Below are positions 1-40,489 of a stretch of 40,489 nt of DNA, piece by piece (the first letter of the stretch is position 1; the number at the start of each line of letters is the position of its first letter). The notes below the pieces were generated by a model, which worked only from the letters and a program-made list of their open reading frames with translations, was not told the DNA's origin and searched no databases. The translations under genes were made by a program, and so were the position numbers. The stretch is taken from the IMG/VR virus record IMGVR_UViG_3300034736_000523, positions 1 through 40,489 of that record; one strand, 5' to 3'. This DNA is from a virus.

Positions 1-7
1 AGGGTAA

Positions 8-1621
8 TCAAGCTCTTTTTCTCCTACTAAGAAATCGGTTAGAAGCATTAACAACAGTCCGTTCTCTTTTATTTGTTGCAAATTTAGGTTTGGCTAGTCG
101 TTTACTATTACTAACAGCTATCCATACAGCATCTTTTAAATCATCGTGCGGTGGTTTTGTTAAGTGAAGTTCTTCTTCTAACAATCTTGTGTACCCACCT
201 TTCGTATGGTAAACACTTTTATTTCTGTAAAGAGGTTCAAATAACTGAGAGTTACGTTCTTCTTTTGTGCCTTCTCTCTGGTTTTTGTGTTGATGTTTAA
301 CTACCAACGTATGACCTGCTCTTCGTATCTCGTCTTGAATGAAATTAGCTACTACAGCACCACCAGCATTAGTTTCTACTGTTACTTCTCGGAAGTCCCA
401 ATACTCATGCATTGTAATAAGCTTCTCATAATATATTTCTGCCTTAGCTGTTTGGAATCTTTGAAGGTCTAGTACGTATAAGTACCCTTCATTATCCCAA
501 GCCGTCACGGCAATGGATGTGTAATCTCGTTTAACTTTACGAACACCACTGCCTTCACTAAATGCTAAATCCATACCACAAGCTAGTTTTAATTCTTTAT
601 TTCCGTAGAACCACCTGTTCTGCCTTTGCTCTAACAGATTAGGCTGGAGGTACATGAAACAATCTCTTGTAATCTTTGCTTCACTGGCTGCATTAGGGTC
701 ATTGTAATACTGTGAGTAATACAGCTCTAAGTTAAATGCTTCAGACTTCTTTTTACTTAATTCTGTCTGATTAAAACCGTACCAATTACCATCTGGCATT
801 TTAGTTCTAGGCCATACAAAGTCACCTGTACCATCGTATCTTTTACTAGTTTCTACTTTACGTTCAAACCACTTCCATAGTGGACGAGTCTCGGTAACAA
901 TACCTTCATCATCAAATATCTCGTATTCTTTTTCTTTCAAGGCTGCGTATAAATCATTATCCCCGTATCTTGTTCCTACCATCCACTTAATACTTCCTGT
1001 AGTGGCAATAGAAGCATACGACTGATAGACTTCTTTAATATCTTCTCGTTCAGCAGCACTACGGTAATTCTCGTTAGTAACCAAATCATCAAAGATACAC
1101 ATCTTGTAGTGCGCCCCTGTGTTGGTACTCTTAGCACTTGTAGCTGCTACTGTTGGGTCTTTTTCACTACGAGGTCTCTCAGGGTGGTCTACAGTTATTT
1201 CTGTTTTAGTCCAAGTTCCTAAAGACCTATGGTCGTATTCTTTAGTTCGAGGGTTAACTTCGTAGTTAAGCATCTCAGGCCAAAGCTCTCTGTAGGAATC
1301 ACTCTTAAATATATTCTTAATAACTGTCAACTGTCTTTCAGACAAAGTTGGGTTAGAAGATACATATGTAACAGTAAACCAAGGGTATTTAGTAATAGCC
1401 CATGAAGAAGCAACTGCTATACAAAAAGACTTCTGGTGGTCACGAGGTATCAATGCCGCAGCATTATCGCCTTGCCCTGTTTCCATTGCTTCTTCTAGAG
1501 ACCTTTGAAAGAAACGAAACATCTCTTCATGAACTTCTCCAAAGTACCTACTAGGAAACATAACTTGAGCATAGAAGAAAAGGTCACTCTCACAATCTTT
1601 CTTTAGTTGTTCAATACTCAT
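8..1621 (-). CDS. terL: Terminase large subunit (packaging ATPase/nuclease)
   Basis: The 537-residue protein has the layout of a phage large terminase, the motor that pumps DNA into the prohead and cuts concatemers. An N-terminal ATPase half has a degenerate Walker A (IPRDHQKS) near residue 58 and a Walker B (MCIFDDL) near residue 175. A C-terminal RNase H-like nuclease half shows acidic motifs in GMDLAF, VTVETNAGG and PPHDDLKDAV. The length fits the T7 gp19 type (about 590 residues). It follows the spanin-like gene with a 4-base overlap (ATGA) and is the last gene before the left edge. In T7-like phages large terminase ends the late operon, but here the portal would be expected next, outside the window. 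The call is firm from motifs and synteny. Confidence 0.95.
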   Translation of the reverse strand: MSIEQLKKDCESDLFFYAQVMFPSRYFGEVHEEMFRFFQRSLEEAMETGQGDNAAALIPRDHQKSFCIAVASSWAITKYPWFTVTYVSSNPTLSERQLTVIKNIFKSDSYRELWPEMLNYEVNPRTKEYDHRSLGTWTKTEITVDHPERPRSEKDPTVAATSAKSTNTGAHYKMCIFDDLVTNENYRSAAEREDIKEVYQSYASIATTGSIKWMVGTRYGDNDLYAALKEKEYEIFDDEGIVTETRPLWKWFERKVETSKRYDGTGDFVWPRTKMPDGNWYGFNQTELSKKKSEAFNLELYYSQYYNDPNAASEAKITRDCFMYLQPNLLEQRQNRWFYGNKELKLACGMDLAFSEGSGVRKVKRDYTSIAVTAWDNEGYLYVLDLQRFQTAKAEIYYEKLITMHEYWDFREVTVETNAGGAVVANFIQDEIRRAGHTLVVKHQHKNQREGTKEERNSQLFEPLYRNKSVYHTKGGYTRLLEEELHLTKPPHDDLKDAVWIAVSNSKRLAKPKFATNKRERTVVNASNRFLSRRKRA

Positions 1622-1956
1622 TTCTTTCCAAACTCTTCGCCAAGAATCTTATACTTCAAGATTGCCATATCCGAATGTATATCAACCATCATCCCTGATA
1701 TTACTTTTACTTGGTTGTCTACTTCTGAAAATCTATCCATAAGAGGAAGAACTATATGTTCTTTAATTTCTCTTTTGTCGTAGTAGTTTTTATTTAATTC
1801 CATTTCCAAGTTTATGATACTTTTTTCAATGTCGGCTTGTTTCTTTGAAAGCAATTCGCTTTTTTTCTCAAGAGAGTTAAAGTAGCTTTTTGCAAAAAAA
1901 GTAAAAACAGCTAGTGCTGGAATCCACAGAAATTTAGCTAAGGCACTAAGTTCCAT
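1618..1956 (-). CDS. Small membrane-anchored coiled-coil protein, probable i-spanin (Rz-like)
   Basis: This 112-residue protein has one N-terminal membrane segment (about residues 8-24, FLWIPALAVFTFF) followed by a charged, heptad-like helical region. That is the shape of an inner-membrane spanin, which helps disrupt the outer membrane at lysis of Gram-negative hosts. It lies between small and large terminase, where T7 carries its Rz-type gene 18.5, and overlaps both neighbours. I read the other frames of this gene for a lipoprotein partner (Rz1, o-spanin) and saw no lipobox. Shape and position support the call; there is no sequence motif. A second holin or an unrelated membrane protein remains possible. 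Confidence 0.55.
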   Translation of the reverse strand: MELSALAKFLWIPALAVFTFFAKSYFNSLEKKSELLSKKQADIEKSIINLEMELNKNYYDKREIKEHIVLPLMDRFSEVDNQVKVISGMMVDIHSDMAILKYKILGEEFGKK

Positions 1957-2455
1957 TAACCAGATTCCTTTTTCTTATTTCAGTTGCAATATTGCTGACA
2001 TTGCTCGTTTTAATAGTTGGCACTTTCTTTTCAGGACGACCCACCCCTTTCGTAACTTCTTTTTTAGTAACTTTGTCATATAGTTTCCAAGCTGCTTGAG
2101 TATCACCATCAGCAATAGCATCCAGAAGAACCCTTTTAGCAGCCGATTCGTTAGACTTTTCTTTTTCTTCTCTCCAGTCATTAAGTCCTGTAAAGTTACT
2201 GCCATTTACTTCTCCTGTTTGAAACCACTTTTCTTTACAAAGCTTTTGCCAGTGGCCCCAACTGTTAAGAAGAGATAGAGCTGCATCATATTCATCGACA
2301 GATTCCCTATATACTCTAGCAAAGCTGACATACGTATTACCTTTACGAGAAGTATAATCTTCAGGTCGAAGAGTAAAAAGGGCATCAGGATTGTTATATT
2401 CATAGAATAACCCTTGAGTAAACATCACACCATTACTACCTTTTAATTTACTCAT
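1946..2455 (-). CDS. terS: Terminase small subunit
   Basis: The 169-residue protein resembles small terminases of T7-like marine phages, which recognise DNA and regulate the large subunit. The central segment with SWGHWQKLCKEKWF and, shortly after, DWREEKE is the recognisable conserved part. The C-terminal third is basic and probably contacts DNA. It overlaps the downstream spanin-like gene by 11 bases and precedes large terminase, the normal order. The start ATG lies about 10 bases downstream of an AAAGGAAA-type ribosome site. Hydrophobic open frames inside this gene in other registers look like shadows. Confidence 0.8.
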   Translation of the reverse strand: MSKLKGSNGVMFTQGLFYEYNNPDALFTLRPEDYTSRKGNTYVSFARVYRESVDEYDAALSLLNSWGHWQKLCKEKWFQTGEVNGSNFTGLNDWREEKEKSNESAAKRVLLDAIADGDTQAAWKLYDKVTKKEVTKGVGRPEKKVPTIKTSNVSNIATEIRKRNLVNGT

Positions 2456-2467
2456 AAACTTTCCTTT

Positions 2468-4615
2468 TTAAGATGTAAAGAATTGTCTTCTAGCACTCCA
2501 AGGGCTTACAATACCACTTGTACTTGTAAACCTTAATCTTACGTATAGATTACTTGCTGCTGGTAAACCTGAATAAACTACACCATACTTGTCATTGGGG
2601 TTTGCATAGCTAGTAAAAACAGGGTTAAGGAACTGTTGGTCGGAGGCTATTTCCCAATCTGAGCTAGCATGGGATTGACCTGTAGTGCCAGCAAATACAC
2701 TAGGCACGAATCCACCGTTATTTGGGTTTTTTGTTACACCATCTACTGCTGGGTTAGTTATGCTAGGCGTAACGACTTGAGGGTATACAGCAGCTAAAGA
2801 AACATCCTCAATTAAAGAAAATTCAGGGGTGTTGTTGGGGTCACTATAATCTCCACTTTTTGAACATATAAAGAAAGCATACTTCTGAAAGTCAAATGCT
2901 GGGAGAGGAGATACATTAACATTTGAGTTACTTATTACGTCACCAGCAGTCCAAGCTCCTGAATTAGGAGGAATGAAACCTCGAAGAAATCTTCCTTTAA
3001 AACCATCTTGAATATAAGCAGTACCAAAATCCGCTCTTAATTGATTTGTATCATCTATTTCTATTCCCGTATTGCTTAAACCCCCTACTAAACGCAAGAT
3101 ACCATTTACTGCGGTACACTCTAAACTGTTTCTTAACCACTTTCCTTCCGTAGCATTGCTAGGAAGACGTATTGTCCAACTCTGTAAAGTTGTATAAGGA
3201 GTTTGTTCATTTCTTACTAGGAAAGTATTTCCAATATAACGAGGGTTTTCTCCTGAAGCGTGTAGGATTATATTTCTAAATAAAACACTATCGACATTTT
3301 CCGTAATAAATATGTTATTTTCTACTAGTAAGTTATTCACAGTCCCTGTATCAAATGTAAACATACTAGTATAATGATTAGGAACAATAATCTTACAATT
3401 TTTAATTGTTAGGTTGTTAACTATGTAGTGTGTTCCATTTTGTTGAACGTTATCCCCCCTAGTCCTTATAAAGCCCCCATTTGGGGTATTATAATAACTG
3501 TCAGTAAGAGGGTCGTAGGTAGCAGAGGGGTTATCAGGGTCATTGTCTTTAGTAAAGATTTTAGTAATCCCGTCAAAAGTACAATCAGATGAGTTAGAAA
3601 CACCATCCGCATCACTATCTATCTCTAAAATATCTTTATATAAGTTACCATACCCTTTATCTACAATAGGCTGTGCGCTGTTATTAATTACACCATTCAT
3701 ACAAGTGAAGTAAGAACATCCTTCTAAAGAGTATATACCATTACGTTGTTCTGCATCTGTACCCAAGCTGTTATCGAATACAAAACCATCTAATACATTA
3801 CCTCTGCCTGTACCATGAACTATACCGGCTGCTATATTATATCCATGTATATCTCTAATTGAGTTGTAACTTGCACCACCATCAAGAGTTATGCAGCGAG
3901 GAATACTGGGATTAGAAGCACTTACATTAACACAACGTTCAACTGTGATACCTTCAACTGTGTTTCTATGCGCTCCTGCACCTGTTAAATGTACGGCTGC
4001 TGCACTTGTTGATGTATCAGGAGTAGCTCCCATGTTTTTTACTTTTAAATCTTTTATAATGTTGTATGCAGATTCTATTCGTAAGGGATAAGAAGCTGTA
4101 TTAAGCATATCAAAAGTAATGTCACTTATATGCGAACGGTCTGCTTGAATTGTAATAAGAGGGAGAGTATTATCATACGTACTTATTGGACAAACCGTAC
4201 CACTCCCTGCCAGTAAAACCCTTTGAGCATATATAACATTAGAGAAGTAATACACACCCCCTTCAATTAACACAGTTTCTAGAGTATTTGCAGATGCTAA
4301 AGCAAGGTTTAACGCAGTAATACTATCGAAAGTCGGGTCATTAGGGATTGCCCCAAAATCTCGAATGTCTCGGTAAGTAGTAGGTATTGCCTCTGCAACA
4401 ATGTTTAAGTCTTGTAGTCTTACTGCATCATTTGGGTCAGAAGGAGCTGGCAAATTTAGAATTTTATTTCCATTCAAATCCAAATGATCAGTCATCTGAT
4501 TAGGAGCTTCTCCTGTTCTGGATATAAAATCTTCTTGAGCCGCAGCAATCTTCTCTAACTCTGTGTTTAGAGTTCCTATTGTGCTTTTAATGCCTGATGT
4601 TGTGTACCTTGCCAT
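2468..4615 (-). CDS. Tail spike/fibre with shared N-terminal anchor and beta-helix-like body
   Basis: The 715-residue protein is probably a receptor-binding or depolymerising tail protein. Residues 1-70 (MARYTTSG, then LDLNGNKILNLPAPSDPNDA) form a conserved virion-anchoring segment nearly matching the start of the fibre encoded at 5071-7326. Residues about 85-450 start with YRDIRDFGAIPNDPTFDSI, the entry motif of pectate-lyase-type beta-helices, and continue as an Asn/Gly/Ile-rich right-handed helix pattern. The last part looks like a small fibronectin-type or carbohydrate-binding beta domain. No catalytic residues can be assigned by eye. It sits just upstream of small terminase in the late operon. 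Spike is confident; enzyme specificity is unknown. Confidence 0.82.
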   Translation of the reverse strand: MARYTTSGIKSTIGTLNTELEKIAAAQEDFISRTGEAPNQMTDHLDLNGNKILNLPAPSDPNDAVRLQDLNIVAEAIPTTYRDIRDFGAIPNDPTFDSITALNLALASANTLETVLIEGGVYYFSNVIYAQRVLLAGSGTVCPISTYDNTLPLITIQADRSHISDITFDMLNTASYPLRIESAYNIIKDLKVKNMGATPDTSTSAAAVHLTGAGAHRNTVEGITVERCVNVSASNPSIPRCITLDGGASYNSIRDIHGYNIAAGIVHGTGRGNVLDGFVFDNSLGTDAEQRNGIYSLEGCSYFTCMNGVINNSAQPIVDKGYGNLYKDILEIDSDADGVSNSSDCTFDGITKIFTKDNDPDNPSATYDPLTDSYYNTPNGGFIRTRGDNVQQNGTHYIVNNLTIKNCKIIVPNHYTSMFTFDTGTVNNLLVENNIFITENVDSVLFRNIILHASGENPRYIGNTFLVRNEQTPYTTLQSWTIRLPSNATEGKWLRNSLECTAVNGILRLVGGLSNTGIEIDDTNQLRADFGTAYIQDGFKGRFLRGFIPPNSGAWTAGDVISNSNVNVSPLPAFDFQKYAFFICSKSGDYSDPNNTPEFSLIEDVSLAAVYPQVVTPSITNPAVDGVTKNPNNGGFVPSVFAGTTGQSHASSDWEIASDQQFLNPVFTSYANPNDKYGVVYSGLPAASNLYVRLRFTSTSGIVSPWSARRQFFTS

Positions 4616-4687
4616 TATAACCTCTTAACCTTAAATTTAATTATACTGACCAAACCGCAGCCATATTCTGTACAGCTAGTTGCTGTG

Positions 4688-5074
4688 TTACGCAAATATA
4701 CCTAAGATTGTTGGTGGAGTGTATTCTGTCACATTTCCATCAGCATCAGTAATTTCAACTGCTGTTCTGTCATAAACACTGTCGTATATTTCTTGACCAC
4801 CCTCATCAAAAATATACTCGCCATTTTCACAAACGCCAATTCTTTGACATGTATCTAGTGAATCAAAAACATCAACTTCATCTTGATTTAACAGACGTAT
4901 TAATGACAATGTTCTTTTCCCGTCGGGATGATAAAAAACTGGTATTTTGCCAACTTCATAAGATAAATTATTATCATCATCAATACTAAATCCTAGTATT
5001 TCATTTTCAGCATTTGCCTGTGCTTCTGCTCTAAATTCTTCAACGTTTGGTATGTATGTTATTAAATCAATCAT
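4688..5074 (-). CDS. Small acidic protein after the fibre gene, possible fibre chaperone/assembly protein
   Basis: This is a 128-residue acidic protein with no recognised domain. Its ATG overlaps the stop of the 751-residue fibre gene (4 bases), so the two are translationally coupled. A small gene immediately behind a fibre is the usual place for a tail-fibre assembly chaperone or a fibre cap, but that is inference from position only. A comparable pair, a LamG-bearing protein followed by a small acidic protein with a 4-base overlap, recurs at 26145-27157. The C-terminus ends in a short hydrophobic PPTILGIFA tail. Confidence 0.5.
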   Translation of the reverse strand: MIDLITYIPNVEEFRAEAQANAENEILGFSIDDDNNLSYEVGKIPVFYHPDGKRTLSLIRLLNQDEVDVFDSLDTCQRIGVCENGEYIFDEGGQEIYDSVYDRTAVEITDADGNVTEYTPPTILGIFA

Positions 5075-7326
5075 GGCAATAAATACTCTATCTCGTTAGC
5101 GTTTAACGCAAAATCATAAATTCTAAAATCTTTTATATTTCCGTTTGACTTTTTTAATGCACTTCCCGCAAGATCAAAAAATAATACATTACCTGATAAT
5201 AATAAGGATGGGTCAGAAAGTTTAGTAGCCGTAGCTTCTGTGCCGTTGATGTTTAATTTTACATTTGACCCCTCTACAGTTATTGCAAAATATACTGTAT
5301 TTTCTGTTGAAGCAACACCAAGTTGTACTGCTGCACTAGCATCATCGTATCTAAATAAATATGTGTCTGGATTGGCTGCGCTGTAAAAGAACGTAAAAAA
5401 TCCGACCGAAGAAGTTGGTATTGTAAATATTCTTTTAGCTCCTGTATTTGTGTTTACTGATTTATTAGATATAATTCCAAAAATAGAAAATTCTTTTGTT
5501 ACTACGTTATTTAAAACTGGTAGCAAAGCTGTATCAGCTATTCTAGTGGCAGGCGTTGCAACTGTTGGTATGTAACTAGTAGCAACTAGAGATTGTTCAA
5601 TCTGTGCGCCCCAAGCATATATAGTTTCACCTGTGCCAAGTGTTTGTCCGCCGCCGATAAGAAACAAGTTGGCAGCCACGTCATTACTGTTAATTTCAAA
5701 TCTTTGCCATTCTGTTGTTAAATTTATTGATTTTTCTTGTTGTACCCCACCTTGAAAGAATAATTTGATTAATTTTGGAACATCAGCTCTTAGCCAAACA
5801 CTAGCAGTAGACAGAATTGATGTTGCTGCAAAGCTTTGTTTTACAAGACCGTTAGCAGACGTTCCAACGAACTTGTCAGCAGTCATAGTGCCGTCTGGTG
5901 CTACAACGTTGTTTGCTGTTACAGTAACTGTATTTTTAACCCAGACCGAATTGTCAAATTGCTCAGAATATCGAGCAATATTAGTGCCCGCCTGTTCAAT
6001 TAAAAACCCATCTTTTTCTTCTCGAATAGTATCAACTGCTGCTATTTTTACAATGCCGTATCTGTCAACATATGTTGCCATTGATGCTCTTGTAAATGTT
6101 ATATCGCTATCTGTGCCCGTTGGCGCTGATGTCTCTACAAGTTTATTTGTTTTAAATAAATGACATAACGGATTATCAAGTAAAGACTGTCTCTTTAGAG
6201 AACTTCTGTCAGCTTTTAAATCAAGAGCTGTTTGTTGTGCAGTGCTTACAGCCTTGTTTGCGTCTGATGTATTATTAACATTGCTTAACCCAACGTCTGC
6301 TTTAACAAGAGATACAACTCCCGTTTTACCTGCTACAGAGTCTACAACATTAACTTCAGCTCCTGCTGCGATCCCATCTAACTTGACGTTATCAGCGCTG
6401 GTAAAGTTTATCTCTGTTAACCCACCATCACCCACTGAGTAAGTGGTATCGGCAGGGATTGTGACGGTCTCAGTTGTATTATTGCCGCGCTTGAGTGTAA
6501 TCACCTGCCCTGCGATTGATAAAGCGTCTGTGGCGTGTAATGCGCCTGCTTCAGTATCGTGAACAACTGAGGCGGGTAACGTGTAATTATTCGCACTTGC
6601 CGCAATACCATCGAGTTTAGTATTATCTGCCGTCGTAAAGTTAACTTGCGTCAATCCACCGTCACCAACCGTATAGGTAGTGTGAGTGTCTGTGAATAAA
6701 GCGCCAAGAGGTACGTTAGTCAAAACTTGCGTATCATCTACTTTACTATTTAAAGCAATTTGAGTTAGAGTAGATATAGGCTTATCAGCATCTGCTGTAT
6801 TGTTTACGTTAGACAACCCAACTTGTGTCTGTGTAACAGAATGTGGATTATTTATATCTGCAGTATGTGCAGTTAAAGCAGTCGTATCCGCCTTTAAGCC
6901 TATAGCTGTACTTTGTGCTGTACTAACAGGTTTATTTACGTCTGATGTGTCATCAACGTTTCCAAGACCTACTTCTGATTTATCTGGAGCATGTCCTGTA
7001 TGAAAATTAATAGATGTAGCAGCATAAGCATCTTCTGCCCTTAAAATGCCTGATGTGGCTGTAGGACTTGTTGTTAAATCACTTTCATAAAGGATACCTA
7101 TAATTTCAGGTAAAGTTAAATCTTGTAATCGCACAGGGTCAGATGGATTTACAGGAGGAGGGAGGTTTAAGATACGGTTATTATTCATATCTAAGTTGTA
7201 TTCTATTTGATTCGGAGTGTCCCCTACTCTAGATAGCAAGTCTTCTTGCGAGACAGCAATTTTTTCTAGTTCTGCATTGAGAGCTTCTAGTGAAGTTTTC
7301 TGTCCTGATGTGGTATAACGTGCCAT
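5071..7326 (-). CDS. Tail fibre with shared N-terminal anchor, internal repeats and LamG-like C-terminus
   Basis: The 751-residue fibre begins with the same anchor of about 70 residues as the spike at 2468-4615 (MARYTTSGQK, then LDMNNNRILNLPPPVNPSDP). The shaft carries three copies of a unit of about 20 residues (cores VGLGNVDDTSD, VGLSNVNNTAD, VGLSNVNNTSD) and two copies of a longer unit (YTVGDGGLTQVNF and YSVGDGGLTEINF, each followed by KLDGIA). Such units are common in long tail-fibre shafts. The C-terminal half has two jelly-roll or concanavalin-like stretches ending in DFRIYDFALNANEIEYL, typical of LamG-like lectin domains. It is probably host-recognising. The repeat region around 6350-6650 looks more GC-rich than its surroundings, suggesting modular exchange. 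Confidence 0.82.
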   Translation of the reverse strand: MARYTTSGQKTSLEALNAELEKIAVSQEDLLSRVGDTPNQIEYNLDMNNNRILNLPPPVNPSDPVRLQDLTLPEIIGILYESDLTTSPTATSGILRAEDAYAATSINFHTGHAPDKSEVGLGNVDDTSDVNKPVSTAQSTAIGLKADTTALTAHTADINNPHSVTQTQVGLSNVNNTADADKPISTLTQIALNSKVDDTQVLTNVPLGALFTDTHTTYTVGDGGLTQVNFTTADNTKLDGIAASANNYTLPASVVHDTEAGALHATDALSIAGQVITLKRGNNTTETVTIPADTTYSVGDGGLTEINFTSADNVKLDGIAAGAEVNVVDSVAGKTGVVSLVKADVGLSNVNNTSDANKAVSTAQQTALDLKADRSSLKRQSLLDNPLCHLFKTNKLVETSAPTGTDSDITFTRASMATYVDRYGIVKIAAVDTIREEKDGFLIEQAGTNIARYSEQFDNSVWVKNTVTVTANNVVAPDGTMTADKFVGTSANGLVKQSFAATSILSTASVWLRADVPKLIKLFFQGGVQQEKSINLTTEWQRFEINSNDVAANLFLIGGGQTLGTGETIYAWGAQIEQSLVATSYIPTVATPATRIADTALLPVLNNVVTKEFSIFGIISNKSVNTNTGAKRIFTIPTSSVGFFTFFYSAANPDTYLFRYDDASAAVQLGVASTENTVYFAITVEGSNVKLNINGTEATATKLSDPSLLLSGNVLFFDLAGSALKKSNGNIKDFRIYDFALNANEIEYLLP

Positions 7327-7341
7327 TATAATGTTCCTGTT

Positions 7342-9417
7342 TTAAAATAAAGACCCTTCAAAGGGGAGTTCGCTACTTGTGGGGTCATTCTGAAAAACTA
7401 TATTAGCTATGTTGTTTGAAATAACTGTCCCCTTAAACAGAGTATCAATATTAGTATTAGAGTAAGACCCACCTCTCATGTTCAAAGTGAATTCCACACT
7501 AACATCACAAATTGCATTAACAATCTCAATCTCACAGTTTTCTATTGTAAAGGTAGATCCTCCACCAGTACGTGGTACAAAAACCTCTCGAAAGGAAGAT
7601 ACTGCATCATTTATGAATTGACAGTTAACAGCTTTATTCTTTCGAGTCATATGGTAAAGACCGCGAGAGTTTGTAAACTTAGAGTCTTGTATTATGTTGC
7701 TTTGATCACCATCTGTTAAATCTTCTCCTGCTCCTGCTCCAGCAACTTGCCCCCCTAAGTACACACCATATGAACAATTTACTAAGTCACATCTGATGAA
7801 TGTATTTTCCCTACATCCGTTGTGCTGTGTTAAATAGGAAGCGTTTGTTCCTTGGAAGTCTATGCAGTCCATTACTTTGTTTCTGTGACTAAAAGATATA
7901 GAAGCGCAGTGTCTCCCCTCATGGCTCTTCAAATACTGAGCTGTATTATCATTTCCATCACTTAGTTGTCCAGCGTATGCTAAACCGTTAGTACCTGCTG
8001 CTGTAGGTGACTTTTGATATATACCTAACAAGTAAGAATCTGCACAGCAAACTAACTCGGCTACTCCAGAAGCATTATATAAAGAATTAAAATTACTTAT
8101 TGTTATACCTACACAATAACTAGCTCGTACACCCATTCCATAGTATTGAGATGATCTGTTGGGAGCAAACTTAATTAAAGACGGCCCTTCCATTCTAGAG
8201 TTTGTGTTAGGTACATCTAACCTCGAAACTTGAGAACCCGAAGCTAATTGCCTTATAGGAAGAGTTCTATCCGTATAAACTATGTTACCAAAAATATCTG
8301 TAATAATGCATACATGCTTATTAATGCGTATAGCATCACCTTCTTGGAAGGCACTTGCATCTATAACTGAGAAAGAGTTACCGCCTTTATTTGTTACGGC
8401 TGCTGTTGTAGTAAGGACTGTCTCATTAGTGCTTGTCCCGTTTACATCTACGTTTATGCTGTACAAAGCTTTTGTTGTTGAACTTAATTCTCCTGCCCCT
8501 AAGAATGTAACTACGCAATTACTTGCATGGGAAACTTCTTTAAAGCCTTTATTGAACAGTACAAAACCTGAGAGAGAAAAGCTTGTACTATCTATATATA
8601 AACTTCTATTAGGGTTTAACTGTGCAGCTAATGCTTGGAGGTTAGCAGTGTAATCTGCGCCATCTGACCTCATACCTCCCATACTACTTGTTAGTACATT
8701 AGATATATTCTTAGCTACATCTCCTGATGCTACATAGAAATCTACATATCCATCTGGTACTACACCGTAATCGGCTGGAGACAGAATAATAAAATCCATA
8801 TTAGGTACAGGGGCTTCATTTGTGTAATACCGTCTTGTTGATACAACCAAACCCCTTACTGGACTACTACTTATTAAGTCTGCAACATTATCAAATAGAG
8901 GTCTTAAAGCTACTTCATCTAATAGGCTTGTAGTATTATTTGCTATATCTGTAGTATTATTTGATATAGCTGTAGCATTAGCAGAAATATTAGTATTTTG
9001 TGTAGTTTGTTCGGTTTGCAAGTTTGTTATTTGAGCAGTATTGATTCCTGTTTCAACTTCTGTATCTGTGACACGAAGAGTTAAAGCTGCAAGACTTTCT
9101 TCTGTAGCAGCCTCACCTATGTTCTCAGCATTAAGTTTGACCTGAGTGTCGAGTAGTTTGTCAGCGTTCTTTAGGGAAGTTGCGCCTGTAAGATAATTGG
9201 TTGTTGGGTCTGCGGAGTAAGTCCCGTCTGCCTCTAACCCAGCTCCCGTTTCAATTGCATCAATTCTATTTCCTAGTGTAGTATCTGCCAATAAAAATTT
9301 TTGATCTAAAGCCAGAAGTTCGGAAGTAGTATTTTTAGATAAGTTTAAATCCGATCTTTTTCTCTGTCTCTCTTCACCACGTATTCTATTCTTATGACTT
9401 ACGGGTATACGGCTCAT
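7342..9417 (-). CDS. Tail spike protein (coiled-coil stalk plus beta-helix)
   Basis: This is a 691-residue tail protein. A basic N-terminus (MSRIPVSHKNRIRGEERQRK) leads into a long helical, Ala/Thr/Asn-rich coiled-coil stalk to about residue 170 (ANATAISNNTTDIANNTTSL). Then SPADYGVVPDGYVD near residue 210 opens a beta-helix-like body rich in Asn, Ser and Gly. Its N-terminus does not match the anchor shared by the other two tail proteins, so it probably attaches by a different site. The ATG overlaps the holin stop (ATGA), placing it second in the left late block. No catalytic residues were assigned. The spike class is confident from architecture; the target is unknown. Confidence 0.8.
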   Translation of the reverse strand: MSRIPVSHKNRIRGEERQRKRSDLNLSKNTTSELLALDQKFLLADTTLGNRIDAIETGAGLEADGTYSADPTTNYLTGATSLKNADKLLDTQVKLNAENIGEAATEESLAALTLRVTDTEVETGINTAQITNLQTEQTTQNTNISANATAISNNTTDIANNTTSLLDEVALRPLFDNVADLISSSPVRGLVVSTRRYYTNEAPVPNMDFIILSPADYGVVPDGYVDFYVASGDVAKNISNVLTSSMGGMRSDGADYTANLQALAAQLNPNRSLYIDSTSFSLSGFVLFNKGFKEVSHASNCVVTFLGAGELSSTTKALYSINVDVNGTSTNETVLTTTAAVTNKGGNSFSVIDASAFQEGDAIRINKHVCIITDIFGNIVYTDRTLPIRQLASGSQVSRLDVPNTNSRMEGPSLIKFAPNRSSQYYGMGVRASYCVGITISNFNSLYNASGVAELVCCADSYLLGIYQKSPTAAGTNGLAYAGQLSDGNDNTAQYLKSHEGRHCASISFSHRNKVMDCIDFQGTNASYLTQHNGCRENTFIRCDLVNCSYGVYLGGQVAGAGAGEDLTDGDQSNIIQDSKFTNSRGLYHMTRKNKAVNCQFINDAVSSFREVFVPRTGGGSTFTIENCEIEIVNAICDVSVEFTLNMRGGSYSNTNIDTLFKGTVISNNIANIVFQNDPTSSELPFEGSLF

Positions 9418-9815
9418 CGAGCCTTACCTTGTAGCTTTTCTACTGTACGTAAGCCAGCTAAGCCTAACATTGCTAATGTAAGCTCCATCATAACTTCAAG
9501 AGGAAGAACTGGAGAACCTACTTCAGGCATAATCCACTGGATTACAGGATTGATAACAAAAGAGAATAAGAATCCTAATCCACATACCCAAAGAATAAAG
9601 GGTCTAGCACCAGCTACGAAAACACTTCTGTGCTGTGTTTGTGCTTTTGTTATTTCAGCTTGAGCAAGGGCAGGTTGTAAAAAGAGTCTTTGCTTAATAA
9701 TTTCTTTATCCAATTTTTCTTCATCAGAAGTGAATAAAGCATCAAGAACATTACCTACAGCTTCTATAGGTTCTGATACTGCCTTACTTCCTGATAACCA
9801 ATTAAATATACTCAA
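9414..9815 (-). CDS. Holin (three-TM, gene-transfer-release type)
   Basis: The 133-residue protein resembles the three-transmembrane holin family PF11351. An amphipathic N-terminal region is followed by the R-P-F-I-L-W-V-C-G segment, a hydrophobic helix (GLGFLFSFVINPVIQWI), a second helix (VMMELTLAMLGLAGLRTVEK) and a short basic tail. It would permeabilise the inner membrane at lysis. The start is an unusual TTG (9813-9815) with GGAG six bases upstream; no better ATG exists in frame. It is the first gene of the minus-strand block and lies directly behind the candidate late promoter. Confidence 0.82.
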   Translation of the reverse strand: MSIFNWLSGSKAVSEPIEAVGNVLDALFTSDEEKLDKEIIKQRLFLQPALAQAEITKAQTQHRSVFVAGARPFILWVCGLGFLFSFVINPVIQWIMPEVGSPVLPLEVMMELTLAMLGLAGLRTVEKLQGKAR

Positions 9816-9894
9816 AGAAACTCCAAAAGAATACTAGGGCAAGAGGAACACATCCTACGATACCCGTAGCTTGAAAGAATAATGTACAAGAAGT

Positions 9895-9967
9895 CCTCTT
9901 AAAGAGGTCTGCACATACGTGTAACATGAAAAGTTACACTAGAACTATTGGAAGTATGTTTACATAC
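9895..9967. repeat. Three consecutive inverted repeats in the late leader
   Basis: Three perfect inverted repeats stand within 73 bases. CCTCTT-A-AAGAGG lies at 9895-9907, GTGTAAC with a 7-base loop and GTTACAC at 9919-9939, and GTATGT-TT-ACATAC at 9954-9967. They lie between the candidate late promoter and the holin start. They could be protein operators or leader RNA hairpins; none is followed by a clear U-tract. Confidence 0.6.
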
Positions 9968-9991
9968 GACCTTGTTGTTAGCATTATGATT

Positions 9992-10020
9992 AGTATAGAT
10001 AGAAGTTATAAATAAAGCAA
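9992..10020 (-). promoter_or_regulatory. Candidate sigma-70-like promoter for the left late block
   Basis: On the minus strand a TTGCTT box (10015-10020) and a TATACT box (9992-9997) are separated by exactly 17 bases. The -10 matches consensus at five of six positions, the -35 at three. Transcription would run into the holin gene through a leader of about 170 bases carrying three hairpins. This is seen by eye only; no start site is known. Confidence 0.4.
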
Positions 10021-10170
10021 GTCTACATAAATAAAATTTATTAATCATCCGACTGCTACTGTGCGAAGTATGACTTCAGTCATGGTGAGCAAAAGCAAAG
10101 TCGTATTACCGAGGCTAATTTTTGTAAAAATTTGTGGAGTGTTATGCATACACACACCGTGGGAAGCAAA

Positions 10171-10276
10171 CCCCCTGCTGGGGGCAATCATCCAGCGAAG
10201 CTGGTATACGTTATGTTATAACATTACAATTACACACGGATGTGGGAGGCCTAGCAATCCTAAAGGATTACCAGCC
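10171..10276. repeat. Cluster of GC-rich hairpins and a palindrome
   Basis: In order: CCCCC-TGCT-GGGGG (10171-10184), CCAGC-GAA-GCTGG (10192-10204), the perfect palindrome ATGTTATAACAT (10213-10224), and a two-part stem with outer GGC/GCC and inner AATCC-TAAA-GGATT (10248-10276). The first and last elements are each preceded by a similar ACACAC...GTGGGA stretch (near 10152 and 10233), as if a structured element had been duplicated. A small RNA or a structured leader are both possible. Confidence 0.5.
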
Positions 10277-10546
10277 TAAGTAACTGTTATGTATATAGTT
10301 AAGCCATGTTGCAAGCCTCATGTCTTACACTTATCAGTGATGTGATTGTTACTCTTCTATATATATGTATTTATATAGCTATTCTTTCTATCATTCAAAC
10401 TTATAGATAATGCTGTTTACTATTTGTACAGTGGTCTAATCTCTTTCAAGGAATAGTAAGGCTAGGGTTTAAGTATTATGCTCTTAGAATGGCTTATAGG
10501 AAGTTTTATGAGTATTGTATGTTTATACATATGTACAAATTAATTG

Positions 10547-10576
10547 TTGACTCCTCTTCTTATTCTATGATATGCG
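10547..10576 (+). promoter_or_regulatory. Weak candidate early promoter
   Basis: A good -35-like TTGACT (10547-10552) follows an AT-rich stretch. The only spacing-compatible -10 boxes are poor: GATATG at 16 bases or TATGCG at 18. A better TATGAT (10566-10571) is only 13 bases away. It is about 155 bases upstream of the first plus-strand gene, so the location fits an early promoter, but the assignment is weak. Confidence 0.25.
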
Positions 10577-10729
10577 CATACGCGGTTCATCATATTGTTA
10601 TTAAATGGCAACTGGTCTGAACAGTTAAAAACAATTAGACAATGCTCAGATTCTGTCCATACTGTTTAACAGCGGAAACAAAACCAGTATTCGCACTAGA
10701 TGAGAATCATTCTCAATAAGGAAAATAAG

Positions 10730-10942
10730 ATGAACAACGATACAAAATTGATAATAGCGAAGGCCTTAAGGTCCAAGTTCAATGAGATACAGCACGATCT
10801 CTTAACACTCACATACATGGGGGATGAATACATTTTAGATAAAGTGCGAGAAATGCAAGATACATATCGTGTATTCAGTAAAGTATCTGATGAGCTAAAA
10901 GCTGAAAGTCGTGAACACTACGAAAAATTGTTGGGGGTATAA
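10730..10942 (+). CDS. Hypothetical small early protein
   Basis: This 70-residue charged, probably all-helical protein starts MNNDTKLIIAKALRSK. An ATG at 10700 in the same frame is possible, but the one at 10730 has AAGGA eight bases upstream and is preferred. It is the first gene of the plus-strand arm, the position where T7-like phages place small host-interaction genes. I do not recognise a family and assign no function. Confidence 0.7.
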   Translation: MNNDTKLIIAKALRSKFNEIQHDLLTLTYMGDEYILDKVREMQDTYRVFSKVSDELKAESREHYEKLLGV

Positions 10943-10943
10943 G

Positions 10944-11018
10944 ATGTTCTTATATCAAGGGCAGTACTACACATTACAACAACTTATTATTTTAATTAAA
11001 TCAAAGGGTATATTATGA
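10944..11018 (+). CDS. Possible 24-residue coupled ORF
   Basis: An ATG one base after the preceding stop, with GGGGG upstream, opens a 24-codon frame (MFLYQGQYYTLQQLIILIKS and four more residues). It ends in a TGA overlapping the next start (ATGA). The perfect fit between two coupled genes suggests translation, either as a real microprotein or as a coupling leader. Length alone cannot prove coding. Confidence 0.4.
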   Translation: MFLYQGQYYTLQQLIILIKSKGIL

Positions 11019-11260
11019 CAATTCAAGCGATAAACAAAAAGTATAATGCAAAGGTTAACAAGGCGTATAAGGCATTGCGTAAGTATTATGCATTGGTTGA
11101 CTTAGAGGATACTTTAGAGCTTTACAGTGCCGCAATGTCTCGACTCGAATCTAAACAAGAAAGGGCGCATAACATTTACATAGATACGCTGGACGAAATG
11201 CCACTAAGAGAACAGATAAACTTATCTAAACAACATGTTGCATTACACGGGTACACATAG
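11015..11260 (+). CDS. Hypothetical small early protein
   Basis: This is an 81-residue, basic N-terminal, mostly helical protein (MTIQAINKKYNAKVNKAYKA) with no recognised domain. Its start overlaps the stop of the tiny ORF before it, and AAAGGG lies upstream. It belongs to the run of small unknown early genes and is followed by a hairpin at 11281-11304. Confidence 0.7.
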   Translation: MTIQAINKKYNAKVNKAYKALRKYYALVDLEDTLELYSAAMSRLESKQERAHNIYIDTLDEMPLREQINLSKQHVALHGYT

Positions 11261-11280
11261 CCGATTAATAATATTGCTAT

Positions 11281-11304
11281 AAAGCACTGCTATCAGAGTG
11301 TTTT
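11281..11304 (+). terminator. Hairpin between early genes, possible attenuator/terminator
   Basis: AAAGCACT (11281-11288) pairs with AGTGTTTT (11297-11304) around an 8-base loop, with one G-U pair. The right arm ends in TTTT but no longer U-tract follows, so it may be a weak terminator or an mRNA-processing or stability hairpin ahead of the 11351 gene. Confidence 0.4.
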
Positions 11305-11350
11305 ATGTCAAACTTATTATCTTTTAACATTCATCTACAGGAATAAAACA

Positions 11351-12022
11351 ATGACAATTTTATTAACGAGTTTTAGTGCAAAGCTAGACAAGTCCCAGAC
11401 AGACAATTGGCTTAATGCCGTTATGTATCTCGACCCTAGTTATCATCAAAGTGTATGCAAAGGTAGATCAAAGGGTTGTTATGAGTCGTGCTTAGTTAAC
11501 AGTGGTAGAATGGGTATGACAATGGCAGTTAATGCTAGGAAGAACAGAACAGATCGCTTCTTTAAACAACGTGATCTTTTTCTTATCCAGCTTAAGGGAG
11601 AGATAGCCTCTAAGTTAGCGCAAGCACAAAAACAGGGGAAGCGGTTAGCTATTCGCTTAAATGGTACTAGTGATATTGATTGGAGTGAGATATATAACAC
11701 GTTCCCTATGATCCAATTTTATGAGTACACAAAGCGACCCGACTTAGCTAAGAAATTAGCCAAGATAGATAATGTTAACGTGACGTTTAGCAAGCATGAG
11801 AATCACAGTGCTAAAGCAGTGCATAAGGTTTTAGCTAGGGGGGTGAATGTTGCCGTTGTCTTCAGCGGTAAAGTACCTGCGAGTTATATTGATATAAAAG
11901 TCATCGACGGGGATAAGCACGACCGGAGATTTGAAGATGATAAAGGGCGCATCATTGGTCTTAAGCTTAAAGGCACAAACAAAGTTAAACAACTCGCTAT
12001 ACAATCGGGGTTCGCAGTATGA
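11351..12022 (+). CDS. Conserved phage protein with a cysteine cluster, function unknown
   Basis: The 223-residue protein has a striking N-terminal cluster CKGRSKGCYESCLVNSGR (Cys-x6-Cys-x3-Cys) near residues 36-53. A region reading AIRLNGTSDIDW follows, then alternating strands and helices (QFYEYTKRPD, VTFSKHEN) suggestive of a barrel-like enzyme fold. I recall similar phage and plasmid proteins of the gp88-like type, without known function. Three close cysteines could bind a metal or an Fe-S cluster, but that is inference. It overlaps the next gene by 4 bases (ATGA) and is the largest protein of the early accessory cluster. Confidence 0.8.
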   Translation: MTILLTSFSAKLDKSQTDNWLNAVMYLDPSYHQSVCKGRSKGCYESCLVNSGRMGMTMAVNARKNRTDRFFKQRDLFLIQLKGEIASKLAQAQKQGKRLAIRLNGTSDIDWSEIYNTFPMIQFYEYTKRPDLAKKLAKIDNVNVTFSKHENHSAKAVHKVLARGVNVAVVFSGKVPASYIDIKVIDGDKHDRRFEDDKGRIIGLKLKGTNKVKQLAIQSGFAV

Positions 12023-12258
12023 TGTATATTAAACCTTTAAACATGTGGGACAATGCCACACAAAAAGCGGTTATCTCAGGTCAAATAAAACTCCAAGCTG
12101 GCCAGTGGGTTAGGTGTGGCAGTGGTCGCCTTAGTCGCTTCATATGTGTACGTAATAAGACATTATGGTTGGCCCATTGGCAAGGTACAACAAGGGCGAC
12201 AGAGAAAAAATTCCAGTCATTACTTCAAGCAAGCAAGGGGAGAAAAGAAAATGTATAG
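12019..12258 (+). CDS. Hypothetical small protein following the cysteine-cluster gene
   Basis: This 79-residue protein has a compact beta-like core (KLQAGQWVRCG, then SRFICVRNKTLWLAHW). It overlaps the stop of the cysteine-cluster gene and so is probably co-translated with it. I have an impression that the same pair occurs in other phages, but no function is known. A role as partner of the preceding protein is inferred from coupling only. Confidence 0.65.
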   Translation: MMYIKPLNMWDNATQKAVISGQIKLQAGQWVRCGSGRLSRFICVRNKTLWLAHWQGTTRATEKKFQSLLQASKGRKENV

Positions 12259-12439
12259 CACAAAATTTATTAAGTTCGGATTGTATGAGTTACATTGTAG
12301 TAAGCTTGGCAATGTTGGGGTTGCTGTTCTCTATAGTGCAGGAAAATATGCCGTATCATTTGATGACCCGTACCCGCTAACAATAAAAGAGATGGAAGAT
12401 TTGCAACAAGCATTAAAACAATTGGAGCAAGGCGAATGA
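12251..12439 (+). CDS. Hypothetical small protein
   Basis: The 62-residue protein starts MYSTKFIKFGLYEL and ends in an acidic helix. The chosen ATG has AGGGGAG about 10 bases upstream; a longer frame from 12116 would run inside the previous gene without a ribosome site. It overlaps both neighbours and matches no recognised domain. Confidence 0.6.
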   Translation: MYSTKFIKFGLYELHCSKLGNVGVAVLYSAGKYAVSFDDPYPLTIKEMEDLQQALKQLEQGE

Positions 12440-12636
12440 ATAAGATTACAGCAGTTGAATTCTATAACGCTAAAGCTGAAAGCGTAAACAAGGGAGCGGA
12501 TTTTATATCAGCATTTCAATCTAAATGCGGGGGGTATATCTCTCGCTCTTATCAAGTCGATACATACAATTTTGAATGGGTCGAGAGTCGATACAACAAG
12601 GCAACAAAAACCGTATTATATTTTGGTAGCAGGTAA
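12436..12636 (+). CDS. Hypothetical small protein
   Basis: This 66-residue protein (MNKITAVEFYNAKAESVNKG) is coupled to the preceding gene through an ATGA overlap. Mixed helix then aromatic strand pattern; no domain recognised. It is one of the chain of small accessory early genes. Confidence 0.6.
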   Translation: MNKITAVEFYNAKAESVNKGADFISAFQSKCGGYISRSYQVDTYNFEWVESRYNKATKTVLYFGSR

Positions 12637-12681
12637 CTGCTATCATTAATGCTATCACGCGAATTTTTAAAAGGTAAAATT

Positions 12682-12990
12682 ATGTTATTAAACGAGAGAA
12701 AAATAGTTTTAAGCATTCTTTCTTATGCATTAGATAAAGGGTTATCCGTTAGCGTTAACGATGGGGAGGAAGACACGCTTGATTATTCTACAGACATCAA
12801 TGAAATATTCGAGGCATTGGATACAACGGGGGATGATTACATCTTTTTTCATGACGCGGATAAAAAAAGCTTAGGGTATTACTGGTTTATCTATGGCAAT
12901 GGTAATGAAGGGCTAGATGTTGTATCAGACTCCAGCATGACTAATCTAATAGATGAAATTGATCTACATATACAGGATTTAAAATTATGA
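12682..12990 (+). CDS. Hypothetical acidic protein
   Basis: This is a 102-residue, strongly acidic protein (MLLNERKIVLSILSYALDKG at the start, then GEEDTLDYSTD). The ATG at 12682 has AAAAGGT seven bases upstream, better than the in-frame ATG at 12649. The acidity would suit a DNA-mimic or protein-binding inhibitor, but nothing in the sequence proves that. The stop overlaps the next start. Confidence 0.65.
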   Translation: MLLNERKIVLSILSYALDKGLSVSVNDGEEDTLDYSTDINEIFEALDTTGDDYIFFHDADKKSLGYYWFIYGNGNEGLDVVSDSSMTNLIDEIDLHIQDLKL

Positions 12991-13220
12991 CAAACAAACA
13001 AATTATCGCAGAAATAAGAAAAGGTGCTAAGCAGTACGGGTTAGTATTCAAGCAGGCGAATACCAGATTAAACGGCTCATACGTATGGCAATTAAACGAC
13101 CGTTTAACAAGTGAGTGTGTGATGTCAAATTACCAACTCATTAGTGCTTGGTCAGACTATTTGAGCGGCTATATGTCAAGCTACAACAAACAGACAGGAT
13201 ATTTTGAGGGAGTAAGGTAA
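12987..13220 (+). CDS. Conserved small phage protein, unknown function
   Basis: The 77-residue protein has the pattern MTNKQIIAEIRKGAKQYGL, then LNGSYVWQLNDR and SAWSDYLSGYMSSYN. I recall similar short proteins in other phage early regions without known function. Probably one small alpha/beta domain. It overlaps both neighbours by 1-4 bases. Confidence 0.65.
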   Translation: MTNKQIIAEIRKGAKQYGLVFKQANTRLNGSYVWQLNDRLTSECVMSNYQLISAWSDYLSGYMSSYNKQTGYFEGVR

Positions 13221-13435
13221 TGAATAGAATGTATGAATTGGTCTTGATAAAAGACATAAAAAAAGAATATAAAACCATCAGAATAGGGTCAGAGATGGAC
13301 ACGCTATCTATAATCGAATTGTTCAGTGATGCAGAGAGTATTTTATTTGCTAGAAGCAAAAGCACATCCTGTAATTACGTTTTTGTGGATTCTGCTTCTT
13401 TTAATTTTAAGTTTAAAGAATTGGAGAATTATTGA
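13220..13435 (+). CDS. Hypothetical small protein
   Basis: This 71-residue protein (MNRMYELVLIKDIKKEYKTI) alternates beta strands and helices. Its ATG overlaps the preceding TAA. No family recognised. Confidence 0.6.
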   Translation: MNRMYELVLIKDIKKEYKTIRIGSEMDTLSIIELFSDAESILFARSKSTSCNYVFVDSASFNFKFKELENY

Positions 13436-13602
13436 TGATGCGGGACATAGTGAAGGCAAGAGACGAAAGGGGAAATGTAAGCATTATGGGAGAGCATGAT
13501 GATCGCCTCGATGCATTAGAACACGAGCAAATGCTCACAAAAGAATACCCCCTGATGTACGTGTGGATTGAGACAGTACACTATTGGAATGAAGATGAGT
13601 AG
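13435..13602 (+). CDS. Hypothetical 55-residue protein
   Basis: A frame of 55 codons (MMRDIVKARDERGNVSIMGE onward) begins on the last base of the preceding stop. It has two adjacent ATGs and GGAG upstream, and it ends where the next small membrane gene begins. It is acidic, with an aromatic C-terminus (YVWIETVHYWNEDE). Coupling on both sides supports it as real; function unknown. Confidence 0.55.
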   Translation: MMRDIVKARDERGNVSIMGEHDDRLDALEHEQMLTKEYPLMYVWIETVHYWNEDE

Positions 13603-13771
13603 CATACTGGCTTATACATGTTTAGCCTTGGCAGTAGTAAGCATAATAATGATGCTAGATATTAAAGAGGATATTAAAAATAATAGGGTAACTGTAAAAT
13701 ATTTATGTATTCATGTCGTATTAATGATTAGTATGATTATTATTATGTGGAATATTATAGATTCTATATAA
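13595..13771 (+). CDS. Small two-TM membrane protein
   Basis: This 58-residue protein has two hydrophobic segments, residues about 4-22 (ILAYTCLALAVVSIIMML) and 39-56 (YLCIHVVLMISMIIIMW), joined by a basic loop. The ATG at 13595 overlaps the previous gene and has GGA at suitable spacing; upstream in-frame TTG and ATG codons are less likely. Small early membrane proteins in phages can block superinfection or antagonise holin, but neither can be chosen here. Confidence 0.6.
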   Translation: MSSILAYTCLALAVVSIIMMLDIKEDIKNNRVTVKYLCIHVVLMISMIIIMWNIIDSI

Positions 13772-13873
13772 CTGAAAAAAAAGAAAAGGACAAAAGAAAA
13801 AAATATATGACAAGAGCATACATTTTACGGGCTGGCAGTGCAATCTAAAAATTCTCTGTCAACCCCCTTTTGC

Positions 13874-13917
13874 GACGAAACGTCCATAAAACGGGACGAA
13901 TGACTGTTGATAACAGT
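13874..13917 (+). promoter_or_regulatory. Alternative hairpins and palindrome ahead of the primase operon segment
   Basis: In the 170-base gap 13772-13941, GACG-AAA-CGTC (13874-13884) competes with CGTCC/GGACG (13881-13885 with 13894-13898) for the same CGTC bases. A 15-base palindrome ACTGTT-GAT-AACAGT (13903-13917) follows about 25 bases before the next ATG. The layout suits an attenuator plus an operator, but no regulator is known. I saw no convincing sigma-70 promoter in the gap. Confidence 0.35.
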
Positions 13918-13941
13918 TATTATTTAGATTAAAGGTAGATT

Positions 13942-14106
13942 ATGATATTCACACGTAATAAATTAGACACAAAAGACCACACTATTTTAAATAAATTAGT
14001 AGCATTTGGCGGTGACATAAAATACAGTAATGGACTGTTCATTTGGAACAGTAAAAGTTTTTCAGATGTTAAGAGCATGGAAAAACATATGGAGAAAATG
14101 AAATGA
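13942..14106 (+). CDS. Hypothetical 54-residue protein
   Basis: A 54-codon frame (MIFTRNKLDTKDHTILNKLV onward) has AAAGGT upstream and an ATGA overlap with the next gene. Basic, with a helix-strand-helix pattern. It is the first gene after the 170-base regulatory gap, so it may head a new transcript running into the primase-helicase. Confidence 0.6.
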   Translation: MIFTRNKLDTKDHTILNKLVAFGGDIKYSNGLFIWNSKSFSDVKSMEKHMEKMK

Positions 14107-14336
14107 AAACTATAATTCATGTTAATCAACACGTAATAAAGAGTAACCGCAAAGATAACGAGGTGAACCCTGTACTTACGTGTAAGACCTACAAGACCAA
14201 CGAGTACACCAACACGGCACTCGTCATGAAAGATGGCGAGGAAGTCGGTAGGTTTGTATATAGACCAGACAAGCCCTTATCATGTGGGGCACATGTCTGG
14301 TTTGAGACAAACTGCGAAGTAATAGAAGAGGTTTAA
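14103..14336 (+). CDS. Conserved small phage protein near primase, unknown function
   Basis: The 77-residue protein has the conserved pattern KTIIHVNQHVIKSNRK near the start and YRPDKPLSCGAHVWFET near the end. I recall this type from many T7-like and siphovirus early regions, where it has no assigned role. It probably forms one small beta-rich domain. The stop is followed by one base before the primase-helicase ATG, so they are co-translated. Confidence 0.75.
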   Translation: MKTIIHVNQHVIKSNRKDNEVNPVLTCKTYKTNEYTNTALVMKDGEEVGRFVYRPDKPLSCGAHVWFETNCEVIEEV

Positions 14337-14337
14337 A

Positions 14338-15996
14338 ATGAGCGGATCTTTTGTAGGTAAAATTGATTGTCCTAAATGCGGCAATGGAAACTCACTAAAT
14401 ATGTGGGAAGAGGACGATGTGAGGACAGGTTACTGTTTTCATCACAGTTGTAAATCTTATTTCAATGAGAAGTCATTATCAGAGGCTCCAGACAGTGATG
14501 TAGCGTACACAGAGAAAGAACCATATGACATAAGCTGGGTTAGTAATTTAAAGGCTATGGATAACGTCACAAGAGGTTTAAAAGCTGGTGCTTACAGACA
14601 TTTCGGGGTAGTTCATGGGGTTAGTACTCAGGACGGTAGAACATTATCAGAAACATACTACCCATTACGTGATGCGGGAGGTGAAACGATAGCGTATAAG
14701 GTGCGTATACAGCAGCCTAAGAGTTTCTATGCGATGGGGCAAGTACGTGCTGGCCTACCCTTTGGCTGGAGGGAAGCATTAGAGCAAGGTGGTTATTCTC
14801 TGTACATAACTGAGGGGGAGGAGGACGCAGTAGCAGTTTATACAGCTTGGATGAGAGAAAAGAAGCAGAAAGTTGCGGTTATCTCTCTAAAAAATGGCAG
14901 TAGTAGTGTAGTAAAATCGTTACAGCCTATTTTAAAGGACATCACAGATAAATATAAGCAGGTTGTGTTCCTACCAGATGCTGATAGCAGTGGAGAAGAT
15001 GCTGTTAAAAGTATTCGCTCGTTGTTCCCTACTAATTACCCTGTGAAAATAGGGAAGTACAGTGAGAATGATGCAAATGACATGGTCAGGGAAGGTAAAG
15101 AGAAGGAATTAGTCTCAGCTTGTTACAATGCAGGTGTTCCTTTGTCATCAGAGATAATAGCACCAGATTGGGACATGTTCGAAGAGCTAAAGAAACCATT
15201 GGAATTTGGATTGAGCTATCCTTGGCCTACACTCACAAAACTAACGAGAGGGCAGAGAGCGGGTGAGGTTATTTACTGGGGCGCACCTCCAAAAGGCGGT
15301 AAAACTACATTAGTCAATCTTTTGGCGGGTTGGAACATCAAAGAACACAATAGAAGAGTACTGATTGTGAGTCCTGAGTCACCTCCGAAAGCGACATTGA
15401 GAAGATTGTCAGGCTCATTAGTCAATAAGATATTCCATGATCCAAACATCGTAGTTAATCCTGATGATGTCGATAGAGCCAGAGGAATAATTGGCGACAA
15501 GCTACACATTTTTACAAAATGGCAGACACCTAATTGGGCAGATACTAGACAGTCTATCAAAGAAGAGGTGATGATGCAGGGTATTAAGGATGTGTATATA
15601 GACCCCATCACTAATTTCTCGGTAGGCATGAGTAGTAGTGAGAGAAATGATTTTCTAATTACAATGACAAGAGAGTTGTCAGAAGATGCTGCTAATTACG
15701 GGTTCACAGCACATGTATTCTGTCACTACAACAAAGCTCCCAAGGGAGACAAGCAGTGGAGTCAGGGACGTATACCGAGCAGTGACGACTTAGCAGGTAG
15801 TGGTGCTATGGCACAAGCATGTAACACAGCTATTGGTTTACAAATTTGGAAAGTGACTGAAGGAGAGGACATGGATTACTTGAACAACTCAAGAGTTCTA
15901 CATATACTCGAAGACAGAGAGTTCGGTGTAGTAGCAGCGATACCTCTTAGATGGAATTCTTATACAGGTAAATTAGAGGAGCAACAAGATGATTGA
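14338..15996 (+). CDS. T7 gp4-type primase-helicase
   Basis: The 552-residue bifunctional enzyme primes and unwinds DNA at the phage fork. A zinc-binding domain uses Cys11, Cys14, Cys33 and Cys38. The TOPRIM primase core shows LYITEGEEDAVAVY near residue 155 and VVFLPDADSSGEDA near residue 212. The RecA-like hexameric helicase has Walker A GAPPKGGKTT near residue 315, Walker B VYIDPITN near residue 420, FCHYNK and GSGAMAQACN further on. Length matches T7 gp4 (566). It precedes the regulatory genes and DNA polymerase in the same operon. Confidence 0.95.
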   Translation: MSGSFVGKIDCPKCGNGNSLNMWEEDDVRTGYCFHHSCKSYFNEKSLSEAPDSDVAYTEKEPYDISWVSNLKAMDNVTRGLKAGAYRHFGVVHGVSTQDGRTLSETYYPLRDAGGETIAYKVRIQQPKSFYAMGQVRAGLPFGWREALEQGGYSLYITEGEEDAVAVYTAWMREKKQKVAVISLKNGSSSVVKSLQPILKDITDKYKQVVFLPDADSSGEDAVKSIRSLFPTNYPVKIGKYSENDANDMVREGKEKELVSACYNAGVPLSSEIIAPDWDMFEELKKPLEFGLSYPWPTLTKLTRGQRAGEVIYWGAPPKGGKTTLVNLLAGWNIKEHNRRVLIVSPESPPKATLRRLSGSLVNKIFHDPNIVVNPDDVDRARGIIGDKLHIFTKWQTPNWADTRQSIKEEVMMQGIKDVYIDPITNFSVGMSSSERNDFLITMTRELSEDAANYGFTAHVFCHYNKAPKGDKQWSQGRIPSSDDLAGSGAMAQACNTAIGLQIWKVTEGEDMDYLNNSRVLHILEDREFGVVAAIPLRWNSYTGKLEEQQDD

Positions 15997-16150
15997 GTTA
16001 TCAGCAGAAGAAGTGGCACTGAGAATTATCAGACTACGCAATGATACAAGAACAAGAGAGCATGAGATGGCTATTATGAAAAGAAAAATGAATGCGGCTA
16101 GGATTATAGAAGATAAGAAGATTGAAGCACCAAAGGAGCAAGGCGAATGA
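15989..16150 (+). CDS. Hypothetical 53-residue helical protein
   Basis: This 53-codon frame (MIELSAEEVALRIIRLRNDT onward) starts inside the end of the helicase gene, behind the AGAGGAG sequence. It encodes a highly charged single long helix, ending with an ATGA overlap into a further tiny frame. Function unknown; its position suggests co-translation with primase-helicase. Confidence 0.6.
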   Translation: MIELSAEEVALRIIRLRNDTRTREHEMAIMKRKMNAARIIEDKKIEAPKEQGE

Positions 16151-16221
16151 CTAACCAAGAGATTTTAGCTTCAAACGCATTATCTATGCGTTCGCATATA
16201 TTTGTGTTATTTCTACTGTAA
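16147..16221 (+). CDS. Doubtful 24-residue ORF over the hairpin region
   Basis: A 24-codon frame (MTNQEILASNALSMRSHIFV and four more residues) overlaps the previous stop by ATGA but runs through the ACGCAT/ATGCGT hairpins. It may be a translated leader rather than a functional gene. Confidence 0.2.
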   Translation: MTNQEILASNALSMRSHIFVLFLL

Positions 16222-16250
16222 ATAAGCTGCAATTACCGCGAACGCATATA
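16175..16250 (+). repeat. Inverted and direct repeats of an ACGCAT motif
   Basis: ACGCAT-TATCT-ATGCGT (16175-16191) and TATGCG-TT-CGCATA (16185-16198) share the ATGCG bases and so cannot both form. A related unit, GCGAACGCATATA (16238-16250), repeats GCGTTCGCATATA (16188-16200) with two mismatches, 50 bases on. The 156-base gap sits between the helicase and a small regulator cluster. It may be an operator array, an attenuator or an origin element. Confidence 0.45.
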
Positions 16251-16263
16251 CTATGAGGTCAGA

Positions 16264-16314
16264 ATGCAGGTTACAATTACTGATACTAAGCAAATAGGGA
16301 AGAGTGATGAATAA
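16264..16314 (+). CDS. Doubtful 16-residue ORF
   Basis: A frame of 16 codons (MQVTITDTKQIGKSDE) ends overlapping the next start. It is listed only because it would couple translation to the next gene; it has no clear ribosome site. Confidence 0.15.
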   Translation: MQVTITDTKQIGKSDE

Positions 16315-16450
16315 AGAAGATTTAAGATTGTTAATAGCCAAAACTAAATCACAACATGAGCGTTGGAAACGTATCAGTAATCAAACAGTTGAACAGTTGA
16401 TTGATGCACTGGAAACACTAAGTAAGGAAAGGGAGGGAAGGGATGCTTGA
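16307..16450 (+). CDS. Hypothetical 47-residue protein
   Basis: A 47-codon frame (MNKEDLRLLIAKTKSQHERW onward) encodes a charged amphipathic helix pair. Preceded by GGGAAGAG, it overlaps the start of the HTH gene by 8 bases. No family recognised. Coupling to the DNA-binding gene next to it suggests joint expression. Confidence 0.5.
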   Translation: MNKEDLRLLIAKTKSQHERWKRISNQTVEQLIDALETLSKEREGRDA

Positions 16451-16664
16451 TTTAAAAAAATGGTTGGAGGTAAAGGATCACAGAGTGGAGATGGTTAAAT
16501 CCTATGTTGAGGGAAAAACAATTGCTGAGATATCAGTAGAGTTTAATCGTCCTACGAGATGTGTTCAATACCACATGGGGGAGTACATGCCAAGTCAAGA
16601 AGATATTGACATTTTTAAACGCAAATTCGCAGCAAAGAAACTTAAAACAAAGAGGTACGAATGA
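16443..16664 (+). CDS. Small helix-turn-helix DNA-binding protein
   Basis: In this 73-residue basic protein, residues about 18-45 (YVEGKTIAEISVEFNRPTRC) read as a homeodomain-like helix-turn-helix: a helix, the turn at N-R-P-T, then a recognition helix ending VQYHM. The C-terminus is Lys-rich (KKLKTKRYE), suited to DNA. It overlaps both neighbours and stands just upstream of the zinc-ribbon and sigma-like genes. A phage transcription regulator is likely; the target is unknown. Confidence 0.65.
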   Translation: MLDLKKWLEVKDHRVEMVKSYVEGKTIAEISVEFNRPTRCVQYHMGEYMPSQEDIDIFKRKFAAKKLKTKRYE

Positions 16665-16825
16665 ATTATCCAGATAACATAGGATGTGATACCTCAGACC
16701 CCCGCAGTCCTTTCTACACAGAACCACCTGAGTGTGACGAGTGCGGAGAGGAGCTTAGTATAGACGTAGACTGTGATGAGGACGGACCATACACAGTAAC
16801 ACACTGTAAGAATTGTGATGATTGA
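16661..16825 (+). CDS. Small zinc-ribbon-like acidic protein
   Basis: A 54-codon frame (MNYPDNIGCDTSDPRSPFYT onward) has two CxxC pairs, CDEC near residue 25 and CKNC near residue 49, arranged like a zinc ribbon, in a very acidic context. It overlaps the previous stop (ATGA) and the next start by 8 bases. Such ribbons often bind nucleic acid or RNA polymerase, and with a sigma-like gene following, a transcription role is a fair guess but unproven. Confidence 0.6.
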   Translation: MNYPDNIGCDTSDPRSPFYTEPPECDECGEELSIDVDCDEDGPYTVTHCKNCDD

Positions 16826-17336
16826 CTTGCATAAGGAGCGGAAGTTTGTATACAAACTACTAGACAGAGCTAAGATGCCGTACCCCTTAAGAGAAGAGAA
16901 GTTCCAAGATTTTGCTGCATATTTTTACGAGAATTATAAGTACGATGATACGTATACAGAATCAACGTACATAGGATTGTTGTTTGGTAATTGGTTGACT
17001 TTGTGCGCTATAGAGTACAAGAAGAAATACAAAATCTTAAATCATTTGACAACTAATACAGATGATAAGAGAGCAGACTACTTAGATTGGGTTCAGAGTG
17101 ACGCTCAAGATTATAATGATGCTACACAACAAGAAATATCAGTGTATTGTGAGGAAGTGTTCTCTAAATTTAAACCTCTGACACAGGAGTATCTTTTAGA
17201 GAAAGCAGGTGGAGGTAGTCTCAACGGTTCTGATGGTCGTCTTGCAAGAGGTGTTGCGAAAGAGGATGGTGTAACAAGACAGGCTGTAGAGCAGAGAATA
17301 CAGAAAGATTTAAAAAAAGTTTTAAAAGACTTATAA
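16818..17336 (+). CDS. Sigma-70-like RNA polymerase factor (putative)
   Basis: The 172-residue protein has the outline of a small alternative sigma factor. An N-terminal helical part reads EEKFQDFAAYFYENYKYDDT with a following WLTLCAIEYKKKYK, in the style of sigma region 2. The C-terminal part ends ARGVAKEDGVTRQAVEQRIQ then KDLKKVLKDL, in the style of the region 4 helix-turn-helix. The start is the ATG at 16818, not the GTG one codon earlier. No single-subunit RNA polymerase gene is present, so a factor redirecting host polymerase to late promoters would make sense. The similarity is by eye; another HTH regulator is possible. Confidence 0.55.
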   Translation: MIDLHKERKFVYKLLDRAKMPYPLREEKFQDFAAYFYENYKYDDTYTESTYIGLLFGNWLTLCAIEYKKKYKILNHLTTNTDDKRADYLDWVQSDAQDYNDATQQEISVYCEEVFSKFKPLTQEYLLEKAGGGSLNGSDGRLARGVAKEDGVTRQAVEQRIQKDLKKVLKDL

Positions 17337-17367
17337 CATACACAACAACTGTTTGAATGGTGAGTAT

Positions 17368-19398
17368 ATGAAATTAGTATGTGACATAGAGGCTAATGGT
17401 CTCTACGAAGAAGCAGACACAATACACTGTGCTGTATTCAAAGATGTGGATACAGGTAAGGTGTATCGGTTAACAAAGAAAGAAAGCATCATCAGGATGT
17501 TAGAGAAGTGTACGTATCTTATTATGCACAACGGTGTAGGTTACGATGTCCCACTTATTAAAAAGGTATACGGGTACGAGTACAAGGGCAAGATACTGGA
17601 TACAGTTCTAATGTCACGCGAAGTATATAAGAATAAAAAAGTGCCAGAGCAAATGAAAGAAGACTGCAAGGCTGCTGGTAAAAAGCTTAGTGGTCCTCAT
17701 AGCCTAGCAGCATGGGGCTATAGATTAGAGAGAGGCAAGGTCGAGCATGAGGATTGGTCTGTATTCACAGATGACATGATGCATAGATGTGTAGAAGATG
17801 TAGAGATAACGCACTTGCTGTACAAAGTACTGATGGGGTTAGAGCCTAAGTTCAAGACTGATAATAAACCTTGGAACAAGGAAGAATTTCCTAGCAAGGC
17901 ACTTTGGCTCACACATAACTTCATGAGGGTTATTAGTAGACAAGAGAAGCATGGTTGGAAGTTAGACATCGAGAGGTGTGAAAGAAGTCTACATCAGTTA
18001 TCGAAGTGGATACGTTGGATAGATGTTGTACTAGAATCCCATTTACCTGTATTACCCATCATCAAAGAAGACAGGCTTGATGAGAATGCTGATAGCAGTG
18101 GATTTCAAAACCCATTCACTAAAGCTGGTGATCTAAATGTTAGGTTACAAAACTGGATAGACAAAGAACATATTGACTGGAATAGAGATACTATCGGTGG
18201 CAGTTTCTGCAGGGTTACATTCAGAAAAGTCAGTCTCAATTCAGATAAAGAAACAAAAGAGTGGTTACTAGCTATGGGTTGGCAACCAGAAGAATATAAT
18301 TACAGTAAGAAAGAGGTAGATGAAGATGGTAATCCTAAGCGTACTAGTCCTAAGCTTAATTCTGATGATGCATTTATTGGTGTTGATGGTAAAGTTGGTA
18401 GACTCATTTGTAAAAGGGTTCAGTGTAGACACAGACAATCAAACATCCAAGGGTGGCTGGATAGGGTTCGCAGTGATGGTAGGTTGGAGTCTAGGATTAG
18501 TGGCTTTGCTGATACTTATCGAGTACGTCATGCAAACATAGCTAATGTTCCTAATGTGAATAGTTTCTACGGTAAGATTATGAGAAAGTGTTTCACATGT
18601 GAAGAAGGTATGGTGTTAGTCAGTGCGGATGCTGCTGCTTGCCAAGACCGTATGATTATATCAAGAGCAAGAGATGTTGGTATCAAAGACCCCATCTTCG
18701 AGGACATGATACTCAACGGAGACAAATCCAAAGGTACGGATAGTCACAGTAGAGCAAGAGATGAGATTAACATTTTGTTTGCTAAGATGGGTATCAAACC
18801 TATCAATCGTGGTTCAGCTAAGAATTTCTCCTATGCCTATAAGTTCGGAGGAGGAGCTAAGAAGCTTGGCTTCATGGCAGGTGAGAAGAATGAAGCGAAA
18901 GCTATTAAGATAGGTAAGGCTATTAAAGAAGCCTTCGACACAGTATTCCAAGCTCAGATAGAACTACAAGAACACTTGAAGAAAGAATGGATAAAGAGGT
19001 CTAGGAGGAGGCAGGTTAAGTACAAGTGGAAGGGTAGAGAGCAGGAGAAGACAGAATACTACAATGGTCGTATTAAAGCTCTTGACGGGAGGGATGTGCT
19101 GATAAGGGATGAGAAGAATATACTTGTGTATACAGTACAGAGTGATGAGGCGTTAGTGATGCAACATGCTACAGTCTTAGCTAACCAAAGATTAGACGAG
19201 AAGTACAAAGATGGTATAGACTTTAAGCAAGTAGGCTTCTTTCACGATGAGTACACGTTTGAAGTTAGACCGCTGATAGCAGAAGATGTTAAGGTAATAC
19301 TAGAAGAGAGTATTGCTATTGCAGGAAAAGATTTCAATCTTAATCTCCCTCAGATAGGGGAAGGCGAGATTGGTTATAACTGGAGTGAAATTCACTAG
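17368..19398 (+). CDS. Family A DNA polymerase, T7 gp5 type
   Basis: This is a 676-residue replicative polymerase with a 3'-5' exonuclease. Exo I is CDIEANG (Asp6, Glu8), exo II is near MHNGVGYD and exo III is CVEDVEITHLLY. Polymerase motif A is SADAAACQDRM near residue 418. Motif B is RGSAKNFSYAYKFGGG near residue 482, with Tyr four residues after Lys as in T7. Motif C is FFHDEYTFEV near residue 623. T7 gp5 has 704 residues; I cannot tell whether a thioredoxin-binding insertion exists. The start is ATG 17368 (MKLVCD, preceded by GGTGAG), not the TTG at 17353. Confidence 0.95.
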   Translation: MKLVCDIEANGLYEEADTIHCAVFKDVDTGKVYRLTKKESIIRMLEKCTYLIMHNGVGYDVPLIKKVYGYEYKGKILDTVLMSREVYKNKKVPEQMKEDCKAAGKKLSGPHSLAAWGYRLERGKVEHEDWSVFTDDMMHRCVEDVEITHLLYKVLMGLEPKFKTDNKPWNKEEFPSKALWLTHNFMRVISRQEKHGWKLDIERCERSLHQLSKWIRWIDVVLESHLPVLPIIKEDRLDENADSSGFQNPFTKAGDLNVRLQNWIDKEHIDWNRDTIGGSFCRVTFRKVSLNSDKETKEWLLAMGWQPEEYNYSKKEVDEDGNPKRTSPKLNSDDAFIGVDGKVGRLICKRVQCRHRQSNIQGWLDRVRSDGRLESRISGFADTYRVRHANIANVPNVNSFYGKIMRKCFTCEEGMVLVSADAAACQDRMIISRARDVGIKDPIFEDMILNGDKSKGTDSHSRARDEINILFAKMGIKPINRGSAKNFSYAYKFGGGAKKLGFMAGEKNEAKAIKIGKAIKEAFDTVFQAQIELQEHLKKEWIKRSRRRQVKYKWKGREQEKTEYYNGRIKALDGRDVLIRDEKNILVYTVQSDEALVMQHATVLANQRLDEKYKDGIDFKQVGFFHDEYTFEVRPLIAEDVKVILEESIAIAGKDFNLNLPQIGEGEIGYNWSEIH

Positions 19399-19406
19399 GG
19401 GATATT

Positions 19407-19604
19407 ATGAAAGATGATCACGGTAAAGCAGTGAGTGTAGATGCACGTTGTTATATAAGAGAAAAGGGGGAAGACGGGGAGTCTAGACTTATATTTGGTA
19501 TTGTTACCAATGTGAGTAAGGAAGATTGTGTAGTCCGAGTCTATGATTACGGGAATATACATTCTAAGACAGTGAGTAATGTTTTGTTATCAACAGGAGG
19601 TTAG
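19407..19604 (+). CDS. Hypothetical small beta-rich protein
   Basis: This 65-residue protein (MKDDHGKAVSVDARCYIREK) is preceded by AGGGGA. The pattern of short strands with RLIFGIVTNV and CVVRVYDYGN suggests a small beta barrel. It lies between DNA polymerase and the SSB candidate, so a replication accessory role is possible but unproven. Confidence 0.6.
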   Translation: MKDDHGKAVSVDARCYIREKGEDGESRLIFGIVTNVSKEDCVVRVYDYGNIHSKTVSNVLLSTGG

Positions 19605-19605
19605 C

Positions 19606-19833
19606 ATGAGAGCGCCAGATATATTTATTACAATCCCATCTATTGATGGATATACGTACAATATAAAAACATATGATGTTTTGAATATGGTAGAGTACAA
19701 GAAAAAGTTACGTGTAACGTACAAAGAAGGTAGTGAATGTAAATTCTTTATGACGTTGTTGACGGCTGAAGAAATACATGAAAGAATTATTAAGTTAGAA
19801 GAAGCTAATTTTAAATACACATTTGGAGAATAG
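19606..19833 (+). CDS. Hypothetical small protein
   Basis: The 75-residue protein starts MRAPDIFITIPSIDGYTYNI at an ATG seven bases after a perfect AGGAGG; an in-frame ATG at 19579 would lack this. Beta strands are followed by a C-terminal helix (LTAEEIHERIIKLEEANF). No domain recognised. It ends one base before the SSB-like gene. Confidence 0.6.
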   Translation: MRAPDIFITIPSIDGYTYNIKTYDVLNMVEYKKKLRVTYKEGSECKFFMTLLTAEEIHERIIKLEEANFKYTFGE

Positions 19834-19834
19834 T

Positions 19835-20383
19835 ATGCCAGCAATTAACGGTAACGTAGAAGCAGTAAGCATTAAAGAGATGGAAAAAGAAGACCAGTTC
19901 GGTAATACACATAGAGCCAGCTTAAAGATGGGTGACGACTGGTATTCGTATGGCTCTATAAAGCGGGACGCAGTGAACATCAAGACAGGTAACTCTTGGA
20001 CGCAGTTAGCCAAGGGCATGGAAATTGAGTTCATGTACGACCAAAATGGGGACTTCAAGAACATTAAGAAGAAGACATTCAGCATCACTGATGCTACTTG
20101 TGCAGAAGCAGTGCAACCTGTACAACAATCAGCACCAGCTAGACGAGGCAATGTTAATCCTGCTGAAGTAGGGCAGTGCATGAACTTAGCTGAGTCGGTA
20201 CTAGGTTATAACGGCAAAGACCTCTTGAACCCTGAGAAAGTTACTGAAGCAATTGCTTGGTACAAAGAGGTACGAGTTCTGTTTACTGAGCTGTATGAAG
20301 GTGTGAGTATCCAAGAGAAGGTTGCTAAGGCAGCTCCTCCTCCTCCTCCTCCTTCTAACAACTACGATGATGATGAGGTGTAA
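19835..20383 (+). CDS. Probable single-stranded DNA-binding protein
   Basis: The 182-residue protein begins with an OB-fold-like beta region (about residues 1-95, with DDWYSYGSIKRD and KGMEIEFMYDQNGDFKNIKK). A flexible linker, a helical stretch and a six-proline run (PPPPPP) follow. It finishes with an acidic tail, NNYDDDEV, as in T7 gp2.5 and bacterial SSB, where the tail recruits replication partners. The proline run comes from a CCT microsatellite near 20335-20352. The start is ATG 19835 behind GGAG. Its place after polymerase and before a terminator supports a high-copy replication role. A fold search would settle it. Confidence 0.65.
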   Translation: MPAINGNVEAVSIKEMEKEDQFGNTHRASLKMGDDWYSYGSIKRDAVNIKTGNSWTQLAKGMEIEFMYDQNGDFKNIKKKTFSITDATCAEAVQPVQQSAPARRGNVNPAEVGQCMNLAESVLGYNGKDLLNPEKVTEAIAWYKEVRVLFTELYEGVSIQEKVAKAAPPPPPPSNNYDDDEV

Positions 20384-20397
20384 TTAAAACTAAACTT

Positions 20398-20441
20398 ATA
20401 CCCTTCGGGGTATTTGTTTTTCAATATACCCTTCGGGGTAT
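20398..20441 (+). terminator. Two tandem UUCG-loop terminator hairpins
   Basis: ATACCC-TTCG-GGGTAT occurs twice, at 20398-20413 and 20426-20441. The first copy runs directly into TTTGTTTTT, a textbook rho-independent terminator with a stable UUCG tetraloop. The second copy lacks a U-tract. They follow the SSB candidate and probably set its transcript end, with readthrough feeding the downstream metabolic genes. Confidence 0.8.
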
Positions 20442-20462
20442 GTTACATAACAGGATATTAAA

Positions 20463-20693
20463 ATGATTGAAATAAAAAAAGCTATTTTTTCAGAAGATAA
20501 ATACCACATAATTCTGGCTGGATTCTACATACCCTTTGATAAAGTAGTACTCAGTACTACAGGTATGTTGCAACTTCACAACAACGAGAGGTTTGTTTGT
20601 CTGATTAGCTACGAAAATGAGAAGGAAGTCTCAGACCTTATAAACAAAGAAGGTATCGAAATTACATCAGAAGTATTACAGGGGGAAGAGTGA
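20463..20693 (+). CDS. Hypothetical small protein
   Basis: This 76-residue protein (MIEIKKAIFSEDKYHIILAG) is beta-rich with an acidic C-terminus. It is the first gene after the tandem terminator, with AGGAT upstream. No family recognised. Confidence 0.55.
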   Translation: MIEIKKAIFSEDKYHIILAGFYIPFDKVVLSTTGMLQLHNNERFVCLISYENEKEVSDLINKEGIEITSEVLQGEE

Positions 20694-20878
20694 TGAGCTA
20701 CGAAGAAACGCTTGAAAGAGTAATTGAGCGTTTAGATGATGAAGAAAAAGAGAAAGACAAGCGCATTGCAGAGCTTGAGAAGGCTTTAGCCACTTCTTTT
20801 GAGTTTCTATCATTTAGCCGCCTTTCAGATTGCGTGTTTTATGAAAACCATAAGCACTTAATAAAGGAGCAAGAGTGA
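20693..20878 (+). CDS. Hypothetical coiled-coil protein
   Basis: The 61-residue protein is mainly one charged helix (LERVIERLDDEEKEKDKRIA, then ELEKAL). The ATG at 20693 follows GGGGGAAG; the GTG just before it is in frame but less likely. It is coupled to its neighbours. Similar short coiled-coil proteins often precede DUF551 genes in phages. Confidence 0.55.
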   Translation: MSYEETLERVIERLDDEEKEKDKRIAELEKALATSFEFLSFSRLSDCVFYENHKHLIKEQE

Positions 20879-21231
20879 TGAGGTATTACCAAGGAGAGAA
20901 TTGCACGTGCGCTGCTTGGCACGAGTTCGAGTGTGCGTGTGATGCGGATTGGACAGACCCAGTAGTATATGTTCTGCAAGATCGCGTTAAAGAGCTTGAG
21001 AATCAATGGATTAGTGTGCAGGATAGATTGCCAGAGTTAGAAGATAACTCTGTTCTGGTTTATTTTACTACAACAAGCATTGAGACTGTTCATATTGAAG
21101 ACAATTTTAAGGACATACCAAACGGTTTTGATAAAGAGGGTAATCAATTATACACAAAGTGGTACATATTTTCGGGCATAACCCACTGGATGCCATTACC
21201 TGAGCCACCAAAGGATCAAGAAGATGAATGA
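20878..21231 (+). CDS. DUF551-domain protein
   Basis: In this 117-residue protein the C-terminal two thirds match the DUF551 pattern: QWISVQDRLPELEDNSVLVY, then a variable middle, then GITHWMPLPEPP. The domain is common in phage accessory regions and has no known activity. The N-terminal 30 residues are Cys-rich (CTCAAWHEFECACD) and may bind a metal. ATG 20878 is chosen over the GTG before it. Confidence 0.8.
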   Translation: MRYYQGENCTCAAWHEFECACDADWTDPVVYVLQDRVKELENQWISVQDRLPELEDNSVLVYFTTTSIETVHIEDNFKDIPNGFDKEGNQLYTKWYIFSGITHWMPLPEPPKDQEDE

Positions 21232-21415
21232 ACAAATTGAGTTAGTTAAAAAATGGCTAGCTGATAACGATTCAGTTACACAAAAAGAATTAAACGACAA
21301 CCGTTCTATGGCTTATGCTGCTTATTCTGCTGCTTATACTGCTGATGCTTATGCTTATGTTGAAGGTACTGCTGAATGGGTAAAACGCTATGAAGAACTA
21401 AAGGGGCAAGAATGA
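21224..21415 (+). CDS. Small protein with Ala-Tyr repeats
   Basis: This is a 63-residue protein. An N-terminal helix (EQIELVKKWLADNDSVTQKE) is followed by a low-complexity run, AYAAYSAAYTADAYAY, encoded by imperfect GCTTAT repeats, then a charged helix. Ala-rich short repeats of this sort occur in other phage proteins. Function unknown. It overlaps both neighbours. Confidence 0.55.
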   Translation: MNEQIELVKKWLADNDSVTQKELNDNRSMAYAAYSAAYTADAYAYVEGTAEWVKRYEELKGQE

Positions 21416-21843
21416 TAAATATAAACTTACTCCACATAAATGCCAGACTCCCTACTAAAGGTTCAGAGGAGTCGGCAGGGTTAGACTTATACACCGTTGA
21501 CTCAGTGACGATACCTTCAGGACAACGTGCCTTACTACGTACAGGTCTTGCTATGTCAATACCAGAAGGGTATGTTGGTCTTATATGGCCTCGAAGCAAA
21601 CTTGCTGCTAAGATGGGTATTGATGTTCTAGCAGGTGTGGTTGATTCGGACTACAGAGGCGAGGTAATGATTAGTTTGTTAAACACTGGGTTTGATCCTG
21701 TTGAGATTATGACAGGTGACAAAGTGGCACAGATGATTATCCAAAAGCATTACAGCGATATAGGAATAAACTTAGTACATAATCTAGATGATACAAAAAG
21801 AGGAAAGTCTGGAGTAAACTCTTCAGAGATGAGATTCAGATAA
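21412..21843 (+). CDS. dut: dUTPase (dUTP diphosphatase)
   Basis: The 143-residue trimeric-type dUTPase hydrolyses dUTP to dUMP, protecting phage DNA from uracil and supplying substrate for the ThyX encoded downstream. Motif 1 is AGLDLYT, motif 2 WPRSKLA, motif 3 GVVDSDYRGE (with the catalytic Asp) and motif 4 GDKVAQMI. The C-terminal motif 5 reads RGKSGVNSS, where the usual consensus has Phe and Gly after the second glycine. The aromatic lid residue is therefore replaced by Val. Length is normal. Confidence 0.92.
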   Translation: MININLLHINARLPTKGSEESAGLDLYTVDSVTIPSGQRALLRTGLAMSIPEGYVGLIWPRSKLAAKMGIDVLAGVVDSDYRGEVMISLLNTGFDPVEIMTGDKVAQMIIQKHYSDIGINLVHNLDDTKRGKSGVNSSEMRFR

Positions 21844-21859
21844 CAAGAAGGAGGTCTAG

Positions 21860-21970
21860 ATGAGTACACCACAGTGGTTCAGTAACCCTTATTCAGAACT
21901 CACAGCACAAGATAAAGTGGAGCAGGTTGAATATGAAAGAATCAGAGAAGAGCAAGAATCTAGCGATTGA
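21860..21970 (+). CDS. 36-residue ORF overlapping the exonuclease start
   Basis: A strong GGAGG (21850-21854) stands six bases before an ATG opening a 36-codon frame (MSTPQWFSNPYSELTAQDKV onward). It overlaps the exonuclease start by 38 bases. The ribosome site is among the best in the region, so translation is likely, either as a microprotein or to couple exonuclease expression. Function unknown. Confidence 0.5.
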   Translation: MSTPQWFSNPYSELTAQDKVEQVEYERIREEQESSD

Positions 21971-22712
21971 CGGAGACATCCTCCTCTATAGCATAGGTTG
22001 GGGTAGTGAAGATATTCAAGAGAGTTGGATAGTAGACCAAAGAATTGAAAACTTCTTTAATAACTTATTTAAGAACGTAGGCACAAGTAAGTACAAAGTC
22101 TACCTAACAGGTAAAGGTAACTTTAGAAGCGACTTGGCAGTAAGCCATAAGTACAAAGGTAATAGGAAGAAAGAGAAGCCTAAGTGGTACAAGTACATAA
22201 AAGATTACCTAATGTATATGTATAACACAGACTTAATAGAAGGAATGGAAGCCGATGATGCAATGGCAATGCACCTAACAAGAGATAAGGATGCTGTATG
22301 TTGCTCTATTGATAAAGACTTACTACAAGTCGAAGGCTGGCACTACTCTTGGAAGACACACAACAGGGATGAGATGCCCTTGCGTTATGTGGATTACTGG
22401 GGTAAGTTAGAGAGACGGGAGAAGAAGCTATATGGAGAGGGTGTGATATGGTTGTATGCTCAATCTTTATTAGGGGACTCAACAGATAATATCGTCGGTA
22501 TAAAGGGGTACGGTAATGTCAAAGTCTACAACACGCTTAAAGATTGCAAGACGGAAACAGAGCTATACAATGTTGTCAAAGAAGCATATGAAGGACAGCA
22601 TGGCGAAGAAGCCGAAGTTAAGCTGAAGGAGAATATGGACTTACTGTGGATGGTAAGAGAGCTAACAGATAGAGGAGAACCAATATTATGGCAAGCACCT
22701 ATAATATCCTAA
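21933..22712 (+). CDS. 5'-3' exonuclease (FEN/T7 gp6 type)
   Basis: The 259-residue nuclease would remove RNA primers and degrade DNA during replication and recombination. FEN-family acidic motifs are in order: AIDGDILLYS near residue 12, YKGNRKKEKP near residue 70, EGMEADDAMA near residue 105, CSIDKDLLQ and then SLLGDSTDNIVGIKGYG, the helix-hairpin-helix entry. The start is ATG 21933 rather than TTG 21927. It lies between dUTPase and endonuclease VII, in a recombination module. Confidence 0.9.
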   Translation: MKESEKSKNLAIDGDILLYSIGWGSEDIQESWIVDQRIENFFNNLFKNVGTSKYKVYLTGKGNFRSDLAVSHKYKGNRKKEKPKWYKYIKDYLMYMYNTDLIEGMEADDAMAMHLTRDKDAVCCSIDKDLLQVEGWHYSWKTHNRDEMPLRYVDYWGKLERREKKLYGEGVIWLYAQSLLGDSTDNIVGIKGYGNVKVYNTLKDCKTETELYNVVKEAYEGQHGEEAEVKLKENMDLLWMVRELTDRGEPILWQAPIIS

Positions 22713-22864
22713 GCACTGAAGAATTAGAGGTACTAGATGAAGCTCTAGTGAGGAGTACAATGAAGACAATGAACACTCTGAAACTAAGTGGAGAAGACTT
22801 TATAAATATACCATCCTTCCTAATACAGTTGGAGGCTCTAGATAAAATAAGGGGTTTCACATGA
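22688..22864 (+). CDS. Hypothetical 58-residue protein
   Basis: This 58-codon frame (MASTYNILSTEELEVLDEAL onward) begins inside the exonuclease end, behind GAGGAG, and overlaps the endonuclease start (ATGA). Acidic and helical. The chain of overlaps argues it is translated; function unknown. Confidence 0.55.
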   Translation: MASTYNILSTEELEVLDEALVRSTMKTMNTLKLSGEDFINIPSFLIQLEALDKIRGFT

Positions 22865-23295
22865 CCTTGAAACTGAAGTACAATGAAGTATCTGTACTGA
22901 GAGGAGAGTTACTCAAGAAGAACAAAGATAAATGTCCTATCTGTAAAGAAAAGATAGTACAAGGGGAGGCAGCATTAGACCACTGCCATAAGACAGGTCA
23001 TATACGGAATACTGTGCATAGGGACTGTAATATCCTCCTAGGAAAGATAGAGAACTACATAGGACGTTACGGTAAGAGACTCCGTAATACTGAAGTTCTC
23101 GATGTGGCTCTTAGTCACATAGTTGAATACATGACTCAGGACTACACAGAGAATCCTTTTCATCCTACACATAGGACAGAAGAGGATAAGCAAGTGAGGA
23201 ACTGGAGACAAAGAATGAAGAAAGCTAAGAGAAAAGAAACCAAAGATAAGTATAAAAAGCTTATACAGGAGTTCGACGATGCTAGAAAAATATAA
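22861..23295 (+). CDS. Recombination endonuclease VII-like nuclease
   Basis: This is a 144-residue His-Me-finger nuclease. Zinc ligands are Cys25, Cys28 and a later pair around Cys56; the catalytic core reads LDHCHKTGHIRNTVHRDCN with Asp40, His41 and His43. The family (T4 gp49, PF02945) resolves branched DNA before packaging. T7 uses a different fold (gp3) for this job, so this is a functional replacement in a T7-like setting. The basic C-terminus probably binds DNA. Confidence 0.88.
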   Translation: MTLKLKYNEVSVLRGELLKKNKDKCPICKEKIVQGEAALDHCHKTGHIRNTVHRDCNILLGKIENYIGRYGKRLRNTEVLDVALSHIVEYMTQDYTENPFHPTHRTEEDKQVRNWRQRMKKAKRKETKDKYKKLIQEFDDARKI

Positions 23296-23455
23296 CTACT
23301 GGATCTCTTTGATACACAGTGGAGATACAGACACATTAATAGAGGAGATAAATGAAGAACTCTTCCTCCTCTCACTACAGGCAGGTGAAGAGGTTGACAT
23401 CACATTAGCAGAAGCTTGGAATTTTGCAGAGGATTATGTACATGAAGATTTTTAA
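23279..23455 (+). CDS. Hypothetical 58-residue acidic protein
   Basis: This 58-codon frame (MLEKYNYWISLIHSGDTDTL onward) overlaps the endonuclease end by 17 bases and the phosphoesterase start by 14. It is strongly acidic and helical. Function unknown. Confidence 0.55.
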   Translation: MLEKYNYWISLIHSGDTDTLIEEINEELFLLSLQAGEEVDITLAEAWNFAEDYVHEDF

Positions 23456-24257
23456 AATAAAAACAACACAGAAAGTTAGTCCTAATGTAACACATTTAAT
23501 GATTCCCGATACTCAATGTAAACCTGATGTCGATATGTCTCACCTAAGTTACATAGGTCAGTACATAGTGGATAAGAGACCTGAAGTTATTGTACACATA
23601 GGCGACCACGCTGATATGCCTTCTCTAAGCTCCTATGACAGGGGAAAGAAGAGTGCAGAGGGTAAGAGGGTTCACTTAGATATTGAAGCCAGTATAGAGG
23701 GCATGAGGCTTCTTCTACAGCCCTTACATGAGCTACAGAAACAACAGAAGAGGAACAAGAAGAAAGTCTATACACCTAAGATGGCTCTCACTCTTGGTAA
23801 TCATGAAGAACGTATCATGAGACACGCAGATAACAATCCAGAGTTAGCAGACTTCTTATCTTATGATAACTTGAAGTACAAAGAATTTGGATGGGAAGTA
23901 CACGATTACTTGAAACCTGTAATTATTAATGGTGTAGCTTATTGTCACTTCATGGCTAATCCTTTCTCAGGTAAACCTTATGGAGGCACTGCACAGAATG
24001 TATTGAAGCAGGTAGGCGAGAGTTTTTGTGTAGGACATAAGCAGACACTAGATGTAGCCACAAGATTCTTACCTGCTAGTGGTAGACAACAGTGGGGTAT
24101 TATAGCTGGAGCATGTTATGCACATGATGAAGGTTACAAAGGACATCAAGGTAATCATCATTGGCGAGGTATAGTAGTTAAACACAACGTACAGGACGGT
24201 AGTTTTAACCCTATGTTCGTTGACTTAGATTATTTGAAAGAGAGGTACGAGAAATGA
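23442..24257 (+). CDS. Calcineurin-like metallophosphoesterase
   Basis: The 271-residue protein has the dinuclear-metal motifs in order: IPDTQ (Asp23), HIGDHAD (Asp55, His56), LGNHEER near residue 120, YCHFMANP and VGHKQT. Such enzymes cleave phosphomonoesters or diesters, and the substrate cannot be predicted. Related genes occur in several marine T7-like phages, where the role is not established. ATG 23442, eight bases after AGAGGA, is preferred over the earlier ATG or TTG. Confidence 0.85.
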   Translation: MKIFKIKTTQKVSPNVTHLMIPDTQCKPDVDMSHLSYIGQYIVDKRPEVIVHIGDHADMPSLSSYDRGKKSAEGKRVHLDIEASIEGMRLLLQPLHELQKQQKRNKKKVYTPKMALTLGNHEERIMRHADNNPELADFLSYDNLKYKEFGWEVHDYLKPVIINGVAYCHFMANPFSGKPYGGTAQNVLKQVGESFCVGHKQTLDVATRFLPASGRQQWGIIAGACYAHDEGYKGHQGNHHWRGIVVKHNVQDGSFNPMFVDLDYLKERYEK

Positions 24258-24475
24258 TGGATTTAGAGAGAGCAACAGATGCACAGATAGAGAAGAAGTA
24301 TCTACTCTGGCACTACGCAATGACAGAAGCCTTCGGAGGGGAGTTAAGCCATGCACAGCAAAGTAAGGAAAAGGAATTAAGAGATGATGATACGGATATA
24401 GATAGCTTGAGGTCTTTCTCAGGAGGCTTCCGTGATTTTGCTGAGTACTACGAGGTGAGGCTAGGGCGCAAATGA
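24254..24475 (+). CDS. Hypothetical small protein
   Basis: This is a 73-residue charged helical protein (MMDLERATDAQIEKKYLLWH), coupled to the phosphoesterase stop and overlapping the lysozyme-like gene start. No family recognised. Confidence 0.6.
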   Translation: MMDLERATDAQIEKKYLLWHYAMTEAFGGELSHAQQSKEKELRDDDTDIDSLRSFSGGFRDFAEYYEVRLGRK

Positions 24476-24963
24476 GTATTAACTTCAAACAGTTCAAAGA
24501 CCACGTAGTGATTCCTACGTTGAAGTACTTAGAGAACGAGATACCTTATAGTGATGAAGCTGTAGACCTCCTCATGATGACTGCAGCACATGAGAGTAAA
24601 GGAGGTAAGTTCCTAAGACAAGTAGGAGTACCTGATGGTGTGGGAGCTTATGGTGTCTATCAAATGGAGTTAGAAACAGCAGATGATATTTGGTCTAACT
24701 TCCTAGACTACAGAAGTTTAGGTAAAGTCATTGACGATGTAGTAAGTAGTATTAGTGAAGATAGTTTGATTACTAACCTTACTTACGCTACAGCTATGGC
24801 AAGAGCGCATTACTACAGAGTACCTCATGCTATACCAACGAAGGGTGATAGCGGTTACTTAGATAAGCTTGGTAGGTATGCTAAGAAGCATTACAATACT
24901 CCATTAGGTAAAGCTACTAGCAGTAAGTACGTATTAGATTATTTAGAGTGGAGAGATAGTTAA
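24472..24963 (+). CDS. Lysozyme/transglycosylase-like protein, candidate endolysin
   Basis: The 163-residue protein has a lysozyme-superfamily outline: MTAAHESKGGKFLRQVG with a candidate catalytic Glu41, then GAYGVYQMELETADDIW and a helical remainder with ATAMARAHYYRV. There is no signal peptide, so it would need the holin to reach the wall. T7 also keeps its endolysin (gp3.5) among replication genes, which fits this position. No other lysis enzyme is visible in the window. The assignment is by motif impression and could be wrong. Confidence 0.55.
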   Translation: MSINFKQFKDHVVIPTLKYLENEIPYSDEAVDLLMMTAAHESKGGKFLRQVGVPDGVGAYGVYQMELETADDIWSNFLDYRSLGKVIDDVVSSISEDSLITNLTYATAMARAHYYRVPHAIPTKGDSGYLDKLGRYAKKHYNTPLGKATSSKYVLDYLEWRDS

Positions 24964-25619
24964 TGAAAGGTATTGAAGTTCAGCTTGTAGATAGTATGGG
25001 AGGTGACTTATCTATTTCTAACTCAGCTCGTGTATCCTTTGATAAGTGGAAGGAGACTATGGATGAGAAGGATGCTAAGTTAATAAACTACTTAGGTGAA
25101 CACCAACACATGACACCTTTCAGACACAACTGTGTACAAGTGAGATGTGTATCTCCAATCTTCTTAGCCAGACAACTTATGAAGCATCAGGCAGGACTCA
25201 CATGGAATGAAGTAAGTAGACGATATGTGGATGATGGTATTGAGATGTTTTACCCAGAGGGGTGGCGAGCTAGACCTGATAAAAGTATCAAGCAAGGCAG
25301 TGGAGGAGGTAATATTGAGTGGGTAGACAGGACGATGCGTACACACACAGTATACCTAAAAGCTATTAACCAAGCAGTAGAAACTTACATGCAAATGATT
25401 GAAGCAGGTGTTGCGCCAGAAATGGCTCGCATGGTTTTACCACAAAGTATGTTGACAAGTTGGATATGGACAGGTAACTTACTTGCATTCGCTCATATAT
25501 ATAACCTGCGAATCAAAGAGAACTCCCAGCTAGAAGCACAAGTCTTCGCTGAGAAGTTAGGAAACATAATCAAAGAGCAATTCCCAGTAGGTTGGGAAGC
25601 CTTGACAGGAGATAAGTGA
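24963..25619 (+). CDS. thyX: Flavin-dependent thymidylate synthase
   Basis: The 218-residue ThyX methylates dUMP to dTMP using FAD and folate, complementing the phage dUTPase. The signature region LARQLMKHQAGLTWNEVSRR spans about residues 68-87. The classic RHR is replaced by Lys74-His75-Gln76, while Ser85 and the following Arg-Arg-Tyr are kept. A later segment, EMARMVLPQSMLT, matches the conserved R-x-x-L-P part. TAATG overlap with the preceding gene. Family call is secure. Confidence 0.92.
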   Translation: MKGIEVQLVDSMGGDLSISNSARVSFDKWKETMDEKDAKLINYLGEHQHMTPFRHNCVQVRCVSPIFLARQLMKHQAGLTWNEVSRRYVDDGIEMFYPEGWRARPDKSIKQGSGGGNIEWVDRTMRTHTVYLKAINQAVETYMQMIEAGVAPEMARMVLPQSMLTSWIWTGNLLAFAHIYNLRIKENSQLEAQVFAEKLGNIIKEQFPVGWEALTGDK

Positions 25620-25903
25620 TGACACATTACCACAAAGAACTAGAAGATTACGTAGCAGCTATAGAAGATAAGCTACTAGAACCAAAAGTAAGTAGGTACC
25701 ACAAGAAAATTCGTAATCATGGCGTTACTGTTGATGTATATGATGTTCTAGATGCTTACGGTGTAGAGAACCCTGCTGTAGCACATGCAGTCAAGAAGAT
25801 GCTGATGGCAGGGCAGAGAGGATATAAAGACTTCCAGCAAGATATACAGGAAGCCATAGACAGCTTAGAGAGAGCAAAAGACTTCTCACCTCTCCCCTTC
25901 TAA
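25619..25903 (+). CDS. DUF3310-like protein (T7 gp1.7 related), last gene of the plus arm
   Basis: In this 94-residue protein the section VYDVLDAYGVENPAVAHAVK, then QDIQEAIDSLERAKDF, resembles DUF3310, a domain also found in T7 gp1.7, a nucleotide kinase. The full gp1.7 is longer, so kinase activity is not claimed. ATG 25619 overlaps the thyX stop. The gene closes the early arm just before the bidirectional terminator. Its neighbour thyX suggests a nucleotide-metabolism link. Confidence 0.6.
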   Translation: MTHYHKELEDYVAAIEDKLLEPKVSRYHKKIRNHGVTVDVYDVLDAYGVENPAVAHAVKKMLMAGQRGYKDFQQDIQEAIDSLERAKDFSPLPF

Positions 25904-25914
25904 TACAGATAAGC

Positions 25915-25933
25915 AGGGGCTTCTCCAGCCCCT
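25915..25933. terminator. Bidirectional terminator between converging arms
   Basis: AGGGGCT (25915-25921) pairs with AGCCCCT (25927-25933) around a 5-base loop, in the 45-base gap between the two converging gene arms. Pyrimidine-rich sequence (CTTACTCTTCCTTATTT) follows on the plus strand. The stem works in both directions, as expected where two operons meet tail to tail. Confidence 0.75.
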
Positions 25934-25948
25934 CTTACTCTTCCTTAT

Positions 25949-26158
25949 TTAAGAACTCTCACAAAAGAATTCCCTCATCTTATCATTAAGAGAGCCTTGT
26001 ATCCCTAGCCCTTCAAAATAAGATGCCCACCTGTCGTTATAAGAGCCTGTCTTACCTTTACTGCCCAACCACTCATACCAACCAGTGTTGAATTGTAAAG
26101 AAGGTTTACCTAACTCTGTTACCAAGAAAGTAATCTCCATATCATTAAGGGTTGCCAT
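25949..26158 (-). CDS. Conserved small phage protein, last late gene
   Basis: The 69-residue protein has the pattern KPSLQFNTGWYEWLGSKGKT, then YNDRWASYFEGLGIQGSLND, a short repeat-like aromatic layout. I have seen similar tiny proteins at the end of late operons of marine phages, without function. It overlaps the preceding gene by 14 bases and finishes the right-hand late block. Confidence 0.6.
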   Translation of the reverse strand: MATLNDMEITFLVTELGKPSLQFNTGWYEWLGSKGKTGSYNDRWASYFEGLGIQGSLNDKMREFFCESS

Positions 26159-26483
26159 CTAAATTCTCCTGTGGTTTAAATCGTGTTTCGTATAAATAAG
26201 AAGCCTGAGCCTTACTTATCTGAACTTCGTCTGCTGTTGGTGGTGGTTCTGGTGCAAGCAACGCATCAACCATGACATCAATCTCTGCTGCTGTTAATCC
26301 CGTACCCTCTTCATCATAAGGATAATTGAACCCCAGTGATGCTATGTCAACTACTGCGGGAGGGTTATTAGCACCCGATACAAACAATGTAATTGTCTCG
26401 TATGTAGCAGCGTGTGGATACATTGCCAATAGTTGCTCTGGTGCTTGTGCTGTGTCGTAGATGTAGTATTTTGGTATATTCAT
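26145..26483 (-). CDS. Small acidic protein after the LamG gene
   Basis: This is a 112-residue acidic protein (MNIPKYYIYDTAQAPEQLLA) with a proline-rich stretch near the end. Its ATG overlaps the stop of the LamG-like gene by 4 bases, paralleling the fibre and small protein pair at 4688-7326. A fibre-associated or chaperone role is a guess from context. Confidence 0.55.
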   Translation of the reverse strand: MNIPKYYIYDTAQAPEQLLAMYPHAATYETITLFVSGANNPPAVVDIASLGFNYPYDEEGTGLTAAEIDVMVDALLAPEPPPTADEVQISKAQASYLYETRFKPQENLDGNP

Positions 26484-27157
26484 GACTGCTCCGCTATGTC
26501 AATTGTCCGCAAATCACTTATCCACTGCGTATCATTATTGCTTAACGTATACGTATCACGTACATCTGATGTTTGAGCTATGTTTTGGTATGCCACACTA
26601 TTGGTGGATTGTTGAGAGTTTTCAGTGTTAGCAGTTAATTCATCAAGCCTAAACGTTGTCACGACATCGCTAGCACCTGATTTGTCTGTGAAATTGGCGT
26701 TAGCTATTATGCCATCAAAAAACTGCCCAGATTTGTGTCCTATAGCATCAAAATTTGTGTTACTAATATCTGCTGGAGTCGTAGTGCCCTGAAGCACTCC
26801 ATCAACAAATAATTTAATCGTTCCTGAAGTATTTTCTATTTTTAATGTATGTAATTTACCCTCATAAAACGTGTTTGACCCAAAAGTAGACGCGAAGGAA
26901 GATTGCGAGAAATTAATTGATGGTGTGCCATTTTGAAGCCTCACGAAACCTCTACCATCGCCAGTTTTTCCTAGCAAAATATTATCTGTGCCTGTGTCTG
27001 TAGTTTCAAAATCAAGCTCAATCTCAAAATCACCAGAGAATGTAATAGGTGATGCAATCTCATAATAAGCATTTGCAATCTGGTCTAGGTCTATGAATAC
27101 CCTCCCCCCAATCTTTTTGTAAAACCACTCATACATACAATCCATTAAAGCCTTCAT
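26480..27157 (-). CDS. LamG/concanavalin-like structural protein
   Basis: The 225-residue protein has an N-terminal stretch up to about residue 35 and then a jelly-roll lectin pattern: SGDFEIELDFETTDTGTDNI, GKLHTLKIENTSGTIKLFVDG and FDGIIANANFTD, typical of LamG domains. The C-terminal tail is Asn/Gln/Ser-rich. It probably decorates the virion and may bind host sugars. No signal peptide is clear. It stands after the internal virion genes with its own small partner. Confidence 0.65.
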   Translation of the reverse strand: MKALMDCMYEWFYKKIGGRVFIDLDQIANAYYEIASPITFSGDFEIELDFETTDTGTDNILLGKTGDGRGFVRLQNGTPSINFSQSSFASTFGSNTFYEGKLHTLKIENTSGTIKLFVDGVLQGTTTPADISNTNFDAIGHKSGQFFDGIIANANFTDKSGASDVVTTFRLDELTANTENSQQSTNSVAYQNIAQTSDVRDTYTLSNNDTQWISDLRTIDIAEQS

Positions 27158-27159
27158 TA

Positions 27160-27453
27160 TTACTTCCTCTTACCTTTACGTTTCATTCCAGCGTAGCTAC
27201 CGTTGTCTGCTCTATTAGCAGTCTTAGAACGTACCCTAGTATTGCTCTCCTCCTTACTTCCTCCATTACGTAGAGGCTTCTTGTGGTCTATATCCTTACC
27301 ATCTCCTTTAGAAACCTTACCTTTCTTTATAGCTTGGTTACGAGCTTTGTTCCTAGCTGCACGTTCTTTCTTGGCTTTAGGAGTACTGTTGTAAGCTCTC
27401 TGTTGCTTACTTCTCTTACTCGCTGAAGCTGATGTTTCTCCTGCCTTTGGCAT
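27160..27453 (-). CDS. HNH-like small basic protein
   Basis: This is a 97-residue, very basic protein. The central DIDHKKPLRNGGSKEESN, followed by RVRSKTANR, matches the core of a minimal HNH nuclease (Asp-x-His then Asn/Arg). There are no zinc cysteines, and the rest is Lys/Arg-rich and probably disordered. Such genes occur near late genes of other podoviruses and may help DNA packaging or be a degenerate nuclease. The start has AGAGG upstream. Confidence 0.6.
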   Translation of the reverse strand: MPKAGETSASASKRSKQQRAYNSTPKAKKERAARNKARNQAIKKGKVSKGDGKDIDHKKPLRNGGSKEESNTRVRSKTANRADNGSYAGMKRKGKRK

Positions 27454-27475
27454 CTCTTTTACCTCTTATATGTCA

Positions 27476-27503
27476 TTCATCGTATAATATAGACCGTTCA
27501 TCG
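27476..27503. repeat. Direct repeat TTCATCG 21 bases apart in a late intergenic gap
   Basis: TTCATCG at 27476-27482 and 27497-27503 are two helical turns apart, flanking an AT-rich TATAATATA. They lie in the 139-base gap ahead of the HNH-like gene, the largest gap in the right late block. This could be an operator or a late-promoter element; no good sigma-70 box pair is seen on the minus strand. Confidence 0.3.
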
Positions 27504-27592
27504 CATTTATGCTTGACAGGTTTTCAAATATCCAGTACTTTATAAAGATAATCCATAAGTAATTATATATATATCATTATCCTCATTACTTA

Positions 27593-29317
27593 CTACTTAT
27601 TATCCTCTTGAAGAACCATAAAAGACTTCATAGCATTATCTTTAAAATCTTTTACCATTACTTTATCTACACCTAGAATTTTAAAACTTTTTAATAAGTC
27701 CTTCATGTATTTATTATATCGTTTAACAGCATCAGGATAGACATACGTATCAGACAATTGTTCTAGTAGAGCAGTCTCAGGATTAAGAGTAAAATCTTTT
27801 AACACATCTGTACTAACGTATGTCCTCTCACTAGCCCTGCCACTGCCAGTACTTACTAATCTAGAAGATTTTGTATTGATAGCAGCCATTTGACTAGCAC
27901 CTACTCGCTTATAGCTTTGTTCAAATAGAGCATCCGCTAGTGCTGCTTGATCTTTTGTATCAAAATTTTTCCCTTCAGCATTAGCAATTTGAGCAGCTAG
28001 ACTGTCAAACCCCCCTGATTTAGCATAGGCTGATACTTGTGCAGGAGTCCCACTAATAAGAGGCTCTATAGCACCCCAATTATTCTCTTGCTGTTCTGTA
28101 GACCACTCACCATCCACATTAGCACCCAAACTCGAATTAACAAGTTGAACTTTAGATTTTGCAGTACCATCCTCATCATCGGCTAAGACTACTTGTTTTT
28201 TATAAAAGCTATTTAAAGTTTTAATTGCAGAAGACTGCTCCATACTTCCAAGAGGGATATTTGCACTTATCATAAGCATAGCAGTTTGCGCTGCACCTCG
28301 TTCTGTAGCATTGCCTGTAGTAACCATTTTAAAAAGCCCTTCCCTAAGAAGCTTGTTATTCATAGAGTCGAATATTTTTATGTATTTTTCATCTGATATA
28401 TAGGCTTCAACTCTAGTAAGTTCTGCTTCAGCTTCCGTTCTAAAAGCTTGTTGTTGACTTAGACTTAAAGATGCTCCCATATCTGCAGCGGTTTGCATTT
28501 GTGTTGCCAGTAAATCAGGTATTGATCTACGTTGCTTTTGTATGTCATCTAGTACTAATTTTTTATTTTCTCCTTCCAACAAGCTGCCAAACCCACCAAG
28601 AGCATCTATATTAGTAAACAACTCAGAAGAAACTGTATTTCTAAATGCTGGCATAGCTGTTTGCAAATATAAAGCTGTCTTCTGTTTTTCTTCCATATTG
28701 TTAAACGTTTGATCTTGTATTTTCTTAGCCATTTCCATTGTAAGAGCATCTCTTTTCGACTTATCTATAACACCTTGTAATTGAGCTGTTCTTAGTTCTT
28801 CTTGCGACATACCTTCAACATCAGCTACACTGAAACCTGAAGCAGCTAAAGACTCAGCTACACTATCTTGTAATGTAAACAAATCTTGTTGCGCTTTAAA
28901 CTCAGCTTCCTCTTTTTGTTTTTGTTTAGCAGTAATTTCATCTGAGAAAGTGCTAAGTGTTTCACCTGTAATTTTCTTTACGCCACCTACTATTTCAAAT
29001 TGCATTTCAGGAGAGTATTTTTCTAAGTAAGACTTCTCCCTTACGAGAAGGTCAGATCGACTAACACCTTGATTAACCAAATCTTGCCTTAGCTCTCTTA
29101 GTCCTAGAACACCTTGAGAAAGCTTCTTATTCTGTTCAGCCTCCCTCTGAGTTAAATCTTGAAGTTCAGTTTTTGCTTGTTGTTGTTGATAGAACTGTAA
29201 ACCTGTACCTACAGCATTAACAATATCCCCGCCTAGAGAATTACTAGGAGCTGCAAACTGAGGTGTTTGAGAAGCTGTCTTTTGTGCCTGTTTAATTTCT
29301 CTTGTAAAATCTACCAC
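27593..29317 (-). CDS. Internal virion protein, T7 gp15-like candidate
   Basis: The 574-residue helical protein starts MVDFTREIKQAQKTASQTPQ, then a glycine-rich bend and a coiled coil (FYQQQQAKTELQDLTQREAE), the layout of ejected core proteins such as T7 gp15. The body is long charged helices without enzymatic motifs. The start is a GTG overlapping the TAG of the 1807-residue gene, so translation is coupled. In T7 the gp15 gene precedes gp16, whereas here the large protein comes first. Confidence 0.65.
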   Translation of the reverse strand: MVDFTREIKQAQKTASQTPQFAAPSNSLGGDIVNAVGTGLQFYQQQQAKTELQDLTQREAEQNKKLSQGVLGLRELRQDLVNQGVSRSDLLVREKSYLEKYSPEMQFEIVGGVKKITGETLSTFSDEITAKQKQKEEAEFKAQQDLFTLQDSVAESLAASGFSVADVEGMSQEELRTAQLQGVIDKSKRDALTMEMAKKIQDQTFNNMEEKQKTALYLQTAMPAFRNTVSSELFTNIDALGGFGSLLEGENKKLVLDDIQKQRRSIPDLLATQMQTAADMGASLSLSQQQAFRTEAEAELTRVEAYISDEKYIKIFDSMNNKLLREGLFKMVTTGNATERGAAQTAMLMISANIPLGSMEQSSAIKTLNSFYKKQVVLADDEDGTAKSKVQLVNSSLGANVDGEWSTEQQENNWGAIEPLISGTPAQVSAYAKSGGFDSLAAQIANAEGKNFDTKDQAALADALFEQSYKRVGASQMAAINTKSSRLVSTGSGRASERTYVSTDVLKDFTLNPETALLEQLSDTYVYPDAVKRYNKYMKDLLKSFKILGVDKVMVKDFKDNAMKSFMVLQEDNK

Positions 29318-32300
29318 TATTTCCCCTCCATAATTTCATAACCTTCTCGAATATGTTTAATCTCTTCTTTCATATCACCTTCAGTAGCTTTTTGCTCTAA
29401 CAGTTTTAGGTACTTTGTTTTATTATTTTCTGCTGCTGCATCTAAATAAGGTTTCATGTATACGTCATATCCTTCAGACCCAAATTTTAAACCTCTGTTT
29501 ATAAAAGCTCTTTCTATATCTTTCTCGTACTTCGGATCATTCATTTCTTTAGTTACTTTAAGCCATTTATCTCTAATTTCATTTTGCTTAATTAAACCAA
29601 GCTCAGGATCGCCCTCTCCCGTTACCATGTTGTATATGGCATTTGATGTAGTTTCCGCTATAGCTTCCCTAGCGTAAGCTTGTAAATTAGCATCTGTTAT
29701 AGACTTAGCTTTACTGTCTTTAAAAGACAAAGAAAATCCACTATTAAATATATTACGATGATAATAATCAGCATGCATTTCAGGTTGAATCCCTAAATTT
29801 AAAAGTATAGATTCTGTTTGTGTTATAGGGAGCTGACCAGACAAAGAGCGAGCTGAAGCATTTCTTCCTGTCCAGTACGAAATATAAGATTTCATAGCTG
29901 TGTTTAGAATTTTAAAATTTTCCATAGCTTCTAAAAATGTCGCAGAAAGAGCATCCGTCCACTCAATTTCTTCTGTTGCCACCGATTCGTATATTATAGC
30001 CCCAGAAGATACTACGCTCTCAAGCACACCTCCTACAGAAAAAGCTGATGCCCCTACCATGTTTACTTTAGGGAAGTCTTCAAATACAAGGCTAGTAACC
30101 ATGTCTACAAAAGCAGAGGGACTCATTGTAGCATTTACATCTACAGAACTATCTTCAATCATTGCATTTATAGATGCATTCATCCCCCCATCTAAAAAAG
30201 CATCAAGTACAGCAGGTATTTCTTCAGGTTCATATTGGCTGCGTATCATGTCTTCAAAAGAACTGCCCATAGATTTACCTAAACCACCTTCTAAACCAAA
30301 CGCCCCATAAGTAATCAAAGTAGTTAGAAAAGCTTTATTCCAAGTTTCCGCAAACTTTCCTTTGTTTTTACCCATTTGACCTAAATACTTATCTGTTACA
30401 GGACTCATTACTTTGTTAATAGGGGCACGTATAACTTCCCATTGCGGCTCAATAACAACATCTAAGAAAAATTTATGCACAGCTTGCATGAATTGCCCTG
30501 CTAAAGCTACAGGACTGCCTTGCTCTTGATATGCGAATCTATCTAAACTTGTTTGTGACTGAGTACGCTTTTGTGCTTGAAAGGATATATCTGCTTTTCC
30601 TTTAGCATCAAAAGCCCTTCCTGCTGCTCGGAGTTCATTAAATTCTATTAGATAAGATAAAGCATTGTTTAATACGATTGAACTTTCTTGTATTCCAAGT
30701 GATAACGAACGTGGCCCTTTGTAAATTTTAGAACCATATTTTTTTGCTGTTCCAATTCCCGTTGTAGCAACCGTTGCTCCCTCTTTTCTTGCCAAATCTA
30801 AAAAGTCATTACTCCTTCCGATTGCATCTATTAATCCATTAGTTCTCATTGAGTCAACTAATTCTTTAGCTAAAGACTCACTTCCTAAAAGTTTAGCTAA
30901 AGGAGCAAAATTATCTGTTTTAAATGCATAAAGTATTGCAGGTAATTGAACAACAGCTCCTGCATGTGTTGACCACCCTTTTCTAGGAGCTACCGCTGTA
31001 GTTATATTATATAATGCAGGTGCTAAATTCTGTAATCCTTGATACAGTCCGTTCCAAACAATATATAACTCGGAAGTTAAAGCTTGTATTTTAATAGCAG
31101 CAGATTTTGTACTAGGATTAGATAAAACAGGAGCTAAAATAGGTGTTAAGATTTTGTCTATACTTTTATAAAAATCGCCTACATTATTCTGTTGTAAAGA
31201 CTTTAAATAAGCATGATGATTAATAAGTTCTGTTCTCATATCAGGGTTTTTAATTAAAGCTTCCATACCCTCTTTAGATACCATTTCTTGCCAAGATGAA
31301 AGAAACTTTGTATTTGCACCTTTTTTTAAATACTCAGAAAAACCTTTAGTAAATTTAACAAGTAAAGATTGATAAGCATTGTAGTCTAAAGCCGAACCTA
31401 CACTGCCAATACTTTTAAACAAAGACTCAAAAACATTTAATGTATCCGCTGCCCCAACACCATCAGAACCCTTAACTTTTTCTCCCCTTTGTTTTAAATG
31501 ACTAGCTCCGTATCCAAATTGGACACTTTCACTATCCCCATATATATCACTTTCTAATTGCTGTGTTTCTCTACTAGACTTATATGAAGGGCCAGTTTCC
31601 GTAACTGTTTTGCTAGAAGTCCCATCCGCCTTAGAAACCACTTTTGTAGTTGTTATAGCTTTTACACCTTCCATAAGTTTTTTAGCTTGGGCTTCAGTTT
31701 TAACTATATGAGTAGGTCTCATAATAATCTTTATTACACCATCAATTTCTTTTTTAAAAGGAGACAGAACCACCCAACCAGCATCCCTATACATTCTGTC
31801 AATGTGTCCTTTGCGTCTGTTTAGTGTTCTATTAGGGGTAAGTTTTTTTATTTGCTCTGGAGTGACTCTCGCATGGGTATAGGATTTACCATTAAATTCT
31901 TTTTCTTTACCTAGTTTTACTACAATAGAATCTGGGGCTAGGTCTTCTTTATTAACAACTTTTCCGAGAATTGTGTCGTATACAACATCCACTTCAATGT
32001 CTTTTATTTGAATAGCTTTTCCTATTCCTAAATCACCATTATCTTTAAAGTCAATATATTTTTGATTACCTGCTCTTAACTTGTTGTAGTAGTTTCTTTC
32101 TCGTATAACGTAAATGTCTTCATATATAGAACGAATGTCAGTATAAGATTTCCAAACATTATCAGGAGTCTTAATACCCATATCTTTATTAAGTTTTTGT
32201 ATAGAGTTCCATGCTTTCCCTTTATTATCCCCATTTTCTAATATTTCCATTAACAGTTTATTTTCTAAACTACTCAAATCTTTAACTGCATTCTTAGCTT

Positions 32301-34740
32301 TATCTTCCATTTTTTGAAGTGTACTGCGATTTACGTTTTTCATTGCAGCAAGACCCCGAAGTAAATCTTCCTCTAGATTGCGGTATCTATTTAATGCCCA
32401 AGAAATAGCATTTGAAGGTGTCTTCCCTTTTATTTCTAAACCTGCAACATCTGAATAAGGATTAGAATAATGATCTATTTCCACCTCTACAAAAAACCCA
32501 TTTTCTTTTTGCACGACTTTAAAATCATAACCTACGGCAGCACTTTCTATAGCATCTTCCGCTCCCGCTCTTGTAGTAAAACCTCCTTTAGCTCCATCTG
32601 TAAGAAGAAAAGTAAACGTTCCATAACTACCTTCTATATCATTAGCTACAAAACCTGTAGACGAGTAATCAGGAGTTAACGATGTCCCCATAGGTTTTTC
32701 TAATTCTCTGCCTAGTCCTTGCCCTATACTATGTTTATTTGCGTCTACAAAAATAAGGTCACTAAGCATCTTTTCTTCACTGATATTAGTAAAGCCTTGT
32801 TCTGTTTCAGCATTAGGTGTAGGTATAAGTCTTTCTGCTACAGCCTCCGCATCTAAACCCGTCTCTTCTACTAGCCCCTTAAAACCTTTTTCAGCTCGTA
32901 ACGTTTCGTATACAGAAGGTGAAAACCTGTAAAGAGTATCAAACAAACCTGAATCAGGACGTAAGCCAGTAGGATTAATTGTAGGACTCTGTATGCTTGT
33001 TACTGAGAACTCCCCAGTAGGGGTAAGTACATCTGAGACAGTCATACGACCATCATCTATTAAAGTTTTTGTACGAGATAAATCACTTTCAGCTTTTGCT
33101 GCTTTATCAAAGTCTGTAATAAGTACTTGATTAGTACCTTGTCTTTTTTTCACGACATCTCTAGCTGCAAGATTTTCCTCTCTTACTTCTTTTAAGGCTT
33201 CCTTGAACTTTATTTTCTTCTCTCTAGATACTTGTCTTGCCTTCTTGTTTAAATCCTCTGATTCCAACTTTCCTAGAGATTTAGATAGGTCTTTCTTTTC
33301 AGTCTCTAAGGCTTTCCTCTCTTTACGAGAACCTTTAGCTGATGCTGCCTTTTTTAAAGCATCCCTGCTGTCAGTAGTACCTTCAACAATTTCAACTTTA
33401 GGAGTTGTTCCTTCCATTCGATATTGAGCGTTATCAGGGTTTAATCTATTAACAGTCTCCGAACGAATAACAGCTTCCATTAATTCTTCTTGTTCTGTAA
33501 ATGCTTCAGCTAAATGTTTACGAGAGTGCATACGTCTCATTAACCACTTGCCCATATTACCTAGACTTTTCGCAAGGACTACCGCCTCCCCAATAAACAA
33601 CGTTCCATTAAAAGCTGTTTCTAACATAGCTGTTACTTCAGCTTCTGTAGCACCCTCTGCTTTTAATCTTGCTCCTTGCAAAACAGCATTGTACATCGTA
33701 TCAATTTGTCCTCCAGCAATTAAAGAGTTGTTGTTATTAAAAAGGTATGTTTCTTGATTTTTAGCCCCCTCCACCATACTTTCAATAAGAGCCATTTGTT
33801 TTTCAAAAGGTAAATCTTCAAGCCTGTCTAGATTGTTATATACGTCTGAAGTATATTTTAACCCCTCTTCAGAAGCAGCTCCTACTAAAACAAACATTTC
33901 TAAAAAATCTCCAGCCATTTTTAGAGGAGTAATAGTATTAGCAAACTCATTCTGCATTTTAGAAATATCGTTAGCCATTAAATTGTTTTTAACAGACTCC
34001 CTCAAGATAGGATGAAGGCTTTCTATATCTCCTCCCTCTCTTCCTCCTACTCCTTTTGTAACATTTTGTACGTAGGCTGCTCTTTGTTCAGCAAGAGTAG
34101 GTTTCCTTTGTAACTGCCTTTCTAAATCTTGTAAAAGAAGAGCAATTTCTTTAGGCTCATTTGCTTCTTGTATATTCTTCTCATAAAGAGAAAACATATC
34201 TGTATAAAATTCTTCACCAAAAGCATTTGAAGCTTGGCTAACCATACTATAGTCGCCATTCTTAATTTGATCCTGAATTACTTCTACAGGCTCACCTGTC
34301 TTAGCACTTGCCATAACAGCTTGTTCTTTAGAGGAGTGCTTTGCTAACATAGGCTGAAATGGTATTTCTTCTACGTCATCAAATGCAAAAGCTTCTAGCT
34401 CTTCTTCTTCGGACTCAAAGGCAAAAACGTCTTCACTAGGAAAAACATTACTTCCTCCACGTACAGCATTCTCTTCACCTTCCTTCATTTCAAGATCTTC
34501 AAAGGCAGTCTCTAGTGATTTTACAGCTTCAGGATTAAAACGGCTTAAGGTGCTATTCCCTGCTTCTGTAGTAGGTTTATCTGAAACAAGTTCTGTTTCT
34601 AATGCTCCAGCTTTTCTAATATCATCTAGAGTATAACCCTTAGATTTCAAATCTTGAGCTAAGGATATTGCTTTAGCTTGGTTATCTTTAGCTTCAGGAT
34701 GAGACTCAATCGCGCCTTCTTTTGTTTCTACTTTTCTCAT
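29317..34740 (-). CDS. Giant internal virion/ejection protein
   Basis: The 1807-residue protein occupies the place of T7 gp16 (1318 residues), which enters the host with the DNA and builds the periplasmic channel. An acidic N-terminal part is followed by a Lys/Glu coiled coil (about residues 470-540) and a long alpha/beta middle. The last 600 residues have hydrophobic stretches near 1220 (ITTAVAPRK region) and 1475 (FLTTLITYGAFGLEGGLG). I could not find the transglycosylase Glu-Ser motif T7 gp16 carries near its N-terminus. The ejection role is inferred from size, position and helical texture. Confidence 0.7.
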   Translation of the reverse strand: MRKVETKEGAIESHPEAKDNQAKAISLAQDLKSKGYTLDDIRKAGALETELVSDKPTTEAGNSTLSRFNPEAVKSLETAFEDLEMKEGEENAVRGGSNVFPSEDVFAFESEEEELEAFAFDDVEEIPFQPMLAKHSSKEQAVMASAKTGEPVEVIQDQIKNGDYSMVSQASNAFGEEFYTDMFSLYEKNIQEANEPKEIALLLQDLERQLQRKPTLAEQRAAYVQNVTKGVGGREGGDIESLHPILRESVKNNLMANDISKMQNEFANTITPLKMAGDFLEMFVLVGAASEEGLKYTSDVYNNLDRLEDLPFEKQMALIESMVEGAKNQETYLFNNNNSLIAGGQIDTMYNAVLQGARLKAEGATEAEVTAMLETAFNGTLFIGEAVVLAKSLGNMGKWLMRRMHSRKHLAEAFTEQEELMEAVIRSETVNRLNPDNAQYRMEGTTPKVEIVEGTTDSRDALKKAASAKGSRKERKALETEKKDLSKSLGKLESEDLNKKARQVSREKKIKFKEALKEVREENLAARDVVKKRQGTNQVLITDFDKAAKAESDLSRTKTLIDDGRMTVSDVLTPTGEFSVTSIQSPTINPTGLRPDSGLFDTLYRFSPSVYETLRAEKGFKGLVEETGLDAEAVAERLIPTPNAETEQGFTNISEEKMLSDLIFVDANKHSIGQGLGRELEKPMGTSLTPDYSSTGFVANDIEGSYGTFTFLLTDGAKGGFTTRAGAEDAIESAAVGYDFKVVQKENGFFVEVEIDHYSNPYSDVAGLEIKGKTPSNAISWALNRYRNLEEDLLRGLAAMKNVNRSTLQKMEDKAKNAVKDLSSLENKLLMEILENGDNKGKAWNSIQKLNKDMGIKTPDNVWKSYTDIRSIYEDIYVIRERNYYNKLRAGNQKYIDFKDNGDLGIGKAIQIKDIEVDVVYDTILGKVVNKEDLAPDSIVVKLGKEKEFNGKSYTHARVTPEQIKKLTPNRTLNRRKGHIDRMYRDAGWVVLSPFKKEIDGVIKIIMRPTHIVKTEAQAKKLMEGVKAITTTKVVSKADGTSSKTVTETGPSYKSSRETQQLESDIYGDSESVQFGYGASHLKQRGEKVKGSDGVGAADTLNVFESLFKSIGSVGSALDYNAYQSLLVKFTKGFSEYLKKGANTKFLSSWQEMVSKEGMEALIKNPDMRTELINHHAYLKSLQQNNVGDFYKSIDKILTPILAPVLSNPSTKSAAIKIQALTSELYIVWNGLYQGLQNLAPALYNITTAVAPRKGWSTHAGAVVQLPAILYAFKTDNFAPLAKLLGSESLAKELVDSMRTNGLIDAIGRSNDFLDLARKEGATVATTGIGTAKKYGSKIYKGPRSLSLGIQESSIVLNNALSYLIEFNELRAAGRAFDAKGKADISFQAQKRTQSQTSLDRFAYQEQGSPVALAGQFMQAVHKFFLDVVIEPQWEVIRAPINKVMSPVTDKYLGQMGKNKGKFAETWNKAFLTTLITYGAFGLEGGLGKSMGSSFEDMIRSQYEPEEIPAVLDAFLDGGMNASINAMIEDSSVDVNATMSPSAFVDMVTSLVFEDFPKVNMVGASAFSVGGVLESVVSSGAIIYESVATEEIEWTDALSATFLEAMENFKILNTAMKSYISYWTGRNASARSLSGQLPITQTESILLNLGIQPEMHADYYHRNIFNSGFSLSFKDSKAKSITDANLQAYAREAIAETTSNAIYNMVTGEGDPELGLIKQNEIRDKWLKVTKEMNDPKYEKDIERAFINRGLKFGSEGYDVYMKPYLDAAAENNKTKYLKLLEQKATEGDMKEEIKHIREGYEIMEGK

Positions 34741-34749
34741 TTATTACAC

Positions 34750-35223
34750 CTACTGAGGGTTTAAATCTATTACAGGAGCGCCACCATCAGCCCTTGGAGT
34801 CGTGCTATTTGGCGACATACTTGAAGCCATCATTGCTAAGTTAGCTACAGAATTAAACGTAGAAGCTTGCCCTGCATATTGATTAGATTTAGCCATATTC
34901 CGTGCAATACGTGTTTGAAAGAAATCCATTTGATTTGAGAACTGCATATTCCCTGCTGTAAGAGAACCTACGGCACTATACCCACCTTGAGCTGCACTAC
35001 TCTGTAATGTCCCTCCCGTAGCTGCTCCTTGAACTATCTGTGCTTGAGCTATACGCTGTTGACGTACTGCTGCCATTTGCTCTCTAGCTTGCTGCGCTCT
35101 CCTTACACCCTCTTGGTTACGAGCCGCTTTCTTCTGTTGTTTACGGGACTTCTCCCCCGAAACAATACTCCCTGCTGTCGCAGTACCTGCTATTACTAAA
35201 GCTGTTGTTATAGGGTCAAGCAT
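34750..35223 (-). CDS. Internal virion protein, T7 gp14-like
   Basis: The 157-residue protein opens with a short hydrophobic Ala/Gly/Thr segment (ITTALVIAGTATAGSIVSGE), then an Arg/Gln/Ala-rich helix and a Gly/Ser-rich middle. This matches the small ejection protein gp14 (196 residues), which forms a pore in the host outer membrane. It lies just upstream of the giant core protein, as in T7. A good AAAGGAG ribosome site supports the ATG; it overlaps the previous gene by 16 bases. Confidence 0.7.
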   Translation of the reverse strand: MLDPITTALVIAGTATAGSIVSGEKSRKQQKKAARNQEGVRRAQQAREQMAAVRQQRIAQAQIVQGAATGGTLQSSAAQGGYSAVGSLTAGNMQFSNQMDFFQTRIARNMAKSNQYAGQASTFNSVANLAMMASSMSPNSTTPRADGGAPVIDLNPQ

Positions 35224-35528
35224 AATAGTTCTCCTTTAAATTGACCATTACTTGTGTACATTTCATCTATTACATCCATACCAAATAAACTACCAAACTT
35301 AGTAAGTTTTTTATTGTTACTAAAAGCATAAAGTTCATTTCGAGGGGCTTGGTCAATTAGGATGTAAAAAACATTAAGCATCTCTCTATACACAGAAAGC
35401 TTCCATTTTTCAACAAGACAATGCACTACCCACCCCATTGAGCTATCCTCAATGTATACAGAAAAATTAGAATCTTTGTATAGACAAGGGTGTTGTATAG
35501 AATCTTTTTCTAAAATATCTACAATCAC
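35208..35528 (-). CDS. GNAT-like small virion protein, T7 gp13-like position
   Basis: The 106-residue protein reads like a reduced acetyltransferase fold: WVVHCLVEKW, then YILIDQAPRNELYAFSNNKK and FGSLFGMDVIDEM near the end. T7 gp13 stands at the same place between nozzle and gp14. Catalysis is not claimed, as the acetyl-CoA loop is not evident. The start is a GTG (35526-35528) overlapping the nozzle stop, with AGAGG upstream. Confidence 0.55.
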   Translation of the reverse strand: MIVDILEKDSIQHPCLYKDSNFSVYIEDSSMGWVVHCLVEKWKLSVYREMLNVFYILIDQAPRNELYAFSNNKKLTKFGSLFGMDVIDEMYTSNGQFKGELLCLTL

Positions 35529-36742
35529 ATTCTACCTCTCATGGTATAACCTACTGAGTACCCTAAGAGTTGCATATCTTTTTCTGGCTCTGCTTGGAAT
35601 ACAAATTGAACAGCATCCCCATTACCACGAATATTAAACTTCTTAGAGATAAGACTTTCACCTGTATCAAATGTATAGGGGTAGACATCTGGTATAAAGC
35701 CTCTTTGCATTGGCTTGTATAACTGCATTGCTTTACCTCTACCTTCACCATTCAAGATACCTGTGTACTTCCCGTATGCGGCACTCTTATCGAAATCCCA
35801 ACGAGCTTGAAACAAACAAGCACTAGGATAATCAAATACATAACTATCTGCTTCATATCCTGTTATTGTTGTTTCTGTCTTTCTGAAAAATACTTTAGCT
35901 TGTGACACAGCTTTCTTATTAGAAAACTTACCAAGTGTTTCATAACCAGTGACAAGATAAGCTTCTTGGTCTGTACCAAAATCTTTAAATACACGATTAA
36001 CTCTAGAAGAGAATGAGTACGTGACATTAGTATCAGTTTGAAGAGAACTGGGATAATACAAAGCATTAGCTATGGTAAATGGCATACGGAGTTTGTAGGA
36101 GGCACTAGATTGCTTTTGAGGATAGAATGCACCTACAGTTGTATCTAGAACTAAACCTGCACCTTGTGTCTGAGGAAGCCACCATTCACATTGTTTAGTA
36201 CCTGAGTTATATACGCCTTGTGCGCCTTCTCCTGCAAGAGTAGATAAGTAATAAGAACGTATGGATGTTTCTGTAATATCTGTAGCATCTGCTGTATTAA
36301 ATTGATTCACAGCAATTTGCATAATAGCGTTATTAGAAAAGTAATAGATATTATTATCTGCTACTACAATACTTTTAGCACTATCTATACCCCTGTCGGT
36401 AATCTTTTCTACATTAAAAGATGTAGCTTTAAATCCTCCATCAGGGTTGTAGATATACCACACACCATTACCAGCAAAGATAAGAACACCTGAACTATAA
36501 GATTGCATAGCCTTAATACGTTGAGTATCTTCTAGCTCTATTACACCTCCATCTGTATCTAGTAAGTCTGGGAACTCACTGCTAGTAGGGTCATTTTGTT
36601 GATAACACCTACCTACATCACTGTCAGTTTCTACTACTTGAGTGAAGTACACCATACTATCTACAGCGTAAAAGAATCTCCCAAATGCACTAGCACAGGA
36701 AGTAGGGTTCTTAAAGTTCTTCTTAGGGCTATCTACCGCCAT
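35525..36742 (-). CDS. Tail nozzle protein, C-terminal part (T7 gp12-like)
   Basis: In this 405-residue protein, residues 1-30 (FKNPTSCASAFGRFFYAVD) and about 85-110 (AMQSYSSGVLIFAGNGVWYI) are typical of the propeller part of T7-like tail tubular protein B; later blocks give the beta platform. Together with the 333-residue gene before it the length is 738, close to one T7 gp12 (794). It has its own ATG and AGAGG site after a 27-base gap, so the split looks genuine. Confidence 0.75.
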   Translation of the reverse strand: MAVDSPKKNFKNPTSCASAFGRFFYAVDSMVYFTQVVETDSDVGRCYQQNDPTSSEFPDLLDTDGGVIELEDTQRIKAMQSYSSGVLIFAGNGVWYIYNPDGGFKATSFNVEKITDRGIDSAKSIVVADNNIYYFSNNAIMQIAVNQFNTADATDITETSIRSYYLSTLAGEGAQGVYNSGTKQCEWWLPQTQGAGLVLDTTVGAFYPQKQSSASYKLRMPFTIANALYYPSSLQTDTNVTYSFSSRVNRVFKDFGTDQEAYLVTGYETLGKFSNKKAVSQAKVFFRKTETTITGYEADSYVFDYPSACLFQARWDFDKSAAYGKYTGILNGEGRGKAMQLYKPMQRGFIPDVYPYTFDTGESLISKKFNIRGNGDAVQFVFQAEPEKDMQLLGYSVGYTMRGRM

Positions 36743-36769
36743 AATATCCTCTTATCTCTTTTAATTTCA

Positions 36770-37771
36770 TTATGGTATATCTAAAAATTCATCACTATAA
36801 GGTGGCTTGTAAGGAGGAATACCACCACCACCAGAAGGAGTATTAGTGTCTTCAGGGTCTATAACATCAGGCTCATCTGGATTATATGTAGGAGTTCCTG
36901 AAAAGTTTATAGTCCCTATAGGAACTAATGTTGTACTTGGCGCACCATCTTCTTCAGGGTTAAGCAATTTAGCATCTCTGTTAAAATCATTAATGTCATA
37001 AACATAATGACCTCGCCCTGCTTTACTGTTTCCGAAGTTAGCCCCTTTAACATCTTTGGATGAGAAGACTGTATCCCCACCTTCATCTATAATAATTCCT
37101 ACAGAAGCTACTTGTGCATTACTAGGATAAACTCCTGTAAAATTTTTAAAGGCAGTTGTTACAAGTTTTTCTACTTTATTACCTTCTAAATCTGCTCTTG
37201 TAAGATGCCAATCAGCATTAAATAAATTGTACTTATGGTTGTCTGAAAGATTAATAGGTTGCTCGGATATTTCTAATCCATCATCTACTAATTCAAAGTC
37301 ACGTACATTTACCTTAACACTACTAACAAAAATTTCTTTTGTAAGTTCTTTGTACTCACACATAACAGGGTTAGTACCTTGGTCTGTAGTGATAATGAGG
37401 AAGTTAGTTGTTTCAGCTATTTGTGTTTTTACTACAGCCGAAGAAATGACAACCTCTGCTATAAATGTAAAGTCATCATCTACCGCATGAAAACGAAGTT
37501 TGGTTTGTGGTGTGTCGTCTGTAACTGTAACACATACTAAAGATGGGCCTCTCCAATAGAATACATTCTCTACAGCAGCAAACCCTCCAGTAATAACAAA
37601 AGGAGTTACTAAATCTTGAAACCCTAAACGTCTTTTACGAATTAATCCATCTTTATTAATTACAAAATTTAATTCATCTGATGTGAAACTTTCAGGAAAA
37701 GCAAGAGCTGAAGTCTCGGTATTCAAACCTTTGATTAAAGAAAGATAATCTTTTTGTCCTGAAGCCCTCAT
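36770..37771 (-). CDS. Tail nozzle protein, N-terminal part (T7 gp12-like)
   Basis: The 333-residue protein starts with the usual nozzle N-terminus: LSLIKGLNTETSALAFPESF, then NKDGLIRKRRLGF. It ends in a Gly/Pro-rich flexible stretch (GGGGIPPYKPPYSDEFLDIP), as a domain linker would. The next gene carries the remaining nozzle domains. AAGGAT stands upstream of the ATG. The two proteins probably associate to form the tail tip. Confidence 0.75.
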   Translation of the reverse strand: MRASGQKDYLSLIKGLNTETSALAFPESFTSDELNFVINKDGLIRKRRLGFQDLVTPFVITGGFAAVENVFYWRGPSLVCVTVTDDTPQTKLRFHAVDDDFTFIAEVVISSAVVKTQIAETTNFLIITTDQGTNPVMCEYKELTKEIFVSSVKVNVRDFELVDDGLEISEQPINLSDNHKYNLFNADWHLTRADLEGNKVEKLVTTAFKNFTGVYPSNAQVASVGIIIDEGGDTVFSSKDVKGANFGNSKAGRGHYVYDINDFNRDAKLLNPEEDGAPSTTLVPIGTINFSGTPTYNPDEPDVIDPEDTNTPSGGGGIPPYKPPYSDEFLDIP

Positions 37772-37773
37772 AA

Positions 37774-38073
37774 CTAATCCTTATACTTACCCATTAAAAA
37801 CTTCTTAATGGCAGTAGGTTGTTTATGTTTATCTGGAACTTCCAAATTGTTTACTTCTGCCCACTTCAATAAGTCTGCTTTATTATTTAAGCTTTCTAAA
37901 TCTGCACTCTTTACAACAGAAGATGCAGGGGCTTTTTTACTTAGCTCATAAAGTTCCCAAGCTCTCGCTGCTTCACTCTTTCTAATAAAGCATCCACTAA
38001 GTGCTTCAGCAACTTTACCACTCCGACTCCACCTATAAAAACCATCAAAGATTAATTTGTAATCAGTATCCAT
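37774..38073 (-). CDS. Small virion-region protein with HeH/LEM-like C-terminus
   Basis: This is a 99-residue protein. Residues about 55-99 (KADLLKWAEVNNLEVPDKHK, then AIKKFLMGKYKD) resemble a helix-extended-loop-helix (HeH/SAP-like) DNA- or protein-binding fold. The N-terminal half is helical and aromatic. It sits between adaptor and nozzle and overlaps neither. Function unknown. Confidence 0.55.
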   Translation of the reverse strand: MDTDYKLIFDGFYRWSRSGKVAEALSGCFIRKSEAARAWELYELSKKAPASSVVKSADLESLNNKADLLKWAEVNNLEVPDKHKQPTAIKKFLMGKYKD

Positions 38074-38075
38074 TA

Positions 38076-38858
38076 TTAGCCATGACCTCTAGGTACGTAA
38101 CTTCCACTTAGACCTTTCCTTCCATAAGAAGCTTTACTACGGCCTTGTCCTAATGTACGGTTGTCTTGTTGAAGTTTTATTTTCTTAACTCTTGCTCTTT
38201 GAGCAATCATTCCGATAGGTTGTTGATGAACTAAAGTAAGAGCTTCATTAAGAAACATATCTAAGTAAGTTTCAGATAAATGATTTGGGATAGGTATTTC
38301 AAAAACATCTTCTTGTAAAAAGACTTTCTCTTGAGAGCCTACAAATCTGGTCTTACTTGCTTGAAGGGTAGTATCGAATTCGTTATTATAAGAATCGAAT
38401 ACAACATGAACATTATCAAAAGAAGTAAAATAAGAAGGAAATTGGTTAGTTTTAATAGACATTCTATTATCATTGTAACCTTTTACTATTATAGAGTTTG
38501 TAGTATTTGAATGCAACGTATGCTCTACAAAATCAAGTGGAGGTAAGTACGTTATTAATTGGTAATCAAGTTCACCTGTTTTCTTTGATACGTTGTACCA
38601 AATTTTACTTTCTTGTATTTTCTGTACCTTTTTAGGTAGCAGCATAGAATTAGGACGAGCTATATCTGATAAGGATTCTAAAGCTAAATCATCCATAGTA
38701 AATAAAACATTGTCGTATTCTTGCACCATTTGGTAGTACACACGTTCTGCTATTTTAGCTACTTGTTGAGACTCATCCGTATCAAATATACTGTCTACAT
38801 AAAAACCACTTGTTGCATCAAGGTACTCTTGAACAACCATTAACAATGTTCTTCTCAT
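38076..38858 (-). CDS. Head-tail adaptor (tail tubular protein A, T7 gp11-like)
   Basis: The 260-residue protein has the typical start QEYLDATSGFYVDSIFDTDE, then VAKIAERVYYQMV, followed by a beta domain and a basic C-terminal extension (GRSKASYGRKGLSGSYVPRG). The adaptor forms a ring under the portal and holds the nozzle. Length is a little more than T7 gp11 (196). GGAG lies at good distance from the ATG. Position between capsid and nozzle supports the call. Confidence 0.8.
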   Translation of the reverse strand: MRRTLLMVVQEYLDATSGFYVDSIFDTDESQQVAKIAERVYYQMVQEYDNVLFTMDDLALESLSDIARPNSMLLPKKVQKIQESKIWYNVSKKTGELDYQLITYLPPLDFVEHTLHSNTTNSIIVKGYNDNRMSIKTNQFPSYFTSFDNVHVVFDSYNNEFDTTLQASKTRFVGSQEKVFLQEDVFEIPIPNHLSETYLDMFLNEALTLVHQQPIGMIAQRARVKKIKLQQDNRTLGQGRSKASYGRKGLSGSYVPRGHG

Positions 38859-38882
38859 TTTTTATCTCCAAGGAACTTTATG

Positions 38883-38906
38883 AAAGGGACTCCTAAGAAT
38901 CCCTTT
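38883..38906 (-). terminator. Hairpin behind the major capsid gene
   Basis: AAAGGGA and TCCCTTT (38883-38889 and 38900-38906) form a 7-base stem with a 10-base loop, in the 65-base gap after the capsid gene. T7 has its main late terminator in exactly this place. On the minus strand the U-tract is short (TTT within the stem), so it would be a partial terminator that lets downstream genes be expressed at lower level. Confidence 0.6.
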
Positions 38907-38923
38907 TAAAAACTACCTGTTAA

Positions 38924-39892
38924 TTAGACAGGCGTTGCTATAGTCACTAATGCTTCAGGACGTTTAAGCGCAAAGCCATAACGACAAGTAGCAGACCATT
39001 CATCACGTTTCAGGTTAGTGTTACGGAAGAATTCAGTCTCAGGACGCTGACGGATAACACCCATGAACGGCATTGAAGTGTCATTAGCCATAGACATTGC
39101 AACACAACCTTTACCAGTAATTGCACCACCACCAGTGCCATCACTTTTGGCAAGAGCTTCACCAGTAATAGCTGGCAAGTTGTGACTTACCATGATGTTA
39201 ATACCAGCAATGTTACGAACAATATTAAGCTTATCCCCAAAGCCAGTTTGCACTAGACCTTGTACATCGAAGTTAAACTGTGAACCATTAGTTACTTCAG
39301 TAATGTTTAAGAGCTTATTAAGATCGTACTCGGTTTCAGGAGTAACTATTAACATACGATTTTCGGTAGGGACATAAGCCTTATCAAAAGCGTACTTGAT
39401 GAACATGATGTCCTCAATAGTTATAGCACCACCAGTACCACCACCTTTAAGACGATGAGGGACACCACCAATAGCATTGTTATTACCAAGAGTCTGAGAG
39501 TTAGCTGTAGCTAGAACAGCAGTCTCCATATCTGTAGCCATAGCAATACCAGACTTGTGGACATTCTCTTGATAGAATGCTTCTGATTGATGCGCATCTT
39601 GCTTCATACGGTCTGTTACAAAGAAACCATCCTGCTTATAGGCAGTAACAGTAAGGTCTTTACGAGAAGTAGTCATACCGTCATAGGTAATCTGAGTATT
39701 CTCTGTGTAATCTGAAACATCACGATCTGCCGTCAAGGTAACATTAAGAGTGTCACCATCAGGGAAGATACCTGTTTTGTCATCGAACAAAGGACGACCA
39801 ACTAACCAGTCATCAAACTGCTTCTCTAAAGAAGCTTGATATAGCTCTTGACGAACTAGGTTAGGTACTGCTGCATAAGTAAAAGTTGACAT
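38924..39892 (-). CDS. Major capsid protein (HK97 fold)
   Basis: In this 322-residue protein an N-terminal arm (PNLVRQELYQASLEKQFDDW) leads to an E-loop-like stretch with many Thr and Asp. A P-domain helix follows with MATDMETAVLATANSQTLGN, and the A-domain segment includes RMLIVTPETEYDLNKLL. The end, WSATCRYGFALKRPEALV, is highly typical of T7-like capsids. Position directly after the scaffold fits. It forms the icosahedral head. Confidence 0.88.
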   Translation of the reverse strand: MSTFTYAAVPNLVRQELYQASLEKQFDDWLVGRPLFDDKTGIFPDGDTLNVTLTADRDVSDYTENTQITYDGMTTSRKDLTVTAYKQDGFFVTDRMKQDAHQSEAFYQENVHKSGIAMATDMETAVLATANSQTLGNNNAIGGVPHRLKGGGTGGAITIEDIMFIKYAFDKAYVPTENRMLIVTPETEYDLNKLLNITEVTNGSQFNFDVQGLVQTGFGDKLNIVRNIAGINIMVSHNLPAITGEALAKSDGTGGGAITGKGCVAMSMANDTSMPFMGVIRQRPETEFFRNTNLKRDEWSATCRYGFALKRPEALVTIATPV

Positions 39893-39905
39893 AATATTTT
39901 CTCAG

Positions 39906-40489
39906 TTAGAAAGTTAATTTAACACCTTGTTTCTCTGCAATCTTACGATAGTTATCTACTGCTGTATTTACGCGTGTGCGGTCGTTAAAACCCCGCGAAA
40001 AATCCAGACCAGTTTCTTTATTCTGGCTAAAACCAGATACAGAGTTACTAGGGTTATAAGTTGTTTTGGGTTGTTTATCTAAACCGAATAACTTTTTAAA
40101 GCGTTTCGGATTAGCCTGTGCCTCTTTGATAATATCTTCATCAGACATACCTAAGTCCTTAGCACTTTCACGGAGTTTCTGCTCATAAGAATCTCCATAT
40201 ATCGCTTGTGCAGCACTAATACTTTCATTTTGGTTTTTACTAAACACTTCTTGTTGTTGAGAAGTACTTAATGACCCCATAACTTCTTGTAGTAGTTGCT
40301 GTTTAAGCGTTTCAACGTCCAACTGAGGGGTTGTCTCAGTGGTTTGACTTGGCTGCAATTCCTTCACAGGGGATTCCTCTTTATTTTTTAATTGTGATAA
40401 AGCGTCTTCCAGCTTTGTACTTTGGTTAAGTTTAGCTTCAAGTTCCTGAATTCGAGCTTCCATCGTTTTAGTCTCATCAACCTTATCTT
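39906..40489 (-). CDS. Capsid scaffolding protein (partial, runs off the right edge)
   Basis: The visible 193 codons encode a helical, Gln/Glu/Lys-rich protein with a coiled coil at the front (MEARIQELEAKLNQ), a disordered middle and a basic C-terminus (KIAEKQGVKLTF), the standard scaffold layout. An ATG exists at 40463, but it has no ribosome site, and the same frame stays open to the window end (DKVDETKT before that Met). The true start therefore lies outside. Confidence 0.75.
   Translation of the reverse strand, partial: DKVDETKTMEARIQELEAKLNQSTKLEDALSQLKNKEESPVKELQPSQTTETTPQLDVETLKQQLLQEVMGSLSTSQQQEVFSKNQNESISAAQAIYGDSYEQKLRESAKDLGMSDEDIIKEAQANPKRFKKLFGLDKQPKTTYNPSNSVSGFSQNKETGLDFSRGFNDRTRVNTAVDNYRKIAEKQGVKLTF

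Follow-up and report, generated by a model that had tools for sequence, protein, structure and literature searches.

The window analyzed here, that is, the whole stretch of DNA, is a virus record of 40,489 bases that is classed as linear. Its replication genes are carried on the plus strand and run rightward from approximately 10,700 to 25,903, and the structural genes are carried on the minus strand, where they read leftward over 9,815 to 8 and 40,463 to 25,949. The late genes are thus on the opposite strand, as stated in a preliminary description of this DNA. A divergent non-coding region (9816..10699) lies between the rightward early arm and the leftward late arm, and the meeting point of both arms is a hairpin (25915..25933) that has the form of a terminator whichever strand is read. 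Bidirectional hairpin terminators of this type have been described for cobaviruses (PMC6775973). The match lists of TerL and of the DNA polymerase are both headed by Zobellviridae records, with 45-50% and 39-42% identity, respectively. Judged by these nearest relatives, this is a marine short-tailed phage that groups with the Zobellviridae. Two opposed arms and the lack of an RNA polymerase gene are given as features of this family (PMC9960094), and the window displays both. The ends of the record (1-8 and 40463-40489) fall within the packaging module, where TerL terminates at base 8, the scaffold ORF reaches near the opposite end, and the portal gene is absent. With the record breaking off in this way, roughly 2.5 kb of the genome are estimated to be lacking, the related genome G003 serving as reference.

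The gene under study (16818..17336, plus strand) occupies the slot between the primase-helicase gene (14338..15996, plus strand; PHROG 239, E 4.5e-118) and the family A DNA polymerase gene (17353..19398, plus strand; PHROG 17, E 9e-91), which bears out the position first assigned to this small protein. Translation may start at GTG 16815 or at ATG 16818, and the length of 172 aa is counted from the ATG. The ORF is separated from the DNA polymerase gene by 17 nt, an arrangement that is conserved in near relatives. It is present in all of the near relatives found, with 60-97% identity, and its dN is far below its dS (dN/dS of 0.067/0.398 and 0.288/1.79). In the comparison with L014, where dS is near saturation, its dN of 0.288 exceeds that of the polymerase gene (0.083) by a factor of approximately 3.5. 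The retention in near relatives, the purifying selection, and the raised dN together indicate that the slot ORF is a real, fast-evolving protein gene under purifying selection. Next to it, on the same strand, is an ORF for a 73-aa helix-turn-helix protein (16443..16664) with weak matches to Sigma70_r4_2 and helix-turn-helix models (E 0.011-0.07). This ORF is kept in L002, L012, and L013 and is absent from L014 and L015, and its product is a possible partner of the protein encoded downstream.

When searched alone, the 172-aa protein has no match in Pfam and no sigma factor match among PDB sequences, and it gives a weak sigma match in PHROGs (PHROG 351, E 0.017, residues 82-169). Single-sequence searches (Pfam, PHROGs, PDB, and tblastn against phages) yielded nothing decisive, and the narrow-family profile A6 reached at best FliA, with an E-value of only 0.94. 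The slot relatives, defined as the proteins of 139-200 aa that related IMG/VR contigs encode between primase-helicase and polymerase, are more telling. The Pfam cut-off for Sigma70_r2 is passed by L054 (E 7e-11), L050 (7e-10), L044 and L047 (both 4e-8), L035 (1e-7), L042, L046, L048, and L052, and L054 and L052 also match the sigma family PHROG 1740 (E 1.7e-20 and 2.8e-18). A profile built from 17 slot proteins, with the window group excluded, recovers ECF sigma factors of solved structure in alignments that span regions 2 and 4 (SigW, E 3.9e-17; sigmaE, E 8.6e-15), and the profile of the window group aligns to it with an hhalign E-value of 2.4e-5 and a probability of 75. The 172-aa protein itself is 28% identical over its full length to L017 (E 6e-16), which in turn matches Sigma70_r2 with an E-value of 9e-5. 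The sigma reading is considered settled because relatives in the same slot are recognisable sigma factors, the single sequence being below detection. The protein is therefore, with high confidence, a strongly diverged sigma70-family (ECF-like) factor, in line with the slot orthologues that are annotated as sigma factors. In a separate contig, L023, the slot holds two small proteins (4965-5327 and 5527-5946), the first with a region-2 match and the second with a helix-turn-helix and weak region-4 matches, which is possibly a second case of a split or duplicated sigma factor. Proteins 47 and 48 of phage ICP2 gave no sigma match.

The domain organization agrees with this assignment, and the region-2-like and region-4-like stretches reported earlier are consistent with the alignments and with the models. 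Homology to region 2 is found through the slot relatives (L017, and the slot profile to SigW), and in the window it covers residues 8-79 (16839..17054), predicted as three helices. This region retains an aromatic stretch, STYI..LFGNWL, and the core-binding signature E/D-x-x-Q-D/E (E27, Q30, and D31), which we take to correspond to D403, Q406, and E407 in region 2.2 of sigma70. Region 4 covers residues 105-171 (17130..17330) and contains a helix-turn-helix, VAKEDGVTRQAVEQRI, with helices modelled at 120-130, 141-150, and 154-171. The support for it, which comes from family alignments, the model, and the PHROG 351 match, is weaker than for region 2. Neither region 1.1 nor region 3 is present in the 172 aa, which comprise two helical domains only.

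The full-length model (mean pLDDT 71.5, pTM 0.45) shows these two domains joined by a low-confidence linker. Modelled separately, region 2 reaches a pLDDT of 88.6 and superposes on SigH region 2 at 2.0-2.2 A (TM 0.58-0.66), with Foldseek E-values of 4-10 that are not significant. Foldseek searches with the full-length model gave no match with E <= 0.001. Nonetheless, approximately 45 of 50 among the PDB matches listed are sigma factors, and the putative sigma factor of phage RIO-1 ranks fifth in the viral library. The comparison with sigma folds proposed in the preliminary description thus recovers the helices of both regions and mostly sigma factors as matches, and no single match is significant. 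Because the alignments behind both models contain recognisable sigma factors, these predictions are not independent evidence, and it is the family-level profiles and alignments that give the sigma reading its good support.

With respect to the transcription machinery, the model for single-subunit RNA polymerases (PF00940) is silent in the window and in 16 related records, and in T7, used as a positive control, it finds the gene with an E-value of 1e-109. The absence of a visible single-subunit RNA polymerase gene noted previously is confirmed, and the window lacks the gene that marks the Autographiviridae (T7-type). An N4-type virion polymerase might be missed by PF00940; the 1807-aa virion protein of the window has no Pfam or PHROG match. 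It had also been pointed out that an RNA polymerase gene in the missing part of the genome would speak against a role for a phage sigma factor. The interval that separates TerL from the scaffold gene in G003, G004, and G006 contains one ORF of 585-588 aa, which by its position is the portal, together with small ORFs. Given that the equivalent stretch of the relatives is filled in this way, it is unlikely that a T7-type RNA polymerase gene is hidden in the missing segment.

The divergent region contains a sigma70-like promoter-like site on the minus strand that faces the late arm (9992..10020, TTGCTT-17-TATACT). Sites in equivalent positions are found in G003, G004, G005, and G006, making five genomes with the window, and the site of G003 is near-perfect (TTGACA-18-TATACT); that of the window scores below the threshold of the scanner. 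The same region includes two non-coding blocks, 10053-10092 and 10119-10155, which are conserved in several related phages and perhaps relate to genome ends, an origin, or promoter control. Counts of bipartite motifs in the late gaps show no excess over shuffles, and the pairwise alignment of upstream stretches, which followed the approach of Guzina and Djordjevic (PMC4331800), revealed no repeated phage-type promoter before the late genes. The strong scores in these alignments were rejected, as they correspond to a stretch recounted for adjacent genes, to low-complexity repeats, or to the CCCTTCGGGG hairpin pair. The promoter consensus of phage 7-11 has two scattered, loose matches only in the window. 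A conserved 60-bp non-coding element (27460..27519, minus strand) was identified upstream of the distal late gene 27160-27453 by comparison with G001, G002, and G004. It is near-identical in G001 and G002, and its 16-bp core, GATGAATGACATATAA, is shared with G004 at an equivalent location. As there is a single site per genome, it was rejected as a repeated phage promoter, and it serves at most as a pointer to a phage-specific regulatory site. Two copies of TATACCCTTCGGGGTAT, forming a hairpin with a CUUCGG-type loop, were observed at about 20384-20462, between 19823-20383 and 20463-20693; similar hairpins have been discussed for T4 and 7-11 (PMC8948821).

From the homology to the sigma70 family, the synteny, the lack of a T7-type RNA polymerase, and the two-arm layout, a role can be proposed for the slot protein. 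The host holoenzyme would transcribe the early genes, the slot gene included; the phage sigma factor would then bind the host core RNA polymerase and direct it to phage promoters of non-early genes, and its targets would most likely include the oppositely oriented structural arm. We consider it probable that this small, fast-evolving sigma factor, with regions 2 and 4 only, steers the host core in this manner; core binding, the promoters read, and the late arm as a target are what we infer. The earlier suggestion that the host RNA polymerase is redirected to the late arm is plausible by analogy with phiEco32, 7-11, and the timing in PSA-HP1. It is kept conditional because no repeated phage-specific promoter was found and because five genomes have a sigma70-like site directed at the late arm; the host sigma70 may thus transcribe that arm, with the phage sigma factor serving other genes.

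Indeed, a true sigma factor might target the middle genes or a small number of distal ones, with the host sigma70 reading the late arm from the divergent region. The equivalent placement of the late-facing site in the five genomes and its near-perfect form in G003 would fit this arrangement, as would the presence of the conserved element before one distal late gene only and the existence of early, middle, and late classes in PSA-HP1. However, the window's own site is weak (TTGCTT) and sub-threshold, a different sigma factor could equally recognise its -10-like TATACTA, and in phiEco32 and 7-11 it is a phage sigma factor that drives the late genes, so that we regard this arrangement as rather unlikely. 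It is improbable that the protein derives from a sigma factor and has ceased to act as one, for instance by inhibiting or appropriating the host RNA polymerase to which it binds: its strong divergence, the lack of a Pfam match, and a dN so far above that of the neighbouring polymerase gene could be read in this way, but the protein retains both regions with their helices as well as the core-binding signature, and recognisable sigma factors fill the slot in relatives. That an unrelated small DNA-binding protein resembles sigma factors by chance, as the weak single-sequence searches might suggest, is highly improbable in the face of the full-length match to L017, which itself matches Sigma70_r2, the synteny, and the profile results.

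Returning to the preferred reading, in which the slot sigma factor steers the host core to non-early genes, the most concrete parallels are found in the same slot of other phages, where sigma factors are annotated in RIO-1, several Vibrio phages, and PQ867850. RIO-1, a Pseudoalteromonas phage of the Zobellviridae, carries gp19 (YP_008051089.1, 'putative sigma factor') between primase-helicase and polymerase and, like the window, has an opposed structural arm and no PF00940 match. In contrast with the window protein, gp19 has 221 aa, is only 22% identical to it, and diverges in the C-terminal part; the record of RIO-1 notes a clear sigma factor at that slot in related phages. In the Vibrio phages 468E53-1 and 1.264.O (Zobellviridae), the sigma genes lie directly before the DNA polymerase gene, as in the window, but they consist of two short overlapping ORFs with regions 2 and 4 separate, each passing Pfam, whereas a single ORF is present in the window. 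In L007 and L010 (4443-5002 in both), from Vibrio Zobellviridae, the overlapping ORFs of this split sigma factor encode a region 2 of 85 aa and a region 4 of 101 aa. A tentative extension, which we hold to be possible, is that the sigma factors housed in the slot are diversifying rapidly, in one ORF here and in separate region 2 and region 4 ORFs in the Vibrio relatives, each with its own promoters. If this were the case, close relatives would have switched transcription specificity with the rest of the replication module unchanged.

Since RIO-1, Vibrio phages, and PQ867850 already carry an annotated sigma gene at this position, the gene of the window is an ordinary new Zobellviridae-like sigma gene and no new strategy. 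Its description brings recognisable sigma factors into a branch of marine phages allied to the Zobellviridae in which the gene would go unnamed under standard annotation, and provides a concrete candidate for the as yet unsolved means by which the Zobellviridae switch from one of their opposed arms to the other. In PSA-HP1, a Zobellviridae relative that is close to the window phage in TerL, a sigma-70 gene is expressed alongside takeover genes and the structural genes are transcribed late (PMC7082346).

Cellular ECF factors (SigW, sigmaE, and SigH) share with the window protein the two-domain organization of regions 2 and 4 and a length of approximately 170-190 aa, the differences being that the window protein alone falls below Pfam detection and that no anti-sigma gene was noticed. 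Among podoviruses, gp36 of phiEco32 and gp47 of 7-11 form holoenzymes with the host core RNA polymerase that were found by experiment to read middle or late phage promoters (PMC8948821), and a similar use of the host core is proposed for the window. The Zobellviridae, which are without an RNA polymerase, have themselves been compared with phiEco32 (PMC9960094). Therefore, the solution that had been presented as different from that of T7 is indeed different, but it is not new, being already known for the Zobellviridae and for phiEco32-like phages, and a phage sigma factor that drives middle and late genes is established in phiEco32 and 7-11. These two phages belong to groups other than that of the window phage, and their sigma genes were independently acquired.
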